Shown here piece by piece: positions 1 through 64,000 of a DNA stretch of 64,000 bases. Source of the stretch: Pantoea sp. CCBC3-3-1 (lineage in GTDB: Bacteria > Pseudomonadota > Gammaproteobacteria > Enterobacterales > Enterobacteriaceae); NCBI RefSeq assembly GCF_007981265.1, contig NZ_CP034363.1, positions 4,154,001 to 4,218,000 on the forward strand, written 5' to 3'. The first letter of the stretch is position 1. Each line of letters begins with the position of its first letter. The translations under genes and the position numbers were made by a program. The notes below the pieces were generated by a model. It did no database searches. It saw only the letters and a list, made by a program, of their open reading frames with translations, and had not been told where the DNA came from.

Positions 1-1087
1 ACCGGATTTCCCCACGCCTGACCATGCTATCGCGGCGGCCCATGCGGCAGCGCTGGCGGGCGACACGCGCTATCCACCCGTTGACGGCACGCCAGCCTTG
101 CGGGCGGCAATTCAACGGAAATTCAGGCGGGACAATCATCTGGATTATCCGCTCAGCCAGATCCTGACGGCTGGCGGTGCCAAACAGATTATTTTCAACG
201 CAATGATGGCAACGATTAATACGGGTGATGAGGTCATTATTCCCTCCCCTTCCTGGATCAGCTATGCCGACATCGTCAAATTCGCCGGCGGCGTGCCGGT
301 TCCGGTTGCCTGCTTACAGGAAAATGGCTTCAAGCCCCGGCCGGACGATCTGCAAGCAGCCATTACGCCACGCACTAAGTGGCTGCTGCTGAATTATCCG
401 GGCAACCCAACCGGTGCGGTCGCTACCCGCGCAGAGCTGCTGGCGATAGCGAAGCTGATGCTGCATCACCCGGATATCTGGATTATGACTGACGATATTT
501 ATGAACATCTGATCTACGACGATGCGACGTTTTATACGCTGGCAGAGGTTGAACCTCGTTTGCTGGATCGCGTGCTGACGGTAAATGGCATCTCCAAAGC
601 CTGGGCCATGACCGGCTGGCGGCTGGGGTTTTGTGGTGGCCCGGAGCCGCTGATCAAAGCGATGAGTAATGTGAATACCCAGAACAGCGGCGGCATCTCG
701 ACGCTAACGCAGGCGGCAGCCGTAGCGGTACTGGACGGTCCGCAGGAACTTTTAAAAGAGCGGGCCGCTATTTATCGCCAGCGCCGTGATTATGTTCTTG
801 AGCGTCTGACCTCGGTGGATGGCCTGCTCTGCCACAGGCCACAAGGTGCTTTCTACCTCTTCGTGAATATCGCCGCGTTTACCGGTAAAACAACCGCGGG
901 CGGTCGGAAGATCGGTAACGATACGGACTTTGTCATGGCGCTACTGGAGGAGCAACAGGTAGTCACCGTTCAGGGGGCGGCTTACGGTATGAGTCCTTTC
1001 TTCCGCCTGTCGTACGCGACAAGTCTCGATATATTGCAGGAAGGTTGTAACCGTATCGCGGCTTTTTGCCAGGGGATGCGGGATTAG
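1..1087 (+). CDS. Class I/II PLP-dependent aminotransferase (5' end outside window)
   Basis: Fold-type I aminotransferase, probably acting on aspartate or another amino acid with 2-oxoglutarate. The frame is open from the first bases of the window (PDFPTPDHAI...), so the start lies upstream and only about 360 C-terminal residues are seen. Visible family marks are the NYPGNPTG motif that contacts the cofactor phosphate and substrate, the TDDIYEHL segment, and SKAWAMTGWRLG with the PLP-binding lysine. The substrate cannot be named from sequence; an aspartate/aromatic class is the best guess. It converges with the pxpC gene across a short gap with a hairpin. Confidence 0.85.
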   Translation, partial: PDFPTPDHAIAAAHAAALAGDTRYPPVDGTPALRAAIQRKFRRDNHLDYPLSQILTAGGAKQIIFNAMMATINTGDEVIIPSPSWISYADIVKFAGGVPVPVACLQENGFKPRPDDLQAAITPRTKWLLLNYPGNPTGAVATRAELLAIAKLMLHHPDIWIMTDDIYEHLIYDDATFYTLAEVEPRLLDRVLTVNGISKAWAMTGWRLGFCGGPEPLIKAMSNVNTQNSGGISTLTQAAAVAVLDGPQELLKERAAIYRQRRDYVLERLTSVDGLLCHRPQGAFYLFVNIAAFTGKTTAGGRKIGNDTDFVMALLEEQQVVTVQGAAYGMSPFFRLSYATSLDILQEGCNRIAAFCQGMRD

Positions 1088-1109
1088 AACGTAGAAGCAT
1101 GTGATGATT

Positions 1110-1134
1110 CGGCACCTGACGGTGCCGAGCTCGG
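1110..1134. terminator. Hairpin between convergent genes
   Basis: A 7-bp perfect stem (CGGCACC / GGTGCCG, loop TGAC) at 1110-1127 runs into a second palindrome CCGAGCTCGG at 1125-1134. It sits 22 bases after the aminotransferase stop and before the pxpC stop on the other strand. There is no T-run, so termination is inferred from position only. Confidence 0.4.
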
Positions 1135-1155
1135 GAGAGGACGGATTCAGGTTTA

Positions 1156-2184
1156 TCAGCACGCGGTTAAAGGGGAGCGGCAAGCTGTCATGCTCATCCC
1201 TTTAACTGCACAACCGCTTAACGCGCTACAACTTTGCCGCACTTTGGTCAGCCAGCGCTCTATTTCTTTTGCCACAACAATAGCCTCACCTGCCTCGCTT
1301 TTTACCAGCTGCAACCACTGGCCGGGTTGGATCTGGCCGAGACGCCATAAATCCTCTTCAATTACTCCCGCGATTTTTGGGTAGCCGCCTGCCGTATTGG
1401 CATCGCTTAACTGAATAATCGGCTCGCCTGCGGGCGGCACCTGTACAATGCCGGGCACCAGCCCGTAAGAGCGCATTTCAATGGTTTCGGCAGGGAAAAT
1501 CGGTTCGCCGCTTAAGCGATAGCCCGTACGATTGCTCTGGCGGGAAACCTGCCAGCGCTGCTGCCAGAAACGGGCATGATCGGCTGCAAACAGTGCATAC
1601 TCCCCGGCCGGTATGGCCCGTAGCTGCACCACGCCGTCGCTACTGACGGGAAAAGCGTGCGCCATCGCCACCGTTGGTGGCTCAATGCCGATCCCCGCTG
1701 CGGGTAAAGCCGCCGCCGATGACAGGCCAACGGGCAGCCTGTCGCCTGTTTCCAGCGCGCGCCCTTTATAACCGCCGAAACTGCCGCGCAATGCAGTACT
1801 GCGCGATCCCATGACCTGCGGTACGTCAATACCGCCAGCTACACAAAGGTAACTGCGCGCACCACCACGGGGAAACTGCAGCGTGAGCTGCTGGCCTTTT
1901 TTGACTGAGCAGCCCCACCACGGAGGAAGATCCCTATCATCCAGCCGGGCGCGGCAGTCCGCTCCGGTAATCGCAATACTGGTATCCGTCAGAAAGCGTA
2001 CGCTGAAAGGGAAGATCTGAATCTCCAGACAGGCGGCGTTTTCATCATTCCCCAGCAGGATATTTCCCGCGCGTAGCGCAAGCGGATCCATCGCGCCGCT
2101 TACTGAAACGCCCATATGCCGGAAGCCGCTGCGGCCGGTATCCTGTACGGTATTTAGCGCGGCGGATTTGATAATTTCAATCAC
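1156..2184 (-). CDS. pxpC: 5-oxoprolinase subunit C / biotin-dependent carboxyltransferase-like (KipA family)
   Basis: Subunit of the prokaryotic 5-oxoprolinase PxpABC, which hydrolyses 5-oxoproline to glutamate with ATP in the cytoplasm. The N-terminus (IIKSAALNTVQDTGRSGFRH, then GVSVSGAMDP) is the characteristic start of the KipA/AHS2 family and the length of 342 aa is near the family norm. The GTG start at 2184 overlaps the pxpB stop by four bases (GTGA), indicating translational coupling. No pxpA (LamB/YcsF) gene is present in the window, so either PxpA is encoded elsewhere or the pair has another role such as KipIA-type regulation or urea amidolyase-like chemistry. Confidence 0.85.
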   Translation of the reverse strand: MIEIIKSAALNTVQDTGRSGFRHMGVSVSGAMDPLALRAGNILLGNDENAACLEIQIFPFSVRFLTDTSIAITGADCRARLDDRDLPPWWGCSVKKGQQLTLQFPRGGARSYLCVAGGIDVPQVMGSRSTALRGSFGGYKGRALETGDRLPVGLSSAAALPAAGIGIEPPTVAMAHAFPVSSDGVVQLRAIPAGEYALFAADHARFWQQRWQVSRQSNRTGYRLSGEPIFPAETIEMRSYGLVPGIVQVPPAGEPIIQLSDANTAGGYPKIAGVIEEDLWRLGQIQPGQWLQLVKSEAGEAIVVAKEIERWLTKVRQSCSALSGCAVKGMSMTACRSPLTAC

Positions 2185-2879
2185 AGCTCAATCCTCACAG
2201 GCAAAAAACGAATGCTGTCGCCCGGCGCCATCAGCGCAGGCGGATGCGCGTCGGGATCGAATACGTTAAGTTCAGCAAAACCAATCGCATTCCAGCCGTT
2301 GGGGCCGGTCAGCGCAGAGACGCCCGTCTGCGCACCGCCAATGGTAACGGTGCCCTTCAGCATATGCAGAGAAGGCACTTTTTTTCTTGGCGTGGCGAGG
2401 GAAGCATCCAGCCCGTGCAGGTAGCCAAATCCGGGCGCGCTGCCCAGTGCAAAAACCGTGTAATTTCCCTGAGCGTGCCGGCGGATCACTTCCTGAGCAG
2501 ACAGGCCGGTATGCTGGCAAACGGTAAGCAGATCGCTGGCGTGTTCGCCGCCATACACAACCGGAATTTCAATGATTTTGCCAACGGGATGTACCGCTCT
2601 GGCCTGTTCCCACAGCTTTTTAAGCTTGATTAGCGTGCCGTCGTAATCGGCAGGAGTTTGTCGAAAAATAATGAGGAGATTGGTTACGCCAGGGATAAGC
2701 GATTCGACCGCTTTATCATCCTGTAGCGAGGCGGCCAGCGACCAGATCCGTCGCTGGGCGGGTAAATCAAACGCTCCCGGCGCTTCAATCAGCCAGGCGC
2801 GACTGCCGATGGTGGATATTTTGGCCTGACCGTCCAGTCCACCTGCGACAGGTCGTTTCTCATGCAGCAGCATCGTCAT
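2181..2879 (-). CDS. pxpB: 5-oxoprolinase subunit B (KipI family)
   Basis: Partner of PxpC in the 5-oxoprolinase complex; AHS1/KipI domain over nearly the whole 232 aa. Family signatures include EIPVVYGGEHA, the GSAPGFGYLHGLD segment, the ATPRKKVP motif and IGGAQTGVSALTGPNGW near the C-terminus, including the histidine conserved in the family. An RBS-like GGA lies in the upstream gene's tail, and only three bases separate it from the preceding solute-binding protein gene. The order SBP-pxpB-pxpC suggests import of a substrate such as 5-oxoproline or an amino acid coupled to its breakdown (inference). Confidence 0.87.
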   Translation of the reverse strand: MTMLLHEKRPVAGGLDGQAKISTIGSRAWLIEAPGAFDLPAQRRIWSLAASLQDDKAVESLIPGVTNLLIIFRQTPADYDGTLIKLKKLWEQARAVHPVGKIIEIPVVYGGEHASDLLTVCQHTGLSAQEVIRRHAQGNYTVFALGSAPGFGYLHGLDASLATPRKKVPSLHMLKGTVTIGGAQTGVSALTGPNGWNAIGFAELNVFDPDAHPPALMAPGDSIRFLPVRIEL

Positions 2880-2882
2880 CGT

Positions 2883-3719
2883 TTATTCCAGAGGCTGAAA
2901 CTTGAGGCTGGCTAACGACTGTACTTTCTCTTCCCTGACCATTTTGTATTCCGTCGCCGGCCCAATCCACTTGTTCCAGATTTTGTCGATACTGCCGTCG
3001 TCATCCATCGCTTTCAGGCTGCTGTTCACTTTCTCCAGCAGGGCCGGCTCATCCTTTTTCATTCCAACGCCAATCGGTTCCAGCGCCATCGGCTCCTTAA
3101 TCATTCCCAACGCGATGCCATCTTTTCCCGCCTGTGAAATCATTTTTGTCGCCGTCATGGTATTGGTCACGAAGCCGACTGCCTTGTTTTGCTCCAGTGC
3201 GAGGAAAGCAGAAGCCGCGTCCTGGAAGGTAATGGCTTTTGCGCCTGCCAGATAGATCGACTGTTCTGATGTCGTGCCTTTAGTCGCACTCAGCCGTTTT
3301 CCTTTAAAATCTGCCCGCGTCTTGTCCACGTTGGGCTGTTTCACTACCAGCATCTCTTTGGCTACGTAGTAAGGATCGCTGAACTGAATCTGTTTGCCAC
3401 GGGTTTTGGTGTACGCAAGGTTGGCGATCAGCACGTCTGCCCGGCCGGTAGCAATAACGGCGATACGCGCTTCGATGGACGTTGGCATCAGATTAGCTTT
3501 TACGCCCATCTGTTTCGCTAACGCATCGCACAGATCAACGTCCATACCTGCCAGCTGACGAGTTTTAGGATCGGGAGAGGAAAAAGGCGGGACGTCGGAG
3601 TAGACCGCGCAGTTCAGCTGTCCACGCGCCTGAATATCACCCAGAAGATCTGCTTTTGCCGGTGAGAAGGCCATCAGCATCGGCAGCGCCAGTAATGAGC
3701 AGGACACCATTTTCTTCAT
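2883..3719 (-). CDS. ABC transporter substrate-binding protein, family 3 (amino acid type)
   Basis: Periplasmic polar amino-acid-type binding protein (SBP_bac_3). It has a signal peptide (MKKMVSCSLLALPMLMAFSPAKA) followed by GDIQARGQLNCAVYSDVPPF, the usual start of the mature domain, and GMDVDLCDALAKQMG. I start at the ATG at 3719 (278 aa) because GGGGA lies 7 bases upstream; a TTG one codon earlier is less likely. It heads an operon with pxpB and pxpC. No permease or ATPase gene is adjacent, so it either borrows a transporter or the rest is elsewhere. Confidence 0.85.
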   Translation of the reverse strand: MKKMVSCSLLALPMLMAFSPAKADLLGDIQARGQLNCAVYSDVPPFSSPDPKTRQLAGMDVDLCDALAKQMGVKANLMPTSIEARIAVIATGRADVLIANLAYTKTRGKQIQFSDPYYVAKEMLVVKQPNVDKTRADFKGKRLSATKGTTSEQSIYLAGAKAITFQDAASAFLALEQNKAVGFVTNTMTATKMISQAGKDGIALGMIKEPMALEPIGVGMKKDEPALLEKVNSSLKAMDDDGSIDKIWNKWIGPATEYKMVREEKVQSLASLKFQPLE

Positions 3720-3966
3720 CAAGAATTCCCCGTTATCGTTGTCAGTTACAGCAGATCGCTGCCGCTGTTCAGTTTCCGACTATAGAGAGCCTTGCAGGCG
3801 CTGTATAAGAGGTAAACCCTGTATGGCAATATGCAATTTGTATGACACTCTCCCTGATGGCTATAAGTAAATGCTATCCGTACAGAGCAAAATGATGTTA
3901 TCCCCCGTCGTCTCCGGTCTTTTATGGTGAGCAGCGTTGAGGCAGGCAGGACTGGCGGAGTGAACA

Positions 3967-4884
3967 ATGAATTCCAGAGTGGGCATAGCGTTAAAAATCG
4001 GGGCGGCGCTGTGTGCCACCTTAATGCTGGCATGTGTGAAAGGGCTGGATGGCGCCATCCCTACCGGCGAGGTGATTTTTTTCCGTTCTTTTATCGCCCT
4101 CTTTCCGCTGCTTGTCTGGCTTAAATGTCAGGGCAACATTGCCAGCCAGCTCAAAACGAAAAATATTTTTGGCCATTTAATTCGCGGATTTTCCGGCACG
4201 GGCGGCATGTATTTTAACTATATGGCGCTGGTTTATATTTCCTTAGCCGATGCGACAGCCATCAGCTATGCCGCACCGTTATTTACGGTCATTCTGGCGG
4301 CGCTGCTGCTGAAAGAAAACGTGCGTTTTTCCCGCTGGCTGGCGGTAATAGCAGGCTTCTCAGGCATTCTGGTGATGCTTTCTGCGCATTTGAGCGAAAA
4401 CAATTCATTATTTGCCGGACACATCGATCTTACTGCCGGTCTGGGCGTGATGCTGGCGCTGCTCGCCGCACTCTGTACCGCCGTCTCATCGGTGCAAATC
4501 CGTTTTTTAAACGGTATTGAAAAACCGGGCGCGATCGTCTTCTACTTTTCGTTAATGACCATGCTTATCGGCATGGCCACCGTTGTTTTTGGCTGGACGC
4601 GGCCCAGCCCGTTGCAATTGTTGCTGCTGGTCGGCTGCGGATTTTTTGGCGGTATGGCGCAAATCCTGATCACGCTCAGCCTGCGCTATGCTGATGCTTC
4701 ACTCCTTGCGCCCTTTGACTACACCTCGCTGGTCTGGTCGATGCTGATTGGTTATCTCTTTCTGAACAGCTTGCCGACCGTCTCCACCCTGACCGGCGCG
4801 TCAATCGTTGCGCTGGCAGGCATATTTACCGTGTGGAGTGAACAACGGAAGCGGAAACTTAGCGTCATCCGCACGGTGAACTAA
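3967..4884 (+). CDS. DMT superfamily transporter (two EamA domains)
   Basis: Inner-membrane transporter of the drug/metabolite superfamily, about ten hydrophobic segments in 305 aa forming two EamA repeats (roughly residues 5-140 and 150-290). Typical features are the early GEVIFFRSFIAL segment, the ATAISYAAPLF motif ending repeat one, and DASLLAPFDYTSLVW in repeat two. Such proteins export metabolites, often amino acids or nucleotides; S-adenosylmethionine uptake is another known activity of close relatives. The start is fixed by GGAG six bases before the ATG. It converges with the neighbouring oxidoreductase, five bases apart, so no shared operon. Confidence 0.85.
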   Translation: MNSRVGIALKIGAALCATLMLACVKGLDGAIPTGEVIFFRSFIALFPLLVWLKCQGNIASQLKTKNIFGHLIRGFSGTGGMYFNYMALVYISLADATAISYAAPLFTVILAALLLKENVRFSRWLAVIAGFSGILVMLSAHLSENNSLFAGHIDLTAGLGVMLALLAALCTAVSSVQIRFLNGIEKPGAIVFYFSLMTMLIGMATVVFGWTRPSPLQLLLLVGCGFFGGMAQILITLSLRYADASLLAPFDYTSLVWSMLIGYLFLNSLPTVSTLTGASIVALAGIFTVWSEQRKRKLSVIRTVN

Positions 4885-4889
4885 GCCGT

Positions 4890-5924
4890 TCAGCGCTCCT
4901 CATTAAATACGATGCCCAGTTGTCTGCGCACCTCATCCATAGTGGAGAGCGTCTGCAAGGACGTTTGCAGTGAACGAACAGGCGATGTCTGTAAGCCCTG
5001 TCCTACGCACCAGGCAAAATGTTCAGCCTCATAACTGAGCTGCGCATAACGATTTTGCGGTTCTTCCCAACGCAGCGACTTATTGCCCTGGCTTGAGGTC
5101 AAAACGAAGCCGCCCGGCGCATAGAATTGTCCGTCAAGCACGATGCTGGCCTCGCGCCCGGCAATAACCGCTCGGCCCGGCGTGTTGCTGAACAGCGTAG
5201 TATGCAGCACTGAATGCATGCCGCTCGGGTGCTGTAACAGCATGGATGCCTGCCCGTTGACGCCGCCTTCTGCTGGCTGGCCGCAAGCGGTAATATGCGC
5301 AGGCGCCCCGCCTCCCACCATCACGCTGAACGCCAACAGATAACTGCCCAGATCCAGCATCGGCCCGCCAGCTAAATCGGCGTTAAAAATACGGTGATCC
5401 GGCGTGAAGAACTCACCATGATCGGCAATCAGCGTGTGCAGATCGCCTAACGCGCCATCAGCCAGCAGCTGACGCAGCACATCATATTTCGGTGTAAAAT
5501 CACACCACATCGCCTCCATACAAAGTACTCCCCGCCGCTGCGCTTCAGCCTGAAGCTCTGCGCCCTCCTGCGCATTTAATGCCAGCGGCTTTTCAATCAG
5601 CACATGCTTACCCGCCCGCAACGCTTGCAGCCCATCCGGGAAGTGATGATTGTGTGGCGTGGCGATATACACTACGTCCAGCGCATTCATCGCCAGCATC
5701 TCATCAGCACTGCTGAAGGTATGCGGGATCGCCCATTTATCCGCGAAGGCGCGGGTCTTCCCGGCGTTGCGTCCGGCAACCGCCACCAGTTTTTGCGCGC
5801 TGTTTTCTTTTAACGCTTTAGCGAAATGCGCGGCTATCCAGCCAGGACCGATAATTCCCCAGCGCAGAACGGGAACGGCTTGTGGCTCAGGATTTCTCGG
5901 GACAGGTAATACGGAGGGAAACAT
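4890..5924 (-). CDS. Gfo/Idh/MocA family NAD(P)-dependent oxidoreductase
   Basis: Cytoplasmic dehydrogenase of the Gfo/Idh/MocA family, which oxidises or reduces sugars, inositols or related polyols. An N-terminal Rossmann fold (RWGIIGPGWIAAHF near residue 21) is followed by the VYIATPHNHHF segment and the catalytic EKPLALN motif around residue 110; a C-terminal substrate domain includes GGPMLDLGSYLLA. A strong Shine-Dalgarno (AAAGGAGT) six bases upstream supports the ATG at 5924. It is monocistronic, so the substrate cannot be inferred from neighbours. Confidence 0.85.
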   Translation of the reverse strand: MFPSVLPVPRNPEPQAVPVLRWGIIGPGWIAAHFAKALKENSAQKLVAVAGRNAGKTRAFADKWAIPHTFSSADEMLAMNALDVVYIATPHNHHFPDGLQALRAGKHVLIEKPLALNAQEGAELQAEAQRRGVLCMEAMWCDFTPKYDVLRQLLADGALGDLHTLIADHGEFFTPDHRIFNADLAGGPMLDLGSYLLAFSVMVGGGAPAHITACGQPAEGGVNGQASMLLQHPSGMHSVLHTTLFSNTPGRAVIAGREASIVLDGQFYAPGGFVLTSSQGNKSLRWEEPQNRYAQLSYEAEHFAWCVGQGLQTSPVRSLQTSLQTLSTMDEVRRQLGIVFNEER

Positions 5925-6116
5925 TCGGACTCCTTTTGCTGTTCAGCATCTGTGCTGTGAATCTGACCGCGCCGATAATGACGGGCCAGAGCGTCAAAGG
6001 ATGAGAATAGTGTGGCTTCAGGCAGAGCGATAAGTGCGTTTTGCGGCGGCAATGATGGAAAACCCTCAAATGAGGCGGTAAGCTCGCCGCTTCATTTTTT
6101 TTGAAAGAAGTTGAGC

Positions 6117-6464
6117 ATGAACCGCAAAAACATCTTGATCCTTATCGCCGTGATGACTATCGTCTACGCTATATATCTTTTTTTTAAGCCTCATAAGCAG
6201 GATCCGCACTATTTTGCTGCCGCCTGCGTTGTGCTTAACGATATGGCAGCGCCTGCGTCGACCGCGGATTTTACGGAAAAATTGCGCACGGTGATCATGA
6301 ACGAAAACGCCTCTTACGCCGTGGATAAAGTTGAGTTCGACCCGGCTTCAGCGCAAGCGGCTATCAGACATTATCAACATTTGTCAGAAACAGAGCAGCG
6401 GCAGGCCAAAAAGAGTATCGATAGCTGCCTGCCGGTGATGATGCCTCAGAATTCAGGCAGTTAA
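6117..6464 (+). CDS. Small membrane-anchored protein of unknown function
   Basis: Not recognised. An N-terminal hydrophobic helix (ILILIAVMTIVYAIYLFF, residues about 5-22) would anchor it, leaving a soluble region of about 90 residues. Two cysteines, in ACVVL and DSCLPV, could pair in the periplasm. I start at the ATG at 6117 (115 aa) because GAAAGAAG lies six bases upstream; a TTG at 6111 would leave no spacer. It is alone on its strand with no operon partner. Confidence 0.55.
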   Translation: MNRKNILILIAVMTIVYAIYLFFKPHKQDPHYFAAACVVLNDMAAPASTADFTEKLRTVIMNENASYAVDKVEFDPASAQAAIRHYQHLSETEQRQAKKSIDSCLPVMMPQNSGS

Positions 6465-6984
6465 CTGCCTGACGGCGGTGGAGCCATGCCAACACTCATT
6501 TCATGAATTAGGTTAATAAATTTTCATTATTTCCTGATGAAAAATAGTCTTCCGCCGTCGTATACTATTCTCTAATTATTTCTATAACATGAATAAATAA
6601 TTCCTTTTGCTGGCACTAAATGTCTTTAGCGAGATGAAAAGAGTTAAACCTGACAAAAGCGTGCCATGACATACTCACTTAGCAGAAAAAAATAATGAAA
6701 CCACCCTGTGGCTTCAACATAATTAAGACCAGACTTTTTCAGACTCACGCCGTGAAAACGTGTAACCGTTTTAAAAAAAAGAAACACATAAATACTTTTC
6801 TTTTTGCAATAACATTGTATTAACAAAAAAAACGGAACCTACTGATAATTAGCGCTTAACATCACTGACCAGGTTTAATCTGTAAGTTATTTTCATGGTT
6901 AATAATGCCCTTATACTGGAGTCTCGCCCTTTTTTTAAAGTCAGGAGGGGTTAACTATGTCTCTTTTACGGTGGGCGCAATCTT
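6465..6984. other. AT-rich intergenic region with a strong Shine-Dalgarno and a 41-codon reading frame
   Basis: This 520-base stretch is clearly A+T-rich from about 6500 to 6900 and codes for no recognisable protein. Near its end, AGGAGGGG at 6943-6950 stands seven bases before an ATG at 6957 that opens a 41-codon frame (MSLLRWAQSYAGR... to a TAA at 7080). That frame overlaps, in another phase, the start of the small cysteine-motif protein at 6985. It may be a leader peptide, or the true site for translation re-initiation on that gene. Confidence 0.45.
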
Positions 6985-7236
6985 ATGCAGGCAGATTATT
7001 ATTACGTTACGAAGCAAACCGAGCACACCGATTTTCACCTGGTGCACCGGCGGGGATGCCGAAAGATGCCGGAAAAGAATAAACTGGTATTTATAGGCAG
7101 TTTTTATGCCCCTCTTCAGGCTTTAACCATCGCTAAAGTGCGTTTTGGTAAGCAGGTAAAAGCCTGCTACTACTGTTGCCAGTTACATCATGATGACGTC
7201 AGACGCCAACCTGCTTCTCATGTTTACCGTTCCTGA
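6985..7236 (+). CDS. Small protein with H-x4-C ... CYYC motif, uncharacterised family
   Basis: An 83-aa protein that resembles a widespread family of short uncharacterised proteins built as YYV...H-x-VH-x-x-x-C ... LG-x-F ... A-x-x-x-AK ... V-x-GC-Y-x-C ... H. Here this reads YYYVTK, HLVHRRGC, FIGSF, ALTIAKVRF, ACYYCCQLHH. The His/Cys arrangement suggests metal binding or redox activity (inference). The RBS is weak and the frame opens only 33 bases downstream of a stop, so ATG 6985 is the sole reasonable start. The last 13 bases overlap the convergent LysR-type gene. The tail after LHH is not typical and may be an extension through mutation. Confidence 0.55.
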   Translation: MQADYYYVTKQTEHTDFHLVHRRGCRKMPEKNKLVFIGSFYAPLQALTIAKVRFGKQVKACYYCCQLHHDDVRRQPASHVYRS

Positions 7237-8162
7237 TGCAGCATTAAAGCGTTTGCTGCAAGCTGATGACTCAGATAATCCACAAAGCATCTTATCCGAC
7301 GGGGAATCTGTCTGTTGTGCGCGTAAACAGCATAAATATCCGCTGACGGTGCCTGATAGCGCGTCAGGACCTGCTTCAGTTTGCCATTGCCAATGGCCTC
7401 ATGAGCATCCCACCATGAACGCAGGATCAGGCCATGGCCATCAAGCGCCAGGCGCATCGCGACTTCTCCGTCATTGGTCGTTAAACTGCCCTGCACTTTT
7501 TGGGCGATCTCACGCCCTTCGCTGCTAAACCGCCATATGGCATAATCTGACTCATGCTGCCGTAACACGATGCAGTTATGCGCGGCCAAATCTTCCACCC
7601 TTTCCGGTACGCCGTGGCGTTCAAGATAGTCAGGCGAAGCGCAAACAACCCGAAAATTTGGCGCGATACGTCGGGCAATCAGCCGTGAATCGGGCACATC
7701 CCCAACGCGTATATCAATATCAATGCCAGATTCCGGCCAGTTTAAAGGCTGACTGGTGAGCTGCAGGCCGATGTTCAGAGCAGGATGCAGTCTGGCAAAC
7801 GCAGAGATCAGCGGAGCAATATGCCGTCGCCCAAAACCAAATGAGGCGTTGATTTGCAAACTGCCACGCAGTACCTCGCTCTGGCGACTGACCGTATCCT
7901 CAAGCTCTGCCAGCTGATCTAAAATCGGCCGTGCTCCTGCGGCATAAAGCGCTCCCTCCTGCGTCAATTCAAGGCGCCGTGTAGTCCTTTTAACTAACTG
8001 AACGCCAAGTTTATTTTCCAAACTGGAGAGCCTTTTACTGACGGCAGGCAGGCTTAATCCCAGCTCTCTGGCAACCTCAGTCAGGCTTGAAAGCGCGGCA
8101 ACACGCATAAAAAAATGCAGGTCGTCACTGCTGGTGCTCCATTCTTTACTTTTATTCAACAT
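7224..8162 (-). CDS. LysR-type regulator, DmlR-like
   Basis: Transcriptional regulator of the LysR family, 312 aa. The N-terminal winged HTH spans about residues 12-75 (ALSSLTEVARELGLSLPAVS, then LVKRTTRRLELT), and the effector-binding domain follows (GSLQINASFGFGRRHIAPLI, SGIDIDIRVGD). It is divergent from the D-malate/tartrate dehydrogenase gene with an 83-base shared promoter region, the same arrangement as dmlR/dmlA (yeaT/yeaU) in E. coli, so it probably activates that gene in response to the substrate. Orthology is inferred from arrangement and family. Confidence 0.8.
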   Translation of the reverse strand: MLNKSKEWSTSSDDLHFFMRVAALSSLTEVARELGLSLPAVSKRLSSLENKLGVQLVKRTTRRLELTQEGALYAAGARPILDQLAELEDTVSRQSEVLRGSLQINASFGFGRRHIAPLISAFARLHPALNIGLQLTSQPLNWPESGIDIDIRVGDVPDSRLIARRIAPNFRVVCASPDYLERHGVPERVEDLAAHNCIVLRQHESDYAIWRFSSEGREIAQKVQGSLTTNDGEVAMRLALDGHGLILRSWWDAHEAIGNGKLKQVLTRYQAPSADIYAVYAHNRQIPRRIRCFVDYLSHQLAANALMLHQER

Positions 8163-8245
8163 TGGATTAAATCTCAGGCTAATTATTTAACCATAATGCT
8201 GAAATAGACTCAGGGAGAAAACCCCCTTTATTCAGGAGAAAAGTT

Positions 8246-9322
8246 ATGGCTGTCGCAACATACAAAATTGCCGTGATCCCCGGCGATGGGATCGGTAAAG
8301 AAGTGATGCCGGAAGGCGTGAAGGTGATGAACGCCGCTGCCCGCCGTTTCAACATAAATATTGAATGGGTTTGGTTTGATTTTGCCAGCGCGGATTACTG
8401 GCTCCAGCATGGCAAAATGCTGCCCGATGACTGGTTCGCTACGCTGAAAGCTTTTGATGCGATCTACTTTGGGGCGGTAGGCTGGCCGGAGATCGTTCCG
8501 GATCATGTTTCACTCTGGGGATCGCTGCTGCAATTCCGCCGCCAGTTCGATCAGTACGTTAATCTGCGTCCCGTTCGTTTGCTGGCTGGGGTGAAAGCGC
8601 CGCTGGCCGATCGTAAACCAGGTGACATTGATTTCTATGTGGTTCGTGAAAATACCGAAGGTGAGTACTCCAGCGTGGGCGGCACGATGTTTCCCGATAC
8701 GGAACGGGAAATTGTGATTCAGGAGACGGTGATGACCCGGACGGGGGTGGATCGCGTGCTTAAATTCGCCTTTGAACTGGCCCAGAAGCGCCCGGCAAAA
8801 CACCTGACGTCCGCCACCAAATCTAACGGCATCGCTATCACCATGCCCTGGTGGGACAGTCGCGTGGCGGCAATGAGCAGCGGCTATCCTGACCTGCGCG
8901 TAGATAAATATCACATTGATATTTTGAGCGCCCATTTTGTGCTACACCCGGACAGATTTGACGTGGTCGTCGCCAGCAATTTATTTGGCGATATCCTTTC
9001 TGACTTAGGCCCGGCCTGCACCGGCACTATTGGTATTGCACCCTCCGCAAATATCAATCCGGAACGGACTTTCCCCAGCCTCTTTGAACCGGTTCACGGT
9101 TCCGCACCTGATATTGCCGGAAAAGGGATTGCCAATCCTGTTGGGCAGATTTGGTGTGGTGCCATGATGCTGGAGCATCTGGGCCATGCAGCGGCAAGCG
9201 AAGCGATCGTTAAGGCAATTGAAACCGTGCTGGCCGCCGGAAACAGCAGCCTGCTGACTCCCGATATGGGAGGAACCGGCACTACTCACGACCTGGGGGC
9301 TGCTGTTGCTGCTGCATTGTAA
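8246..9322 (+). CDS. dmlA: D-malate / tartrate dehydrogenase (decarboxylating)
   Basis: NAD-dependent beta-decarboxylating dehydrogenase converting D-malate to pyruvate and CO2, also acting on tartrate in some members. The 358 aa carry the family hallmarks: AVIPGDGIGKEV at the start, YFGAVGWPEIVPDH, the arginine-rich substrate segment LWGSLLQFRRQFDQYVNLRPVR read across two motifs, VVRENTEGEYSS, the metal ligands in ASNLFGDILSDLGP, and EPVHGSAPDIAGKG. The close match to E. coli DmlA over its length supports the name over isopropylmalate or isocitrate dehydrogenase. A good RBS (CAGGAG) precedes the ATG. The divergent LysR gene is its likely regulator. Confidence 0.9.
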   Translation: MAVATYKIAVIPGDGIGKEVMPEGVKVMNAAARRFNINIEWVWFDFASADYWLQHGKMLPDDWFATLKAFDAIYFGAVGWPEIVPDHVSLWGSLLQFRRQFDQYVNLRPVRLLAGVKAPLADRKPGDIDFYVVRENTEGEYSSVGGTMFPDTEREIVIQETVMTRTGVDRVLKFAFELAQKRPAKHLTSATKSNGIAITMPWWDSRVAAMSSGYPDLRVDKYHIDILSAHFVLHPDRFDVVVASNLFGDILSDLGPACTGTIGIAPSANINPERTFPSLFEPVHGSAPDIAGKGIANPVGQIWCGAMMLEHLGHAAASEAIVKAIETVLAAGNSSLLTPDMGGTGTTHDLGAAVAAAL

Positions 9323-9920
9323 TGGAGAAACACAGGGAATAAAGTTCCTGTACGAATATAAGACTATTCTTATTAAAAAAACATAAAATTCATGAAGCCA
9401 GGTAAAATGACAGGAATTATGCTCAGTCAGAATTATCCTGGCTATATTCCTTTTTTTATCAAAAAAGGGGGCAGTACAAAGTTGAATTGCGAAAACTAAC
9501 GCTCAAAACGCTCATCACTTTGCATATTTTAATTGAAGGCCTGTTAATGTCGTCAACTTAGTTTCTTTCTCGTTAATAATTCATTAGAACCGTGTAAGAA
9601 AAATACAAAAAACCAAAACCAGACACGACATTAAACACTACAAAAAAGGAAATATATATGTTTTTATCTTGATGATAAAGCAGAGCATACAAGAAGTTAG
9701 ATAAGCCATCAACAAAGACAATAATAATAGATAATTTCACCCTTATTTATAAAATCAGATTTTATATCTGTAAATCACATCATGACCCTGTTATGCAACC
9801 AGTAACAATTGTATATTGAGGGAGATTTAATGAAAAAGGTAACATAGGACTTAATCAGGAAGTGCTGGTGCCATACCGCTTTTTCATAATCGTCGTGAAG
9901 TTTTAACAGAGGCGAGAGAT
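9323..9920. other. AT-rich intergenic region upstream of fimbrial regulator
   Basis: Nearly 600 bases without a recognisable gene, strongly A+T-rich as is usual upstream of silenced fimbrial loci. At 9830 a good Shine-Dalgarno (GAGGGAG) precedes an ATG whose frame ends after five codons (MKKVT, stop at 9845-9847), possibly a leader or a gene remnant. An inverted GCCAGG/CCTGGC pair around 9397-9443 follows dmlA and may help end transcription. Nothing else stands out. Confidence 0.4.
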
Positions 9921-10328
9921 ATGGATATTCAGCAAGCGAAAGTTTTTGGCTACTTAATAGAGTCAGATATTCAGGTTAATATTTCCTACAACAGCCTGAT
10001 AAATATCAAATCTCTTATTTCAGAAAAGAAACCAAACAGGCTTATTTTAAGAAAGACAATGATGCGGCTTTTTATCTATCTTCTGAAAAATGCCAATAAC
10101 GCGGTGATAGAAAACGAAGAGATTTTAACAAACGTTTGGGATAAACATGGTTTAAGCTCCTCATCACAGCGGCTTTGGCAAGTGATGAAAGACCTTAAAA
10201 ATAAACTTATTGTTATTGGTATATCAGAAGATTTCATTAAACGCGTTGAAAAAGGTAATACAATGGGTTTCAGAATCAATCCTCATAGCGTTACGCCCAT
10301 TTACTATTTCGATGCACAGAATTTGTAG
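9921..10328 (+). CDS. Winged-helix DNA-binding regulator at fimbrial operon
   Basis: A 135-aa protein consisting mainly of an OmpR/CadC-type winged helix: a beta-strand lead (IQVNISYNSLINIKSL), the helix LRKTMMRLFIYLLKNANN, an HTH around ENEEILTNVWDKHGLSSSSQRLWQVM, and the wing (EDFIKRVEKGNTMGFRI). Unlike CadC or ToxR it has no transmembrane helix or sensor domain. It lies 97 bases upstream of the major fimbrial subunit in the same orientation, so it likely controls this operon. RBS GGCGAGAG precedes the ATG. The local base composition is A+T-rich, consistent with H-NS-type silencing or acquisition. Confidence 0.65.
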   Translation: MDIQQAKVFGYLIESDIQVNISYNSLINIKSLISEKKPNRLILRKTMMRLFIYLLKNANNAVIENEEILTNVWDKHGLSSSSQRLWQVMKDLKNKLIVIGISEDFIKRVEKGNTMGFRINPHSVTPIYYFDAQNL

Positions 10329-10425
10329 TTTCTACCTCTACAAATACGCCCTTTATGGGAACAGGCTATAGATCCATAGCGTTAAAATGGATTTATTTTT
10401 ATCAAATAAAGAATAAGGATATTTC

Positions 10426-10995
10426 ATGAAAAAGTTGCTTATTACTGCATCTGTTCTGGCTGCTTTTGCAGGCATGAACGCTCAGGCTGCATCAACGGGT
10501 ACGATCACCTTTAACGGTGAGTTAACCGCCACTACCTGTGATGTTGTCGTGGATAATCAGGCAGCAGACGCCACTATTCAGCTACCCACCTTAGGTATCA
10601 ACCAGCTGGCTACAGCAGGCAGTACGGCGGGTGAGACCAGCTTTAATATGGCACTGACTAACTGCGCAGGAACGCTGACTACCGCTTCAGCTTTCTTTGA
10701 AAATGGCCTGACAGTGGATACCGACGGTCGCTTAAAAAATACGGCAACCGACACGGCTGCAACAGATGATACTCCAGCCACAACTGCGGCGACTAACGTA
10801 AGTCTGGAGCTGCTTAATGGTACGACTGGGGATGTCATTGTTGCCGGTAATGACAGCCAGGTTGATGCCAACAGCTACGTCAGTATTGCTACAGGTTCAG
10901 CCGTTCTGCCTTATTCCGTACGTTACTATGCAACGGATGCGACTACCGCAGGGCTGGTAAGCAGTAACGTCGTTTACTCCATTCAGTACAAGTAA
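10426..10995 (+). CDS. Type 1-like major fimbrial subunit (fimbrial operon 1)
   Basis: Pilin of the chaperone-usher class, 189 aa. Signal peptide MKKLLITASVLAAFAGMNAQA is followed by GTITFNGELTATTCDV, the standard N-terminal extension and first cysteine; the second cysteine (LTNCAGT) gives the conserved disulfide. The C-terminal beta-strand ends VVYSIQYK, with the penultimate tyrosine used in chaperone capture. First structural gene of a subunit-chaperone-usher-adhesin operon. A strong hairpin terminator just after it should make subunit mRNA more abundant than the downstream genes. The RBS is AAGGA. Confidence 0.9.
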   Translation: MKKLLITASVLAAFAGMNAQAASTGTITFNGELTATTCDVVVDNQAADATIQLPTLGINQLATAGSTAGETSFNMALTNCAGTLTTASAFFENGLTVDTDGRLKNTATDTAATDDTPATTAATNVSLELLNGTTGDVIVAGNDSQVDANSYVSIATGSAVLPYSVRYYATDATTAGLVSSNVVYSIQYK

Positions 10996-11003
10996 GTTTA
11001 TCT

Positions 11004-11038
11004 GGCAGAGAGAATTTCTCTCTGCCTTTTCTTTTTTT
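11004..11038 (+). terminator. Intrinsic terminator/attenuator after the major subunit gene
   Basis: A perfect 9-bp stem GGCAGAGAG / CTCTCTGCC with loop AATTT at 11004-11026 is followed by TTTTCTTTTTTT. It sits inside the operon, between subunit and chaperone, where it would set the ratio of pilin to assembly proteins. Confidence 0.85.
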
Positions 11039-11051
11039 AAAGAAGGTCTGC

Positions 11052-11753
11052 ATGAACAAATATGGCCGCTTTTCTTTAACGTTTTCCTGCTTCGCTATAG
11101 TGATGTTTGCTGCTGCTACCGTGTCGGCAAGCGTGGTAATCAGCGGAACACGGGTTATTTATCCATCAGATGCCAGAGAAGTCAGCGTCAAGTTGTCGAA
11201 CGTTGGCAAAAAACCGGTTTTGGTACAAAGCTGGGTTGATAGCGGCGACAGTAAAGCCAAACCTGAGACAATTCATGTTCCGTTCGTTTTAACGCCGCCG
11301 ATTAACCGGGTTGAAGCGGGGAAAGGCCAAACGTTACGTATCAGCCAAACAGGAGAAGCGTTACCGACAGATCGCGAATCAATTTTCTGGCTTAATATTC
11401 TGGAAATTCCTGCTAAAGACCCGAAGTTAAAAAATGAAAATTATTTACAAATGGCGTTCCGGTCGCGCATAAAATTTTTTTACCGGCCCGTTAACCTTGC
11501 TGGCAATGCAAATTCTGCCGTCAATAATTTCAAATGGAAGACAGAGGGAAAACAGCTTATTGCCACCAACTCAGGGCCATATTACGTTTCCTTTGTCACT
11601 CTTTCAGTGAAGAGGAAAAAGGTTGAAGGAAAAATGGTTGCCCCTTTTTCTTCAGAATCTTTTAGCCTTGCCAGTGTGAAAGGAGACGAAATAACGGGTG
11701 AATTTGTTAATGATTATGGTGCTATAGCGAAGTTCACAGCCAGAATTATGTAG
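11052..11753 (+). CDS. Periplasmic fimbrial chaperone (operon 1)
   Basis: PapD-like chaperone that folds pilins in the periplasm and hands them to the usher. The 233 aa begin with a signal peptide ending near ATVSA, followed by VVISGTRVIYPSDAREVSVKL, the G1-strand-facing N-domain start. The family signature appears around NRVEAGKGQTLRI and DRESIFWLNILEIPAK. The second Ig domain includes FYRPVNL and PYYVSFVTL. It lies between the subunit and usher genes with 47 bases to the usher. Confidence 0.9.
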   Translation: MNKYGRFSLTFSCFAIVMFAAATVSASVVISGTRVIYPSDAREVSVKLSNVGKKPVLVQSWVDSGDSKAKPETIHVPFVLTPPINRVEAGKGQTLRISQTGEALPTDRESIFWLNILEIPAKDPKLKNENYLQMAFRSRIKFFYRPVNLAGNANSAVNNFKWKTEGKQLIATNSGPYYVSFVTLSVKRKKVEGKMVAPFSSESFSLASVKGDEITGEFVNDYGAIAKFTARIM

Positions 11754-11800
11754 ATACACCAGATAAATATCACCAGCTACGTTTTTGTAAAAGGACTTTT

Positions 11801-14422
11801 ATGGAAACCACCTTGCCGCAGGTAACTCAATGGAAAGTAGCGCCGCTGATTATCATTTTTGTGATATTACCCACCTATGCCGCCCCCCCGGTTCCTTCTT
11901 CACCTCAGGAAGTGGCTAAAAATGTCGAATTCGATTCATCATTTCTGAATATCGGAGAAGGGAATAGTATTGACCTTAGCCGGTTTGCTAATGGTGCGTC
12001 GGTCTTTCCCGGGGTTTATCGGACAGATATTTATGTCAACGATCGGATGATTGGTAACTATAATCTGGAAATTAAATCTGCCGCTAATAACACTATTGTC
12101 CCCTGCATAAACCAGGAAATTTTAAAAAACATCGCCTTTGACTATGAAAAGTTGCCCTCTGACTTTCTGACTAAAGAAGATAAAAGCTGCCCTAACCTGC
12201 AAAATGCGCTGAAAGATGCAGTGGTATTTTATGACAGTAATGAGCAACGTCTGAACATTACCGTTCCACAAATCTATATGTTAAGAACGGCCAGGGGTTC
12301 AGTCAGCCAGGAGATGTGGGACAGCGGCGTTCCCGCCTTACTGCTTGGATACACCACCAATGTCTACAGTAGCGAGAGCAACGGTGCCGACTATAAATCT
12401 TTCTACGCCAGCTTAACGGCCGGCCTCAATTTGGGCGCATGGTATTTAAGGCATAACGGTAATTATAACTGGATACAGGACGGGACAAAAAAGTACAACA
12501 CCACCAATACTTATCTGCAACGGGACATACCTTCCGTGCGTGGTCGTGCGCTGATTGGCCAGGCAAATACGCAGGGTTTATTGTTCGATACCGTCCCTTT
12601 TACCGGTGTACAGTTGGCCAGTGATGAGAGAATGCTGCCGGACTCGCTCCGCGGCTATGCTCCACAAATTCGTGGCATTGCGCGCTCCAATGCTCGCGTC
12701 ACCATACGGCAAAGCGATCAGATCATTTACGAAACCACCGTTACACCAGGTGAATTTTTAATTAACGATCTTTATCCAACGGGCTATGGCGGCAATCTTG
12801 ATGTAACCGTACGGGAAGCGGACGGTTCTGAACAGACGTTTCAGGTTCCATACGCTGCCGTTACACAGCTTTTGCGACCGGGTAATAATCGTTATTCCAT
12901 GACGGCCGGTAAACTGCGCAGTACCAGCTTACGTGAGGATCCCGCTCTTTATCAGGCGACATGGCAACGCGGCCTGACCAATTCCCTGACCGGTTACGGC
13001 GGCGTGCAGGCCAGTCAAAATTACTACGCTGTCCAGCTGGGCACGGCGTTAGGAACGAATGTCGGCGCATTTGCACTGGATGTGACGCAAGCCAGAACCC
13101 ATTTAGGAAGCAGCGACAGCCACGCAGACAACGCCATGAGCGGCCAGAGCTATCAGGTTAGTTACAGTAAAACCGTTTCTGCTACCAGCAGCACTATTTC
13201 ACTGGCCGCCTACCGTTTTTCCACCAGTGGTTATATGGATTTACTCACCGCAATGCAGACGCGTGAAGCCGTTAATGACGGATTGTCGACGGAGTCCATC
13301 TGGCGTGCGAAAAACCGCTTTATTGTGACTGCCAGCCAGGGATTACCCGATAACTGGGGGCAAATTTACCTCAGCAGTTCACTACAGAATTACTGGAATC
13401 AGGGCGGTGACAGTAAGCAATATCAGCTTGGTTACAATACCATGTATAAAAGGCTGACATGGGGACTCAGTGTTAACCGCAGCTATTCTCTCTACGGTCA
13501 GACACAAAACAATTATTTGCTCAACTTTAGCCTGCCGCTGGGCAACAGTGGAATGACTCACGTCCCGCAGCTCCGGGTCGACCTGAGTCATAACACCCGT
13601 GGACGCTATGCTGAACAAGCAACGCTAAATGGCAATGCCGGAGAAGAAAATCAATACAGCTATGGCGTGAGCGCAACAAATGCTAACCAGGGTAGCGGTA
13701 CCAGTGGCTCGGTTAATGGGTCCTGGCGTAGCTCAATCGCCTGGCTGAACGCAAACTACAGTCAGGGTTCCGGCTACCACAGCACTTCAGCCGGAATAAG
13801 CGGCACCGTAATCGGCCATACTGACGGGATAACACTGACGCCCTATACCTCCGATACCTTTGCGCTTGTGGAAGCGAAAGGCGCTTATGGGGCAAAAGTT
13901 TCATCCTATCCCGGCGTTTATGTCGATCGTGCAGGCTATGCCGCCGTACCTTATTTAAATCCCTACAAGCTCAATGAGATCGTTCTTGACCCTAAAGGGA
14001 TCCCTCCTGAAGTCGAGCTGGAAAATACCTCACAGAAAGTTGCGCCTTATTCAGGAGCGGTAGTGAAGTTATCTTATGGCACCCGCCAGGGAACAGCGCT
14101 GCTGATTAACGCCACTTATAACCATGTTCCCGTCGCGTTTGGCGCAGAGGTTATCGATAGCAAAGGTAACCACGTAGGCACTGTAGGCCAGGGCGGCCAG
14201 ATTTACGCTCGCGTTCAGGATGAAAAAGGCCGATTACATGTGAAATGGGGTTCCGGGCCAGAGATGCAATGTACCCTGAGCTATATCCTGATGCCACGCG
14301 CTAAAAATGCAAAATATACCGCGTTGCAGCGCTTTAACAGCACCTGTGAAAGCCCCAATAAAAGTTCGGGTTCAAAGCAGCTTGCCAGTTCGAACGCCCC
14401 TGACAGTGACGTCAACAGCTAA
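11801..14422 (+). CDS. Outer-membrane fimbrial usher (operon 1)
   Basis: FimD/PapC-family pore of 873 aa that assembles and secretes the pilus. Seen in order are a signal sequence (LIIIFVILPTYAA), an N-terminal periplasmic domain with VEFDSSFLN, the beta-barrel beginning about residue 150, the plug region (RGYAPQIRGIARSNARV and YETTVTPGEFLINDLYPTG), and the C-terminal domains with a disulfide-like cysteine pair (MQCTLSY and STCES). The short gap to the adhesin gene indicates co-translation. Function and location are those of the family. Confidence 0.92.
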   Translation: METTLPQVTQWKVAPLIIIFVILPTYAAPPVPSSPQEVAKNVEFDSSFLNIGEGNSIDLSRFANGASVFPGVYRTDIYVNDRMIGNYNLEIKSAANNTIVPCINQEILKNIAFDYEKLPSDFLTKEDKSCPNLQNALKDAVVFYDSNEQRLNITVPQIYMLRTARGSVSQEMWDSGVPALLLGYTTNVYSSESNGADYKSFYASLTAGLNLGAWYLRHNGNYNWIQDGTKKYNTTNTYLQRDIPSVRGRALIGQANTQGLLFDTVPFTGVQLASDERMLPDSLRGYAPQIRGIARSNARVTIRQSDQIIYETTVTPGEFLINDLYPTGYGGNLDVTVREADGSEQTFQVPYAAVTQLLRPGNNRYSMTAGKLRSTSLREDPALYQATWQRGLTNSLTGYGGVQASQNYYAVQLGTALGTNVGAFALDVTQARTHLGSSDSHADNAMSGQSYQVSYSKTVSATSSTISLAAYRFSTSGYMDLLTAMQTREAVNDGLSTESIWRAKNRFIVTASQGLPDNWGQIYLSSSLQNYWNQGGDSKQYQLGYNTMYKRLTWGLSVNRSYSLYGQTQNNYLLNFSLPLGNSGMTHVPQLRVDLSHNTRGRYAEQATLNGNAGEENQYSYGVSATNANQGSGTSGSVNGSWRSSIAWLNANYSQGSGYHSTSAGISGTVIGHTDGITLTPYTSDTFALVEAKGAYGAKVSSYPGVYVDRAGYAAVPYLNPYKLNEIVLDPKGIPPEVELENTSQKVAPYSGAVVKLSYGTRQGTALLINATYNHVPVAFGAEVIDSKGNHVGTVGQGGQIYARVQDEKGRLHVKWGSGPEMQCTLSYILMPRAKNAKYTALQRFNSTCESPNKSSGSKQLASSNAPDSDVNS

Positions 14423-14436
14423 TACGGATAGTGAGA

Positions 14437-15588
14437 ATGATGCAATTAAACGTTTTACAAAAATTCGGGATAACGGCCATTGGGCTGGCTGCGTTGAGTC
14501 TGGCCCTGGTCTATTCTCCCCAGGCTTCCGCCTTCAGTTGTAGCCTGAGTGAGGGTAATGGCGTAATGGATTTTACGATGCCCTTACAAAGTCTTAATCT
14601 TACCGTCGGGCCGGACGTTAGCAACGGCACGATAATATATCGCCAGTATTTTAAGCCGTCCCGTGCAACAACAATTAACTGTACGGGGAACAGCACCAGC
14701 TATCAACCGACGATAAGCTGGAGCTACAGTATCATTCCCAATGGGATTTCAGACTGGTCAGGCTCTCCCTTTGGAGGGAAAGTTTATGAGACTGGCGTCC
14801 CGGGAGTCGGTATTGCGATATATACTTATAACCGGGCAGTAGACAGATATACCGTCCCTTTTACCTATCAGGCGTGGCAAGAAGAAAAAACCACTGATTC
14901 CGCGAGTTGGGTAGCTCAGGGCGGGTTTGAGTTTGATGTTGTGCTCATCAAAACCGGTGTAATTACTCCCGGAACCATTAGCGGTCTCCAGCTTCCTACG
15001 GTCGTATATAATTTTGAGGCTCAGAACATCTCTCCGCTTTACCTTGGCAGCCTCTCTTTTTCGGGCGCCATAAACATTGTTTCCCGAACCTGTACAACAC
15101 CAGATGTCGTGGTGGAAATGGGCCCTTATGAAATACCGCGCACCTTTACGAAAGTCGGTAGCTATACCGAATGGAAAGATGCATCCGTTATATTAACCGA
15201 TTGCCCGCGCTTTTATGGCACCCTGAATGACGGAAGAAATACGTTTAATTCTGATGATGGCACCAGCGGAACCGGGACCATAACGAACAATGTGTTGAAT
15301 TTAACCCTGGCACCGAATACTTCCGTCATTGATAGCACAAACGGTATTCTAAGCCTGAAAACCGGCACGGATGCCGCTTCGGGAGTGGGTATTCAGCTTG
15401 CCTATGGCAGCGAAACGGATACCGCGCCTGAATTTGTTAACTTTTCTTCAGGCAATAATTACACGGTCGCTGACGATGCCTTAACTCGCCGGACTTTTCC
15501 CTTAATTGCCCGATATATACAAACGGAATCCGAAGTGACTGCCGGAAGAGCCGATGCAACAGTGACTTTCACCATTAATTATTATTGA
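14437..15588 (+). CDS. Fimbrial tip adhesin (operon 1)
   Basis: A two-domain FimH-like minor subunit of about 383 aa: signal peptide ending near YSPQASA, an N-terminal receptor-binding part with paired cysteines (FSCSLSE, INCTGNS), then a pilin domain starting LGSLSFSGAINIVSRTCTT and finishing with a pilin-type end (ATVTFTINYY). A GTG at 14431 could also start it, but ATGs at 14437 and 14440 follow a GTGAG element and lead directly into the signal peptide. The ligand cannot be predicted. It is the last structural gene of the operon. Confidence 0.8.
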   Translation: MMQLNVLQKFGITAIGLAALSLALVYSPQASAFSCSLSEGNGVMDFTMPLQSLNLTVGPDVSNGTIIYRQYFKPSRATTINCTGNSTSYQPTISWSYSIIPNGISDWSGSPFGGKVYETGVPGVGIAIYTYNRAVDRYTVPFTYQAWQEEKTTDSASWVAQGGFEFDVVLIKTGVITPGTISGLQLPTVVYNFEAQNISPLYLGSLSFSGAINIVSRTCTTPDVVVEMGPYEIPRTFTKVGSYTEWKDASVILTDCPRFYGTLNDGRNTFNSDDGTSGTGTITNNVLNLTLAPNTSVIDSTNGILSLKTGTDAASGVGIQLAYGSETDTAPEFVNFSSGNNYTVADDALTRRTFPLIARYIQTESEVTAGRADATVTFTINYY

Positions 15589-15645
15589 GAAAAAGCCTAT
15601 GAACGCATCTTAATCAGGCAGTAAAAAACTCACACAGAGGGAATT

Positions 15646-16296
15646 ATGTGTATTTATGTTATTTCTGATGACATTTACTTTACCGCAGGGCTGGCGCATT
15701 TTTTGAGAACCAATGGTATCCCTTTAAAAATCTATAATTATCAAGATTGGTCAGCTATTTTTCAGCGTGAAAAATTAACAGCCAAAGATACGGTGATTAT
15801 CGATGTTAACTTTACCGGCTGTCATTCGAGGCTGGGCATGGCTAAAAGCCTGGGTTACTTCGGCGTAAATATAGCCTTTATCATTGATCTCCCCCTACAG
15901 TTTGAAAAAAAAGGCTTTTACCCTTACTGGTTGATATCGAAGAAAAGCGGATTCAAAAAATTCATCCCCTTACTGAGAGGGCCCGTTAACAATAAAATTT
16001 TACGCTGTAGCCAGTTATCGTTTAAAGAAATGCTGATACTGAAAGAGCTCTCCTCTGGGAAATCCGTTATTTTAATTTCTAAAAAATTAAATATTTCTGT
16101 TAAAACGGTCAGCTCACATAAACAAAATGCCGTGCGCAAACTGGGCATGATGCATATGAATGATATGTCGCTGGTGTGCTACAAGGAAATTTTAAACCTT
16201 TTTTCAGGCGCCATTAACAACAATTTCAGCATGCAGGGCCGCTTACCTGCTGCTGCCACGCCGTTTGTTTTCAGGCATTTTTCAGATTGTCATTAA
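15646..16296 (+). CDS. LuxR-family transcriptional regulator
   Basis: A 216-aa regulator with a C-terminal GerE-type HTH (LSFKEMLILKELSSGKSVILIS and KTVSSHKQNAVRKLGM, roughly residues 125-180). The N-terminal 110 residues look like a degenerate receiver (VIIDVNFTGC could be the phosphoacceptor strand, with N in place of the flanking residue), so it may act without phosphorylation. A strong RBS (AGAGGGAATT) precedes the ATG. It directly follows the adhesin gene of operon 1, like fimbria-associated LuxR regulators elsewhere, and probably cross-regulates fimbriae and another trait such as motility (inference). Confidence 0.75.
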   Translation: MCIYVISDDIYFTAGLAHFLRTNGIPLKIYNYQDWSAIFQREKLTAKDTVIIDVNFTGCHSRLGMAKSLGYFGVNIAFIIDLPLQFEKKGFYPYWLISKKSGFKKFIPLLRGPVNNKILRCSQLSFKEMLILKELSSGKSVILISKKLNISVKTVSSHKQNAVRKLGMMHMNDMSLVCYKEILNLFSGAINNNFSMQGRLPAAATPFVFRHFSDCH

Positions 16297-16299
16297 AAT

Positions 16300-16345
16300 C
16301 TGGAACAGGAGTTCAGCCCTCCTGCTCCAGAATTGTTTTATTCGC
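16300..16345. terminator. Bidirectional terminator between LuxR and OYE genes
   Basis: CTGGA-a-CAGGAG (16300-16311) pairs with CTCCTG-c-TCCAG (16319-16330) with one internal mismatch and a short loop, followed on the plus strand by a T-rich run. It lies between convergent genes and overlaps the start of the minus-strand stop region. Confidence 0.6.
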
Positions 16346-17438
16346 TTACGCGGTAACGATCCAGCCAGTGCGCATAAGGCGCAGGCAGTACCCACGACGC
16401 TTTCTCTTTCTTCAGCGCCAGCGCGGCCTGATATGACCAGTTAGGATTGGCGAGGTGTGCTTTGCCGACCATCACCACGTCCAGCTGACCTTTTTCAATC
16501 GTTTCGTTGGCAATAGGCGGAGAGTCAATGCCCCAGGCAGAAGCCACCGGAATGTCTGCTTCACGACGGACACGTTCAGCAATCGGCGCAAGGAAAGCCG
16601 GTCCCCATGGGATGTTAGCGTCTGGTGTAGAGAAACCAACGCTGACGCTAAGCAGATCCAGGCCCCCTTCACGGAATTTCTTCGTCAGCCAGATCGATTC
16701 CTCAACGGTTTCCTCATCACGGCCATCATATTCGATTACGCCGAAACGGGCGGTTAGCGGCAGATTTTGTGGCCACGCTTCACGCACGGCGGCCAGCGTT
16801 TCCAGCAGAAAACGGCTGCGGCCTTCGAGGCTGCCGCCATACTGATCCTGACGCTGGTTCGCGTGAACAGAGAAAAAGCTTTGCGCCAGATAACCATGCG
16901 CAAAATGCAGCTCCAGCCATTCAAAGCCTGCGTCACGCGCGCGTTTAGCCGCTACGGCAAAATCATGACGAACGCGGGCGATCTCTTCCAGCGACATTTC
17001 ATGCGGCACCTGCGGCAGGTTCGCACCAAAAGCCGTTGCAGAAGGCGCAAGCGTTTCCCAGTGACGAGGATCGCTACTGGCAATATGGTCGTCGCCTTCC
17101 CATGGACGGTTAGCGCTGGCTTTGCGTCCGGCGTGAGCGATCTGAATGCCTGGGACCGCGCCTGCTGCTTTGATTTCACGCGCGATAACGGCCAGTTTTT
17201 CAGCCTGCTCATCATTCCAAATTCCCAGGCAGCCCGGCGTGATACGGCCTTCTGGTGCCACAGCGGTCGCTTCCACAATCACCAGACCCGCGCCACCGCG
17301 CGCCAGGCTGTTGTAATGTACGCGGTGCCAGTCATTGCTCACCCCATCCTCGGCCATGTACTGGCACATTGGCGGTACGGCGATACGATTACGTAACGTT
17401 ACATCTTTCAATGTAAAAGGAGAAAAAAGTCCGGACAT
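16338..17438 (-). CDS. NADH:flavin oxidoreductase, YqjM/XenA-type old yellow enzyme
   Basis: FMN-dependent ene-reductase of 366 aa that reduces activated C=C bonds of enones and related xenobiotics. The protein opens FSPFTLKDVTLRNRIAVPPM with the cysteine in PPMCQYMAE that tunes flavin potential in the thermophilic/YqjM class. Substrate-binding histidines appear in QIAHAGRKA and HFAHGYLAQSFFS; FMN contacts are around GRSRFLLE and VMVGKAHLANP. It stands alone between the two fimbrial clusters, convergent with the LuxR gene. A physiological substrate is unknown. Confidence 0.88.
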   Translation of the reverse strand: MSGLFSPFTLKDVTLRNRIAVPPMCQYMAEDGVSNDWHRVHYNSLARGGAGLVIVEATAVAPEGRITPGCLGIWNDEQAEKLAVIAREIKAAGAVPGIQIAHAGRKASANRPWEGDDHIASSDPRHWETLAPSATAFGANLPQVPHEMSLEEIARVRHDFAVAAKRARDAGFEWLELHFAHGYLAQSFFSVHANQRQDQYGGSLEGRSRFLLETLAAVREAWPQNLPLTARFGVIEYDGRDEETVEESIWLTKKFREGGLDLLSVSVGFSTPDANIPWGPAFLAPIAERVRREADIPVASAWGIDSPPIANETIEKGQLDVVMVGKAHLANPNWSYQAALALKKEKASWVLPAPYAHWLDRYRVSE

Positions 17439-17640
17439 AACAACCTCATTGGTAGGTTAACAGCAGAATAACGTGGGATTATTGGCACGAATCTTCGAGG
17501 AACGGTTAGCCGTTAATGCGATAAAGGTTATCGCATCTGGCCATCTTGCTTTCCTCCGCGGCCAGAAAAACAGCTTGCCGGATGCCTGCGGCGATAGTGA
17601 ATAGCAGGCCGTTTTACCTGATAACCTTCTGACTGATAAG

Positions 17641-18645
17641 CTATTCATAAGTGATATAGAAAAGCACGCTCGAATCGGCATTACCGGATTTGATGTCGCT
17701 AAGATATTGAAAGTAACGGGCAACAAAAGGGATATTTGTGGTGCCCGGCTGTAAAGGATATTTGTTATTGCCGCCGGGATCCGGCTTCATACCATTCATC
17801 AATAACTGTATTCCTATCCCCTGGGCCGAGCCTGTCTCAGAGCTTAATGCTATCACGCCGTTAGCTTCATCAGCATAGCCATAGGTGGGTTCAAGCGAAA
17901 CCAACGCCGTTGCTGCGCTACCAAAACAGTTTTTTAACGTTAAATTGAAGGGGACGTTGGGTCCTGTATCACCCTGTTTTCTAAAGCTGTCTGAGGAAAC
18001 GGTGCCCATATTTACGTTAATAACGCTGTCAACTGAACACCCTCCAGCCTCAATATACATACTGCCCGAAAAGCCAATTTGATAAAGATGGCCTCTGCTA
18101 ACGCGATCGCTATCGGCTTCATCAATATAAATTAACTGGTCTATTAATGCCGTTTCACCATACCCGGGTTCCGTATTCGTTCTGACAATATAAAACTTAT
18201 CAGTCAGCGTCGTCGTGCCGTTGGATTGCAACCCCCTTCGTTGTGGGCTAACAGTGGCACTACCATTAAAAACACCAGAGAAACATGCCCATGTTCCGCT
18301 CGCAGAATTATAATTAGTCCAGACAATACCTAACCCCATCGCAGATATTGCGGTTCCCTGATCGATCACCGCACAAGATAAGCCATCAACATTCGCTGTT
18401 AAACCTGAACTGCTCCAGTCACCATTTCCAACGCCAGCAACTTGTTGAAAATTACCTGTACCCGCGCAGGTAACATGAACACTGTGCGGTGCCATAGCAA
18501 GAATATGTCCCGGCAGGGAATTAGCAGGAACCATGATATTAGGAATATTGATATTATAGGCCGTCTCATCAGACGAGCAATTCATCTCGGCGCGAGCAGC
18601 CCAGGGGGCAATTAAAAAAAAGAGTACGATAAGTTTGATGGGCAT
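17641..18645 (-). CDS. Fimbrial tip adhesin (operon 2)
   Basis: Minor subunit of 334 aa for the second chaperone-usher system. A signal peptide (MPIKLIVLFFLIAPWAARA) leads to a receptor domain containing cysteines (MNCSSDE, VTCAGTG, LSCAVID, WACFSG), then a pilin domain starting QIGFSGSMYIEAGGCSV and ending VLFYITYE. I use the ATG at 18645, four bases after the usher stop; upstream codons only extend into the usher gene. It is the last gene of the operon. It differs from the operon 1 adhesin in the receptor domain, so the two fimbriae should bind different ligands. Confidence 0.8.
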   Translation of the reverse strand: MPIKLIVLFFLIAPWAARAEMNCSSDETAYNINIPNIMVPANSLPGHILAMAPHSVHVTCAGTGNFQQVAGVGNGDWSSSGLTANVDGLSCAVIDQGTAISAMGLGIVWTNYNSASGTWACFSGVFNGSATVSPQRRGLQSNGTTTLTDKFYIVRTNTEPGYGETALIDQLIYIDEADSDRVSRGHLYQIGFSGSMYIEAGGCSVDSVINVNMGTVSSDSFRKQGDTGPNVPFNLTLKNCFGSAATALVSLEPTYGYADEANGVIALSSETGSAQGIGIQLLMNGMKPDPGGNNKYPLQPGTTNIPFVARYFQYLSDIKSGNADSSVLFYITYE

Positions 18646-18649
18646 TTCT

Positions 18650-21208
18650 TTATTTCTCGCATTCAATTTCGGCCATAATGATGCCGTTTTGTTTATCCGC
18701 ACGTTGCGCGTTGAACGGTACAGTACATATTTCACCGTCAGCCAGGCTGGCCTTTAAAATAACGTTTTCCGGCATGCCTGACAGGTAGACCTGCCCCCGT
18801 TCATTTGAGATACCGCTTACCTCACCGGCACTGACTAATGCGCCCAACGGTAACGGCTTACCTTTATGGTTAATTGTCAGAAAAACGCGATGTCCCTGAC
18901 GAGTGTTGAAGTTCATCAGCACCAGGGCTTCCCGGGTTGGCACCTTTTTCTGCTCAGTATTCGTCAAGTCCGTTTCGTCGCCGAGCGTGGCGGTATCCAG
19001 ACTGACCTCGTTTTCCTGATAGGCGGTGAGGGAAGGAATAATGGCGTATCCCCTGAAATCGGTCATTACCCCGGCATGATTCAAAATCTGTACGTCGGCG
19101 GCTCCTGGCGCGCGGACCAGCGCATAGCTGTTCCCCTCTGACAGCTGGCGGGAGAGGGTGACGCCATAAGGATGCGCGACAATTGCGCCTTGAGCCGCCC
19201 AGTTTACCCTTTCGTTTTTACCGTAATAATTGGCATAACCGAGACTGACCGTCGATGCTGAGCCCTGCCAGCTGGCGGCCAGTGCCGTGCTGTTATCGAC
19301 GTTGTTCTTCCTCTGACTGCGCGCCTGCATTGCAGACCAGGAGAGCGCGTTATTACTCAATGCCGAACCCGACAAGGTTGTCGCCAGAGATTCCCCTCCC
19401 TGTTGGGAGGAAGAGAAACGGTTACTGATCCGCAAAGAACGATCGCCCTGAGGGGAGAGCCACTGGCCCAGCGGCAGGCTGAAGCTGGCTGAAAACAGGT
19501 TATCCGCTTTATCCGTATGCCTGTTTTTACTGTGGCTCTGACTCAATGATACCGTCACGCCGGAGAAATTTTTGTTCCAGCTACTGGTGTAAGCGCGCAT
19601 TTTTGCGCCTTTCTGGTGCCAGTATTCTTGTTGCCAGGCGGAAAGGGATAGGGAACCCAGCTCGCCAATATTTTGATTGAGCGTGAGCTGAGCCTTATTC
19701 TTTAACGAATAGCGAGAGGCATACGGCGCATCGTTATAGTAGTCGCTTGCTTCGTTAAAATTGTAATAACCATCGGTGGCGAAACGATATCCTGCCAGCG
19801 TAATCGTAGTATCGGTACTGTCCAGCCGCTTACTGTATTTGAGACGCCAGGATTGTCCGTTTTTTTTATCTCCGTGGCTGAAGTGCGTTTGTGCCTGAGT
19901 GACGTCCAGCGACACCGCGCCTAATTCTCCCATTCCCTGCCCGATCCCGGTCATTACAGAGTAATAATGTTCGCCCGCAATCAGGCCACCATAAAGCGAA
20001 GTGTTATTCAGCAGGCCGTAAATCATCTCCGATTGCATAAACTTCTGGTTTATCGCGCCCTCTTTTACCGCGCTACGGCTGCCATATTCGCCCAGGTTGA
20101 AAGCGTATTTTATCTGGTCTTTGCGCAAAGAAATGGGCGGCGTGGCGTAGGCCTGAACCATTGTTCGCTCGGAGCCATCTTCTTCACGGACGGTAATCAC
20201 CAAATCGCCCGAGCCACCCAGCGTGTAAAGATCCTTAATAATAAATTCGCCCGGTGGGACCAGGGTTTGGTACAGAAGATTACCATTTTGCCGCACTTCA
20301 ACGGAGGCATTAGTCATTGCCACGCCGTGAATTTCTGGCGCATAGCCTCGCTGACTATAAGGCAGCATCTCATCCTGTGATGCGAGGGCGATTCCCCGAA
20401 AAGTTACGCTGTCAAAAGCTATTCCCTGGCTGGATATGTCACCCATGGCCAGGCGCGAACGCAAAGTCCGAATATCCCTTTCCAGCCAGGTTTGCATACT
20501 GTTCCACTCTGCTTTACCGGCACCGCTTTGTGAATAATACGTGTAATTACGTAAACGCCACGGGCCAAGATTCGCCCCGCTACGTAAATTAAGGTACTGC
20601 GAGCTTGTCGAGTGGGAAGCATAGCGGGAACGATTTTTCATTTCGCTACCGGAAACACTGTAAGAGGTAAACAGCATCGGAAGCCCTTCTTCCCACCGTT
20701 GCGATGGAATATCCCCTCTTCGCTGATTATTTAATGCCGCCTGAGGAATACTCAGGTTAAGCGTATGCAGCTCAAAATTAAAATCATCGTGAGCCTGCGG
20801 GATCACAGCACTGATATTATTTATGACCGCATCGTCAGGCAGTTTTGCCAGTGCGGCGATTGCATCGATCTTTACGCCCAGTTTTTTAAGTAGGCCAACG
20901 TTAAGTATCGGGCAAAGCCGTTCATTACAGCTAATAAAACTTAATGTCTCTTCCAGCACCAGATTCTGATTAACACTGATTTTTACCCGATATTTTCCTG
21001 GCATCTGGCTGTGTAAACGAGAGAGCAGATCAAGATCCAGTTGGGATTTTTGCTCGGCAGTCAGATGCAGTGCATTGACATTAAAATAGAGCTCAGCCTG
21101 AGCGGATAACGTAATAACGAGCATGACAACTGACAATCCGCCAGGCAGTAAACCTGCCCGCAACAATTTATCAGACTGGCGAAACAGAGTGTGAGCGTCG
21201 CACTTCAT
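18650..21208 (-). CDS. Outer-membrane fimbrial usher (operon 2)
   Basis: FimD-family usher of about 852 aa. A signal region ending LVITLSAQA is followed by ELYFNVNALHL (N-domain), a beta-barrel with the plug motif RGYAPEIHGVAMTNASV and LVPPGEFIIKDLYTLG, and the C-terminal plug-like domain with a cysteine pair (EICTVPF, EIECEK). I prefer the ATG at 21208 since a GGAA element lies just upstream and the signal peptide follows; an ATG at 21235 would overlap the chaperone gene by 14 bases. It is clearly homologous to the operon 1 usher but not a recent copy. Confidence 0.9.
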   Translation of the reverse strand: MKCDAHTLFRQSDKLLRAGLLPGGLSVVMLVITLSAQAELYFNVNALHLTAEQKSQLDLDLLSRLHSQMPGKYRVKISVNQNLVLEETLSFISCNERLCPILNVGLLKKLGVKIDAIAALAKLPDDAVINNISAVIPQAHDDFNFELHTLNLSIPQAALNNQRRGDIPSQRWEEGLPMLFTSYSVSGSEMKNRSRYASHSTSSQYLNLRSGANLGPWRLRNYTYYSQSGAGKAEWNSMQTWLERDIRTLRSRLAMGDISSQGIAFDSVTFRGIALASQDEMLPYSQRGYAPEIHGVAMTNASVEVRQNGNLLYQTLVPPGEFIIKDLYTLGGSGDLVITVREEDGSERTMVQAYATPPISLRKDQIKYAFNLGEYGSRSAVKEGAINQKFMQSEMIYGLLNNTSLYGGLIAGEHYYSVMTGIGQGMGELGAVSLDVTQAQTHFSHGDKKNGQSWRLKYSKRLDSTDTTITLAGYRFATDGYYNFNEASDYYNDAPYASRYSLKNKAQLTLNQNIGELGSLSLSAWQQEYWHQKGAKMRAYTSSWNKNFSGVTVSLSQSHSKNRHTDKADNLFSASFSLPLGQWLSPQGDRSLRISNRFSSSQQGGESLATTLSGSALSNNALSWSAMQARSQRKNNVDNSTALAASWQGSASTVSLGYANYYGKNERVNWAAQGAIVAHPYGVTLSRQLSEGNSYALVRAPGAADVQILNHAGVMTDFRGYAIIPSLTAYQENEVSLDTATLGDETDLTNTEQKKVPTREALVLMNFNTRQGHRVFLTINHKGKPLPLGALVSAGEVSGISNERGQVYLSGMPENVILKASLADGEICTVPFNAQRADKQNGIIMAEIECEK

Positions 21209-21221
21209 ACGGTTTCCGGTA

Positions 21222-21920
21222 TCAGAACTTTTCATCTCTGACTGAGGTAATGCCGCCATAATCATTAATAGTGCTGAAGGCGACGTGGCGTACCCGTGCT
21301 GCGGGAACCTTGATTTGCTTTGATGAGAAAGGCATCAGCGTTCCGGGTCGTTCCACGGGCTGTTCATTTACCTTCATGCCCGTTAGCGTAACGACATAGG
21401 CGGTGGGATTAACAACGTTGATACTGTTTGTCCCGGGCACCAGTTTCAGTTTTTGCCCGGCTTCTCCGGCACCCTGGGCCGTTAAGCCTGCGGGCCGGTA
21501 AATCAGCTTGATAATATTTTGAGTGGCGATAACCAGACGCGAAGGGTTGGCTTCTTTCTGTACGGCAGGCACCGCACGGACGTTAAGAAGAAATACGCTC
21601 TCACGATCGTCAGGCAATTTGCTTTCACCGGATCCGACATAAACTACGCGTATTGCACTAGTGCTCTGTTGTCCCAGTTTGAATAAGGGCGGCGTGGTGA
21701 TAAACGGCACGTTAGTATTTTTGCGTTCAAAATCTGAAACCCAGGACTGCACCAGCCAGGGTACGCTGTCAGCCCCGTTGCGAAGCGGAACGCTGCTCTC
21801 TTTTTTACCGCTTTCATAAATAAGGCGGGTTGCGCCCAGCGTCAAACCTTCGGCCTGACTGATGCCCGGCATCAGCAGGGCCAGTAGCGATACAAAAACC
21901 GTAAAACCGGGGAATTTCAT
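21222..21920 (-). CDS. Periplasmic fimbrial chaperone (operon 2)
   Basis: PapD-like chaperone, 232 aa: signal peptide ending GISQAEG, then LGATRLIYESGKKESSVPL as the first Ig-domain edge, WLVQSWVSDFE, the conserved DDRESVFLLNVRAVP and the second domain with KLIYRPAGL and NPTAYVVTLTGMKV. It holds the usual place between the major subunit and the usher. Its sequence is well apart from the operon 1 chaperone, so the systems are probably not interchangeable. Confidence 0.9.
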   Translation of the reverse strand: MKFPGFTVFVSLLALLMPGISQAEGLTLGATRLIYESGKKESSVPLRNGADSVPWLVQSWVSDFERKNTNVPFITTPPLFKLGQQSTSAIRVVYVGSGESKLPDDRESVFLLNVRAVPAVQKEANPSRLVIATQNIIKLIYRPAGLTAQGAGEAGQKLKLVPGTNSINVVNPTAYVVTLTGMKVNEQPVERPGTLMPFSSKQIKVPAARVRHVAFSTINDYGGITSVRDEKF

Positions 21921-21942
21921 TGCCCATTTACCTGACAGTTTT

Positions 21943-21960
21943 GCCCTCTCTCCGGAGGGC
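21943..21960 (-). terminator. Hairpin between subunit and chaperone genes of operon 2
   Basis: GCCCTC / GAGGGC with a six-base loop lies in the 53-base gap between major subunit and chaperone on the minus strand. No T-run follows, so it may protect the 3' end of subunit mRNA or weakly attenuate, in the place where operon 1 has a strong terminator. Confidence 0.45.
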
Positions 21961-21973
21961 GAGAGAGTAATAA

Positions 21974-22531
21974 TTACGACTCGGCGTAATCAATAACAAA
22001 GGTGACATCGGTATCAATCGCACCGACAGGCGTTCCTGCGGTGTAAGCCACCAGATAGGCATTAAAACGCCCCGTGCCGCTGGTCACGCTTTCAGAGGAA
22101 ATAGCATCCAGACCGGTATTGCTCAGGGATACGCCGGGGTTGTAAAAGGTGCCGATGCGGCCGGCATCCTCAAGCCGGATACCGACGCCGGGTACTGGGG
22201 TGGCAAACAGGCTGGTATAGTTTGCCTCAGTCACTGCGGTCCCGTTGAAGGTAATGGCAGGCGCGCTACCGGTTGCGCAATGGTTTAGTTCGATCGTAAA
22301 GGGTCTTGCCAGCGTAGTGGCGCCCAGGGTAGAGAGGTTAGCGCTGCTGACGGAGCCAAAGCCAACCGTACCGGTCGTTGCACCCGATCCCGCTACGCTG
22401 CTCACTGAACAGGCAGAAGCAGAGATAGTGCCCGTAAAACGTACGGTACCGTCATCGACAGCCTGCGCGGTCAGAGAAGTTCCAGCGGCAGTAAAGGCCA
22501 TGGCCAACACCCATGTTTTTTTTATCCACAT
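21974..22531 (-). CDS. Type 1-like major fimbrial subunit (operon 2)
   Basis: Pilin of 185 aa with signal peptide ending SLTAQA, then GTVRFTGTISASACSV with the first disulfide cysteine, LNHCATG with the second, and a C-terminal strand VTFVIDYAES. The penultimate pilin tyrosine motif is shifted by a short AES tail. It is the first gene of operon 2, transcribed leftward from a 632-base A+T-rich region shared with the PBP2 paralogue. Confidence 0.88.
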   Translation of the reverse strand: MWIKKTWVLAMAFTAAGTSLTAQAVDDGTVRFTGTISASACSVSSVAGSGATTGTVGFGSVSSANLSTLGATTLARPFTIELNHCATGSAPAITFNGTAVTEANYTSLFATPVPGVGIRLEDAGRIGTFYNPGVSLSNTGLDAISSESVTSGTGRFNAYLVAYTAGTPVGAIDTDVTFVIDYAES

Positions 22532-23163
22532 AAGCAGAATCCTTTTAAAATTTTATTTACAAAAATACAGTAAGATATTTTTTAACTTGCAATAAGAATA
22601 CGAACCAACTTTGAGCCTAAAGCGTCAAATTCAAAAAGAAAATTAACGCCTCAGGGAAATATATTTATGACAGAAAATAAATTAATATCAGGAATGCAAA
22701 TAGACATCAAAAATAGGTATTATTTAAAATAAATATGCAACAATGGCAAACGTCACTTTCACAATAAAATACATTTAAAGAACAAACACGATATAATTAC
22801 AACGTAAGTCACCTTTCGCAAGGCGCGGAAAATATACAACGCACGGCGAAACCTATTTATAATTTGAGTAAATCATTCATAAAAAATAAGAAATATCATG
22901 CTTATTTTTCCACTGCCCGAAAACTCGCTTAAACGGCAAAAGAAAAGGTGGACTTAAGCGATCCCCCTTCACCTTTAGCCTGTTTTTTGCACAAATAACC
23001 CTTGTCACATCTTCTTTGCTAATTGTGATTGTTTATCCACTTTTTGTTACATCTTCAATAAATGTCACACTTTAGCCGCGTGAGATGCATCTTTCAGGTC
23101 GTGATTTGCTGGGTTATCTCTATTATTGAGCGCGAAAATTCGAAAAGTCGCGATTGTCCGGTA
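22532..23163. other. AT-rich divergent promoter region between fimbrial operon 2 and PBP2 paralogue
   Basis: About 630 bases without a gene. Most of it (22540-22920) is very A+T-rich, which fits an H-NS-bound fimbrial promoter. The right part (22960-23160) becomes mixed and precedes the PBP2 start. A frame continuous with the PBP2 gene reaches upstream to 23062, but its translation (cysteine- and tryptophan-rich, unlike PBP2) looks non-coding. No convincing operator was seen. Confidence 0.5.
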
Positions 23164-25059
23164 ATGAAATTCAGAGATTTTGCAGAAGAAGAAAAGCTGT
23201 TTGTACGCAGGGCATTGGTCGCCTTCGGCATGGTAATGGCAGGGTTTGTCACTCTTGTCTGTAACCTCTATCACCTGCAAATTGAGCAAAATCAGTATTA
23301 TCAGACCCGTTCTAACCAGAACGACATCAAAATGATCCCCATTGCGCCTACGCGAGGCATCATTTTCGATCGCAACGGCATCCCGCTGGTCAAAAACGTC
23401 ACCTGGTACGATGTCGAAGTCCTGCCGTACAAAGTGCAGGATATGAAAGGGCTGTTGGCCGAGCTGACGCCAATTGTCGATCTTTCACCGGAAGATATCG
23501 AAACCTTTACGCATGCGCTGCATGCCGCCAGCCGCTACAAACCCGTGGTGCTAAAAACGGAACTTTCTGCCGAAGAAGTGGCCCGTTTTTCCGTCAACCA
23601 GTTCAAGTTCACCGGCGTGGACATCAACAGCTACGAGGATCGTCAGTATCCTTATGGCCCCGATTTGGCGCATGTCGTCGGTTACGTTTCTAAAATCAAC
23701 GATAACGATTACAAGCGTCTCGATAAAGCTGGCATTGGTGAAAACTACGCGGCTGACCATAACATCGGTAAACAGGGCATCGAAGGTTATTACGAGCCGG
23801 TGCTGCATGGCAAAACGGGCTATCAGGAAGTGGAAGTTGATAACCACGGCCGGGTAATCCGCGTGCTGAAAGAGGTGCCGCCGGCTGCCGGAAAAAATAT
23901 CTATCTGACGCTGGATTTACACCTTCAGCAGTATGTTGAAACGCAGCTGGTTGGGCAACGTGCCGCCGTGATGATCGAAAACCCGAAAACCGGTGAAGTG
24001 CTGGCGATGGTTTCCAGTCCCAGCTACGATCCCAACCCGTTTGTAAAAGGCATCAGCTATAAGGCGTATAAAGAGCTGCTAGGCAATAAAGATCTGCCGC
24101 TGATCAACCGCGTGACGCAGGGGTTATATCCGCCCGCTTCTACCGTGAAGCCCTATATGGCAATGTCGGCATTACTCACCCACGTGATTACGCCACAGAC
24201 CACCTTTTTTGGTGCGCCCACCTGGACGCTGCCGGGCACAGAACGCAAATATCGCGACTGGAAAAAATCGGGTCACGGCATGCTGGATGTGACCCGCGCG
24301 ATTGAGGAGTCGGCAGATACATTCTTCTATCAGGTGGCGTTTATGATGGGCATTGACCGCATTCACACCATGCTCAGCCAGTTCGGCTACGGTAAATCGA
24401 CCGGCATCGATCTGAACGAAGAGTATAACGGCCTGCTGCCAAGCCGCGAATGGAAGCAAAAAGTGCATAAAAAAGGCTGGTATCAGGGCGATACCGTCTC
24501 GGTGGGTATTGGTCAGGGCTACTGGATCGCGACGCCAATCCAGATGGTGAAGGCGATGTCGACGCTGATCAACAACGGTCACGTGGTTCAGCCGCATCTT
24601 ATGTACGAAGAGAAACAGGGCAAAAGCGTGACGCCCTGGCAGCCAACCCTGCCCCAGCAGCAAATCGGCGACGCGAATTCGCCTTACTGGGGGCTGGTAC
24701 GCCGGGCCATGTTTGGTATGGCGAATGCGCCTAACGGTACCGGTTATAAATATTTCCATACGGCGCCTTATGGCATTGCGGCGAAAAGCGGGACGTCTCA
24801 GGTATTTGGCCTGAAGCAAAACCAAATTTATAACGCGAAGATGATCCCGGTTCGCCTGCGCGACCATATCTTCTATACCGCTTTTGCGCCGTTTGATAAG
24901 CCAAAAGTGGCGATAGCGCTGATCCTCGAAAACGGCGGTATCAACGGCGTAACGGCGGCTCCACTGGTGAGAAATATCATGGATCATATTTTCCTGCCGC
25001 CGGATGTCGCCCCGATGCCGGTCACCGCTGACCCGCAAAGTAACCTGACTGCGCAATAG
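23164..25059 (+). CDS. Penicillin-binding protein 2 paralogue (class B transpeptidase)
   Basis: Inner-membrane D,D-transpeptidase of 631 aa, the elongasome type that cross-links peptidoglycan. A single N-terminal helix (ALVAFGMVMAGFVTLV) is followed by the dimerisation domain (RGIIFDRNGIPLVKN, GVDINSYEDRQYPYG) and the transpeptidase domain with all catalytic motifs: STVK with the active serine (PPASTVKPY), the SxN-type motif SAD (EESADTFFYQ) and KSGT (AAKSGTSQVFG). Length and sequence match MrdA (633 aa in E. coli), but the usual mrdA-mrdB-rlpA-dacA neighbours are absent, so this is an accessory paralogue, like PBP2SAL of Salmonella. Start ATG 23164 aligns with E. coli PBP2. Confidence 0.9.
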   Translation: MKFRDFAEEEKLFVRRALVAFGMVMAGFVTLVCNLYHLQIEQNQYYQTRSNQNDIKMIPIAPTRGIIFDRNGIPLVKNVTWYDVEVLPYKVQDMKGLLAELTPIVDLSPEDIETFTHALHAASRYKPVVLKTELSAEEVARFSVNQFKFTGVDINSYEDRQYPYGPDLAHVVGYVSKINDNDYKRLDKAGIGENYAADHNIGKQGIEGYYEPVLHGKTGYQEVEVDNHGRVIRVLKEVPPAAGKNIYLTLDLHLQQYVETQLVGQRAAVMIENPKTGEVLAMVSSPSYDPNPFVKGISYKAYKELLGNKDLPLINRVTQGLYPPASTVKPYMAMSALLTHVITPQTTFFGAPTWTLPGTERKYRDWKKSGHGMLDVTRAIEESADTFFYQVAFMMGIDRIHTMLSQFGYGKSTGIDLNEEYNGLLPSREWKQKVHKKGWYQGDTVSVGIGQGYWIATPIQMVKAMSTLINNGHVVQPHLMYEEKQGKSVTPWQPTLPQQQIGDANSPYWGLVRRAMFGMANAPNGTGYKYFHTAPYGIAAKSGTSQVFGLKQNQIYNAKMIPVRLRDHIFYTAFAPFDKPKVAIALILENGGINGVTAAPLVRNIMDHIFLPPDVAPMPVTADPQSNLTAQ

Positions 25060-25066
25060 TGATAAA

Positions 25067-25095
25067 CAGGCAGATCGCTTCTGCCTGCTATTTTC
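25067..25095 (+). terminator. Intrinsic terminator after PBP2 paralogue
   Basis: Perfect 7-bp stem CAGGCAG / CTGCCTG (25067-25087, loop ATCGCTT) followed by CTATTTTC, eight bases after the stop codon. Confidence 0.75.
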
Positions 25096-25154
25096 TGCTT
25101 ACCCAATATGTGAGGACATTTGCTCCGTTGAGCCACCGGCACAGTATCTGTCGC

Positions 25155-25928
25155 TTAACGCTGCAAAATAATTTGCGGCACGTCACCGTGATGATGAACA
25201 TGCAGCTCGGCCTGATACCAGCGAGTTAGTGTCTCTTCGGTCATCACCGTTTGCGGCGTGCCGCTGGCCACCAGGCAACCCTGATGCAACAGCAGCATTC
25301 TGTCTGACCAGAGCGCGGCCAGATTCAGATCGTGAAGCACACAGCACACCGTAAGCTGCCCTTTTCGGGTCAGCTGATGCAGCAACCGCAGCGCATGCTG
25401 CTGGTAATAAAGATCCAGCGCCGAGGTCGGCTCATCGAGAAACAGCCAGCCTTGCGGCCCGTCGTCATGCCAGAGCTGAGTCAGCGCCCGCGCCAGCTGA
25501 ACGCGCTGTTGCTCGCCCCCCGAAAGCTGTCGATAGTCACGGTTTGCCAACACGTCGCTCCCGGTCAGCTGCATTACGTCGTCAATCATCGAGGGTTTCG
25601 CTCTGCCCGGCCACGGCGAACGTCCCATCGTCACCACTTCCCGCACGGTTAGCGGAAACTCGACGTGGCTTTGCTGGCGCATTACCGCGCGTTTTTGCGC
25701 CAGTAAATCGCGCGGCCAGCGCTCTGTCGCTCGTTCCTCCAGCAGGCAATGTCCTTCGCTGGGCGATAAAAACCCGGCCAGCATGCGCAATAAGGTTGAT
25801 TTTCCCGCGCCGTTTGGCCCAATCAGCGACACCATTTCACCGGGCTGCAACGACACTGAAACCCGATCGATCAGCAGTCGCTGGCCGAGACGATATGAAG
25901 CCGCGACGGCCTGTAAGGTATTATTCAT
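25155..25928 (-). CDS. hmuV: Heme ABC transporter ATP-binding protein
   Basis: Cytoplasmic ATPase that drives heme import through HmuU. The 257 aa contain Walker A (GPNGAGKSTLL), the Q-loop region, the signature LSGGEQQRVQLARAL, Walker B (WLFLDEPTSALD) and the switch histidine (VLHDLNLAAL). Last gene of the hmuRSTUV operon, overlapping hmuU by eight bases. Its position and the iron-family ATPase pattern fix the assignment. Confidence 0.93.
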   Translation of the reverse strand: MNNTLQAVAASYRLGQRLLIDRVSVSLQPGEMVSLIGPNGAGKSTLLRMLAGFLSPSEGHCLLEERATERWPRDLLAQKRAVMRQQSHVEFPLTVREVVTMGRSPWPGRAKPSMIDDVMQLTGSDVLANRDYRQLSGGEQQRVQLARALTQLWHDDGPQGWLFLDEPTSALDLYYQQHALRLLHQLTRKGQLTVCCVLHDLNLAALWSDRMLLLHQGCLVASGTPQTVMTEETLTRWYQAELHVHHHGDVPQIILQR

Positions 25929-26922
25929 ACTGGCTTTCCCGGCGGCCTAAAATGAGCCATAAAAACCACGGCGCACCCAGCATGCTGGTCAGTAACCCTA
26001 CCGGCATTTCTGCTGGCGACACCAGCGTTCGTGCCAGAGTATCCGCCACCAACAGCAGGATAGCACCCAGCAGCGTGGAAAATGGCAGGAGCCAGCGGTG
26101 ATCGCCGCCCGTGCAGAGTCTGATCAGGTGCGGCACCACCAATCCCACAAAGCCAATAACGCCACTGACAGCAACCGCAGCCGCGACCATCAGTGCGCTG
26201 AGTACCAGCAGAATGCGCTGCGTACGCAGAACGTCAACGCCCAAATAGTGCGCTTCTTCATCACCCAGCTGTAGCAGATTAAGCCGTCGCGCCTGCCACT
26301 GTGTGGCCAGCATTGCGGGCAAAATCAGTGCAGCACAAACCAATACCGTCGACCACTGCGCCTGCCCCAGCGAACCCATCCCCCACAGCGAAAGCTGACG
26401 TAACTGCTGGTCATTGCCGATCCACGAGAGGATGCCGACCGCCGCACCGCAGATCGCATTAATTGCGATACCCGCCAGCAGCAGTTTTGAGAGCGTAGTA
26501 CTGCCGCGACGGCTAAGTAAAAAGATAACCAGGGTAACGGCCAGGCTGCCGATAAAAGCCGCCAGCGTCGGCAGCCACAGCGCCAGTGCGGCAGGCAGCG
26601 TTACCGGCAACACCACCGACAACGCCAGCATCAGCGAAGCGCCACTGCTGATGCCCAGCAGGCCGGGATCGGCCAGCGGATTACGGAACAGCCCCTGCAT
26701 AACCGCGCCCGAAAGCGCCAGCGCAGCGCCTACCAGTACCGCAAGCAGCACCCGCGGCAGCCGGATATTCCACCAGATCTGCCAGATAAGACTGTCCGCA
26801 GAGGAATGCCAGACCATGGGCAACGAAAGATGCATCGCGCCGATATTGGCGGACAACAGCACCATCACGAGCGTTATCCCCAACATAATCAGCAGCGTCC
26901 GCCGCAGATTGACAACTTTCAT
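25921..26922 (-). CDS. hmuU: Heme ABC transporter permease
   Basis: FecCD-family inner-membrane permease, 333 aa with about ten transmembrane helices. Family marks are RLPRVLLAVLVGAALALSGAVMQGLFRNPLADPGLLGISSGA in separate pieces, the LGDEEAHYLGVD loop that contacts the ATPase and GFVGLVVPHLIR. Works as a dimer with HmuV and receives heme from HmuT. The start overlaps hmuT by four bases. Confidence 0.93.
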   Translation of the reverse strand: MKVVNLRRTLLIMLGITLVMVLLSANIGAMHLSLPMVWHSSADSLIWQIWWNIRLPRVLLAVLVGAALALSGAVMQGLFRNPLADPGLLGISSGASLMLALSVVLPVTLPAALALWLPTLAAFIGSLAVTLVIFLLSRRGSTTLSKLLLAGIAINAICGAAVGILSWIGNDQQLRQLSLWGMGSLGQAQWSTVLVCAALILPAMLATQWQARRLNLLQLGDEEAHYLGVDVLRTQRILLVLSALMVAAAVAVSGVIGFVGLVVPHLIRLCTGGDHRWLLPFSTLLGAILLLVADTLARTLVSPAEMPVGLLTSMLGAPWFLWLILGRRESQYE

Positions 26923-27746
26923 TCGGCTATCGCTTCCGCCGCTTTACGCAGTTTCGCCACGGCTTCAGGCGTTTTCAGGCCGAAACCGAGCAACGCCATT
27001 TCGTCCACCACCAGCAGGTTGTGATGCTTCCCTGCCGGCGTCAGTGCCAGACCGGGCAGCGACCAGATCGCGGCATCGTCGCCCATCGCCTGCAGCCCTT
27101 CTTTTCCAATGACCACCAGCTGAGGCGCGCTCGCCACAATGCCTTCCTGGGTCAGCGGCTGATAATGGGGGATCGCGCCCATCGCATTGATCAAACCTGC
27201 GGCCTGAATCGCCCCATCCGCCGCCGTTTGCGTTCCCGCCGCCATGGTCTTCATGCCGCTGTGATTAAGGATATATAACACTTTCACCGGCAGCGGCTTT
27301 CCCGTCACGCCAGCCAGCTGCCTGTCCACTTTAGCTTCCAGCTCCCTGCCCTGCTCCGGCCGGTTAAGGGCTTTCGCGACAGTAGCGATTTTTTCATGGA
27401 TAGCATGCAACGAGGGCGTGCCGGTGACCATCACCACTTTCACCCCGGCCTGTGACACCTGCTGCAACGCGAGCGACGGCTTCGCCAGTTCACTGGCAAT
27501 CACCAGCGTCGGCTTCATCGACAAAATGCCTTCCGCATTTAGCTGCCGCATATAGCCCACATCCGGCAGTTTTAGCGCCAGCGCAGGCTGTTGGCTGGTG
27601 CTGTCACGCGCCACCAGCGTTTGCTGAGCATCCAGCGCATAGATAATTTCAGTGATATCGCCGCCAATCGACACCACTCTCTCTTCCGCCATGAGCGAGA
27701 AAGGCAGCGTCAGCAGCAGCAGTAGCGCACTCAAGCCTGTTTTCAT
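26919..27746 (-). CDS. hmuT: Periplasmic heme-binding protein
   Basis: Class III solute-binding protein of 275 aa that carries heme from the outer-membrane receptor to HmuUV. The signal peptide ends at SLMA, and the mature start is RVVSIGGDITEIIYALDAQ. The heme-ligand tyrosine of HmuT proteins probably lies in VGYMRQLNAEGIL. Overlaps hmuS by four bases and hmuU by four, showing tight coupling. Confidence 0.92.
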   Translation of the reverse strand: MKTGLSALLLLLTLPFSLMAEERVVSIGGDITEIIYALDAQQTLVARDSTSQQPALALKLPDVGYMRQLNAEGILSMKPTLVIASELAKPSLALQQVSQAGVKVVMVTGTPSLHAIHEKIATVAKALNRPEQGRELEAKVDRQLAGVTGKPLPVKVLYILNHSGMKTMAAGTQTAADGAIQAAGLINAMGAIPHYQPLTQEGIVASAPQLVVIGKEGLQAMGDDAAIWSLPGLALTPAGKHHNLLVVDEMALLGFGLKTPEAVAKLRKAAEAIAE

Positions 27747-28774
27747 ACTGGCGCTCCAACACCGGTCAACTGCGCCATCTGCTCGCGCCAGCGAGCCTGC
27801 TCCGGCATCCCTTCGCTGCGTTGTCCATAAAGCTGCACGATTTGCGTGCCGTCTGCGGCAAACAGTTCAAGACTGGTTACGAAGCCGTCCGCGGTCGGTT
27901 TACGGGTGATCCAGCTTTCCGCAATGCCGTTTTCCATCAGATGCAGCGTGAAGGTTGGCGTAAAGATATTTAGCCAGTTTTCCATTGGCATCAGTTTTTC
28001 CACTACCCCGGTGAAGATCTGCACGCAGCCACGGTTGCCGACGAAAATCATGATTTCGTTGCCGTCACCGTGGGCCATCGACAGCAGCTCGCTCAGCGCA
28101 CTGTTTTCGACCTTCAGCGCCAGATCGTCCGCAACCGCGCTGAAGGCCTGCTGGCGCGAAATGTTATGACGCTTCAGCAGGCCAAAAAACTGATGAACGT
28201 CCGTCATTGCACGCCACTCCTGTTCAATCAGCGCAGCGTCCGGCTGCGGATTTAACGCAACGGGCTGAGATTTGCCGATCGCAAGCGCGGGCGCGTCTGC
28301 CAGGGTAAATTGGTCGATCAGCGCCTGCCAGGCCGCCCTGTCCGTTGCGGCGGTGGCGTAAATTTTCAGGATCGCATCGCCATACGCATCAAAGATTTGA
28401 ATGCTTTGACGCTCGCCGCGCCCGGTGACTTCATTCAGGGCAAAAGCGCTTTTCCACTGGTGCGGAAACAGACGCTGATCCAGCGCGCGAGGGTTAAGGA
28501 TCAGCCCGGCATGGCCGCCCAGATGCAGATTTTCATAACGACCGACCTGTTCATGAACGGCAAACGCGTTACGGGTAATGGATTTGGTTTCACCGACGGC
28601 CTCCAGTGCAGGCAATAACGCGCTGAAATCCGGCTTTAGCGCCACCGCATCCTGGCCTACGCGCGCATGGGTCAGTTGGCCTTCGCTGACGCCCAGCAAA
28701 CCTGCCAGATCGCGCGCATACATTTTCGGATTTCCTGCTTTAGCTTGCTGATAACGTTGGTAAAGATTCATCAC
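27743..28774 (-). CDS. hmuS: Hemin-degrading / heme-trafficking protein
   Basis: Cytoplasmic HemS/ChuS-like protein, 343 aa with two homologous halves (about 1-170 and 180-343). It binds heme after import and releases iron or passes heme on. Recognisable stretches are YQRYQQAKAGNPKMYARD, GVSEGQLTHARVG, and in the second half GDGNEIMIFVGNRGCVQIFTG and WITRKPTADGFVTSLE. It follows hmuR after 55 bases that contain a hairpin. Confidence 0.92.
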   Translation of the reverse strand: MMNLYQRYQQAKAGNPKMYARDLAGLLGVSEGQLTHARVGQDAVALKPDFSALLPALEAVGETKSITRNAFAVHEQVGRYENLHLGGHAGLILNPRALDQRLFPHQWKSAFALNEVTGRGERQSIQIFDAYGDAILKIYATAATDRAAWQALIDQFTLADAPALAIGKSQPVALNPQPDAALIEQEWRAMTDVHQFFGLLKRHNISRQQAFSAVADDLALKVENSALSELLSMAHGDGNEIMIFVGNRGCVQIFTGVVEKLMPMENWLNIFTPTFTLHLMENGIAESWITRKPTADGFVTSLELFAADGTQIVQLYGQRSEGMPEQARWREQMAQLTGVGAPV

Positions 28775-28788
28775 TTGCTCTCCATAAA

Positions 28789-28809
28789 GCCCTGCGTTCA
28801 GCGCAGGGC
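28789..28809 (-). terminator. Hairpin between hmuR and hmuS
   Basis: Perfect 8-bp stem GCCCTGCG / CGCAGGGC, five-base loop, followed on the minus strand by TTTATGG. It may attenuate so that receptor mRNA exceeds transporter mRNA, or stabilise the hmuR transcript. Confidence 0.55.
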
Positions 28810-28829
28810 AAGTGTTATTTTACAAACAA

Positions 28830-31220
28830 TCAAAAGTCGATATTAACGCCCAGCTGGAAGGTTCGGCCCGGCATCACTGCCAGCGCTTTTTCGTAAGCAT
28901 CCTGGCTGGTCGCTTCCAGCTGGTTACGGCTGTTGAGGTAATCCCAATATTTGCGATCGGTCAGGTTATAGATACCACCGTTGAATTTGACATTTTTAGC
29001 CACCTGCCAGTAAGCGGTCATATCTACCATACCGTAGCCCGGCACGCGCATATACTCAGACGTTGAATCGGTCAGTGCCGTGCCGCTGTTGCTGTAGCTT
29101 TCGCGGTTGGTATTGGTAGCGCGCTTACCTTTCACGAAGGTGGCCGTGACGGCTGCGCCGTAGCGTTTTGCCGGATCGTCCCAGGCCACGCCGACAATGG
29201 CTTTTACTGGCGCGACGCTGTCGAGATCGACGTAGCTGTCACCGGCGTAGCTGGATTTAGATTTCCCTTCGCTGTAGCCCAGCGCGAAGGTGGCGCTCAG
29301 ACCGTTAACCTGCTCAAACCAGGTGCCGACGTTGAGCTTCGTGCTGAGCTGGCCGCCATAGATAAAAGCCTTATCACGATTTTCTGCCTGATAAATGGTG
29401 TAGATGTTCGAGGGCACGTTGCCGAACATCGATGGATTACGGGAACGACTATAGCGAGTGTAGGCAATAAAGTTGTCGTAAGTGTTGTAGAACATGGCCG
29501 CATTGACGGTCACGCCTTCCATCACGTGGCCTTTCAAACCCCACTCGAAATTATTGCTGGTCTCGGTTTTCAGCGCGGTATTGCCGATCAGCGCATATTG
29601 CGCCGATCCCGCGTAGCTTGCGCCAAGATTCCAGGACCCATACAGCTGGCTGGCGTTCGGGAACTGTGCGCCGCGCTTGTACATCACGTAAGTCATCAGC
29701 CCGGGCGTAATATCATAGTTAACGCTCAGCGACGGCAGAACCTGCGTATCGGCGTTCTCTTTGCCATACAGCGTTTCCAGCTGGGATTCGGTCAATACTG
29801 AACTGCCCGTGGTGAGGCTGCCAAGATTTTGCGGTTTGATACTTTGATGCGCGATACGCACGCCCGGCACCACGCTGAAGTCGTGGCCGTCGAGATCGAA
29901 ATGGATTTTATCCTGCACGAATCCGCCCAGCGTATAGCTACGGCTGTCGGCCTGCGGCGGCATAATCACACTGTACTGGCTGGCGGGTGGCACCTGACGG
30001 AACGGGCGTTTGGTCTCATTGATGCTGCCGTTCAGACCGCCGCTCAGATCGTGACGCCCCAACGTTTTCGCCAGCTGCGTTTCAAAGCCATAGGTATCGA
30101 CATCATAATCGGAATAGACGCGCTGCATCGCCGTCGCGCTGGAAGGCATATAAGTATTATCGTGCGCCTGCGTTTGCTGGTAATAAAGGCGCGATGTCAG
30201 GCTGTCGATAAAGGCGTTTGCGGGCGTCCACTCATCCTTCAGGCTAACGCCCCAGCGGCGTGTATTGCTCTGCTGCTGCGCGGTCCCCCAAATGGCACTG
30301 CCGCCATCGTTCCATGAGTCGTAGTGGGTATGGTTCGTTTTGTCGTAATAGTCGAGGGTGCCCGTCAGTTTGTGCTCATCGTTGGGCTGCCAGATGCCGG
30401 AAGCCATTAGCGCATTGGAATGCCAGTTCGCCGGATAAGCCTCTTGCGTTCCGCTGTTATTACGCGTTTCCTGACCGTCGCGGCGACTGTAAACAAAGAC
30501 GCCGCGCAGGGTTTCGTCACCTGCTGCTGCGGTAATGCCGTTGTGCCAGCTGCGGTTAGAGGAGTCGTAATCTGACTGATAGCCGAAGTAGGTCGTTTTA
30601 TAAGGCGAGAGGTAATCATCAGCAGATTTGGGCAAAAACGACACCGCGCCGCCGATAGCGTTATTGGCTTTGGCGGTTGAGGTTGCGCCCGATTCAATAT
30701 CCACCTGCCCGTAGATATAAGGGTCTATATAGTCACGGCCGATGCCGAAGGTATTCAGCCCGGCGCGACTGACGTAGCTGCGCCCGGTCGCTTCCGGTTG
30801 AGGAATGCCATCGACATCCAGCCCGACGCGGTTGCTTTCAAGACCGCGAATGTTATAGCCGGTATAGCCACTGCGATCGAAGCCGCTTTTGCCCGCCGAC
30901 GATCCCCCGCTGACGCCGGTGGCACTAATCAGCGGTTCGTAACGCATTATTGAACCAAAATCGTTGGCACCTTTTTTTTGCATCTCCTCAGCCGTGATTG
31001 TCGTTTTCGTACCGGCCTCTTTTTCAGGCTGCGGCGCGGTAACCACCATCACCGGCTCGCGGGCCTGCTTTTTTGCGGCAATCGTCAGCGTTTCAGAAGA
31101 GGTCGCAGCGGTAATCTTATCGCTCTGATTATCAGCACCGACGGCAAAGCCGGAAGTCACCAGCGTGCTGAACAGCACGGATTTTTGGATAATTCCCTGA
31201 GAAATTAATTTTTTACACAT
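28830..31220 (-). CDS. hmuR: TonB-dependent heme/hemoprotein outer-membrane receptor
   Basis: Outer-membrane receptor of 796 aa at the head of the heme operon. A signal peptide (ending TSGFAVGA) and a linker lead to a TonB-box-like EPVMVVTAP, a plug domain (about residues 75-200; NIRGLESNRVGLDVDGIPQPE) and a 22-strand barrel ending in FQLGVNIDF with the terminal phenylalanine. It is longer than the roughly 670-690 aa HmuR/HemR proteins. Where those have FRAP and NPNL motifs, it reads QFPNASQLYG and IGNTALKTE, so it belongs to a divergent subgroup, possibly binding hemoproteins. Fur control is likely from the box upstream. Confidence 0.85.
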   Translation of the reverse strand: MCKKLISQGIIQKSVLFSTLVTSGFAVGADNQSDKITAATSSETLTIAAKKQAREPVMVVTAPQPEKEAGTKTTITAEEMQKKGANDFGSIMRYEPLISATGVSGGSSAGKSGFDRSGYTGYNIRGLESNRVGLDVDGIPQPEATGRSYVSRAGLNTFGIGRDYIDPYIYGQVDIESGATSTAKANNAIGGAVSFLPKSADDYLSPYKTTYFGYQSDYDSSNRSWHNGITAAAGDETLRGVFVYSRRDGQETRNNSGTQEAYPANWHSNALMASGIWQPNDEHKLTGTLDYYDKTNHTHYDSWNDGGSAIWGTAQQQSNTRRWGVSLKDEWTPANAFIDSLTSRLYYQQTQAHDNTYMPSSATAMQRVYSDYDVDTYGFETQLAKTLGRHDLSGGLNGSINETKRPFRQVPPASQYSVIMPPQADSRSYTLGGFVQDKIHFDLDGHDFSVVPGVRIAHQSIKPQNLGSLTTGSSVLTESQLETLYGKENADTQVLPSLSVNYDITPGLMTYVMYKRGAQFPNASQLYGSWNLGASYAGSAQYALIGNTALKTETSNNFEWGLKGHVMEGVTVNAAMFYNTYDNFIAYTRYSRSRNPSMFGNVPSNIYTIYQAENRDKAFIYGGQLSTKLNVGTWFEQVNGLSATFALGYSEGKSKSSYAGDSYVDLDSVAPVKAIVGVAWDDPAKRYGAAVTATFVKGKRATNTNRESYSNSGTALTDSTSEYMRVPGYGMVDMTAYWQVAKNVKFNGGIYNLTDRKYWDYLNSRNQLEATSQDAYEKALAVMPGRTFQLGVNIDF

Positions 31221-31322
31221 TTGGGTAAGCCTTTATTCATTATTAGTATCGACTCATTCATTGCTGCCGCAGGTGTGCCCACTGCACATTATCGCTGTCG
31301 ATCCTTGACGGTAAATACAAAT

Positions 31323-31341
31323 GCGAATGATAATCATATTG
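31323..31341. promoter_or_regulatory. Fur box upstream of hmuR
   Basis: The sequence AATGATAATCATATT matches the core of the Fur consensus (about 14 of 19 positions of GATAATGATAATCATTATC). It lies 103 bases upstream of hmuR and 117 bases upstream of the divergent Rdx gene, so iron repression may reach both. Confidence 0.75.
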
Positions 31342-31457
31342 ATTTCAGTTAGCAATCATCTCCACAATTAATTCACAATGTTAAAAAAGTGGCCGGGTTG
31401 ACAGCCCGTAACGACCGCCAGATGATGACCGTCTGTTTTTTTCACGAGCCTGAATCA

Positions 31458-31739
31458 ATGAAAACCTCTCCAGCTATCACTATTCACTACTGTTCTCAAT
31501 GTAACTGGCTGCTGCGCGCAGGCTGGATGGCGCAGGAACTGCTGCACACTTTCAGTACCGATCTGGCTTCGGTCTCGCTGATCCCGGGCACCGGTGGTAT
31601 CTATCAGATCGCCATCGATGGACACCTGATTTGGGATCGAAAAACCGATGGCGGTTTTCCGGAAGTGAAAGAGTTAAAGCAGCGGGTGCGGAATGTCTGT
31701 TTTCCCGAGCGGGATTTAGGGCATATTGATAAAGCGTAA
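31458..31739 (+). CDS. Rdx (SelT/SelW/SelH-like) thioredoxin-fold protein
   Basis: A 93-aa protein of the selenoprotein W-like Rdx family, with the redox motif near the N-terminus as YCSQCNWLLRA (CxxC in place of CxxU). Also typical are the SLIPGTGGIYQIAIDG segment and LIWDRKTDGGFPEVKELKQRVR. The role is probably redox handling of a partner, as for the family; the true substrate is unknown. I use the ATG at 31458, which begins seven codons before the motif; an upstream extension is not conserved in style. It is divergent from hmuR across a Fur-like box. Confidence 0.8.
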   Translation: MKTSPAITIHYCSQCNWLLRAGWMAQELLHTFSTDLASVSLIPGTGGIYQIAIDGHLIWDRKTDGGFPEVKELKQRVRNVCFPERDLGHIDKA

Positions 31740-31861
31740 TTACCTGATTTAATAACAAAATAAGGAAGGATAAGCGCCTCGTTACAGGGTTACAGCGGGA
31801 CTGAAATGTGACGAAGATCACCCTAAACTTGTGTCTCCCTGCCGCTTCGCTGTAGACTCTG

Positions 31862-31889
31862 CGTCGCCAAAGCTCAGGCTCTGGCGACG
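31862..31889. other. Inverted repeat upstream of MFS gene
   Basis: CGTCGCCA (31862-31869) and TGGCGACG (31882-31889) form an 8-bp stem with a 12-base loop in the 280-base gap between the Rdx gene and the MFS gene. No T-run follows. It could be an operator, a leader hairpin or the end of the Rdx transcript. Nothing else was recognised in the gap. Confidence 0.35.
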
Positions 31890-32019
31890 TTAACAAGAGC
31901 CAGAAGGCCGATAACAATACGCTTTCCCCTTACCTTCCCTGCCTGAAGACCTGCGCCCCTGTCACATGCTGTGCTCAGGTTCCTGCATACATCGCTAAAT
32001 TTAAGTGCATCTTTTTATT

Positions 32020-33237
32020 ATGAATACTGTAAGTCCAACACCTCCTGAGGCTCGCGCTATCGGGCCACTGTTGTTTTCTCTCGCGCTGGGCGCTTTCGCC
32101 ATTGGTTTGAGCGAGTTCGTTATTATGGGCCTGTTGCCGCAGGTCTCTTCGGCCATGAACGTCAGCCTGGCCGAAGGCAGCAAATTCATCAGTTACTATG
32201 CGCTTGGCGTGGTTATTGGCGCTCCGCTGTTCTCACTCAGCACCGCTCGTTTACAGCGTAAGCATCAGCTGATGATCTTTATCACCCTGTTTCTACTGGG
32301 CAATATCAGCAGCATGCTGGCTGAAACGGCGCACGCGCTGGTGGTTTCGCGTTTTCTGAGCGGCTTACCGCATGGCGCCTTCCTGGGCGTGGCAGCACTG
32401 GCGGCGGCCTCTTTAGTGGATGAAAATCGTCGCGGCCAGGCCGTAGGAAAAGTGATGCTTGGTCTGACGCTGGCCTCGCTGCTGGGCAATCCGGCTGCAA
32501 CGTTGCTGGGGGAACATCTTGACTGGCGTTGGGCTTTCGCCTGCGTTTCGCTGCTGTCGTTGATTGATGCGTTGTTAATCTTCAAACTTTTCCCAATGCA
32601 GCGTGAAGAAGCTCAAAGCTCGCCGCTGAAAGAGATCCGCGGCCTGGCTAATATCCGTATCTGGTTAACGCTGGGTATTGCGGCAATTGGTTTTGGCGGA
32701 ATGTTCGCGGTGATCAGCTATATCACCCCCATTCTGACCTTAGCTGCCCACCTGTCGACCCTCTGGCTGCCGGTTGTGCTGTTTGCTTTTGGTTTGGGGA
32801 TGGTGCTGGGCAATCTGGCGGGCGGCAAGCTGGCCGATGGCAAAATCATGCTGTCGATTTTCTGCATTCTGGCCTGGAGCGTGGTGGTGCTGACCCTCTT
32901 CCCATTGATGGTGACGTCGCTGGCTGGCCTGCTGTTAGGCGCTTTCCTGATTGGCACTAACCTGGCGCTGTGCGCGCCGCTTCAGGTTCGTCTGATGCAG
33001 GTAGCCGGAAAAGCGCAAACGCTGGCGGCAACGCTAAACCATTCGGCATTTAACATCGCCAACGCGCTGGGCGCTTTCCTGGGGGCTTATGTCGTGCAGC
33101 AGGGTTATCCGATGACGCAGACCGCGACCTATGGCGCAATTTTGCCGGTGCTGGGTATGGTGATCTTTATTGTGGCGCTGCTGAAAGAAGTGGCCGACCG
33201 TAAAAATACCGACGTCAGTTCCACCGATTTGATTTGA
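32020..33237 (+). CDS. MFS transporter, AraJ-like DHA1 family
   Basis: Twelve-helix inner-membrane exporter of about 405 aa. Family features: LSLALGAFAIGLSEFVIMGLLP style N-terminus (in LFSLALGAFAIGLSEFV), ISYYALGVVIGAPLF, RFLSGLPHGAFLGVAALA between helices 4 and 5, and CAPLQVRLMQVAGKAQTLAATLNHSAFNIANALGA in the second half as separate motifs. Members export sugars or drugs; AraJ is the nearest named E. coli protein but orthology is not claimed. The start may be the ATG at 32020 or the GTG at 32005; neither has a clear RBS. Confidence 0.85.
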   Translation: MNTVSPTPPEARAIGPLLFSLALGAFAIGLSEFVIMGLLPQVSSAMNVSLAEGSKFISYYALGVVIGAPLFSLSTARLQRKHQLMIFITLFLLGNISSMLAETAHALVVSRFLSGLPHGAFLGVAALAAASLVDENRRGQAVGKVMLGLTLASLLGNPAATLLGEHLDWRWAFACVSLLSLIDALLIFKLFPMQREEAQSSPLKEIRGLANIRIWLTLGIAAIGFGGMFAVISYITPILTLAAHLSTLWLPVVLFAFGLGMVLGNLAGGKLADGKIMLSIFCILAWSVVVLTLFPLMVTSLAGLLLGAFLIGTNLALCAPLQVRLMQVAGKAQTLAATLNHSAFNIANALGAFLGAYVVQQGYPMTQTATYGAILPVLGMVIFIVALLKEVADRKNTDVSSTDLI

Positions 33238-33244
33238 TGAACAC

Positions 33245-33277
33245 GGCCGGGCAATGCGCCCGGCCTGATAACGTTTT
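33245..33277. terminator. Terminator between convergent MFS genes
   Basis: Perfect 8-bp GC stem GGCCGGGC / GCCCGGCC (33245-33265) with a five-base loop, followed by TGATAACGTTTTTT. It separates the two convergent transporter genes. Confidence 0.7.
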
Positions 33278-33292
33278 TTCAGACGACCTTTT

Positions 33293-34489
33293 TCAGATGT
33301 TATCGCGCGCGGGAAGCCTGACCCGTAGCGCCATACAAATCGTCAGCGTCGCCAGCAGCAATGCCGCTGCGCTGCCCATAAAGACGCCTTTCGCCCCGGT
33401 GACGTTAAAGATCATACCGCCAGCCGCAGCGCCAATAGTGATTGCCAGCTGAATAGTCGCTACCAGCAGTCCACCGCCGCTTTCCGCTTCTTCCGGCATG
33501 GTGCGGGTGATCCACGTTGACCAGCCGACCGGAACAGCGCCAAAAGCCATGCCCCACAGCGCGATAAGTACCGCATCCATCACCGGTGCCGATCCCAGTC
33601 CGACCAGCGCCACGCCCAGCAACCCCATTGCCAGCGGCATGCCGATAAGCGTCCGGTTCAGGTTACGCTCCAACAGCACACCCGCAATCAGCGTTCCGGC
33701 AAAGTTCGCCACGCCAAAGCCGAGCAGAATGACGGAGAGGCCGTTGACGCCGACGCCCGTCACGCTTTCCAGGAACGGCCGCAGATAGGTAAAGAAGGCA
33801 AAGTGTCCGGAAAACAGCAGGATAATCGCCAGCAGCGCCGTCTGCATGCCGGGCCTCTTTACCAGCGAGAGCATCGAATTACCTGCGCCTGCCTGCCCTG
33901 GCTGCATTTTAGGTAAGGCAATCGTCTGCCAAATCAGCGCCAGCAGACCGCAGGCCGCCGCCGCGATAAAAACGTTACGCCAGCCAATCAGATGTCCGAA
34001 ATAGCTGCCCACCGGCGCGGCAACGATTGTTGCGACCGAGACGCCGCTAAAAACAATCGACAGCGCGCGCGGGATCATCGCTTCCGGCACTAAACGCATC
34101 GCGGTGGCCGGAGCCAGCGTCCAGAAGCCGCCAATCGCGATGCCCAGCAGAACGCGGCCCGCCAGGATAAAGGTCAGATTTGGCGCGAAAGCCACCAGCA
34201 GGTTAGAGACGATAAGCATTACTGAAAACGTCAGCATCACCCAACGTCGGTCAAAGCGGCTGGTGACCGATGCGCTAAAAAAGCTGGTTAACAGGGCAAA
34301 AACAGCGGTAACGGTAACGGACTGCCCGGTTACGCCTTCGGTAACACCCAGACTCGCTGCCATCGGCGTCAGCAGGCTGGCGGGCAGAAACTCCGCCGTC
34401 ACCAGTCCAAACACGCCAAGCGCCATCGAAAAAACTGCGCCCCACAGGGGCTTTTCCTGTGCCGTACCGGCCTGTTGTGCTGTGCTCAT
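33293..34489 (-). CDS. MFS efflux transporter, NepI-like
   Basis: Twelve-helix DHA1 exporter of 398 aa that resembles NepI (purine ribonucleoside efflux): EFLPASLLTPMAASLG, GQSVTVTAVFALL, GRVLLGIAIGGFWTLAP, WRNVFIAAAA and PVGWSTWITRTMPEEAE all follow its pattern. I use the ATG at 34489, preceded by GAGAGA at the right distance, rather than the codon six residues upstream. It is divergent from an AraC-type regulator, 108 bases apart, which probably controls it. The real substrate is unproven. Confidence 0.8.
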   Translation of the reverse strand: MSTAQQAGTAQEKPLWGAVFSMALGVFGLVTAEFLPASLLTPMAASLGVTEGVTGQSVTVTAVFALLTSFFSASVTSRFDRRWVMLTFSVMLIVSNLLVAFAPNLTFILAGRVLLGIAIGGFWTLAPATAMRLVPEAMIPRALSIVFSGVSVATIVAAPVGSYFGHLIGWRNVFIAAAACGLLALIWQTIALPKMQPGQAGAGNSMLSLVKRPGMQTALLAIILLFSGHFAFFTYLRPFLESVTGVGVNGLSVILLGFGVANFAGTLIAGVLLERNLNRTLIGMPLAMGLLGVALVGLGSAPVMDAVLIALWGMAFGAVPVGWSTWITRTMPEEAESGGGLLVATIQLAITIGAAAGGMIFNVTGAKGVFMGSAAALLLATLTICMALRVRLPARDNI

Positions 34490-34597
34490 AAAAATCTCTC
34501 GTGACATGAAAATAATAGCCTAAGCGTAAAAGGCTCGACCCGGATGGTCTATGATGTAAAATCCGTGATTATTGATTATTCGTCCGGATGGCGCCTT

Positions 34598-35584
34598 ATG
34601 ACCACAGAAAGCCACGATTTAGCCAGCGAACTGCTGCTGGGCATGCGCCTGCTGGGCGTGCAATACCGGCGTATTGAGCTGGCCGCCCCTTTTGGCGTCG
34701 GCTTTGTGCAGGCGCCAGGCCGCGCGCAGTTTCACTTTGTCAGCCGTGGACCGGTAATGCTGCGTACCGGCAGCGGCACTCTTTATACGCTGAATACCGG
34801 CGATGCGCTGTTGCTGCCGCAGGGCATCGATCATGTACTCGTCTCGTCTCCAGACATCGCCTGCAAAGATATTCGCGCTTTCGACAGCACGCCGGTATGC
34901 AGCAACGTCAGCTGTGTTAAAGCCTGTCTTAAGGAGCCCAGCGCGTTGATCTTTAGCGGCTCAATGGAGTTCGATTTAGGCGGCATGCAGATGCTGGTCA
35001 GCGCCATGCCGGAAGTGTTGCTGGCTGCAACGCTGCTGAGCAATTACCCGGAAGTGCAGCCAATGCTTGAAGCAATGGAACGGGAATCGCTGGGGAAACG
35101 GGCTGGCTATGCGGGTATTTTGTCACGGCTGGCTGATGTAGTGGCTGCGTTTATCGTGCGTGGCTGGGTGGAGTCAGGCTGTGGTGAAGCGGGCGGCTGG
35201 ATCCAGGCGCTGCGCGATCCTCGTCTCGGTAAAGTGCTGGTTGCCCTGCACCGCGAGCCGGGAAAAAACTGGACGGTTGCCCAGCTGGCCGCCGAAATGG
35301 GCAGCTCCCGCTCGGTATTTGCCGAACGTTTTCTGGCGGTGACGGGCATGACGCCGGTTCGCTATCTCACCGGGCTACGCATGCAGCTGGCGGCACAGTG
35401 GATCGGCCGCGAAGGCGAGGCGATTGAAACCGTGGCCTGGCGGCTGGGCTATGGCTCGCTGGCGGCCTTTAGCCGCGCGTTCAAACGCACCATGGGCGTG
35501 ACGCCTGGCGCGATGCGTGCGGGTGAAAATAAACAAGCAGCTCAGGCTTACGATGCCATGCCTCAGGTTGCTGCGCGGGCTTAA
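34598..35584 (+). CDS. AraC-family regulator with cupin-type N-terminus
   Basis: A 328-aa regulator. The N-terminal half is a cupin_6-like sensing domain (FHFVSRGPVMLRTGSG, LNTGDALLLPQGIDHVL). It is followed by a linker and the C-terminal pair of HTHs (NWTVAQLAAEMGSSRSVFAERF and ETVAWRLGYGSLAAFSRAFKR, then GVTPGAMR). A CxxxC/C cluster (VCSNVSCVKAC) in the sensing domain is unusual and could respond to redox or metals, which is an inference. The ATG at 34598 gives the family N-terminus. Divergent from the NepI-like exporter gene. Confidence 0.85.
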   Translation: MTTESHDLASELLLGMRLLGVQYRRIELAAPFGVGFVQAPGRAQFHFVSRGPVMLRTGSGTLYTLNTGDALLLPQGIDHVLVSSPDIACKDIRAFDSTPVCSNVSCVKACLKEPSALIFSGSMEFDLGGMQMLVSAMPEVLLAATLLSNYPEVQPMLEAMERESLGKRAGYAGILSRLADVVAAFIVRGWVESGCGEAGGWIQALRDPRLGKVLVALHREPGKNWTVAQLAAEMGSSRSVFAERFLAVTGMTPVRYLTGLRMQLAAQWIGREGEAIETVAWRLGYGSLAAFSRAFKRTMGVTPGAMRAGENKQAAQAYDAMPQVAARA

Positions 35585-35778
35585 TGCCCGGCACTGGCTG
35601 CTGTACTACGTGGCTGACCGCGACAATTATCCGCCGAGTCGGGTGCAGAATCGCAAAGAAAAATCCAGGAGGGTCCAACCGCACTTTTTAGACCCCCGTC
35701 CCATCCATTTTGCGATATCATTTCATTAACATTGTACCTTCTGATTCATAACACTAACCGGACGTCGCCATCACTGCT

Positions 35779-36816
35779 ATGAACCCTGATGCAATCCCTA
35801 CCGTCTTCGACGGACATAACGATCTCCTGCTGCGCCTGTGGCTACAGGAAGAAGGCGATCCCGTTGCGGAGTTTCTGCAAGGGTCGATGAAAGGTCATCT
35901 GGATCTGCCGCGCATGCGTCGGGGCGGCTTTGCAGGCGGACTGTTTGCGGTATTTGTGCCTCCTGTACAGTACGCCAAACAGAGCAAAACGGCGTATGTG
36001 GAAGAAGATCATCATCCGCTGGCGATTACCGAAGCGCAAATTGCCCTGCTGCATACTATTGCCGAACGCTCAGACGGACAGGCGAAAGTCTGCCGCAGCG
36101 CGGGCGAGATTGAACAGTGCATTGCGCAAGGTGTGCTGGCGATGGTGCTGCATATTGAAGGGGCTGAGGCGCTGAATGAGCAGTGCAGCCAGCTTGACCG
36201 CTGGGTAGATAGTGGACTGAAGAGCATCGGCCCGCTGTGGAACCTGCAAAACTGCTTTGGTACAGGCGTTACGGGTGGTTTTCCCGGTTCGCCGGACAGT
36301 GGCGAAGGACTCACCGCCGCCGGACTGAATCTGCTAAAACTTTGCAATCAGAAAAAGCTGCTGATCGATCTGTCGCATATGAATGAGAAATCGTTCTGGC
36401 AGGTTGCTGAACACAGTAATGCGCCATTAGTTGCCACGCACTCCAACGTGCATGCGATCTGCCCCCAGCCGCGCAATTTAACCGATCGCCAGCTGGCGGC
36501 AATCGCAGAAAGCGACGGCTTTGTCGGCGTGAATTTCGGCAATGCGTTTTTGCGTGCCGACGGTAAGCGCGATGGCGATACGCCGCTCAGCGATATCGTT
36601 CGTCATCTGGATGCCCTGCTGGAAAAATTAGGCGAGAACCGCGTTGGCTTTGGTTCTGATTTTGACGGCATCAGCGTTCCCGATGCGCTGCAAGACGCCG
36701 CCGGGCTGCCGCGTCTGGTTGCGGCGATGTCTGCTGCCGGCTATTCATCTGAGCTGATTGAAAAAATAACCTGGCGCAACTGGCTGAGCGTACTGAAAAA
36801 AACCTGGGGGGAATGA
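35779..36816 (+). CDS. Membrane dipeptidase family (peptidase M19)
   Basis: Zinc dipeptidase of the renal dipeptidase family, 345 aa, cytoplasmic as no signal peptide is present. The metal site is seen in FDGHNDLLLR (H and D), in the glutamate of HIEGAEAL, and in ATHSNVHAICPQPRN; FGSDFDGIS carries the terminal aspartate. It lies 164 bases upstream of pqqA in the same direction. M19 peptidases are found next to pqq genes in other bacteria, which suggests a part in processing PqqA-derived peptide or the glutamyl-tyrosine intermediate (inference, since PqqF is also present). Confidence 0.85.
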   Translation: MNPDAIPTVFDGHNDLLLRLWLQEEGDPVAEFLQGSMKGHLDLPRMRRGGFAGGLFAVFVPPVQYAKQSKTAYVEEDHHPLAITEAQIALLHTIAERSDGQAKVCRSAGEIEQCIAQGVLAMVLHIEGAEALNEQCSQLDRWVDSGLKSIGPLWNLQNCFGTGVTGGFPGSPDSGEGLTAAGLNLLKLCNQKKLLIDLSHMNEKSFWQVAEHSNAPLVATHSNVHAICPQPRNLTDRQLAAIAESDGFVGVNFGNAFLRADGKRDGDTPLSDIVRHLDALLEKLGENRVGFGSDFDGISVPDALQDAAGLPRLVAAMSAAGYSSELIEKITWRNWLSVLKKTWGE

Positions 36817-36878
36817 ACCGTATCCCCGCCGGACCTGATTATCCCTGTTTTACGCAGGGTTGATATCGATGTGACATA

Positions 36879-36895
36879 GGCGCAACATTTGCGCC
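36879..36895. promoter_or_regulatory. Perfect palindrome upstream of pqqA (site 1)
   Basis: GGCGCAA-CAT-TTGCGCC has seven-base arms and lies 86 bases before the pqqA ATG, between the dipeptidase and pqqA. It could be a regulator operator; no known regulator motif was matched. Confidence 0.45.
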
Positions 36896-36900
36896 GCCAA

Positions 36901-36919
36901 ATTGTCAATATTTGACAAT
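36901..36919. promoter_or_regulatory. Perfect palindrome upstream of pqqA (site 2)
   Basis: ATTGTCAA-TAT-TTGACAAT has eight-base arms and begins five bases after site 1. It resembles a dyad operator and contains TTGACA, which could be a -35 element read rightward (36912-36917); a suitable -10 near 36935-36940 is not clear. Confidence 0.5.
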
Positions 36920-36980
36920 AGGACGATTACCTGCCGAACTTAATGGCGGCGTTTTTTATTAACACCAAGAGGATTTCACT

Positions 36981-37052
36981 ATGTGGACTAAACCTAAATT
37001 CGTTGATTTACGTCTGGGCTTAGAAGTAACGCTGTACATCTCTAACCGCTAA
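36981..37052 (+). CDS. pqqA: PQQ precursor peptide PqqA
   Basis: The 23-residue precursor from which pyrroloquinoline quinone is built. It ends RLGLEVTLYISNR, with the conserved glutamate and tyrosine (E15 and Y19, spaced E-x3-Y) that are cross-linked by PqqE. AGAGGA lies eight bases upstream of the ATG. It is too short for usual gene finders. A terminator-like hairpin directly follows, so most transcripts may carry pqqA alone. Confidence 0.97.
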   Translation: MWTKPKFVDLRLGLEVTLYISNR

Positions 37053-37058
37053 TCCCTT

Positions 37059-37087
37059 ATGCCCACGCCTGTGGGCATCTTTTTTTT
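37059..37087 (+). terminator. Intrinsic terminator between pqqA and pqqB
   Basis: ATGCCCAC / GTGGGCAT, a perfect 8-bp stem with loop GCCT, followed by CT and seven T's. It starts seven bases after the pqqA stop and ends before the pqqB start. Read-through would express pqqB-F at a lower level than pqqA, which fits the need for excess precursor. Confidence 0.9.
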
Positions 37088-37103
37088 CTTTCCTGGTCTA
37101 CAC

Positions 37104-38015
37104 ATGCAGATTAACGTTCTTGGTTCTGCGGCTGGCGGCGGTTTCCCACAGTGGAACTGCAACTGCAGAAACTGTCAGGGCGTGCGTAACGGCACCCTGA
37201 AAACTTCGGCACGCACGCAATCGTCCATCGCCATCAGCGATAACGGCGTCGATTTTGTGCTGTGCAACGCCTCACCAGACATTGCCCATCAGATTGCGGC
37301 CACGCCGGAACTGAATAAAAAAGGCGTGCTGCGCGGCACCGCGATCGGTTCGATTATCCTGACCGACAGCCAGATCGATCATACTACTGGCCTGCTGAGC
37401 CTGCGCGAAGGCTGCCCGCATCAGGTCTGGTGCACGCCCGAAGTGCACAACGATCTGACGACCGGCTTTCCGGTCTTCACCATGCTTTCCCACTGGAATG
37501 GCGGTCTTGTGCACCATGCCATCCAGCCCGGCGAACCGTTCCAGGTGGCCGTTTGCCCGGCGCTGAAATTTACCGCTATTCCGTTACTCAGCAACGCGCC
37601 GCCTTATTCGCAGTATCGTGACAGGCCGCTGCCTGGCCACAATGTCGCGCTGTTTATCGAAGATACCCGCAGCGGTCACACGCTGATGTATGCGCCCGGC
37701 CTGGGCGAACCGGACAGCGAGCTATTGGGCTGGTTGCAGAAGGCGGACTGCCTGCTGATTGACGGCACGCTCTGGCAGGATAATGAGCTGGCCAACACCG
37801 GCGTGGGCCTGAATACCGGCAAGGATATGGGGCACCTGGCGCTCGCCGAAGAGCAGGGGCTGATTGCGTTGCTGGCTTCGCTGCCGGCAAAACGCAAAAT
37901 CCTTATTCATATTAATAATACCAATCCGATCCTCGATGAAGCGTCGGCTGAACGTCAGGCGCTGACGCAGTACGGCATTGAAGTCAGCTGGGACGGAATG
38001 CGTATTGACCTGTGA
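37104..38015 (+). CDS. pqqB: PQQ biosynthesis protein PqqB
   Basis: Metallo-beta-lactamase-fold iron hydroxylase of PQQ biosynthesis, 303 aa, proposed to oxidise the tyrosine ring of the Glu-Tyr intermediate. It starts [20 protein letters not shown] with the CxxC-type zinc cysteines in CNCRNCQG; the metal-binding region is in [15 protein letters not shown]. An in-frame start at 37059 lies inside the terminator and is not credible. RBS is weak, consistent with low expression relative to pqqA. Confidence 0.95.
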
Positions 38016-38026
38016 GCTTGCACAAC

Positions 38027-38791
38027 ATGAAGTCTGATTTTCTAACAGAACCGATGACGCCAGAAGCGTTTGAACAGGCGCTGCGCGCCAAAGGTGCTTA
38101 TTACCATATCCACCATCCTTACCATATTGCGATGCATAATGGTCAGGCGACCCGCGAACAGATTCAGGGCTGGGTGGCGAACCGTTTTTACTACCAGACC
38201 AGCATCCCGCTGAAAGATGCCGCGATCATGGCTAACTGCCCGGATCCGCAAACCCGCCGCAAGTGGGTACAGCGCATTCTCGATCACGACGGTCATGAAG
38301 GTAGCGAAGGCGGAATTGAAGCCTGGCTGCGCCTGGGTGAAGCCGTAGGCCTGGATCGTGAAAAGCTGCTTTCTGAAGAGATGGTGCTGCCTGGCGTGCG
38401 CTTCGCGGTGGATGCTTACGTTAACTTCGCTCGCCGTGCAGTCTGGCAGGAAGCGGCGTGCAGCTCGCTGACCGAGCTTTTTGCACCGGAAATCCATCAG
38501 TCGCGCCTCGACAGCTGGCCGCAGCACTATAAGTGGATTGAAGCGGAAGGCTACGGCTATTTTCGAGGCCGGCTGAGCCAGGCAAACCGCGACGTCGAGC
38601 ACGGTTTGCAGCTGGCGCTGGAATATTTCACCACCGCCGGGCAACAGCAGCGTATGCTGGAAATTCTCCAGTTCAAACTGGATATTCTGTGGAGCATGCT
38701 GGACGCGATGACCATGGCCTACGCGCTGAAGCGCCCACCGTATCACACCGTGACTGACCAGCCGGTATGGCATAAAGAGAGACTGCTGTAA
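38027..38791 (+). CDS. pqqC: Pyrroloquinoline-quinone synthase PqqC
   Basis: Cofactorless oxidase of 254 aa that performs the final ring closure and eight-electron oxidation to PQQ. The sequence is very close to the Klebsiella enzyme: [60 protein letters not shown] and [14 protein letters not shown] with the active-site His, Tyr and Arg residues. I choose ATG 38027; a GTG at 38012 overlapping the pqqB stop would add five residues. Confidence 0.95.
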
Positions 38792-39075
38792 TGACCTTTA
38801 CTGAGCAGCATATTCCCGCGTTTCGTCGCGGCTATCGTTTGCAGTGGGAACCGACGCAGGATTGCCACGTGATCCTCTACCCGGAAGGCATGGCGAAGCT
38901 GAACGACAGCGCCACCGCCATTTTACAGCTGGTGGACGGCAAGCAAACGCTGACCTCGCTGATTGCCGTGCTGAACGAGCGCTTTCCCGATGCCGGTGGC
39001 GTGGACGATGATGTAAAAGAATTTTTTGCCGAAGCCGTTGAACAGAAGTGGATAATTTTTCGTGAACCTGCTTAA
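38791..39075 (+). CDS. pqqD: PqqA-binding chaperone PqqD
   Basis: Peptide chaperone, 94 aa, that binds PqqA and presents it to the radical SAM enzyme PqqE. Winged-helix RiPP recognition element with [25 protein letters not shown] across the start and a [18 protein letters not shown] helix. The start overlaps the pqqC stop by one base (TAATG) and the end overlaps pqqE by 14 bases. Confidence 0.95.
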
Positions 39076-40195
39076 ACCTCAGGTCAATCCGCCGCTATGG
39101 TTGCTGGCGGAACTGACCTATCGCTGTCCGTTGCAGTGCCCGTACTGCTCTAACCCGCTGGACTTTGCTCAGCAGGAAAAAGAGCTGACGACGGAGCAAT
39201 GGATAGAAGTCTTCAAACAGGCCCGCCAGATGGGTGCCGTACAGCTGGGGTTTTCCGGCGGCGAGCCGCTGGTGCGCAAAGATCTGCCTGAACTCATTCG
39301 TGCCGCGCGCGATCTCGGTTTTTATACCAACCTGATCACGTCCGGTATTGGCCTGACCGAGAAAAAGATCGATGCGTTTGCCGAAGCGGGCCTGGATCAT
39401 ATTCAGATCAGCTTCCAGGCAAGCGATGAAACGCTGAACGCCGCGCTGGCCGGATCGCAAAAAGCTTTTCAGCAAAAGCTGGCGATGGCGAAAGCGGTTA
39501 AAGCGCATGGCTACCCGATGGTGCTGAATTTCGTGTTACATCGCCATAATATCGACCAGATAGCGCAGATTATTGAGCTGGCGATCGAGCTGGAAGCCGA
39601 CGACGTGGAGCTGGCCACCTGTCAGTTCTATGGCTGGGCGCAGCTGAACCGCGAAGGTCTGCTGCCCACCCGCGAGCAGATTGCCCGCGCGGAAGACGTC
39701 GTGGCGCACTACCGCGAAAAAATGAAGGATTCCAGCAACCTGGCAAATCTGCTGTTTGTGACGCCCGACTATTATGAAGAGCGTCCAAAAGGCTGTATGG
39801 GCGGCTGGGGCGCGATTTTCCTGAGCGTCACGCCGGAAGGCATGGCGCTGCCCTGCCACAGCGCACGCCAGCTGCCGGTTCAGTTCCCGTCGGTGCTGGA
39901 ACACACGCTACAGGAAATTTGGTACGACTCGTTCGGCTTCAATAAATATCGCGGCTTTGACTGGATGCCGGAACCTTGTCGCTCCTGTTCAGAAAAAGAG
40001 AAAGACTTCGGCGGCTGCCGCTGTCAGGCCTTTATGCTGACCGGCAACGCCGATAATGCCGATCCGGTTTGCAGCAAATCACCGCACCACGGCAAGATCC
40101 TTGAAGCACGTGAGCAGGCCAACTGTACCAATATGCGCATCGATCAGTTGCAGTTCCGCAACCGCGTCAACTCTCAGCTGATTTTCAAAGTCTGA
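39062..40195 (+). CDS. pqqE: PqqA peptide cyclase PqqE (radical SAM)
   Basis: Radical SAM/SPASM enzyme of 377 aa that forms the carbon-carbon bond between Glu and Tyr of PqqA. The cluster-binding motif is [20 protein letters not shown] is the SAM-contacting GGE segment. A C-terminal SPASM domain carries [28 protein letters not shown] and a last cysteine (VCSK) for auxiliary clusters. GTG start within the end of pqqD. Confidence 0.96.
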
Positions 40196-40199
40196 TCAA

Positions 40200-42641
40200 A
40201 TGAGCGCCGCCCAACACTTACCGCTGACGCTGGAAAATGGCTTAAAAATCCATTTAATCCACGATCCCCAGGCAACACGGGCGGCCGCGCTGATCCAGCT
40301 GGCGGCAGGCACGCATGATGAAGCGCCACGGTGGCCGGGTCTGGCACATTTGCTGGAACATGTGCTGTTTGCCGGCAGCGAAAATTTTCAGAATGAACAG
40401 CGCCTGATGGCCTGGGGGCCGACAGAAGGTGCCAGACTGAACGCCACCACGCTGGCATGCAGCACCGCCTGGTTTTTTGAGATAGCGCCGGAAAAACTGG
40501 AAGCCGGATTGCGACGGCTGGTGGACATGCTGGCAAACCCGCTGCTTTCCGCCGAATCAGTGGCAACGGAAGCGGCAGCGATTGAGGCGGAATATCGCAT
40601 GCTGTGCAGCCATCGGCCAACATTGTGCGAGGCGGCACTGAGTCAGGCCTTTTGCGCGCCTCACGCTCTGCACGCTTTTCACGTCGGCAATCAGGCCAGC
40701 TTCGGTAATGACATCGCATTATTGCAACAGGCGCTAAAAGATTACCATCAGCGGTTCTTTTGTGGCGCCGCCCTTGAACTGTGGCTAAGCGGGCCACAGC
40801 CGCTGGAAACGCTGCACGCGCTGGCCAGCCAGTGGGGATCGGTTTTCCGCCATCATAATGCTTTTACCCGCTCTCCTGCCCCGCCCCTGCAACCCGCTTC
40901 CTGTCGCACGTTTTCACTACAGCATTCCGGCATGGAACAGCTTCAGCTGCATTTCCTGTTATCTGAACCTGATGCCTCATTGCTGTCGGTATTGCGCGAA
41001 CTGTTGACGGATAAAGCTGAGGGCAGCCTGCTTGCGGTACTGCGTGAAGCCGGACTGTGCGACGATGTTACGCTACTGGAGCCGTATCGCAGCCGGCGGC
41101 AGTCCGTACTGAGCGTGGCGTTTCTGCTGAGTGAGTCAGGGCTTGAGCAGTGCGCGGCCACTGAAGCCATTTTTAAACACTGGCTGGAAAGACTACGGCT
41201 GCTGACTGCCGACCAGCTGATGCACTACGCCACGCTGTCGCGACGCAGCTTTAACCAGCTCTCGCCAATGCAGCAGCTGCGTGAGTGGGCTTTTGGTTTC
41301 CCACCGGAAAACGCCCCGCCGCTAACGTTGCGCTGGCAGCGGCTGCTCGCTCAACTGCGTCCAGACAACATGGGCCGACTGTGGGTCTCTCCTGATGCCA
41401 CAGCGCCAGCGACAGGCGTACAGGGTTTTGCCCTGCATTCCGCCGCTATTGACTGGCCAACGGTGCCGGAAACGCCTCCGCCTGCGCTCGCCTTTCATAC
41501 CCCAGGCGCAGCCCTTACGCTGCCGGTTTTACCCCCGACGCAAAGCGCTTTACGCAGGCTGCCCGCCGTAGGTGAAACCGTACTGTTGCTGAATCCGCTA
41601 CCGGGCTGTTTGTCGGGTCATCAGGCCGCTGTCATTGAGGCAGCGCTCCAGCCTGTGATGGGAGAATGCCGTCATCGGGGCGGCGAGCTGCGCTTCTCTC
41701 GCCAGCAGGGCATATGGCTGCTACAGCTTAGCGGTAACGGCGATTTACTGCTTGCGAGTGCCGAAGCCATGCTGAACACGCTGAACGAACCGGGCGCCTC
41801 TGCCATTGCTCAGGGAAAACGGCAACACCATCAGGCGCAGCAACAGCTGTACAGCGATATCGCTATACGCTGCCTGCTGGCACGACTACCCGATCTGCTG
41901 ACGAGCGAGACAGAGCCACAAGCGCCTGCAAGCCAAAGCCCGCATCTGGCAAACGACCCGGCTTACGAAAGCCTCCACGGTCTTCGCTGGCAGGGAGGGC
42001 TATACGGCGGTGATGTCGGGTTACATCTTGCGCTGGCAAGGCTGCTGTCACGCCTGCCGGGGCAAATCATTGCTCAGCCGCAGCAGGCTAAGCGTTTCCC
42101 TTCCCACGCCTGTTCCTTCCCAACGGAAAGCCGTGATGCCGCCGTCCTCGTATTTTGTCCGGTACCGGATGCGGATAGCTTTGCTGCATGGCGACTGCTG
42201 GCTGCCCTGTTTGAACCACGATTTTTCCAGCAGCTGCGGGTGGAGCAGAATATTGGCTACGTGGTCAGCTGTCGCTTTCATCACACCGCAGGCCAGGCAG
42301 GCATTCTGTTCGCCCTGCAATCTCCCGCCCTGACGACAGAACAACTTTTTCAGCATATTGAAGCATTTGTCTGTGGTATGCGTGAGGTTATCGCGCAAAT
42401 AACCGTTGCGGAAATTGCCACTATTGCGGCGAGTTTGCAGGCAGAGCTTCCCTCATCTTTACCGGAAAACGTCTCTCAGATAACCGAACACTGGCTGCAT
42501 CAGCAGCTGGCCGTCCAGCCCCTGATGCAGGAAATGTACGTCCCGCTTCTCCCTTCCCGCCTGCAAATGGCTTATCAACAGCTCATCACAGACAGCAGCA
42601 CAACGTGGCGGCTGAGTAACAGTGCCCTGATTGCGCAATAA
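40200..42641 (+). CDS. pqqF: PqqA-processing protease PqqF (M16 family)
   Basis: M16 zinc protease of 813 aa that trims PqqA to the Glu-Tyr core. The inverted zinc motif reads HLLEHVLFAGS near residue 50, with the third ligand further on in EAAAIEAEY. Length and position after pqqE match the Klebsiella type; the rest (four M16 subdomains) is more divergent, as is normal for PqqF. ATG four bases after the pqqE stop. Confidence 0.92.
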   Translation: MSAAQHLPLTLENGLKIHLIHDPQATRAAALIQLAAGTHDEAPRWPGLAHLLEHVLFAGSENFQNEQRLMAWGPTEGARLNATTLACSTAWFFEIAPEKLEAGLRRLVDMLANPLLSAESVATEAAAIEAEYRMLCSHRPTLCEAALSQAFCAPHALHAFHVGNQASFGNDIALLQQALKDYHQRFFCGAALELWLSGPQPLETLHALASQWGSVFRHHNAFTRSPAPPLQPASCRTFSLQHSGMEQLQLHFLLSEPDASLLSVLRELLTDKAEGSLLAVLREAGLCDDVTLLEPYRSRRQSVLSVAFLLSESGLEQCAATEAIFKHWLERLRLLTADQLMHYATLSRRSFNQLSPMQQLREWAFGFPPENAPPLTLRWQRLLAQLRPDNMGRLWVSPDATAPATGVQGFALHSAAIDWPTVPETPPPALAFHTPGAALTLPVLPPTQSALRRLPAVGETVLLLNPLPGCLSGHQAAVIEAALQPVMGECRHRGGELRFSRQQGIWLLQLSGNGDLLLASAEAMLNTLNEPGASAIAQGKRQHHQAQQQLYSDIAIRCLLARLPDLLTSETEPQAPASQSPHLANDPAYESLHGLRWQGGLYGGDVGLHLALARLLSRLPGQIIAQPQQAKRFPSHACSFPTESRDAAVLVFCPVPDADSFAAWRLLAALFEPRFFQQLRVEQNIGYVVSCRFHHTAGQAGILFALQSPALTTEQLFQHIEAFVCGMREVIAQITVAEIATIAASLQAELPSSLPENVSQITEHWLHQQLAVQPLMQEMYVPLLPSRLQMAYQQLITDSSTTWRLSNSALIAQ

Positions 42642-42796
42642 AGCCAGTCACAACCTCAAGCGTAGGTACGTGATAAAACGGATAATCGTTTCAGCTCACA
42701 TATCTGATTAAGGTCTGGAACCGGATACCATAAAGTTTCTGCCGCTGTGAACCGATAGATCTGTTACCGGGCCACCCCTTCTTCAGAGTACGCCGC

Positions 42797-44434
42797 ATGC
42801 TAAAAAATATAAAAGTCGTCACCAGCATTATTATCATGCTGGTTGTTTTTAGTGGGCTGCTGCTGATCTCCAGCGCGCTCTCTTTCAACGCCATCAGCCA
42901 GGATAAAAACAACTTCACCCGCGCCAGCATTCTGACGCAGCAGCAGGGCCAGCTAAGCGACACATGGCAGGCATTGCTGAAAACGCGCATCAGTATTAAC
43001 CGCGCGGCGATCCGCATTCTGAAAAAACAGACCGACCCGGCGACGCTGGCCGGTATCAGCAAGTTACTGTCAACCGCCACCGATTCTCTTAATGACGCGG
43101 CGCAACATTTCAATGGTTATAAAAGCGTTCCGACTCAGGCCGGACAAAGCAGTGAACTGGCCTCAACGCTGGCGGGCAGCTATCAGCAGCTGTCAGAAAC
43201 GATGAAAATGTCGATTCAGTATCTGAGCGCTAATAATTACGAGGCCTACGGAAATCTGGAAGCGCAAAAAGCTCAGGACGATCTGGAGAACGTCTATAAC
43301 GTCTGGCGTACGCAAAATGCCAAACTGCTGAGCGTCGGCACCGTTGAAAATCACCAGGGTTTCAGCCATATGCTGTGGACGCTGGTGACAATTGTGGTGC
43401 TGTTAGTGCTGTTGGTCATCGCTGTCTGGCAGGTGATTAAAGGCGTGCTGCTGGCTCCGCTTAAGCAGGTTCAGACACATATTCAACGTATTGCCGAAGG
43501 GGAGCTGACCGAAACGCTGATCGTTGAGGGCCGTAATGAAATGGCCGAACTGGCGAATAACCTGGCGGCAATGCAGCAATCACTCATTACCACCGTCAGT
43601 CACGTACGTGAAAGCTCCGATGCGATTTACAACGGTGCCAGTGAAATCTCTATGGGCAATAACGATCTTTCCGCCCGTACCGAAGAACAGGCCGCTTCGC
43701 TGGAGCAGACTGCCGCCAGCATGGAGGAACTGACCGCGACGGTGAAGCAGAATGCGGAAAACGCCCGTCAGGCTTCACAGCTGGCAAAAAGTGCATCTGA
43801 AACGGCTGCAAAAGGCGGACGGGTGGTAGATGGCGTGGTCAGTACCATGAGTGAAATCACCGGTAGTTCGAAGAAAATCGCCGATATCATCAGCGTGATC
43901 GACGGTATTGCCTTCCAGACCAATATTCTGGCGCTGAACGCGGCGGTAGAAGCGGCCCGTGCAGGTGAGCAAGGCCGTGGATTTGCCGTGGTTGCCGGTG
44001 AGGTGCGTAACCTTGCCCAGCGCAGCGCACAGGCGGCGAAAGAGATTAAAACGCTGATAGAGGCTTCGGTCAGTCGGGTAGACGCGGGTTCCCAGCAGGT
44101 AATGCTTGCGGGTGAAACGATGCACGATATCGTCAGTGCGGTGATTCGCGTCACCGATATCATGGCTGAAATTTCTTCCGCTTCTGATGAGCAAAGCCGG
44201 GGAATCGATCAGATTGGCCAGGCCGTGACGGAAATGGATCGCGTTACCCAGCAGAATGCCTCGCTGGTTCAGCAATCCGCTGCCGCGTCCGCTTCGCTGG
44301 AGGATCAGGCCAGCCGCCTGGCACAGGCCGTTGCCGTTTTCAAAACGGGCCAGCACGGTAGCTTTGCGCCGGTGAAAAAGCCTCAGACGCCACGCAAAGC
44401 GGTGGCCAGTGAAGGTAGCTGGGAAACCTTCTGA
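42797..44434 (+). CDS. Methyl-accepting chemotaxis protein, Tsr-like
   Basis: Transmembrane chemoreceptor of 545 aa: TM1 (about 8-30), a periplasmic four-helix sensor, TM2 (about 194-216), HAMP, methylation helices and the highly conserved hairpin tip (GIAFQTNILALNAAVEAARAGE as overlapping motifs). The sensor contains TRISINRAAIR, similar to the amino-acid-binding TRNTLNRAGIR of Tsr, so amino acids are likely ligands. The C-terminus GSWETF matches the xWETF tether for CheR/CheB. It signals to CheA/CheW of a primary flagellar system that must lie elsewhere. Confidence 0.93.
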   Translation: MLKNIKVVTSIIIMLVVFSGLLLISSALSFNAISQDKNNFTRASILTQQQGQLSDTWQALLKTRISINRAAIRILKKQTDPATLAGISKLLSTATDSLNDAAQHFNGYKSVPTQAGQSSELASTLAGSYQQLSETMKMSIQYLSANNYEAYGNLEAQKAQDDLENVYNVWRTQNAKLLSVGTVENHQGFSHMLWTLVTIVVLLVLLVIAVWQVIKGVLLAPLKQVQTHIQRIAEGELTETLIVEGRNEMAELANNLAAMQQSLITTVSHVRESSDAIYNGASEISMGNNDLSARTEEQAASLEQTAASMEELTATVKQNAENARQASQLAKSASETAAKGGRVVDGVVSTMSEITGSSKKIADIISVIDGIAFQTNILALNAAVEAARAGEQGRGFAVVAGEVRNLAQRSAQAAKEIKTLIEASVSRVDAGSQQVMLAGETMHDIVSAVIRVTDIMAEISSASDEQSRGIDQIGQAVTEMDRVTQQNASLVQQSAAASASLEDQASRLAQAVAVFKTGQHGSFAPVKKPQTPRKAVASEGSWETF

Positions 44435-44447
44435 GTTGTTAATCTTT

Positions 44448-44475
44448 CCCGGCCACCGTGCCGGGATTATTTTCC
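44448..44475 (+). terminator. Terminator after chemoreceptor gene
   Basis: CCCGGC / GCCGGG (44448-44465) with a six-base loop, then ATTATTTTC; it overlaps the end of the convergent Ner-like gene. Confidence 0.6.
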
Positions 44476-44679
44476 GTAACGCGTGGGCCAGATCCGCTCT
44501 GGCTTTTCATTGAGCGCTTCAGCAATAAGCTGTTCTCCTTTTGGCCAGGGACGCCGTAGTGCGTTAGCTAACGTTGAAGAGGCCAGACCCGATTCACGTG
44601 ACAATGCTGACAAATTCGTCCCCTGTTTTTTTAACGCCGCAATTATATCTGCAGGATGCCAATCTTTTTTATTCATCAT
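44467..44679 (-). CDS. Ner/SfsB-like DNA-binding protein
   Basis: Small HTH protein of 70 aa in the Ner (phage Mu)/Nlp-SfsB family: KKDWHPADIIAALKKQGTNL at the start, ALSRESGLASSTLANALRRPWP as the HTH, and IIAEAL-type tail here as LIAEALNEKPERIWPTRY. E. coli SfsB and phage Ner repressors share this layout. A G-rich RBS (GGCGGGGG) precedes two consecutive ATGs; I take the first. It is divergent from the C-protein gene and may share its operator region. Confidence 0.8.
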   Translation of the reverse strand: MMNKKDWHPADIIAALKKQGTNLSALSRESGLASSTLANALRRPWPKGEQLIAEALNEKPERIWPTRYGK

Positions 44680-44712
44680 TACCCCCGCCTGAATTATTAA
44701 CAACTTTTAAAT

Positions 44713-44731
44713 TGTGGACTATGAGTCACAC
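44713..44731. promoter_or_regulatory. C-box-like operator, distal site
   Basis: TGTG-GACT-ATG-AGTC-ACACA, an interrupted palindrome with the GACT-N3-AGTC core that restriction-modification controller proteins recognise. It lies about 34 bases upstream of the Ner-like gene and 75 upstream of the C-protein gene, so could govern either. Confidence 0.6.
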
Positions 44732-44761
44732 AGCATAGCACGCTATTTAACAAATGTGGTT

Positions 44762-44783
44762 GATAGTCCGTGGACTATTAGTC
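44762..44783 (+). promoter_or_regulatory. C-box operator (double site) upstream of the C-protein gene
   Basis: GATAGTC-CGTG-GACTATTAGTC. This reproduces the two-half-site layout of known controller-protein operators, in which a TAGTC half is joined by a CGTG-type spacer to a GACT-N3-AGTC half. It ends 22 bases before the start codon, the location expected for autoregulation. Confidence 0.75.
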
Positions 44784-44805
44784 CGCAAAGCGCAATGCTA
44801 ATGAG

Positions 44806-45024
44806 ATGGAAAAGCAAACAACCATCAAAGTTCTTTTTGGAACAAGAGTTAAATTACTCAGACTGCAGGCAGGCTTGTCACAAGAAGCTTTTGCACTTAA
44901 ATGTGGACTGGATCGTACCTATGTTAGTGGAATTGAAAGGGGTTTACGTAATCCCACTCTTGAAGTGATCGCATTGATCGCCTCAGGTTTAGGGGTTGAA
45001 ATTAAAAATTTGATTGAATTTTAA
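44806..45024 (+). CDS. Orphan restriction-modification controller (C) protein-like regulator
   Basis: A 72-aa XRE-type HTH protein. FGTRVKLLRLQAGLSQEAFALKCGL is followed by DRTYVSGIERGLRNPTLEVI, and the LDRTY-SGIER-RN run is the recognition region of C proteins such as C.Esp1396I. C proteins time expression of restriction enzymes by binding C-boxes; matching boxes lie just upstream. No methyltransferase or endonuclease gene is in the window, so this controller is alone. Composition is A+T-rich with an A+T-rich flank, suggesting transfer. The RBS is poor, and C-protein mRNAs are often leaderless or short-leadered. Confidence 0.8.
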   Translation: MEKQTTIKVLFGTRVKLLRLQAGLSQEAFALKCGLDRTYVSGIERGLRNPTLEVIALIASGLGVEIKNLIEF

Positions 45025-45281
45025 AATCTATGTTATTTATTTTTAATTATCATTAAATCATCCAGTTGAAGAAAAAACGGGCGTCTCATTATTTATTTTA
45101 ACCATAAATTCTCTGGATTTTTTTATTGATACCTCCCTTCTGTTTATTAACCTAAAAACATCCGCAATCTATTTTTTTGGCATTTTTTAGTCAAAAAATA
45201 AAGTGTGGATGTCCTCCTGATTTTATTCATTCCAGAAATCCTTTATCATTTTCCCCACCCGCTGAAATCTGGAGTTTTTCA

Positions 45282-45749
45282 ATGAAAAAACGTCCTTCTG
45301 CTCGCCTGCTACTTGTTGATCGCCAACGGCGTATTTTACTGTTTCATTTCAGCCACCATGATGACGCCCTCGCAGGACAAAGCTATTGGGCAACACCAGG
45401 CGGTGGAGTTGAGGCAGGCGAGTCCTGGGAGCAAGCAGCCTGCCGCGAGCTGCGGGAAGAAACCGGGATAGTCAGGGAAGATCCCGGCGTCTGTATCGCG
45501 GAAAGGACTTTCCCGATGCGCCTGCCTGACGGCAGCGAAGTGTTAGCCGATGAACGCTTTTATGCGATCGAGGTTAGCGACCATGAAATCGATTTTGCTG
45601 GCTGGAGTGACAATGAACGCCGCGTGATTGACCAGAGCGAGTGGTGGACAGGTGAGCAATTACGATGCAGTGAAGAAACGATTTACCCAGATAATATTGC
45701 GCAATTAGTTTCTGATTTTATTTCTGAAAAATGTATCACGGCTATTTAA
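45282..45749 (+). CDS. NUDIX hydrolase
   Basis: A 155-aa pyrophosphohydrolase. The Nudix box is complete: GGGVEAGESWEQAACRELREETGI, seen as GGGVEAGESW and RELREETGI, with the metal-binding REExE-type glutamates. Substrate range (nucleotide diphosphate derivatives) cannot be told. GGAG before the ATG at 45282 sets the start; upstream in-frame codons are in A+T-rich non-coding-looking DNA. Confidence 0.88.
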   Translation: MKKRPSARLLLVDRQRRILLFHFSHHDDALAGQSYWATPGGGVEAGESWEQAACRELREETGIVREDPGVCIAERTFPMRLPDGSEVLADERFYAIEVSDHEIDFAGWSDNERRVIDQSEWWTGEQLRCSEETIYPDNIAQLVSDFISEKCITAI

Positions 45750-45824
45750 TCGCTGATGCGCACGGGTAAAAATAAATTAACCCTGTCAAAAAGCATCCCG
45801 TTCCCTGCCAGAAACAGGAATAAT

Positions 45825-45843
45825 AATGGTTATCAAAACCATT
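45825..45843. promoter_or_regulatory. Palindrome upstream of ferritin gene
   Basis: AATGGTT-ATCAA-AACCATT, seven-base arms, 162 bases before the ftnA start. Possibly an operator or the end of the NUDIX transcript; no T-run follows. Confidence 0.35.
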
Positions 45844-45860
45844 TAACAAACAACGCAATC

Positions 45861-45880
45861 GATAATAATTATCACTTATC
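45861..45880. promoter_or_regulatory. Fur-box-like site upstream of ferritin gene
   Basis: GATAATAATTATCACTTATC agrees with the Fur consensus at about 13 of 19 positions. In E. coli, ftnA is activated by Fur-Fe through displacement of H-NS; a similar control is plausible here. Confidence 0.5.
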
Positions 45881-46004
45881 TATCATCGAGTTAAAATATT
45901 TATTATTAATGTAAATAAACGATTAACAAGGTTTTTATTTCGCCATTTTTTATGCATAATGCGGGCAATTATTACTCTTTTGCCTGCTAATCCCTGGAGC
46001 CGCT

Positions 46005-46514
46005 ATGCTGACTGCCGATATGACCGCCAAGCTGAACGATCAGTTAAATCTGGAATTTTATTCCGCAAACCTTTATTTGCAAATGAGTGCCTGGGCCGCC
46101 GACAAAGGTTTTGAAGGTGCTGCCGCTTTCCTGCGTGAGCATTCGGTAGAAGAGATGCAGCATATGCAGCGCCTGTTCAACTATCTGAGCGATACCGGTG
46201 CCATGCCGGTGCTGGGCTCGATTGCTGCACCGCCGGTTATCTTCAACTCCCTGAACGAAGTGCTGGAGCAGGCCTATGAGCACGAGCAGCTGATTACGGC
46301 AAAAATTAACGAGCTGGCACATGCGGCGATGACCACTCAGGACTATTCCACCTTTAACTTCCTGCAATGGTATGTTGCCGAGCAGCATGAAGAAGAGAAG
46401 CTGTTTAAATCCGTACTGGATAAGCTGGCGCTGGTGGGCACCAGCGGCAAAGGCCTGTTCTTTGTCGATAAAGATTTGATGACGATGAGCAATGCCGGAC
46501 ACCCGCAGGCGTAA
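46005..46514 (+). CDS. ftnA: Non-heme ferritin
   Basis: Iron-storage ferritin of 169 aa forming a 24-mer with ferroxidase centres. The diiron ligands are seen in [14 protein letters not shown] (E near residue 17 and Y), [14 protein letters not shown] (E and H around 50-53), LEQAYEHEQ, and [12 protein letters not shown] (E and Q). The tail [10 protein letters not shown] is usual for FtnA. A terminator follows directly. A Fur-like box lies upstream. Confidence 0.95.
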
Positions 46515-46521
46515 TCGATCG

Positions 46522-46547
46522 GGGGCGATATCTTCGCCCCTTTTTTT
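46522..46547. terminator. Terminator after ftnA
   Basis: GGGGCGA / TCGCCCC perfect 7-bp stem with loop TATCT, then seven T's. It separates ftnA from the convergent GNAT gene, whose stop codon overlaps the T-run. Confidence 0.9.
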
Positions 46548-47037
46548 ACACGTTAATACGGTAAAACTTGCTGTCGACCTGCATTCGCGGAAACGACGAC
46601 GGTAATAGCGCGTCGCTCACTTCATGAAAACCATTTTTCTCATAAAAGCGATGGGCCGCCAGAAACCTGGAGGTCGTTCCCAGCCAGACAGCCTGTAGCT
46701 GCCGTTGACGTGCGTGCTCAAGCAGCGTATTCAGTAACGCATTTGCAACGCCTTGCTCCCTGCCTCGCCAGGCCTCGGCAACAAACATTTTGCGTAATGC
46801 CGCCTCGCCATTGCCGATATCCTTCAGGCCAATACAGCCCACCACCTCATCATCTGCCAGCGCCAGCCAGAAATCCCCCTCGCCCTGCTGATAAAAATTC
46901 TCGATATCGCCAAGATCCGGCTGCTGTTCGGCGGTTATCGCAATACCAAACTCATTATTCTGAATCGGCAAAATAACCCCAACCACGCCAGCCTGATAAT
47001 GAGGTAAGTAGCGCTGAATGCGATAAGCTCTTGTCAC
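46546..47037 (-). CDS. GNAT-family N-acetyltransferase
   Basis: A 163-aa acetyltransferase fold. The acetyl-CoA binding motif A is LRKMFVAEAWRGREQGVANALL, read as KMFVAEAWRG and GVANALL; motif B includes WLGTTSRFLAAHRFYEKNGF. The substrate is unknown. The GTG start at 47037 is supported by GGGAGA five bases upstream. It may be cotranscribed with the SRPBCC gene just upstream (17 bases). Confidence 0.82.
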   Translation of the reverse strand: MTRAYRIQRYLPHYQAGVVGVILPIQNNEFGIAITAEQQPDLGDIENFYQQGEGDFWLALADDEVVGCIGLKDIGNGEAALRKMFVAEAWRGREQGVANALLNTLLEHARQRQLQAVWLGTTSRFLAAHRFYEKNGFHEVSDALLPSSFPRMQVDSKFYRINV

Positions 47038-47054
47038 GTCGTTCTCCCGGTTGG

Positions 47055-47489
47055 TCAGGCAACGTGCTGCGCAATATGCTGTAAACAGGTGGCAAACACA
47101 CCTTCACTGACATTCTGCGCCACTTCCTGCAAATCCTGCCCTTCCGTCACATTAAAATCCGCCCACCATTCTGCCAACGTGGTGCCGTCCTCTTTTTGGG
47201 TCAGCTTGACAACTGCCACGTAGTCCGTCACCGGCATAATGCCGTCGACGATGGCGTAATGCAGTTCGTGGTTATCAACGTCCAGCTTTACCAGACGCTC
47301 CCGAACAAAACCGTCCGGCAGCGTGATTTTTCTGATGACGCCCACCGCCGTTTCGCTGGCGCCCTGCTCCAGTTCGCTGGCGGTAATAGCCGGATGGATT
47401 TTCGGCAGTCCGTTAAAATCGGCAATCAGCGGCCAGATTTGCGCGGTGGTGGCTTTGATGATGCGGCTGGCATAAGAAGTGTGTGGCAT
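47055..47489 (-). CDS. SRPBCC-family protein (polyketide cyclase/lipid-binding fold)
   Basis: A 144-aa START-like protein: IIKATTAQIWPLIADFNGLPKIHP at the beginning is the PYR/PYL-like cyclase2 pattern, followed by ITLPDG, LHYAIVDGIMPVTDYV and LAEWWADFNV. These bind hydrophobic ligands; no catalytic role can be assigned. Operon-like spacing to the GNAT gene suggests a joint transcript. Confidence 0.75.
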   Translation of the reverse strand: MPHTSYASRIIKATTAQIWPLIADFNGLPKIHPAITASELEQGASETAVGVIRKITLPDGFVRERLVKLDVDNHELHYAIVDGIMPVTDYVAVVKLTQKEDGTTLAEWWADFNVTEGQDLQEVAQNVSEGVFATCLQHIAQHVA

Positions 47490-47690
47490 AGCAATGCGTT
47501 CCTGAGCTAATGAATAAAATTAACTTTAGCACGGCATTTTGCGCTTTTATTATCTCGCCGTGTCGCCTGGTGAAAATTTCCCTGCGATGATAATCCCAGC
47601 GGGCACGAAACCACCAATAGCAGCCTGATAAATAATCCACCACGCCGGTAATTGGGATAAGCGGGCGGCATCAGGTCGCCCGTTTTCTGT

Positions 47691-48956
47691 TTACTGAGTG
47701 CTGCTGACCGCATCAACCAGATTCAGTCGCTGCCAGAAGTTCTGCTCAGACGTTGTGCCGGAGAGCGGATAGCCGCCCGCCAGCGCGGTGGAAACCATCA
47801 GCTGGCGACGTTTCGCCGCGCTAAGATGAGGCAGCGGTCCTTCCAACAGCACTTCTGCCCCCTCCGGCACCACCAGCGGTGAAACCTGCTCTTTTTCCTG
47901 CGGCAGATGATAGGCCATGGTGAAACGATAAAATGCCTTCATCTGTGGCGCGGTGTACGGGTCGGCTGGCCCTGCCGGTTTGGCGCAGTGTGCCAGCGAC
48001 GTTCCGCACTCTTTTTCCAGCGCGCTGCGTAACTGCTGTTTCGCGTCGTCAAACAGGACGCGATATTTTACATCGTTCAGGTAATGCGCCACGTTGCGCT
48101 GTGCGACCATGCGCGATCCCATCAGGTCGACGGGATAGTGGACGCCCAGAACCATTCGGGAATAGCCATAACGCGCGCCACGCTCGACCAGCGGGACGAA
48201 ACGTTCTGGCAGCATTTCACCCAGCAGCAGCGCATCGGTATAACCCGTATTGGTGTGGCCGCTGGGAAAGGATCCTTCCGTTGCGGTGTAGGGCTTATTG
48301 TCTTTCACTACTGCGTTGTCCGGCACCGGATGGAGGGTCGTCGTGACTAAAAACGGACGTGGATAGTTAAACTGCTTTTTAGCCGCGCTGGTGCTGACTT
48401 CGCTGGCTTTAATCAATGCCGCCGCTTTACCCAGCTCTCCCTTGTTATAAGCCCTCAGAAAAGCCGCCCCCAGTTTCGGTCCCAGCGCATCGGCAAGGAA
48501 ATAGAGATGGTTTTGCCCTTCTGCATCAATCAGAGCCTGCCGACGCAGCCCGTCGGTCGCGTTCAGGTTAACGTTTTCCACCGTTTTCAGGCTGGCATCG
48601 AGGGTGCTTTTCGGCAGCGACGGGAAAGCACCCAGCAGCTGGATACCGACCTGCTGATTGGTTTTTTTATCAAAATCGTAGCCGCTTTGCTTTAGCCACT
48701 GTTTATCAGCCAGCTTGTCGCTCTGTTTCGTCTCCTCCAGCTGCTCGCGCGTCAGCTGGCTGGCATCCCCTTTCAGGGCAGCAATCAGTGACTGCTGTAC
48801 AGCCGTATCGAAATCGACAAACTGCGAGTTGCTGCTGGCGGGCGTAGTACTTTCCAGTAGCGTGCGAACCTGTTCCAGATTCAGGGCTGCGGGTGCAGCC
48901 TGCGTGAACTGACTAACCAGCAGCGTGGCAGCCAGCAGAGAATAACGAAAGCGCAT
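47691..48956 (-). CDS. Class A acid phosphatase / PAP2 superfamily, secreted
   Basis: A periplasmic phosphatase of 421 aa, larger than PhoN (about 250 aa). The signal peptide ends TQAAPAA. The three PAP2 motifs are present: KKQFNYPRP (K-x6-RP), GSFPSGH (PSGH) and SRMVLGVHYPVD (SR-x5-HP). The extra N-terminal 150 residues form a helical domain of unknown role. AAGGAA upstream supports the ATG. The substrate is likely a phosphomonoester. A short hairpin-containing gap divides it from the oxalate decarboxylase gene on the same strand. Confidence 0.85.
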   Translation of the reverse strand: MRFRYSLLAATLLVSQFTQAAPAALNLEQVRTLLESTTPASSNSQFVDFDTAVQQSLIAALKGDASQLTREQLEETKQSDKLADKQWLKQSGYDFDKKTNQQVGIQLLGAFPSLPKSTLDASLKTVENVNLNATDGLRRQALIDAEGQNHLYFLADALGPKLGAAFLRAYNKGELGKAAALIKASEVSTSAAKKQFNYPRPFLVTTTLHPVPDNAVVKDNKPYTATEGSFPSGHTNTGYTDALLLGEMLPERFVPLVERGARYGYSRMVLGVHYPVDLMGSRMVAQRNVAHYLNDVKYRVLFDDAKQQLRSALEKECGTSLAHCAKPAGPADPYTAPQMKAFYRFTMAYHLPQEKEQVSPLVVPEGAEVLLEGPLPHLSAAKRRQLMVSTALAGGYPLSGTTSEQNFWQRLNLVDAVSSTQ

Positions 48957-49060
48957 GAACGTTCCTTAAAAGAGGGGGCGGATACCCTTGCCGACAGTCA
49001 TGCTGTTCGATAAATATGACAGAAGAGTGACAACTCACATTTTGATACGGATTAGCGCAT

Positions 49061-49078
49061 TGCCGCCTTTCGGCGGCA
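49061..49078. other. GC hairpin between oxalate decarboxylase and phosphatase genes
   Basis: TGCCGCC / GGCGGCA with a four-base loop. No T-run follows on the minus strand, so it could slow decay or weakly terminate the oxalate decarboxylase transcript. Confidence 0.4.
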
Positions 49079-49121
49079 AAAATCGAGCCGTTATGCGACC
49101 GGGCTTAACGGCCAACACCGG

Positions 49122-50345
49122 TTAACCGACAATCGGCTTTTTATTTTTATCCAGCGCCTGCATAAACGTATCGTCCAGATGCAGATGCTGGCGCACCAGC
49201 TCTGGCGGCGTGGAAGCCAGCCACTGATTCAGCGAAATATCGGCGTAGTAACTGCTTTTAAACAGCTCCAGAAAACGCAGCGGCTTATCACCCGTATTCT
49301 CAACATAGTGACCCATTGCAAAGGGCACATAACCGACGTCACCTGCACGAAAATCAAAGGTACGGGCCTGTCCCGAAGAAGCAAAAACGCCCATCCGGCC
49401 TTCGCCCTCAAGGTAGTATTGCCACTCATCGGTGTTGGGATGCCAGTGAAGCTCACGCATAGCTCCGGGCTGGAGTTCCACCAACGCCGCCGCGATGGTT
49501 TTCGAAACCTTGAAAAGTGAGGAGTCGGTAATGCGCACCGTGCCGCCCTTCAGGGTAATCGGCTGCTGCGCCATCATCCGGTGGCTAAACGCGGTGCTGG
49601 AGCGGGTTGCGTCTGCAATAGCATCATCCTTCAGCGCGCCAGGCACGTTAGCGGCAAAAATATATTCATCGGAAGGTGAAGGGAGTTTGCTGAAGGTCTC
49701 GACGGGCACGCCGAAGTTTTTTGCCAGCACCTCGGGGGGAACGTGCTTAAACCAGTCGCTGAGCAGGAAAGTACTGTCCTCATCAAAACCGCCGCTGTCA
49801 AACGCCAGCAGGAATTCACAGCCGTCGGGTCCCAAACCCTGAATAGAATGGGGTACGCCGGAGGGGAAATACCACAGGTCGCCAACGCCAACATCATCCA
49901 CAAACCAGTGGCCGTCGACATCCAGCGCGGTGATACGCGCTTTGCCGTAAAGCATATAGGCCCACTCGCCCTCTTTGTGCCAGTGCAGTTCACGAATACC
50001 GCCGCTGTTCAGGCGCATATTAACGCCAGCAATACTTTTGGAAATGCCCAGCTCACGCTCGGTAATCTGGCGAGTCCAGCCGCCGCTTCCTTTACGCACA
50101 TGCGAATCGCTGTAGGAAAAACGCAGGTTAGGTAAAGTGCCGCTGTCGGTTGAAGGCGGATTAACCATGTCCGGATTCTCGCCCTGCCGCACCGGATCCT
50201 GCGGGCCGGGATCGCTGCCGCCCATCTTTCCTGTCCAGGGTTGAGCAACCACGGTCTGGTCATGCGCATGCACTTTGCCAGCCGCCAGCGCCACCGTACC
50301 CCCTGCGGCAAACGCCATAAAACTACGACGCGTTATTGCATTCAT
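49122..50345 (-). CDS. oxdC: Oxalate decarboxylase, bicupin, Tat-exported
   Basis: Manganese bicupin of 407 aa that splits oxalate to formate and CO2. A twin-arginine signal (RRSFMAFAAGGTVALAAG) directs folded export. Cupin 1 binds metal through ELHWHKEGEWAY and a later histidine (VPHSIQG); cupin 2 through ELHWHPNTDEWQYY and GHYVENT. The lid above the site 1 metal reads FDEDSTF where the Bacillus OxdC has SENST, keeping the catalytic glutamate but changing its neighbours. The ATG has AAGGAA upstream. Oxalate from plants is a likely substrate. Confidence 0.88.
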   Translation of the reverse strand: MNAITRRSFMAFAAGGTVALAAGKVHAHDQTVVAQPWTGKMGGSDPGPQDPVRQGENPDMVNPPSTDSGTLPNLRFSYSDSHVRKGSGGWTRQITERELGISKSIAGVNMRLNSGGIRELHWHKEGEWAYMLYGKARITALDVDGHWFVDDVGVGDLWYFPSGVPHSIQGLGPDGCEFLLAFDSGGFDEDSTFLLSDWFKHVPPEVLAKNFGVPVETFSKLPSPSDEYIFAANVPGALKDDAIADATRSSTAFSHRMMAQQPITLKGGTVRITDSSLFKVSKTIAAALVELQPGAMRELHWHPNTDEWQYYLEGEGRMGVFASSGQARTFDFRAGDVGYVPFAMGHYVENTGDKPLRFLELFKSSYYADISLNQWLASTPPELVRQHLHLDDTFMQALDKNKKPIVG

Positions 50346-50780
50346 TTTTGCTTCCTTGTGTAGAGTTCAAAGAATTGTGCCGGGCACCACCCGGCACGTT
50401 CATAAGAATAACTACACAATCATCAACAAAACCTCTCTGCACAAAAGCCATTACATGCTGAATTGTAAGCATATGACCATAAATAAATTTAATCATTAAT
50501 ACAGATATATTTATAAAAAACCCATGATTATTCGCTAGCCGCTATAACCGAAAACTGTTTTACCAACGTTATTCAGCAGTAATGACTGGTACCGTAATTT
50601 GCCAGTGAAAATTTTTATTAGCGCCGCGACGGCGAGTGAAATATCCGCTTACAGCCGCAGTGCGGAAAATCGGCCTTTTGTGGAGAGCGATGCAGAGAGA
50701 CAAGAAGCAGAAAAAAGAGGCGTTTTTGTCAGCGCCCTTTCTGCTGAACAGAAAGGGCGAGCAGAAAAAAGCATGAAAGG
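50346..50780. other. Intergenic region with an 11-bp perfect hairpin and flanking repeats
   Basis: The 435-base gap between two minus-strand cupin genes codes for nothing recognisable. It holds a perfect 11-bp inverted repeat (CGCCCTTTCTG at 50733-50743 and CAGAAAGGGCG at 50749-50759, five-base loop). The 12-mer AGCAGAAAAAAG occurs on both sides, at 50706 and 50760. The hairpin is well placed to terminate the upstream cupin transcript, though the following minus-strand sequence is only T-rich further on. Confidence 0.55.
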
Positions 50781-51380
50781 TCAGGCAGGCGGGTTCGCCA
50801 GCGGATGCCAGATATTCGTTACGGCCCCTTCTCCCCCCGTTACGGGATCGTGTTCAGGCAGAGGAACGCGCTTAATGGCGAGCAGCGACTGCTCTAAATC
50901 AGCATCGTTATCGCGGCACGTTTCGGGTTTCATTCCTTTAGGGTAAGCACCGACGGCAAAGAAATCTTCGCTGGCGGCGAGCTGATGATGTCCCACGCCT
51001 GCCGGGATCAGCACAACATCTCCTGCATGAACCGTCACCGCCCTGCCGGTTTCACCGCCGAACAGGATCTGCGCCCAACCGGCGCCGATACCCAACAGCT
51101 CATGGGTATTAGGGTGATAATGGGTATAGGTGTAGACCGGATAGCGCCAGGCGGGTGGCCACTGATGCCGGGCAAACAGATCCTCAAAATAGTGGGCAAT
51201 ATCTTCTTCTTCAATCTCTTCCGGCACGACCTGCGGATAGATAATCAACGGCAAAGGGTTGTTTGGCACCCCATTGACCGGCTGAAAAGTCAGATATTGC
51301 GGGTTGTTTGACGAGCCGGCAGAAAAAGTGCCGGCAGCAAAGGACATCATGGCAAGCAAACTACCAGCATGGGGCTGCAT
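50781..51380 (-). CDS. Cupin-domain protein, YjlB-like
   Basis: Single-cupin protein of 199 aa. The cupin core has a metal-binding set in YTHYHPNTHELLGIGAG (H, H and E as in germin-type motif 1) and VVLIPAGVGHHQL (motif 2 histidine), with FFAVGAYPKG following. It resembles B. subtilis YjlB, whose function is unknown. AGGAG seven bases upstream fixes the start at 51380. The N-terminal 20 residues could form a weak signal. Next to another cupin, it may share an oxalate- or acid-related role (speculative). Confidence 0.75.
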   Translation of the reverse strand: MQPHAGSLLAMMSFAAGTFSAGSSNNPQYLTFQPVNGVPNNPLPLIIYPQVVPEEIEEEDIAHYFEDLFARHQWPPAWRYPVYTYTHYHPNTHELLGIGAGWAQILFGGETGRAVTVHAGDVVLIPAGVGHHQLAASEDFFAVGAYPKGMKPETCRDNDADLEQSLLAIKRVPLPEHDPVTGGEGAVTNIWHPLANPPA

Positions 51381-51609
51381 AAAGCGTCTCCTGACATCAG
51401 GTAGAGGATCGAAGTACTGTTAATTAATTGTGGCACCTGATGCTAAAGTTGCAATGCCCTTCGCTCGCGGCAGATCACATAACTTGCTAATTTTACGCAA
51501 CTTAAGTCAAATCAAGCTAAACTTATTTACGCGTCAGCCGCCCGGCAAGCAAAGCCAGCCGGTGAGTGGGTATGATCAAGAGCGGCCACTCCCCAGCCAG
51601 TTTGAGCAT

Positions 51610-52308
51610 TTAGAAAAAAGCTTTTATCTTTTCGCCGATACGCTTGTTCAGCTGGCAGACACGCGCTTCAGTCAGTGCCAATACCAGCGCAATTTCTTTC
51701 AGGCTCATATCCTGCTGATAATAAAGATTAAGAATGACTTTTTCTCGCGAATCCAGGCTATCAATGGCCAGTGCCAGCGTGCGCTGAATTTCCACCTCAT
51801 CCTCCAGGCGACGCCCCGCGAACGTATAGCCCGGCACCTCTCCTGAAAGCAGCGTGTCGAAGCTCTCCATGGTGCTGGCGTTATCAAGCAGTAAATATTC
51901 CTGATATTCCTCATGCGTCAGATCAAGCGCCTGACGAATCTGTTCTTCAGTAGGTTCACACCCAAGACGACGAGTCAGCTCCCTGATGCCGTCATTGAGC
52001 TTGTGCGTTTTTTGACGCAGGCTGCGCGGCCGCCAGTCATGCTGCCGGAACTGATCAAGTACGGCACCGCGAATGCGCTGAGAAGCATAGCCAACAAATT
52101 TCTCATCGGGACGGCCATAGCGACGAAGCGCTTCCAGCAGACCCATTAGTGCAATCTGCTCAATATCTTCCCTGTCGATCATACTGTTAGCTTGCGGAGC
52201 CAGCTGGCGAACGATTCGCTTAACCAGCGGCAGCCATTGCTGCATATACTGGCTTTCTTCCGTCGGCGTGAGGGAAGGCAGTTCTTTAAATATTTCCTGA
52301 TGTGACAT
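51610..52308 (-). CDS. lafS: Flagellar sigma factor sigma-28 (FliA/LafS-like)
   Basis: FliA-type sigma factor of 232 aa. Region 2 reads VKRIVRQLAPQAN, MIDREDIEQIALMGLLEALRRYG and GYASQRIRGAVLDQFRQHDW; region 4 ends DSREKVILNLYYQQDMSLKEIALVL and EARVCQLNKRIGEKIKAFF. All are standard for flagellar sigma-28. I start at the ATG at 52308; the frame is open further up but that part is basic and unlike FliA. In Flag-2 clusters lafS follows lafE and lafF (fliK, fliL); those genes are missing here, only 204 bases separating it from fliS. Confidence 0.88.
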   Translation of the reverse strand: MSHQEIFKELPSLTPTEESQYMQQWLPLVKRIVRQLAPQANSMIDREDIEQIALMGLLEALRRYGRPDEKFVGYASQRIRGAVLDQFRQHDWRPRSLRQKTHKLNDGIRELTRRLGCEPTEEQIRQALDLTHEEYQEYLLLDNASTMESFDTLLSGEVPGYTFAGRRLEDEVEIQRTLALAIDSLDSREKVILNLYYQQDMSLKEIALVLALTEARVCQLNKRIGEKIKAFF

Positions 52309-52512
52309 GACTGAAAGACCATTTTTAAGAGGGTGGCGCCTTAAAAGCGCCCGGTAGCGTTGCATCTTCAGCTGACGTCGCTCTACAGCCCGCAAATGGC
52401 GAGCATTGATGTGAGCCATTGACCTGAAAATATCAACGGTGAATCCCTTTGATTTTTGGCTGCGGCTTTTCCGTGCGCCGCGCCCGACCAGGCCGTGTTT
52501 CCACCTGATGCC

Positions 52513-52896
52513 TTAGCCTGCCATCCCTTCCCAGCCTTCCAGGATGGCGTGCAGGATCTCTTCTACTTCTTCAATTTGCTCAACGGCCAGATGGTGGCTG
52601 GCGTCATACAGGCGGTAAACGCAATAGTCGTAAAGCCCGGCCAGCCGCAGCGCCACTTCGCCACCGTTGTCAAAATCGAGCGCGCTGGTTAGCGCATTGA
52701 GAATGTCGATACATTTGTTGAGGCTCTCCGCCTTACGTTCCAGACGCCGCATTTCGATATGGTTTTTTGCGCGCGTCAGTTCGTCCAGCAAGCCGCTAAA
52801 CATCATTAATACCCGCTGATGCGGCACGGATGCCGCTGTACGGATTGCCAAATCAGTCGTTTGGTCATGCGTAAAGCCGCTGTTTGCTTTATCCAT
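52513..52896 (-). CDS. lafC: Flagellin chaperone FliS (LafC-like)
   Basis: FliS-family export chaperone, 127 aa, all helical. Typical pieces are HQRVLMMFSGLLDELTRAKNHIEMRRLERKAESLNKCIDILNALTSALD in sections, and GEVALRLAGLYDYCVYRLYDASH. FliS holds flagellin before export, but no flagellin gene is present beside it, which is odd. In complete Flag-2 loci lafA and lafB (flagellin, cap) come next upstream; here there is a 475-base non-coding gap. Confidence 0.85.
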   Translation of the reverse strand: MDKANSGFTHDQTTDLAIRTAASVPHQRVLMMFSGLLDELTRAKNHIEMRRLERKAESLNKCIDILNALTSALDFDNGGEVALRLAGLYDYCVYRLYDASHHLAVEQIEEVEEILHAILEGWEGMAG

Positions 52897-53371
52897 TTCA
52901 CACTCCGTTATAAATCGATAATTAACCTATTTTCAGGCATCCCTTTACCGGCCCTGGCTCAGGCTGCCGGGCATTAATTGCAAAGCCCATGCCAGATCAA
53001 AAAAAGGATATTTATCATATAATTAATAATTAAAGAGGAAGTTTCCCTTCCGCTCAGAGCGGAAGAAAATGGGTGATGGGCGGAAAAAACCAGCGTTCTT
53101 TAGCGAACGTCCTCTGTGCTGCCTTCTCTATTAACAGCGGTGCAGCCTGGACAATGAATAGCGTGGATAATTAACTAACAAATAGAAATCTATTAATTAA
53201 CAATTAATCAGATAAAAATAATTTAATGGCATCATAAAGCTTACAATAATAAACATCTCCTTAATGAAGGCGTTATCTTATTCCCTAAATTTCATTAAAC
53301 GTTGAACAACTTATTTTAGTCAGTGAAAATATTGCCCTGTTCAAACGATCGGCTTTTTGGATATCAACGTT
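52897..53371. other. Intergenic region between fliS and lafZ
   Basis: A 475-base divergent gap, A+T-rich in its right half, where complete Flag-2 clusters carry flagellin and cap genes. No fragment of those genes is visible. Two small inverted repeats occur: TTCCGCT-CAG-AGCGGAA near 53048-53064 and CGTTC-TTTAGC-GAACG near 53094-53109. No convincing sigma-28 promoter was found. Confidence 0.45.
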
Positions 53372-54325
53372 ATGACTTCTCAATGTGTGATTTATCACTG
53401 GTTGATTGATATGCGTTCAGGTTCGTTGATCCATCAGCTGACGGGTGAACAGCGACGTCTGGGTGAATATCAGCTGAAACTGCTGATTGTTTTGGTTCAA
53501 CACGCCGGTAAAATTCTGACGCGTGAGGAGTTGAATACGCTGGTTTGGGAGCGGCGTGTCATTGGTAATAACAGCCTGCCTAACGCTATTCATGCCTTAC
53601 GCGTGGCGCTGGAAGATGATGGTAAACAACAGCGTATTATTAAAACCATCCCCAAAAAAGGCTATATCCTGGAAGCAGAATTTTGCGATTTTATACGGGA
53701 CGAAGAGTACGCCACAGAAACGCCAGCGTTTTCCGCTTCCGTGCTCACTGAGCCTGAAGCGGAAAACGGACCTGAAGCGGAAAGGTTAGCCTTTTCTGAA
53801 GTGCAGGACGGAAGCGGCGAGCAAACTCACGCTCTTGCCAGCGCCCATGAGGAATGGCAAAAAGAGTCACAAAAAGAAAGCGCCAGGCTGACCCAGGCTC
53901 TACAGAAAAAGCACAACCGATTCTGGCGTGGTATGTGTTTAGCGCAGGCGGCATTGTTACTGTTAACGCTGATTTTTCTGGTACGGCAAACCACGCCCGC
54001 CCTGCAAGTGACTGAACAGGCGTCCGGCACGTACAGCAATATTCATATTTATACGCTGAACGCCGGAGAAAACATAAATAAACGGCTTAGCCCTTCACTT
54101 TTCGCCATCAACGCGCTGTTAATGGCCCAGAAGATGCAAATGCAGGTCTACTTCCAGGCCACTGCCACTACCCTGAATTACACGCTGGTCCTCAACGATG
54201 GCTGTTCTCGTCGCCAGCTGGCGATGAATATTGCCCAGTTTCGCAGCGATGAAGTTCAACTCAACGCACTGATTTATCGGGAAACGGAGAGAGAAATAAA
54301 TGAAATGGCGAACTGCGTCAATTAG
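53372..54325 (+). CDS. lafZ: Transmembrane winged-helix regulator (LafZ/CadC-like)
   Basis: ToxR/CadC-type one-component regulator, about 317 aa. The OmpR-type winged helix fills residues 5-100 (LGEYQLKLLIVLVQHAGKILTREELNTLVW, NNSLPNAIHALRVALEDD, IKTIPKKGYILEAEF). A charged linker, one transmembrane helix (AQAALLLLTLIFLV) and a periplasmic domain of about 110 residues with two cysteines follow. LafZ is the membrane regulator of Flag-2 loci, and place and domain order fit. The ATG at 53372 is used; a TTG five codons earlier is possible. The last 26 bases overlap the next gene. Confidence 0.78.
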   Translation: MTSQCVIYHWLIDMRSGSLIHQLTGEQRRLGEYQLKLLIVLVQHAGKILTREELNTLVWERRVIGNNSLPNAIHALRVALEDDGKQQRIIKTIPKKGYILEAEFCDFIRDEEYATETPAFSASVLTEPEAENGPEAERLAFSEVQDGSGEQTHALASAHEEWQKESQKESARLTQALQKKHNRFWRGMCLAQAALLLLTLIFLVRQTTPALQVTEQASGTYSNIHIYTLNAGENINKRLSPSLFAINALLMAQKMQMQVYFQATATTLNYTLVLNDGCSRRQLAMNIAQFRSDEVQLNALIYRETEREINEMANCVN

Positions 54326-54770
54326 CCTGATGCTGCTAACGCTGCTGCTGATCGGCGCAGCAGTCGTCAGGGATCTTTTTTGTTCATCAATGTATCACGC
54401 GCAGCTGTTTCAAGGTCGCGCCAGCGCTAATCCGTCCAATTTTCAGATGGGATATTACGATCTGCTGTCTAAAAACAGCGAGCTCTATAATCTTCATTTT
54501 GAAGCCAGCGATAAAACAGTGATGCTGAAACTTTATAACCCGGACGACAACCGTTTACAGATTAAAGTGCGCATGATGCTCAAGGGCGCCACCTCGCAAG
54601 GGCTAATCTACGATTATCAGCCGGTCTATATCACTAACAGAAATGACGGATTAATGATCTCCAGCGTGCTGAGCTACCTTGAGCAGGAAAAGATCTTTTT
54701 TAGCCGGATCCGTTCTGCCGAGGGTGAAATTACCGCCATTTCAACCGGGCAAATTTTCAGTAATCTTTAA
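54300..54770 (+). CDS. Small inner-membrane protein, FidL/YqeJ-like partner of LafZ
   Basis: A 156-aa protein with one N-terminal transmembrane helix (ISLMLLTLLLIGAAVV) and a periplasmic domain. It overlaps the lafZ gene by 26 bases, so the two are coupled. Other CadC-like regulators are paired with such short membrane proteins (MarT/FidL, YqeI/YqeJ, in a way ToxR/ToxS), which modulate the sensor domain. By analogy it probably tunes LafZ. No sequence signature beyond this arrangement can be claimed. Confidence 0.6.
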   Translation: MKWRTASISLMLLTLLLIGAAVVRDLFCSSMYHAQLFQGRASANPSNFQMGYYDLLSKNSELYNLHFEASDKTVMLKLYNPDDNRLQIKVRMMLKGATSQGLIYDYQPVYITNRNDGLMISSVLSYLEQEKIFFSRIRSAEGEITAISTGQIFSNL

Positions 54771-54834
54771 CTACCGCTCAGGATATTACAGACTCTGCTG
54801 CCGGAGAGGCGGGTCTGGCCCGCCAGTGCCCGGC

Positions 54835-55338
54835 TCATATCACCACCAGTTCTGCATCAAGCGCGCCCGCCTCTTTTAGCGCCTGAAGGATGGCCAGCGT
54901 ATCGTTCGGTGAAGTCCCCAGGCTGTTAAGCGTGTCGACAATGCTGCGCAGGTGGGTACTTGTGGAAAAGATAGTTTTCTGACCCGCGCCACGATGCATA
55001 ACGATTTCACCGGCTGCCGTAACGGCAGTTTTACTCCCGCCTGGCATGCCGGAAGGGTGAATCTTTCCGCTTTCCCGGATGATTACCTGCAAATGCCCAT
55101 GCGAGATCGCTGCGGCATGTACCCTAATCTCCTTGCCCGCTACCAGTGTGCCGGTACGAGCATTAAAAACCACACGAGCGGGCTTTTTACCTGCACGGAG
55201 AGATAACGCTTTTTGTTGAGGCGTAAAAGTGGGATCCACGGGCGTATTAAACGATACGGGGGTATGCCGGGACTGTGCCTGGGCAAGCCCCATCGTTAGC
55301 ATTGCCCCCAGCAAAAAAAATGTGAGTGATTGCGTCAT
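54835..55338 (-). CDS. Truncated flagellar P-ring protein FlgI (signal peptide plus C-terminal part)
   Basis: A 167-aa protein. After a signal peptide (LTFFLLGAMLTMGLAQAQ) comes a short linker and then the FlgI C-terminal part: VVFNARTGTLVAGKEIRVHAA, ISHGHLQVIIRESG, and STHLRSIVDTLNSLG with ILQALKEAGALDAELVVI. Full FlgI is about 365 aa, so roughly 200 residues of the N-terminal part are missing while secretion signal and frame are kept. AAGG upstream marks the ATG at 55338. It is the only survivor of the flgA-L block and points in the usual direction. It might still be made and exported. Confidence 0.75.
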   Translation of the reverse strand: MTQSLTFFLLGAMLTMGLAQAQSRHTPVSFNTPVDPTFTPQQKALSLRAGKKPARVVFNARTGTLVAGKEIRVHAAAISHGHLQVIIRESGKIHPSGMPGGSKTAVTAAGEIVMHRGAGQKTIFSTSTHLRSIVDTLNSLGTSPNDTLAILQALKEAGALDAELVVI

Positions 55339-55612
55339 TGCCAAACCTTAGAGCGAAAAAGGATTAAAGCAGCCTGTTAGCTGCTGAGTGGGGAATATAA
55401 GCGGCAGGCCTTATGCTTTCGTTAATGCACGGGCGGGACTAAGCTTCTGCTTTCTGGCTCGGACAGAGACAAAATGTTAGCGATCTATGCCTTCCCGGTA
55501 ATATGAAAGCCAATATGCCAGCGTTGTCAGCACGCCGATCCTGATCCTTTAAGTTCCCCAAATACCTGACGTCTTAGAGTTGTAGAAATATGACGTTAGG
55601 GAAAACAGCAGG

Positions 55613-55873
55613 ATGAAAATTTCAAGCATTAACCGGGCTTGCGCCCAAAAACAAACCGCACCTCTGCTACGCCAGGCATTCAGCGTAGCGCAGCTCCGGG
55701 CCGATCTGCCGGTTTTGCTCGGCTTTCAGGTCAGGCTGCGAGAGTTCCCCGAAATCAGTGAATGGCGTATTGCGTCAATGCAGCTGGCGCTGCAACGCAA
55801 CGAAATCCCTGCGGATTCAGCAGACATTGCCGCAGCGATGATGGTGTGGTTTTGCAGCAATAAAAATCGGTAA
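55613..55873 (+). CDS. FlgM-like anti-sigma factor, copy 1
   Basis: An 86-aa protein. The last half follows the FlgM C-terminal sigma-28-binding pattern: REFPEISEWRIASMQLALQR then IPADSADIAAAMMVWF, matching MPEVDLARVSEMKAAL and AMM in copy 2. The N-terminal half is not alike except for the opening MKIS. First of two tandem genes, 106 bases apart. It probably restrains LafS. Confidence 0.65.
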   Translation: MKISSINRACAQKQTAPLLRQAFSVAQLRADLPVLLGFQVRLREFPEISEWRIASMQLALQRNEIPADSADIAAAMMVWFCSNKNR

Positions 55874-55979
55874 ATCCCATTATGAGAGAAAAAAGGGATT
55901 ATCTGATTAAGAAGTTATTTAAACGGTCGCTTTCAGCAAGGTAACGTTGATAACTCTCTGAACAAAAAAAGAAAACACG

Positions 55980-56240
55980 ATGAAAATTTCCGCAGAAAAT
56001 CTTATTCATACGACCAGCCCGATCAATCAGGTTATCGCCAGCGCGGTGGAGAGTCCCGGCCAGGCAGCCGTATCGATTGCTGAAACAGGCCTGGTCAGCC
56101 AGACGCAGCAGGCGCTAAAAGCGATGCCGGAGGTGGATTTGGCCAGGGTCAGCGAGATGAAAGCCGCACTGGAAAACGGAACGCTTTCGCTGGATGGTAA
56201 CGTGCTGGCTAAAGCCATGATGGACTACTATCGGCGATAA
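55980..56240 (+). CDS. lfgM: Anti-sigma-28 factor FlgM, copy 2
   Basis: An 86-aa FlgM: MKISAEN at the start, an unstructured middle, then QQALKAMPEVDLARVSEMKAALENGTLS and LDGNVLAKAMMDYYRR, the standard sigma-binding helices. In a complete flagellum FlgM is exported after hook completion to free sigma-28; with no hook genes here that release may not work, or FlgM may leave through the retained gate. flgN is absent. Confidence 0.85.
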   Translation: MKISAENLIHTTSPINQVIASAVESPGQAAVSIAETGLVSQTQQALKAMPEVDLARVSEMKAALENGTLSLDGNVLAKAMMDYYRR

Positions 56241-56316
56241 GCCAAAGCGGCTTTTGTACGATCTCGGGCAGCCTGGCGTTTATTCTTGACCCTTTATCAT
56301 GATCCGCAAATATCCG

Positions 56317-57210
56317 TTATTTCAGCAATGCGATGCCGAAAACGGCGGGATTTGCGGTGAAAACGCGTTGTGGCCGGGCGCGCTGCCAGGCGGCAAACAG
56401 CGCGCTGATATTGACCGTATCCAGCGGCACGTTAAGCTGCATACAGAGCGCACAAAGCATCTTCAGCTGGAAAAAATGTTGGCAAAGATCGGCAAAAGCA
56501 AATTGCCATTCGGCGCTATTGCTGCCGGGAAACACATTGTGATAAAGCTCATAACCGAGAAAGTTGGCCAGTATTCGCGGCAATGCTTGCCAGCCGAGGC
56601 TTTGCTGCTGTAGCGACCGCAAGTGGTGTTGCAGACAATCGTCGGATGACAGGGCCAGTATTGAAAGCTGCCGTGATAATGCCTCACTGTAGTGCCCGGC
56701 AATATTAGCCTGAATATTTAGCTGGCCTAACGTCCGCAGCGCCGCCATCTTACAACCTGCACCATTTTTCCCTTCAGAAAACTCAGCGGCGGACTGGCGC
56801 TGCTGACCCGGATGCAGCAGCTCGTCCATCAGCGTTAACCCGGATTTACCTTTCTGTCGTTGCTGCATTTTTGTGAGAAAACGCCCCAGCTGAAACAGAA
56901 AAAAACAGGGATCCGCCTGGTTCACCGTAAGCAGTTGCAAACAACACTGATTCACCGCCCTGAGTTCAGAACAGAGCGGCGGCAGGTTTTCAGCTATCGC
57001 CTCGCCGATATGCAGTTGCAAAAATTTATCGTGACAGAGAATTTCTCGGGCCGCGCTATCGCAGCTCAGCACGGCGCTGTGACGCACCTGATTTTTCCAG
57101 CGCAGCTGGACCAGCGGCGAAGCGTTAAAACAGCCAGCGCAGCCACAAGCGTGTGGGATCGCTTGTAAACGCAAGACGTAATCGGGCATGTAACTTTCGA
57201 TAAGGCTCAT
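56317..57210 (-). CDS. Shortened FliB-like flagellin lysine-N-methylase (LafV-like)
   Basis: A 297-aa protein with a tentative match to FliB (flagellin lysine methylase, usually about 400 aa). It begins ESYMPDYVLRL as FliB does, has AVLSCDSAAREIL, then NLPPLCSELRAVNQCCLQLL, FLFQLGRFLTKMQ, and ends with LANFLGYELYHNVFPG, all in FliB order. The N-terminal cysteine cluster region, about 70 residues, is reduced to HACGCAGC. AGGA before the ATG at 57210 supports the start. Flag-2 loci carry such a gene here. No flagellin target is nearby. Confidence 0.6.
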   Translation of the reverse strand: MSLIESYMPDYVLRLQAIPHACGCAGCFNASPLVQLRWKNQVRHSAVLSCDSAAREILCHDKFLQLHIGEAIAENLPPLCSELRAVNQCCLQLLTVNQADPCFFLFQLGRFLTKMQQRQKGKSGLTLMDELLHPGQQRQSAAEFSEGKNGAGCKMAALRTLGQLNIQANIAGHYSEALSRQLSILALSSDDCLQHHLRSLQQQSLGWQALPRILANFLGYELYHNVFPGSNSAEWQFAFADLCQHFFQLKMLCALCMQLNVPLDTVNISALFAAWQRARPQRVFTANPAVFGIALLK

Positions 57211-57247
57211 CTCATTCCTGCACTCATTGTGAAAAAACAGCAACGGC

Positions 57248-57691
57248 TTACCTGCCGTTGCGGCCTCTGCTTAGCCTGATTTCTGTCAACTGACGATCGC
57301 TCCGCTGCTGTTCCCACTGCTCCCGGCACTGCCGTTGTGCGGCACGCTGGCGCTCAAGGATCAGGCTCAGCGATTTTTCCCGGCAGGCCTGCTCAACCCA
57401 TTCCTGCGCCAGCGCTTCCTCACGAATTTGCGCCAGCGCCTGTTCCTGCTTCAGCCAGTCGATAATGCATTGGATGCCGGCCTCAAAACGGATCGGGTTA
57501 GAGAGCGTCGCCTTCCCGCTCTCTGGCCTTTGGCCCTGAGCACTCAGGCTGGTTAATTTATTGATAGTGTTGCTGTATCTTTGGCAAACCTGCTGTTGCC
57601 GGGCCAGCCTGCCGCTGGCCGCTTCCAGTTCGCTTTCGCGCATTTGTCGTAACAGTTCCAGCACGTCCAGCTTTTCGACTTTCTTGTCCAT
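57248..57691 (-). CDS. lfiJ: Flagellar export protein FliJ
   Basis: A 147-aa coiled-coil protein (heptads through most of residues 10-140, rich in Q, E and R) in the position of FliJ, ending the fliE-fliF operon. FliJ normally links the FliI ATPase to FlhA and ferries chaperones. FliI and FliH genes, which should precede it, are missing: 58 bases separate it from fliF. Assignment rests on position, length and coiled-coil composition. Confidence 0.75.
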   Translation of the reverse strand: MDKKVEKLDVLELLRQMRESELEAASGRLARQQQVCQRYSNTINKLTSLSAQGQRPESGKATLSNPIRFEAGIQCIIDWLKQEQALAQIREEALAQEWVEQACREKSLSLILERQRAAQRQCREQWEQQRSDRQLTEIRLSRGRNGR

Positions 57692-57749
57692 GTTCTTTCC
57701 TTAGAATTAGGCTCAGGCGGCAAAAGGGCGAGCCTGAAGCTTTGGCAGT

Positions 57750-58970
57750 TTACGTTCGGTCAGGGCGGCGTCTGATACGTTTGAGCAGCAGGACAAGCGC
57801 CGACAGAATCAGCAGCGCGAGACCGCCACGCTGCCCCCAGTTAATCAGGTCTGGCTTTTCCCACCACGGCAGCGGCGGCTCGCTGTCAGGTTTGATTTCA
57901 GGGAAACTCAGCAGGCTGAGGGTCAAGACATCACCGCGTGATGTTTCAATCCCTGCCGCCTGATTGAGCATTTGCTGCACCTGAGCCTGATTTTCCGGCG
58001 TCCAGGCCGCGACGGCCGGCGCAGCACGATTAATCACTACCGAGACCGACAGCTTTTCCAGCTGATAGCCCGGATGGCGGATATGCCGCACGTCGCGGTC
58101 GTAGCTGGATTGCCGTTGCGGCTTAAGAAAACGTTCCCGTGTCTCTTCAATCTCATTGAAATTCACCCGGGGTACGACGCTGATGCGAAAATTGTCCGCG
58201 CCCACCACGGGAGCCAGCAAGTTTGCCAGGCTGCGTTCCGTCTCCTGACGCATCTGTTGCAGCAGATCGCCGTGGGTTTTACTGCCCGCAGTAGAGTGAC
58301 GCTTCGTTCCTGTGCTGGCAGAAAGCAGCGAGCCGTGCTGATCGACTACGCGAACTTCGCTCAGCTTCATACCCGGTACGCTGCCGGCAACAAGACTGAC
58401 GATAGCGGTTACCTGCTCATCACTAAGCTGCCTGCCGACATGTACGCGCAGCATCACTGAGGCAGTGCTGTCCGGTTTATTGCTCAAGACAAACGAGCTG
58501 GTTTCACTCAGGCCCAGATGCACGCGGGCGAATTCAACCGCATCAAGCGCCATAATGCTTTGCGCCAGCTCACCTTCCAGACTGCGCCGGAAGCGGACAT
58601 TCTGTATAAACTGGCTGCTGCCAAGCACGCTCTCTTTGTCCATCAGCTCATAACCCGCCGGAGAATGTGCCGCAACGCCTTTCGATGCCAGCGCCATGCG
58701 GGCTTTCGGCAGATCGGTTTCACGTACCAGCAGATTGCCGCTGTTGGGTTCTACGCGGTAAGAGATTTGCTCGCCGCTGAGAACCTCCACGACCTGCGCA
58801 ACAGGGATATTTTCCTGTGATCCATAAAGCAGGATGTAGTGGTTATCGTTTTGCCACAGCATTGCCACAACAATCGCCGTTGCTGCTATCGCTACCACGC
58901 CAGGCAACAGCCACTTTTTAAGACGTTCGTCAGTCAGAAATGCCCGACACGCCCTGATCTTTTCGTTCAC
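57750..58970 (-). CDS. lfiF: Flagellar MS-ring protein FliF, short form
   Basis: A 406-aa FliF; typical length is about 550. TM1 lies around residues 21-39, RBM1 around 45-105 (HYILLYGSQENIP), RBM2 around 110-230 (ESVLGSSQFIQNVRFRRSLEGEL and VARVHL-type strand here EFARVHLGLSE), RBM3 around 245-365 (DNFRISVVPRVNF, LEKLSVSVVINR). The collar loop in RBM3 is much shortened. TM2 (about 378-396) is followed by only ten basic residues, so the FliG-binding tail is absent. fliG itself is missing. Frame is intact. Confidence 0.88.
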   Translation of the reverse strand: MNEKIRACRAFLTDERLKKWLLPGVVAIAATAIVVAMLWQNDNHYILLYGSQENIPVAQVVEVLSGEQISYRVEPNSGNLLVRETDLPKARMALASKGVAAHSPAGYELMDKESVLGSSQFIQNVRFRRSLEGELAQSIMALDAVEFARVHLGLSETSSFVLSNKPDSTASVMLRVHVGRQLSDEQVTAIVSLVAGSVPGMKLSEVRVVDQHGSLLSASTGTKRHSTAGSKTHGDLLQQMRQETERSLANLLAPVVGADNFRISVVPRVNFNEIEETRERFLKPQRQSSYDRDVRHIRHPGYQLEKLSVSVVINRAAPAVAAWTPENQAQVQQMLNQAAGIETSRGDVLTLSLLSFPEIKPDSEPPLPWWEKPDLINWGQRGGLALLILSALVLLLKRIRRRPDRT

Positions 58971-58977
58971 GTTGAGC

Positions 58978-59328
58978 CTATAGTGTCGTGTTTATGACGT
59001 CGTCAAACGCCGTACTAAGCCTGTCACGTACCTGCGCCAGCACAGAAAAAGCGACGCTGTCCTTCTGACTTTCCAGCATGGCCGCAGCAGAATCGACCCG
59101 CCGTCCTGTTTCCTGGGCAGGCTGCTGCACGCTGGCAGCGTGCTGCACATTATCTCTGTGACTGATAGCCTGATTCAGCACCGCGCCAAAAGAAGGTTGC
59201 TGCATGCCGGTGACTCCATTTGCCATCGGCGGCAATGGGAGTGCGCTGGCCCCGGCACGCATTCGTGCCATTTCGGCCATCATCTGACGTTGTCCGACAT
59301 GCATATCGAAGGTAATTTTTTCTGCCAT
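58978..59328 (-). CDS. lfiE: Flagellar hook-basal body protein FliE
   Basis: A 116-aa FliE, the junction between MS-ring/export gate and rod. The C-terminal signature is DSVAFSVLAQVRDRLSTAFDDVINTTL, in pieces matching the FliE helix (VQVRN...AY..VM). A central SFGAVLNQAI is also typical. It starts the fliE-fliF-fliJ operon with seven bases to fliF. No rod genes are left in the window for it to connect to. Confidence 0.88.
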   Translation of the reverse strand: MAEKITFDMHVGQRQMMAEMARMRAGASALPLPPMANGVTGMQQPSFGAVLNQAISHRDNVQHAASVQQPAQETGRRVDSAAAMLESQKDSVAFSVLAQVRDRLSTAFDDVINTTL

Positions 59329-59348
59329 GTTTTACTTGCCTGTGGTTT

Positions 59349-60470
59349 TCAGGAGAGGTAGCTGGGATCGACACCCTGCGCACGCATGCTGGCCAGACGG
59401 TAGCGCAATGCCCGTGGCGTGATGCCCAGGCACGCCGCCGTCTGGGATTTATTACCCCGATGGCGTTTCAACAAGTCCAGGATATATTGGCATTCCGCCA
59501 TACGACCACGCTGTTTGATGGGGCTTTGCACGCTGGCGGCCCCGGTGTCATCGGAAGTCAGAGCGGGCTGCGGCTTCAGGTTCAGGCCAAAGCAACGTTC
59601 ATCCAGCGGCGTACCGCAGGACATAATCAGCCCACGCTGCACCGCATTTTCCAACTCACGTACATTGCCAGGCCATTCATAGCGTTGCAGATAGCTGCGC
59701 GCGCTGTCGGTAAGATGAGGTTTGCTGCTGCAAAAATCCTGATACTTACGGATAAAAAATTCAGCAAGCGGGACGATGTCCTCCACTCTTTCGCGCAGTG
59801 GCTTGAGCTGGACAGGCACCACGGAAAGCCGGTAAAAAAGATCCTGACGGAACCGCCCTGCCATGATCTCCGCTTCCAGATCCTTATTGGTCGAGGCAAT
59901 CAGTCTGATATTTAACGAAACAGATTTATGGCTTCCTAAACGCTCGACGCTTTTCTCCTGCAATACCCGCAGTAGTTTCACCTGTAGCGCTATTGGCATA
60001 TCACCAATTTCATCTAATAACAGCGTTCCGCCATTGGCCTGTTCAAATTTACCCGGCTGGCTGCTTACCGCGCCGGTGAACGCCCCTTTTTCATATCCAA
60101 AAAGGATGGCTTCCAACATATTTTCAGGAATGGCGGCACAATTAACACCGACATAAGGCGCGCCATTACAGAAAGCATGATGGTGAATATATTTTGCCAC
60201 GCATTCTTTACCGGTTCCCGTTTCGCCTGTTATAAGCACCGGAACGTTAAACTTTGCCACTCTCCGCGCCAGCGATAATAGATCCCTGCTGGATTGAGAA
60301 TGCGAAATAAAACCACTATCGAATTCATCTTCCCCGTTCATTTTCATTGAGAGCATTCCCAGGTTTAACGTTATCGTTTCACTTTGTTTAAGATGTGAGC
60401 AGCATACGCTTTCTGCGTTACACAAATCTCCCATTAATGAGATATTAAAATATAAACCCTTATCAATCAT
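59349..60470 (-). CDS. lafK: Sigma-54-dependent activator LafK
   Basis: NtrC-family activator of about 373 aa that turns on lateral flagellar genes with sigma-54. The AAA+ domain has Walker A (GETGTGKE), GYEKGAFTGAV (sigma-54 contact), Walker B (TLLLDEIGDMP) and the arginine finger region (FRQDLFYRLSVVPV); a C-terminal Fis-type HTH (NKSQTAACLGITPRALRYRL) follows. The N-terminal segment is short and lacks a receiver. Start is uncertain: ATG 60470 or TTG 60518. Divergent from fliP; fliM and fliN, usually next, are absent. Confidence 0.88.
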   Translation of the reverse strand: MIDKGLYFNISLMGDLCNAESVCCSHLKQSETITLNLGMLSMKMNGEDEFDSGFISHSQSSRDLLSLARRVAKFNVPVLITGETGTGKECVAKYIHHHAFCNGAPYVGVNCAAIPENMLEAILFGYEKGAFTGAVSSQPGKFEQANGGTLLLDEIGDMPIALQVKLLRVLQEKSVERLGSHKSVSLNIRLIASTNKDLEAEIMAGRFRQDLFYRLSVVPVQLKPLRERVEDIVPLAEFFIRKYQDFCSSKPHLTDSARSYLQRYEWPGNVRELENAVQRGLIMSCGTPLDERCFGLNLKPQPALTSDDTGAASVQSPIKQRGRMAECQYILDLLKRHRGNKSQTAACLGITPRALRYRLASMRAQGVDPSYLS

Positions 60471-60854
60471 TGGATTAACAAGAAACCCATCGATAAGCTC
60501 TCGTTTTTTAATAATCAATTAATAATGCCCAAGGGATTGCCATTCAGGCTGATAAGCAGTTTAATTTACGTCGTCGTTTCTCTGGCTGTCAGAATAACCC
60601 CCTCTTGCAAGTTGTTCTGCAGAGAGGCGACACTTAAAACAAGAGAAATTGAAAGCTGTAAATTTTAAAACACCAGGGATTATTAATAAGTCGTCAGGCG
60701 GGCTTTACTTTGCAAGCCCAAATAAAATAAGGCACGGATTTATCATCGCGAAGAACATTCAGAAATGATAAGGCGGGGATTTAATAAGTTGGTTCTACCT
60801 TCTTATCATATCCAGCATCTGCTTACGGATAAGCATTATCTGTTTGATACCAAA
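60471..60854. other. Divergent promoter region between lafK and fliP
   Basis: About 380 bases without a gene, where complete Flag-2 loci have fliM and fliN next to fliP. A GG-N10-GC pair (60736-60737 and 60748-60749) has the spacing of a sigma-54 promoter but poor flanking match. No FliM or FliN remnant was visible. The frame into fliP is open from 60765. Confidence 0.4.
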
Positions 60855-61655
60855 ATGACTATTTCCCGTTGCCAAAAAAAATATCCAGTCCGCGTTATTA
60901 TCCCGCGCAGATTTTTATCGCATGGCCTGCTGCTGGCCGGGCTGCTTATTTGCCCACTGGCGGCGCTGGCGGAATCCCGTGGATTGACGCTTTTTAGCGC
61001 GACCACCACGCCTGGCGGTCAGGACTATAGCGTGAAGGTTGAAGTGCTGCTGCTGATGACGCTGCTGGGGCTTCTGCCCGTCGTGCTGCTAATGATGACC
61101 TGTTTTACCCGCTTTATCATCGTGCTGTCGCTGTTGCGCCAGGCGTTGGGACTGCAACAAAGCCCACCCAACAAGGTACTCACCGGCATCGCGCTGGTGC
61201 TAACGCTACTGGTGATGCGGCCGGTTGGGCTGAAGATTTATCAGGATGCGGTTGTGCCTTACCAGAAAGAGCAGATTTCGCTGCAACAGGCGCTGAGTCT
61301 CGGTTCTGCCCCGCTAAAGACCTTTATGTTATCTCAGACCAGCAGCACTGCGCTGGCACAGATTATGACCATCGCCAACGCCAGCGGCGACGCTAAACAG
61401 CAGGATTTGACGTTGATTACGCCTGCTTTTGTGCTGAGCGAGCTGAAAACCGCGTTTAAAATCGGCTTTATGATCTACATCCCGTTTTTGGTGATTGACC
61501 TGATTACGGCCAGCATCCTGATGGCGATGGGGATGATGATGCTTTCGCCACTGATCGTCTCCCTGCCTTTCAAACTGATTCTGTTTGTGCTCTGCGATGG
61601 CTGGTCGCTGATTGTAGGTACGCTGACACACAGCGTTCAGGCTGCCGGATTATGA
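60855..61655 (+). CDS. lfiP: Flagellar export gate protein FliP
   Basis: Core of the type III export gate, about 266 aa. A cleavable signal (LLLAGLLICPLAALA) is followed by VEVLLLMTLLGLLPVVLLMMT, FIIVLSLLRQALGLQQSPPNKVL, DLTLITPAFVLSELKTAFKIGF, and LSPLIVSLPFKLILFVLCDGW, all hallmark FliP stretches (given as fragments). The start is unclear; ATG 60855 is a fair choice, as FliP proteins are about 250 aa. Ends overlapping fliQ. Confidence 0.92.
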   Translation: MTISRCQKKYPVRVIIPRRFLSHGLLLAGLLICPLAALAESRGLTLFSATTTPGGQDYSVKVEVLLLMTLLGLLPVVLLMMTCFTRFIIVLSLLRQALGLQQSPPNKVLTGIALVLTLLVMRPVGLKIYQDAVVPYQKEQISLQQALSLGSAPLKTFMLSQTSSTALAQIMTIANASGDAKQQDLTLITPAFVLSELKTAFKIGFMIYIPFLVIDLITASILMAMGMMMLSPLIVSLPFKLILFVLCDGWSLIVGTLTHSVQAAGL

Positions 61656-61924
61656 TGAGTCTCGATGTGGCCGGCGATATTGTCGCTCAGGGATTGAAGC
61701 TGGTGCTGACCATCGCTTTCGTCGCCATTCTGCCGGGTCTGATAACGGGGCTGATAGTCAGTGTTTTTCAGGCTACGACCCAAATCAACGAGCAGACGCT
61801 CAGCTTCTTACCTCGTCTGGTTGTCACCATGCTGGTATTGGTGTTTGCGGGTAAGTGGATGCTTATTCAGCTAATCGATTTCACCCTGTTGATTTTTGAA
61901 CAGGCTGCTGTGCTGGCCGGATAG
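61652..61924 (+). CDS. lfiQ: Flagellar export gate protein FliQ
   Basis: A 90-aa two-helix subunit of the export gate with GLITGLIVSVFQATTQINEQTL between its membrane helices, the standard FliQ motif in part, and LPRLVVTMLVLVFAGKWM. ATG overlaps the fliP stop (ATGA). Confidence 0.93.
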   Translation: MMSLDVAGDIVAQGLKLVLTIAFVAILPGLITGLIVSVFQATTQINEQTLSFLPRLVVTMLVLVFAGKWMLIQLIDFTLLIFEQAAVLAG

Positions 61925-61934
61925 CGTTCACGTG

Positions 61935-62708
61935 ATGGATATCAACCTTCAGGATCTGATGACGCCTCTGCTGGCATTGTGGCTGCCGCTGGTGCGCACG
62001 ACGGCTTTTTTCCACTGCTGTCCGCTGTTCGATCATCACGCTTTCCCACGCAAGGCCCGCTTCGGGCTGGCATTGCTACTCAGCATAATTATCACCCCGC
62101 TGATTGAGCACAACGTTGTGCTGCATAGGCTGATGAGCTCTCAGACAATCTTGCTGACCGCTGAACAGCTGCTGTGGGGGTTCTTGTTCGGTCAGATACT
62201 GAACTGGGTGTTCTGGGCATTGCAAACCGCTGGCACGCTGTTATCGATGAGTATGGGGCTGGGCATGGCCGTGATGAACGATCCCGGCAGCGGCAGTTCG
62301 ACCATGGTGATTTCCCAAATCGTCTCTGTTTTTAGCGGGCTGCTGTTTTTCAGCATGGACGGGCATCTGCTGCTGGTCACTATTCTGTTCAAAAGTTTCG
62401 CGCTATGGCCGATTAGTCAGGCAATCACGCCCCTGACCCTGAGCTATTTTGTCACCGGCGTGGGCTGGATGATCGCCAGCGCCCTGCTTCTGGCGCTGCC
62501 TGCGGCGATCATTATGCTGATCGTGCAGGGTACTTTTGGTCTGCTTAACCGCATTTCGCCCACGCTGAACCTTTTTGCGCTTGGTTTCCCCGTCAGCATG
62601 CTGTTCGGGCTGCTTTGTCTGATGCTGCTCGCCAGCCGTATTCCTCAACATTATCTTTCGCTGACCAACGACATCCTGGCTCAGCTCGAACACCTTAAGG
62701 TGAACTGA
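61935..62708 (+). CDS. lfiR: Flagellar export gate protein FliR
   Basis: A 257-aa membrane subunit capping FliP-FliQ. Recognisable segments are LWLPLVRTTAFFHCCPLF, ARFGLALLLSIIITPLI, FGQILNWVFWALQTAGTLLSMSMGLGMA and NDPGSGSSTMVIS. The ATG at 61935 sits just past fliQ; its stop overlaps the flhB start. Present and full length. Confidence 0.92.
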   Translation: MDINLQDLMTPLLALWLPLVRTTAFFHCCPLFDHHAFPRKARFGLALLLSIIITPLIEHNVVLHRLMSSQTILLTAEQLLWGFLFGQILNWVFWALQTAGTLLSMSMGLGMAVMNDPGSGSSTMVISQIVSVFSGLLFFSMDGHLLLVTILFKSFALWPISQAITPLTLSYFVTGVGWMIASALLLALPAAIIMLIVQGTFGLLNRISPTLNLFALGFPVSMLFGLLCLMLLASRIPQHYLSLTNDILAQLEHLKVN

Positions 62709-63838
62709 TGTCAGGCTGCGGTGATAAAAGCGAACAACCGACGCAAAACCGATTGCGCCACTCCCGTGAGCAAGGCGATATCGCGCGTTCGAGAGATCTG
62801 GGGACGGCAGCCAGCCTGATCGTTGGCCTGGCAACACTGAGCGCTTTTTTTCCTTACTATCTGCAACTGATGCACAGCACGTTTATCGCGCTACGTCAGA
62901 TCGCCAGCCATATCAACGACGAAGGCGCGCTACGTGAGTTTATGTTGCTCAACGTGCTGGTTATTTTGAAAGTGCTGGCAACCTTAATCCCCATTCCGAC
63001 CGTCTGTTGCCTGGCTAATCTGATCCCCGGCGGCTGGATCTTCGTCCCTGCCCGCCTGCTGCCCGATTTTAATAAAATGAGTCCGCTGGCAGGCGTAAAA
63101 CGGCTGTTCAGCCAGCAACACTATTATGAGGTGCTGAAAACGCTCCTGAAAGGCACGGTGCTGCTGTCGCTGCTGGCCTTTACCCTTTTTCAGCAACTCC
63201 CCGCGCTATTGGATCTCGAAAATCATTTCCTGACCGGAGCGATTGTTTCCGCTCTTCAGCACTATGCCGGGATTATGCAGCAGTTCATTATCATCATCGT
63301 GCTGTTTGCCTTTATTGACCTGCCGATCGGTCACTTTATGTTTATTAAAAAGTTGCGGATGAGTAAGAAAGAGGTACGCGACGATGCTAAAAATCAGGAA
63401 GGCATTCCTCAGGTAAAAAGCCGCCTGCGCCAGCGGCAACGCCAGATGGCAATGGGGCAAGTATCCAGCAAAGTATCCGGGGCAAACGTGGTGATCGTAA
63501 ACCCGACGCATTATGCGGTGGCGCTAAAATATGCCCCCGAAAAGGCCGCCGCACCTTATATCGTGGCAAAAGGAATCGATGAGACTGCCCTGTTAATCTG
63601 CAAGGCCGCACGGCAGCATCAGATTGAAATCGTGGAGTTTCCTTCACTGGCGCGTTCGATTTATCACAGCACAAGCGTCAATCAACAAATTCCTGCCTCC
63701 CTCTTTCGGCCGATAGCGCACATTCTTTCGTACGTCATGCAATTAAAGGCCTGGCGGAAGGGAGAAGGCGCAAAGCCCCGGCTGGATTTACGCACCCCTA
63801 TTCCTGAATACGGAACGGATAAGCATGCCAAAATTTAA
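62708..63838 (+). CDS. lfhB: Flagellar export switch protein FlhB
   Basis: Export substrate-specificity switch, 376 aa, with four membrane helices and a cytoplasmic domain. The autocleavage motif is intact in VIVNPTHYAVALKY. Other marks: RHSREQGDIARSRDLG at the N-terminus, KMSPLAGVKRLFS, and MSKKEVRDDAKNQEG. Its start overlaps the fliR stop, and its end overlaps flhA by 14 bases. The switch normally needs FliK, which is missing here. Confidence 0.93.
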   Translation: MSGCGDKSEQPTQNRLRHSREQGDIARSRDLGTAASLIVGLATLSAFFPYYLQLMHSTFIALRQIASHINDEGALREFMLLNVLVILKVLATLIPIPTVCCLANLIPGGWIFVPARLLPDFNKMSPLAGVKRLFSQQHYYEVLKTLLKGTVLLSLLAFTLFQQLPALLDLENHFLTGAIVSALQHYAGIMQQFIIIIVLFAFIDLPIGHFMFIKKLRMSKKEVRDDAKNQEGIPQVKSRLRQRQRQMAMGQVSSKVSGANVVIVNPTHYAVALKYAPEKAAAPYIVAKGIDETALLICKAARQHQIEIVEFPSLARSIYHSTSVNQQIPASLFRPIAHILSYVMQLKAWRKGEGAKPRLDLRTPIPEYGTDKHAKI

Positions 63839-64000
63839 TTTCCGCCAGATCGTGGCGCTGTTGGGACAAAGCCCTTTTGGCGTACCGCTGCTGCTGCTCT
63901 GCGTGCTGGCCATGGTGATACTACCGCTGTCGCCACTGGTGCTGGACGTGCTGTTCACCTTCAACATCGTGCTGGCGATTATGGTGCTGCTGGCCAGCGT
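63825..64000 (+). CDS. lfhA: Flagellar export protein FlhA (3' end outside window)
   Basis: First 58 codons of FlhA: FRQIVALLGQSPFGVPLLL then MVILPLSPLVLDVLFTFNIVLAIMVLLAS, the typical first membrane segments including the FNI region. FlhA forms the nonameric ring that docks chaperones and provides proton-driven export. It is the last gene of the gate operon and runs off the window. Confidence 0.9.
   Translation, partial: MPKFNFRQIVALLGQSPFGVPLLLLCVLAMVILPLSPLVLDVLFTFNIVLAIMVLLAS

Follow-up and report, generated by a model that had tools for sequence, protein, structure and literature searches.

A reduced derivative of the Flag-2 (lateral flagellum) locus lies at positions 51,610–64,000 of the window, the 64,000-nucleotide stretch of Pantoea sp. 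CCBC3-3-1 DNA analyzed here. We propose, with moderate confidence, that it is functional and represents the remnant of an ion-driven, ATPase-less exporter under Flag-2 control. ORFs, Pfam matches, and comparison with full loci show that it is colinear with Flag-2 clusters, as a preliminary description of the DNA had claimed; its flhA gene ends 1.9 kb beyond the window edge. The locus keeps genes for sigma-28, FliS, LafZ and a small partner, two FlgM-like proteins, a FliB-like protein, FliJ, FliF, FliE, LafK, FliPQR, and FlhBA (Table 1), and the occurrence of lafK and lafZ beside colinear fli/flh genes at a single site marks it as Flag-2. The initial calls for sigma-28, FliS, LafZ, FlgM, FliJ, FliF, FliE, LafK, FliPQR, and FlhB agree with the ORFs and Pfam matches. 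The export gate is complete, with whole frames for FliP, FliQ, FliR, FlhB, and FlhA.

Table 1. Features of the reduced Flag-2 locus (window coordinates unless a different contig is given; omega on the window branch)
Feature	Position	Strand	Evidence
Flag-2 sigma-28 factor (lafS/FliA-WhiG family)	51610..52419	-	NCBIfam NF009091 344 bits, cut-off 339; Pfam sigma regions 2, 3, 4; omega 0.05
fliS (lafC) chaperone	52513..52896	-	Pfam FliS 2e-28; omega 0.21-0.22
Sigma-54 promoter-like site TGGCATGGGCTTTGCA	52979..52994	-	Consensus scan, 0 mismatches; 98 bp upstream of fliS
lafZ, membrane winged-helix regulator	53357..54325	+	Pfam Trans_reg_C; PDB profile matches; hydropathy
orf156, small membrane-anchored protein overlapping lafZ, 156 aa	54300..54770	+	N-terminal TM (hydropathy)
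mini-FlgI, 167 aa from ATG	54835..55338	-	Pfam FlgI positions 219-343; alignment; upstream AAGG
FlgM-like ORF, 86 aa (possible second anti-sigma-28)	55613..55873	+	Resemblance by eye
flgM anti-sigma-28	55980..56240	+	Pfam FlgM 3e-10
fliB-like (flagellin lysine methylase family, under family cut-off)	56317..57243	-	NCBIfam NF038110 38 bits, cut-off 85; omega 0.23-0.24
fliJ, complete	57248..57691	-	Pfam FliJ 27.3 bits, cut-off 28.4; full-length alignment to G003; omega 0.19
fliF, truncated after TM2, shortened periplasmic loop	57750..58970	-	Pfam YscJ_FliF and FliF_C; alignment; omega 0.09-0.10
fliE	58978..59328	-	Pfam FliE; omega 0.17
lafK, sigma-54 dependent activator	59349..60518	-	Pfam Sigma54_activat 3e-67; omega 0.12
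fliM 5' remnant, ~48 codons	60753..60896	+	tblastn E 6e-6; in frame with fliP, runs into fliP
fliP	60765..61655	+	Pfam FliP 9e-76; omega 0.05
fliQ	61652..61924	+	Pfam Bac_export_3
fliR	61896..62708	+	Pfam Bac_export_1; omega 0.07
flhB, full length, with NPTH motif	62708..63838	+	Pfam FlhB 2e-99; omega 0.22-0.23
flhA	63825..64000, continues past window; whole gene L005:825-2921	+	698 codons/aa, whole; omega 0.08

Genes for the C-ring, the FliHI ATPase, the rod, hook, and stator, and a filament with its own flagellin are absent from the locus by tblastn of the region, bearing out the losses (motor, ATPase, rod, hook, filament) that had been claimed. With E. coli Flag-2 queries at E ≤ 1e-3, the locus region yielded no fliM, fliN, fliG, fliH, fliI, flgN, or flgA-H, and no flgJ-L, lafW, lafA, fliD, fliK, fliL, motA, or motB; the fliL query also matches nothing in the full loci of G003, G004, and G028. 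At 93 bp, the gap between fliS and the sigma gene in the window has no space for fliK and fliL. The missing genes do not lie just past position 64,000 either, where flhA is completed and non-flagellar genes follow. A permissive search with 23 G003 protein queries, a set without FliL, returned two likely junction remnants: the 5' end of fliM, which matches the G003 fliM start region at 80% over 41 bp, and a possible lafW tail of 20 residues (E 0.017). Another match, to fliH (E 0.010), lies within lafZ and was judged to be due to chance, and all remaining matches had E values of at least 0.055. Genome searches with a single domain family each for FliG and FliI gave one match apiece; the two lie close to the Flag-1 fliF (C1:2.89 Mb), and none was found outside the Flag-1 region. 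Thus, neither tblastn, the permissive search, nor the genome FliI search detected a FliHI ATPase of the same system. Because the 39-gene conserved Flag-2 set (PMC6993521) is incomplete in the window, we regard the locus as a Flag-2 derivative rather than a working lateral flagellum. As far as ring and ATPase are concerned, the locus does not qualify as a non-flagellar T3SS (injectisome): FliF retains the flagellar FliF_C domain, and the sole T3SS-type ATPase domain in the genome lies near the Flag-1 fliF. Five flagellin-like genes elsewhere in the genome are 34–38% like LafA in their best segment, and a sigma-28 type promoter precedes four of them (regex search).

The junctions of the locus retain the fliM start region ahead of fliP and a fliD-type sigma-54 site ahead of fliS. 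Sites equivalent to TGGCATGGGCTTTGCA lie 89–103 bp upstream of fliD in all five full same-genus loci scanned. The flgI piece, initially called a fragment, does comprise the C-terminal half of FlgI, but reads as a 167-aa protein in which this half is fused to an N-terminus that resembles a signal peptide by eye.

The C-terminal segment of FliF binds FliG, letting the MS ring carry the C-ring. The view that the MS ring is kept holds for the presence of FliF, but the alignment shows that the protein ends just after the second membrane helix, without this C-ring-carrying tail, and is also short of about 50 residues in the periplasmic loop. The cut falls at the identical point in all four clade proteins (P0001–P0004) and in none of the seven other Flag-2 FliFs aligned, and over shared columns the window FliF is 84–88% identical to the truncated proteins of three other lineages. 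A family scan found 63 other genomes with a Flag-2 FliF, of which 62 have frames of at least 528 aa; the single short one results from a frameshift, and fliG still follows it. FlhB measures 376 aa in all four clade members, and the window LafZ is 85–87% identical to LafZ on two contigs that also bear truncated FliF. The preliminary description had called for a search for the reduced set in other genomes and had allowed that only this strain might have lost blocks. The same FliF truncation occurs in three other lineages, a full-length FlhB 80–82% identical to that of the window is found in three others, and the gate-plus-ring state is not an accident of a single strain. Relative to the distance to G003, divergence between the window and contig 603224 (branch sums taken by hand from protein trees) is 0.22 for LafZ, 0.31 for FliF, and 0.52 for FlhB. 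Inside the clade, FliF thus evolves a little faster than LafZ, and FlhB much more clearly so.

Neutral dN/dS values, which would have spoken against a retained system, were not observed: a codon branch test rejected neutrality for all 12 genes tested (2ΔlnL 9.3–146.5; two tree topologies), with omega of 0.04–0.24 on the window branch, which spans time before the reduction too. Omega differs from the background for flhB and fliS only (5% level, uncorrected for 12 tests), flhB being relaxed (0.22–0.23 versus 0.12). None of 180 invariant positions is changed in FlhA residues 1–350 and none of 39 in FliQ, whereas changes affect 13 of 136 in FlhA residues 351–700, 8 of 82 in FlhB, 6 of 16 in FliE, and 4 of 15 in FliJ. 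In a leave-one-out control, the change in FlhA, FliE, and FliJ exceeds that of every other member; in FlhB it does not. Three of four clade members have an altered FlhB cleavage motif, and the cytoplasmic parts of FlhA and FlhB have changed.

The main rival to a retained exporter, which we consider serious though unlikely, is slow decay: the machine would be dead, its export genes would be leaving, and only the regulators (LafZ-orf156, LafK, sigma-28, FlgM) would be selected, with the window clade at an early stage of a series seen in congeners. At the same chromosomal site, congeners range from a full locus (G003) through gate-plus-ring and regulators only to a lone LafZ pair. Regulator-only remnants occur in six same-genus genomes, and 8 of 37 have the Flag-2 sigma but no machine. 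Another 15 machine-less genomes carry lafZ with neither lafK nor sigma (one copy broken; lafK searched in 14 of the 15). In two more lineages, whose LafZ is 82% and 75% like that of the window, the matches listed include neither FliF nor FlhB on the contigs that bear LafZ. The relaxed flhB, the altered cleavage motif, and the changes in the FlhA cytoplasmic domain, FliE, and FliJ fit this scenario as well. Against it stand the intact FliF and FlhB frames, found in four protein clusters each, of which the three non-window ones are 80–88% identical to the window over aligned columns; because the database proteins derive from open frames, broken copies would go unseen in this comparison. Decay also fits poorly with the unchanged invariant positions in FliQ and the first half of FlhA, and with the rejection of omega = 1 for every gene tested on the window branch. 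In the congeners, the Flag-2 regulators remain under purifying selection after loss of the machine.

The preliminary description had left the choice between a stripped-down secretion device and an intermediate of decay. Since no missing genes lie beyond the window, the truncation recurs in other lineages, and neutrality is rejected, a stable reduced system is favored over late decay; secretion driven by proton motive force is what we infer for it. The suggestion of a new type of flagellum-derived system does not hold: five of 37 genus genomes, all more distant congeners (G003, G004, G014, G028, and G033), own a full or near-full Flag-2 locus, and the window locus is therefore a reduction from a complete Flag-2 system, not an independent type.

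For the reduced exporter, we infer assembly, export, energy source, and cargo as follows. A small inner-membrane export device would consist of FliE, a FliF ring without C-ring attachment, FliJ, and the FliPQR-FlhB-FlhA gate. It would need no ATPase, drawing its energy from the ion motive force, and FliJ would help to set the gate. As rod and hook are absent, cargo would be released to the periplasm; FlgM and FliE are the sole classical export substrates left, so the likeliest cargo would be FlgM, whose secretion would act as a regulatory readout, or else an effector encoded elsewhere in the genome. Control would run via LafZ and orf156, LafK and sigma-54, and sigma-28 with FlgM and FliS. In support, work described in PMC4230889 reports that Salmonella builds functional flagella without ATPase activity once substrate levels and proton motive force are raised, that excess substrate bypasses C-ring defects, and that a hook-protein fusion goes to the periplasm when the proximal rod is missing; a FliF deletion serves there as the negative control for export. 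Counting against the exporter, FliJ action on FlhA is described in the same work as requiring FliH and FliI, and the gate is also reported to need FliHIJ normally (PMC9114704).

If the Flag-2 gate and ring instead used the FliHI of the cell's own Flag-1, perhaps along with some of its C-ring or rod components, the system would not be ATPase-less in practice. The single FliG and FliI near the Flag-1 fliF, and the Flag-1 FlhB and the flagellins encoded at other places in the chromosome, are consistent with such borrowing, but the FliF tail able to hold any FliG is lost and the window FliF is only 34% identical to its Flag-1 counterpart, leaving this hybrid improbable. Still less probable is a non-secretory or nanotube role, in which FliPQR-FlhBA would act as a CORE-like platform, or FlhA would be an ion channel with input to a regulatory circuit: channel activity has been described for FlhA (PMC4778876), but FliE, FliF, and FliJ, which lie outside the named CORE set, are kept too.

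Compared with the Flag-2 locus of the E. coli 042 type (PMC6993521), the window matches in gene families, in their order and orientation, and in the presence of LafK, LafZ, and sigma-28, but has about 24 genes fewer, a FliF without the FliG-binding tail, and a mini-FlgI. As modes of Flag-2 loss, that account gives cluster-wide deletions and en bloc loss of lfhA-lafU, and its sections considered here name no gate-plus-ring or regulator-only state. The FT3SS of Lysobacter enzymogenes OH11 likewise keeps export genes without a flagellum and is reported to be functional, also without FliG (PMC7277350, PMC9927559). However, Lysobacter still has its FliI ATPase and makes use of it, whereas the window system lacks its own FliH and FliI and its host has a separate flagellar system. 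Unlike the window locus, Buchnera basal bodies retain ATPase, switch, rod, and hook genes. As in the window, the Buchnera flagellum has shrunk to a putative secretion device (PMC13063649). Chlamydia also keeps a few flagellar export genes without a flagellum (FliF, FlhA, and FliI), but, unlike the window, these include the ATPase (PMC2830194). In fliHI-deletion bypass strains of Salmonella, the gate works without FliHI, with a bypass site at residue 28 of FlhB (PMC4778876, PMC4230889, PMC9114704). The equivalent residue is changed in all four clade FlhBs (A, A, A, V); as Ala is also found there in Vibrio FlhB, L025, and P0306, the match is suggestive only. In contrast to the window clade, the bypass strains are laboratory mutants; they possess rod and hook, and they have Thr at this position.

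For a stand-alone ion-driven gate without ATPase and C-ring, the evidence considered here comes from papers on Salmonella mutants. If our reading is true, the locus would offer a natural experiment on gate autonomy, with FliHI, C-ring, and FliF attachment gone and gate and FliJ under selection, and a model for the steps linking the flagellum and a simpler secretion device. More tentatively, an Erwinia-like clade might possess a natural exporter that runs on ion motive force under Flag-2 regulators, free of ATPase, C-ring, and rod, and a LafZ-orf156/LafK/sigma-28/FlgM module might also have outlived the flagellum in congeners, co-opted for another job. Of the 31 genus genomes that lack a Flag-2 FliF, 21 carry lafZ, and in four of these (G001, G007, G012, and G023) searches for FliF and FlhB both gave no match, which suggests an unrecognized regulon.

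LafZ comprises a CadC/ToxR-like DNA-binding domain, one TM, and a periplasmic domain (Pfam Trans_reg_C, hydropathy), and a PDB profile search matches it to the DNA-binding domains of ToxR and CadC. Its periplasmic Cys pair, C283 and C320, is invariant in 37 of 37 rows, and together with the winged helix and single TM identifies a ToxR/CadC-type membrane one-component regulator. The adjacent orf156, which has a TM and overlaps lafZ, would be the candidate small effector of a ToxR/ToxS-like pair; it matched no Pfam or NCBIfam family. The 86-aa ORF adjoining flgM, missing from the preliminary description, had no match in Pfam or NCBIfam; by eye it looks like a second FlgM, and it has a weak match adjoining flgM in G028 (E 3e-4).

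The Flag-2 locus at the right of the window is a conserved, reduced derivative of the lateral flagellum locus that is under selection. The explanation we favor is a functional reduced exporter, the main rival being slow decay of leftover export genes. Genes were identified by Pfam and by tblastn against the annotated Escherichia coli Flag-2 locus, and these analyses confirmed the ordered but reduced gene set reported in the preliminary description: sigma-28, FliS, LafZ, half of FlgI, FlgM, FliJ, FliF, FliE, LafK, FliP, FliQ, FliR, FlhB, and FlhA keep the Flag-2 order and orientation, while a FliB-like protein was assigned by synteny and an NCBIfam score below the cut-off. The DNA beyond position 64000, where missing genes might have lain, completes flhA and continues directly with non-flagellar genes. 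In tblastn searches of the locus with E. coli Flag-2 proteins, fliM, fliN, fliG, fliH, fliI, flgN, flgA-flgH, flgJ-flgL, lafW, lafA, fliD, fliK, fliL, motA, and motB are absent as genes; fliL is counted as missing because the fliS-sigma gap is only 93 bp, the E. coli query failing to detect fliL even in three of five full loci. A permissive search of the locus with 23 proteins of G003, a congener with a full Flag-2, recovered a 5′ stub of fliM, which now directly precedes fliP and is in frame with it, and a possible lafW tail; the remaining matches were judged to be chance.

No relocated copy of FliG or FliI was found. The genome-wide searches covered FliG, FliI, and flagellin, and the sole FliG and FliI domains found sit near fliF of Flag-1, the separate flagellar system of the same genome, with no second copy. 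The flagellin search for a LafA elsewhere in the genome gave only genes that are 34-38% LafA-like, four of five with a FliA-type promoter by regular expression. Four dispersed 269-aa flagellin genes have identical first 60 residues, three of them preceded by a sigma-28 type promoter (regular expression), and a 482-aa flagellin-like gene also lies behind such a promoter.

The reduced state recurs in other lineages. Among 5.8 billion proteins, the nearest FliFs (P0001-P0004) measure 406, 414, 415, and 435 aa, with table identities of 99, 85, 82, and 77%; over ungapped columns, P0002-P0004 are 84-88% identical to the window FliF. All four, which define the clade discussed here, share the same FliF end point, and the tail is present in seven of seven other aligned FliFs. 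FlhBs from three other clusters are 80-82% identical to that of the window and each exactly 376 aa long, and two contigs (603,224 and 51,210 bases) each carry window-type FliF, FlhB, and LafZ, co-location being judged by matching contig size. The possibility, raised initially, that only this strain had lost gene blocks is rejected, as is an assembly artefact, since the same truncated FliF is found on other contigs. A scan of 392 family genomes revealed 63 others with a Flag-2 FliF, in 62 of which the frame spans at least 528 aa. The short FliF of G444, a candidate truncation outside the clade, proved to result from a frameshift, with an intact order in which fliG still follows, and a scan of viral contigs found no relative.

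FliF and FlgI are reshaped rather than merely retained. The 406-aa window FliF stops no more than about ten residues from the second membrane helix and is some 50 residues shorter in one periplasmic loop, the seven other aligned Flag-2 FliFs being 528-551 aa long. The first half of FlgI is gone, and the remaining ORF (mini-FlgI, 167 aa) comprises an ATG start with an upstream AAGG, a signal-peptide-like stretch (by eye), and the FlgI C-terminal half. Behind the cut fliF, fliJ keeps a plausible ribosome site (by eye). A perfect sigma-54 site, located 89-103 bp before fliD in all five full loci of the genus, now lies 98 bp before fliS.

Selection on the window branch was assessed with a codon branch model on six taxa for 12 retained genes, a set without lafZ, orf156 (a 156-aa membrane protein overlapping lafZ), flgM, the FlgM-like ORF, and mini-FlgI. 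Omega ranged from 0.04 (fliQ) to 0.24 (fliB), and neutrality (omega = 1) was rejected in all 12 (2dlnL 9.3 to 146.5), on a branch that also spans time before the reduction. Only in flhB (2dlnL 5.8 and 4.9 under two topologies) and fliS (4.7 and 5.3) did a separate window omega fit better than a shared one, uncorrected. The first fixed topology placed G028 and G004 otherwise than the gene trees of lafK and sigma do; a rerun on the lafK/sigma topology gave the same outcome.

Compared with 40 other Flag-2 FlhAs, the window FlhA has none of 180 invariant positions changed in residues 1-350 and 13 of 136 in residues 351-700 (Fisher p 1e-5). Changes affect 0/39 invariant positions in FliQ, 3/119 in FliP, 3/70 in FliR, 2/139 in LafK, 8/82 in FlhB, 6/16 in FliE, and 4/15 in FliJ; in FliF, 2/100 are substituted and 21 more lost by gap. 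Leave-one-out controls peak at 7 changes in FlhA, 13 in FlhB, 5 in FliE, and 3 in FliJ; the window exceeds these maxima in FlhA, FliE, and FliJ and stays below in FlhB. Thus, the membrane core is tightly held and the surfaces once facing lost partners have moved. The pattern could reflect a device that no longer has to serve a hook and filament, or an initial phase of decay.

The FlhB cleavage motif NPTH is kept in the window and in 115 of 116 other FlhB matches (P0245-P0360); the other three members of the clade have NPTR, NLTH, and NPTR instead. FlhB residue 28 is proline in 115 of these 116 database proteins and in 35 of 37 loci; it corresponds to Pro-28 of Salmonella FlhB, a FliHI bypass site, and every one of the four clade members has another residue there. 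As sequence evidence, this change is only suggestive of a FliHI bypass: we downgraded it because 11 of 120 conserved FlhB positions are altered in all four members, giving a chance of about 1 in 11 of hitting this one. Alanine also occupies the equivalent position in Vibrio, in the fetched locus L025, and in the database protein P0306.

Within the genus, a Flag-2 FliF occurs in six of 37 genomes (own included), namely in the window and in five full or near-full loci. The full locus of G003 has the window's flanking genes, which were not found in the fetched stretches of the other four. The Flag-2 sigma is present in 14 of 37 genomes (eight without a Flag-2 FliF), LafK in 12 of the 36 searched, and LafZ in 27 of 37 (21 without a Flag-2 FliF). 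Six genomes retain a colinear lafK, orf156, lafZ, and sigma, some also with flgM, fliS, fliL, or a short flhB. Among eighteen further lafZ loci, three of them from genomes whose full Flag-2 is elsewhere, lafZ adjoins the gene that flanks the old Flag-2 site in 17 (by eye) and orf156 is open beside lafZ in 17; in G019, lafZ is broken and orf156 absent. In G023, searches gave no FliF or FlhB match. Three genomes (G004, G014, and G033) carry a full Flag-2 without lafZ at another site and lafZ-orf156 at the old one, which suggests that the machine was relocated or re-acquired.

Locations of the loci and genes discussed (positions without prefix are window positions; C1, own chromosome; L, fetched loci)
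Feature	Location	Description
Window	C1:4154001-4218000	in a genome of 5.16 Mb
Reduced Flag-2 locus	from 51610	sigma-28 gene to flhA, ending 1.9 kb beyond the window edge
Cupin-like protein	49122-50345	two-domain, near the locus
269-aa flagellin genes	C1:2256975, 2841043, 1725037, 2350830	L213-L216
482-aa flagellin-like gene	C1:2213109	L218
G023 Flag-2 remnant	L080 126-5144	lafK, lafZ, orf156, flgM, fliS, sigma kept
Full Flag-2 of G004, G014, G033	L081-L082, L085-L088
lafZ-orf156 of G004, G014, G033	L108, L116, L117
LafZ-orf156 at former Flag-2 site	L106, L108, L110-L113, L116-L127	mostly without machine
Open flhB frame, G010	L093 7350-8072	about 220-240 codons, ends about at membrane-domain end
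Open flhB frame, G025	L089 12188-12865	about 220-240 codons, ends about at membrane-domain end
Citrate-fermentation-like block, G025	L089 1600-10200
fliP on E. coli plasmid record	NZ_CP104632.1 19994-20613	record of 100,861 bp

Pairwise omega was fitted for congeners, leaving out lafZ of G005-G006 and orf156 of G011-G033 for runaway branch lengths. LafZ omega is 0.17-0.24 in the four usable machine-less pairs (0.13-0.24 over seven usable of eight), so that an unselected FliF would be expected to have diverged much further by this time and to be broken. By identity, the two proteins evolve at about equal rates within the clade (FliF 84-88%, LafZ 85-87%). When the divergence between the window and the 603,224-base contig is scaled by distance to G003 (protein-tree branch lengths summed by hand), it amounts to 0.31 for FliF, 0.52 for FlhB, and 0.22 for LafZ; inside the clade, FliF is slightly and FlhB clearly accelerated. 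The close pair G020/G032, which lacks a Flag-2 FliF, gave omegas of 0.27 (lafK), 0.15 (sigma), 0.16 (lafZ), and 0.16 (orf156), neutrality being rejected in all. Where LafZ-orf156 occupies the former Flag-2 site, the usable pairs examined show purifying selection on it. The short FlhB ORFs of regulator-only genomes show weak constraint (omega 0.33 for G010-G025 and 0.49 for G020-G032; omega 1 rejected, 2dlnL 23.3 and 7.3). The nearest PDB relatives of the LafZ DNA-binding domain are ToxR and CadC; in the periplasmic part of LafZ, two cysteines are conserved without exception (37 of 37 rows).

An export function of the reduced locus is plausible. The putative exporter would comprise FliF as a scaffold, FliE, the five gate proteins, and FliJ. 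For Salmonella, the consulted parts of two papers (PMC4230889, PMC4778876) describe the gate as an ion-driven protein antiporter whose efficient export mode is set by FliJ; flagella form without ATPase activity once proton motive force or substrate increases, excess substrate bypasses C-ring defects, and a hook-protein fusion is secreted to the periplasm when the proximal rod is missing. According to the consulted passages, FliH and FliI are also needed for the action of FliJ on FlhA, and the gate normally requires FliHIJ (PMC4230889; PMC9114704), a point against efficient operation of a device without ATPase. Because of this dependence and the acceleration of FlhB, we give a functional reduced exporter an even chance.

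The literature portions retrieved describe no gate-plus-ring Flag-2 state, natural ATPase-less flagellar exporter, or tested LafZ function. De Maayer et al, 2020 (PMC6993521) report cluster-wide and en bloc losses of Flag-2, the smallest loci spanning 3.4 kb and encoding five proteins; their supplementary tables may list a regulator-only locus. The nearest functional precedent found is Lysobacter, which, in the sections consulted (PMC7277350, PMC9927559), differs in keeping FliI.

Several further observations concern the surroundings of these loci. The cupin-like protein near the window locus is oxalate-decarboxylase-like by eye, and starts resembling it adjoin lafZ in L112 and L116. The citrate-fermentation-like block of G025 (by eye) lies within its Flag-2 remnant. 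Finally, the fliP on the E. coli plasmid record shares 73% identity with the window Flag-2 fliP, and a plasmid-borne Flag-2-like locus may exist.
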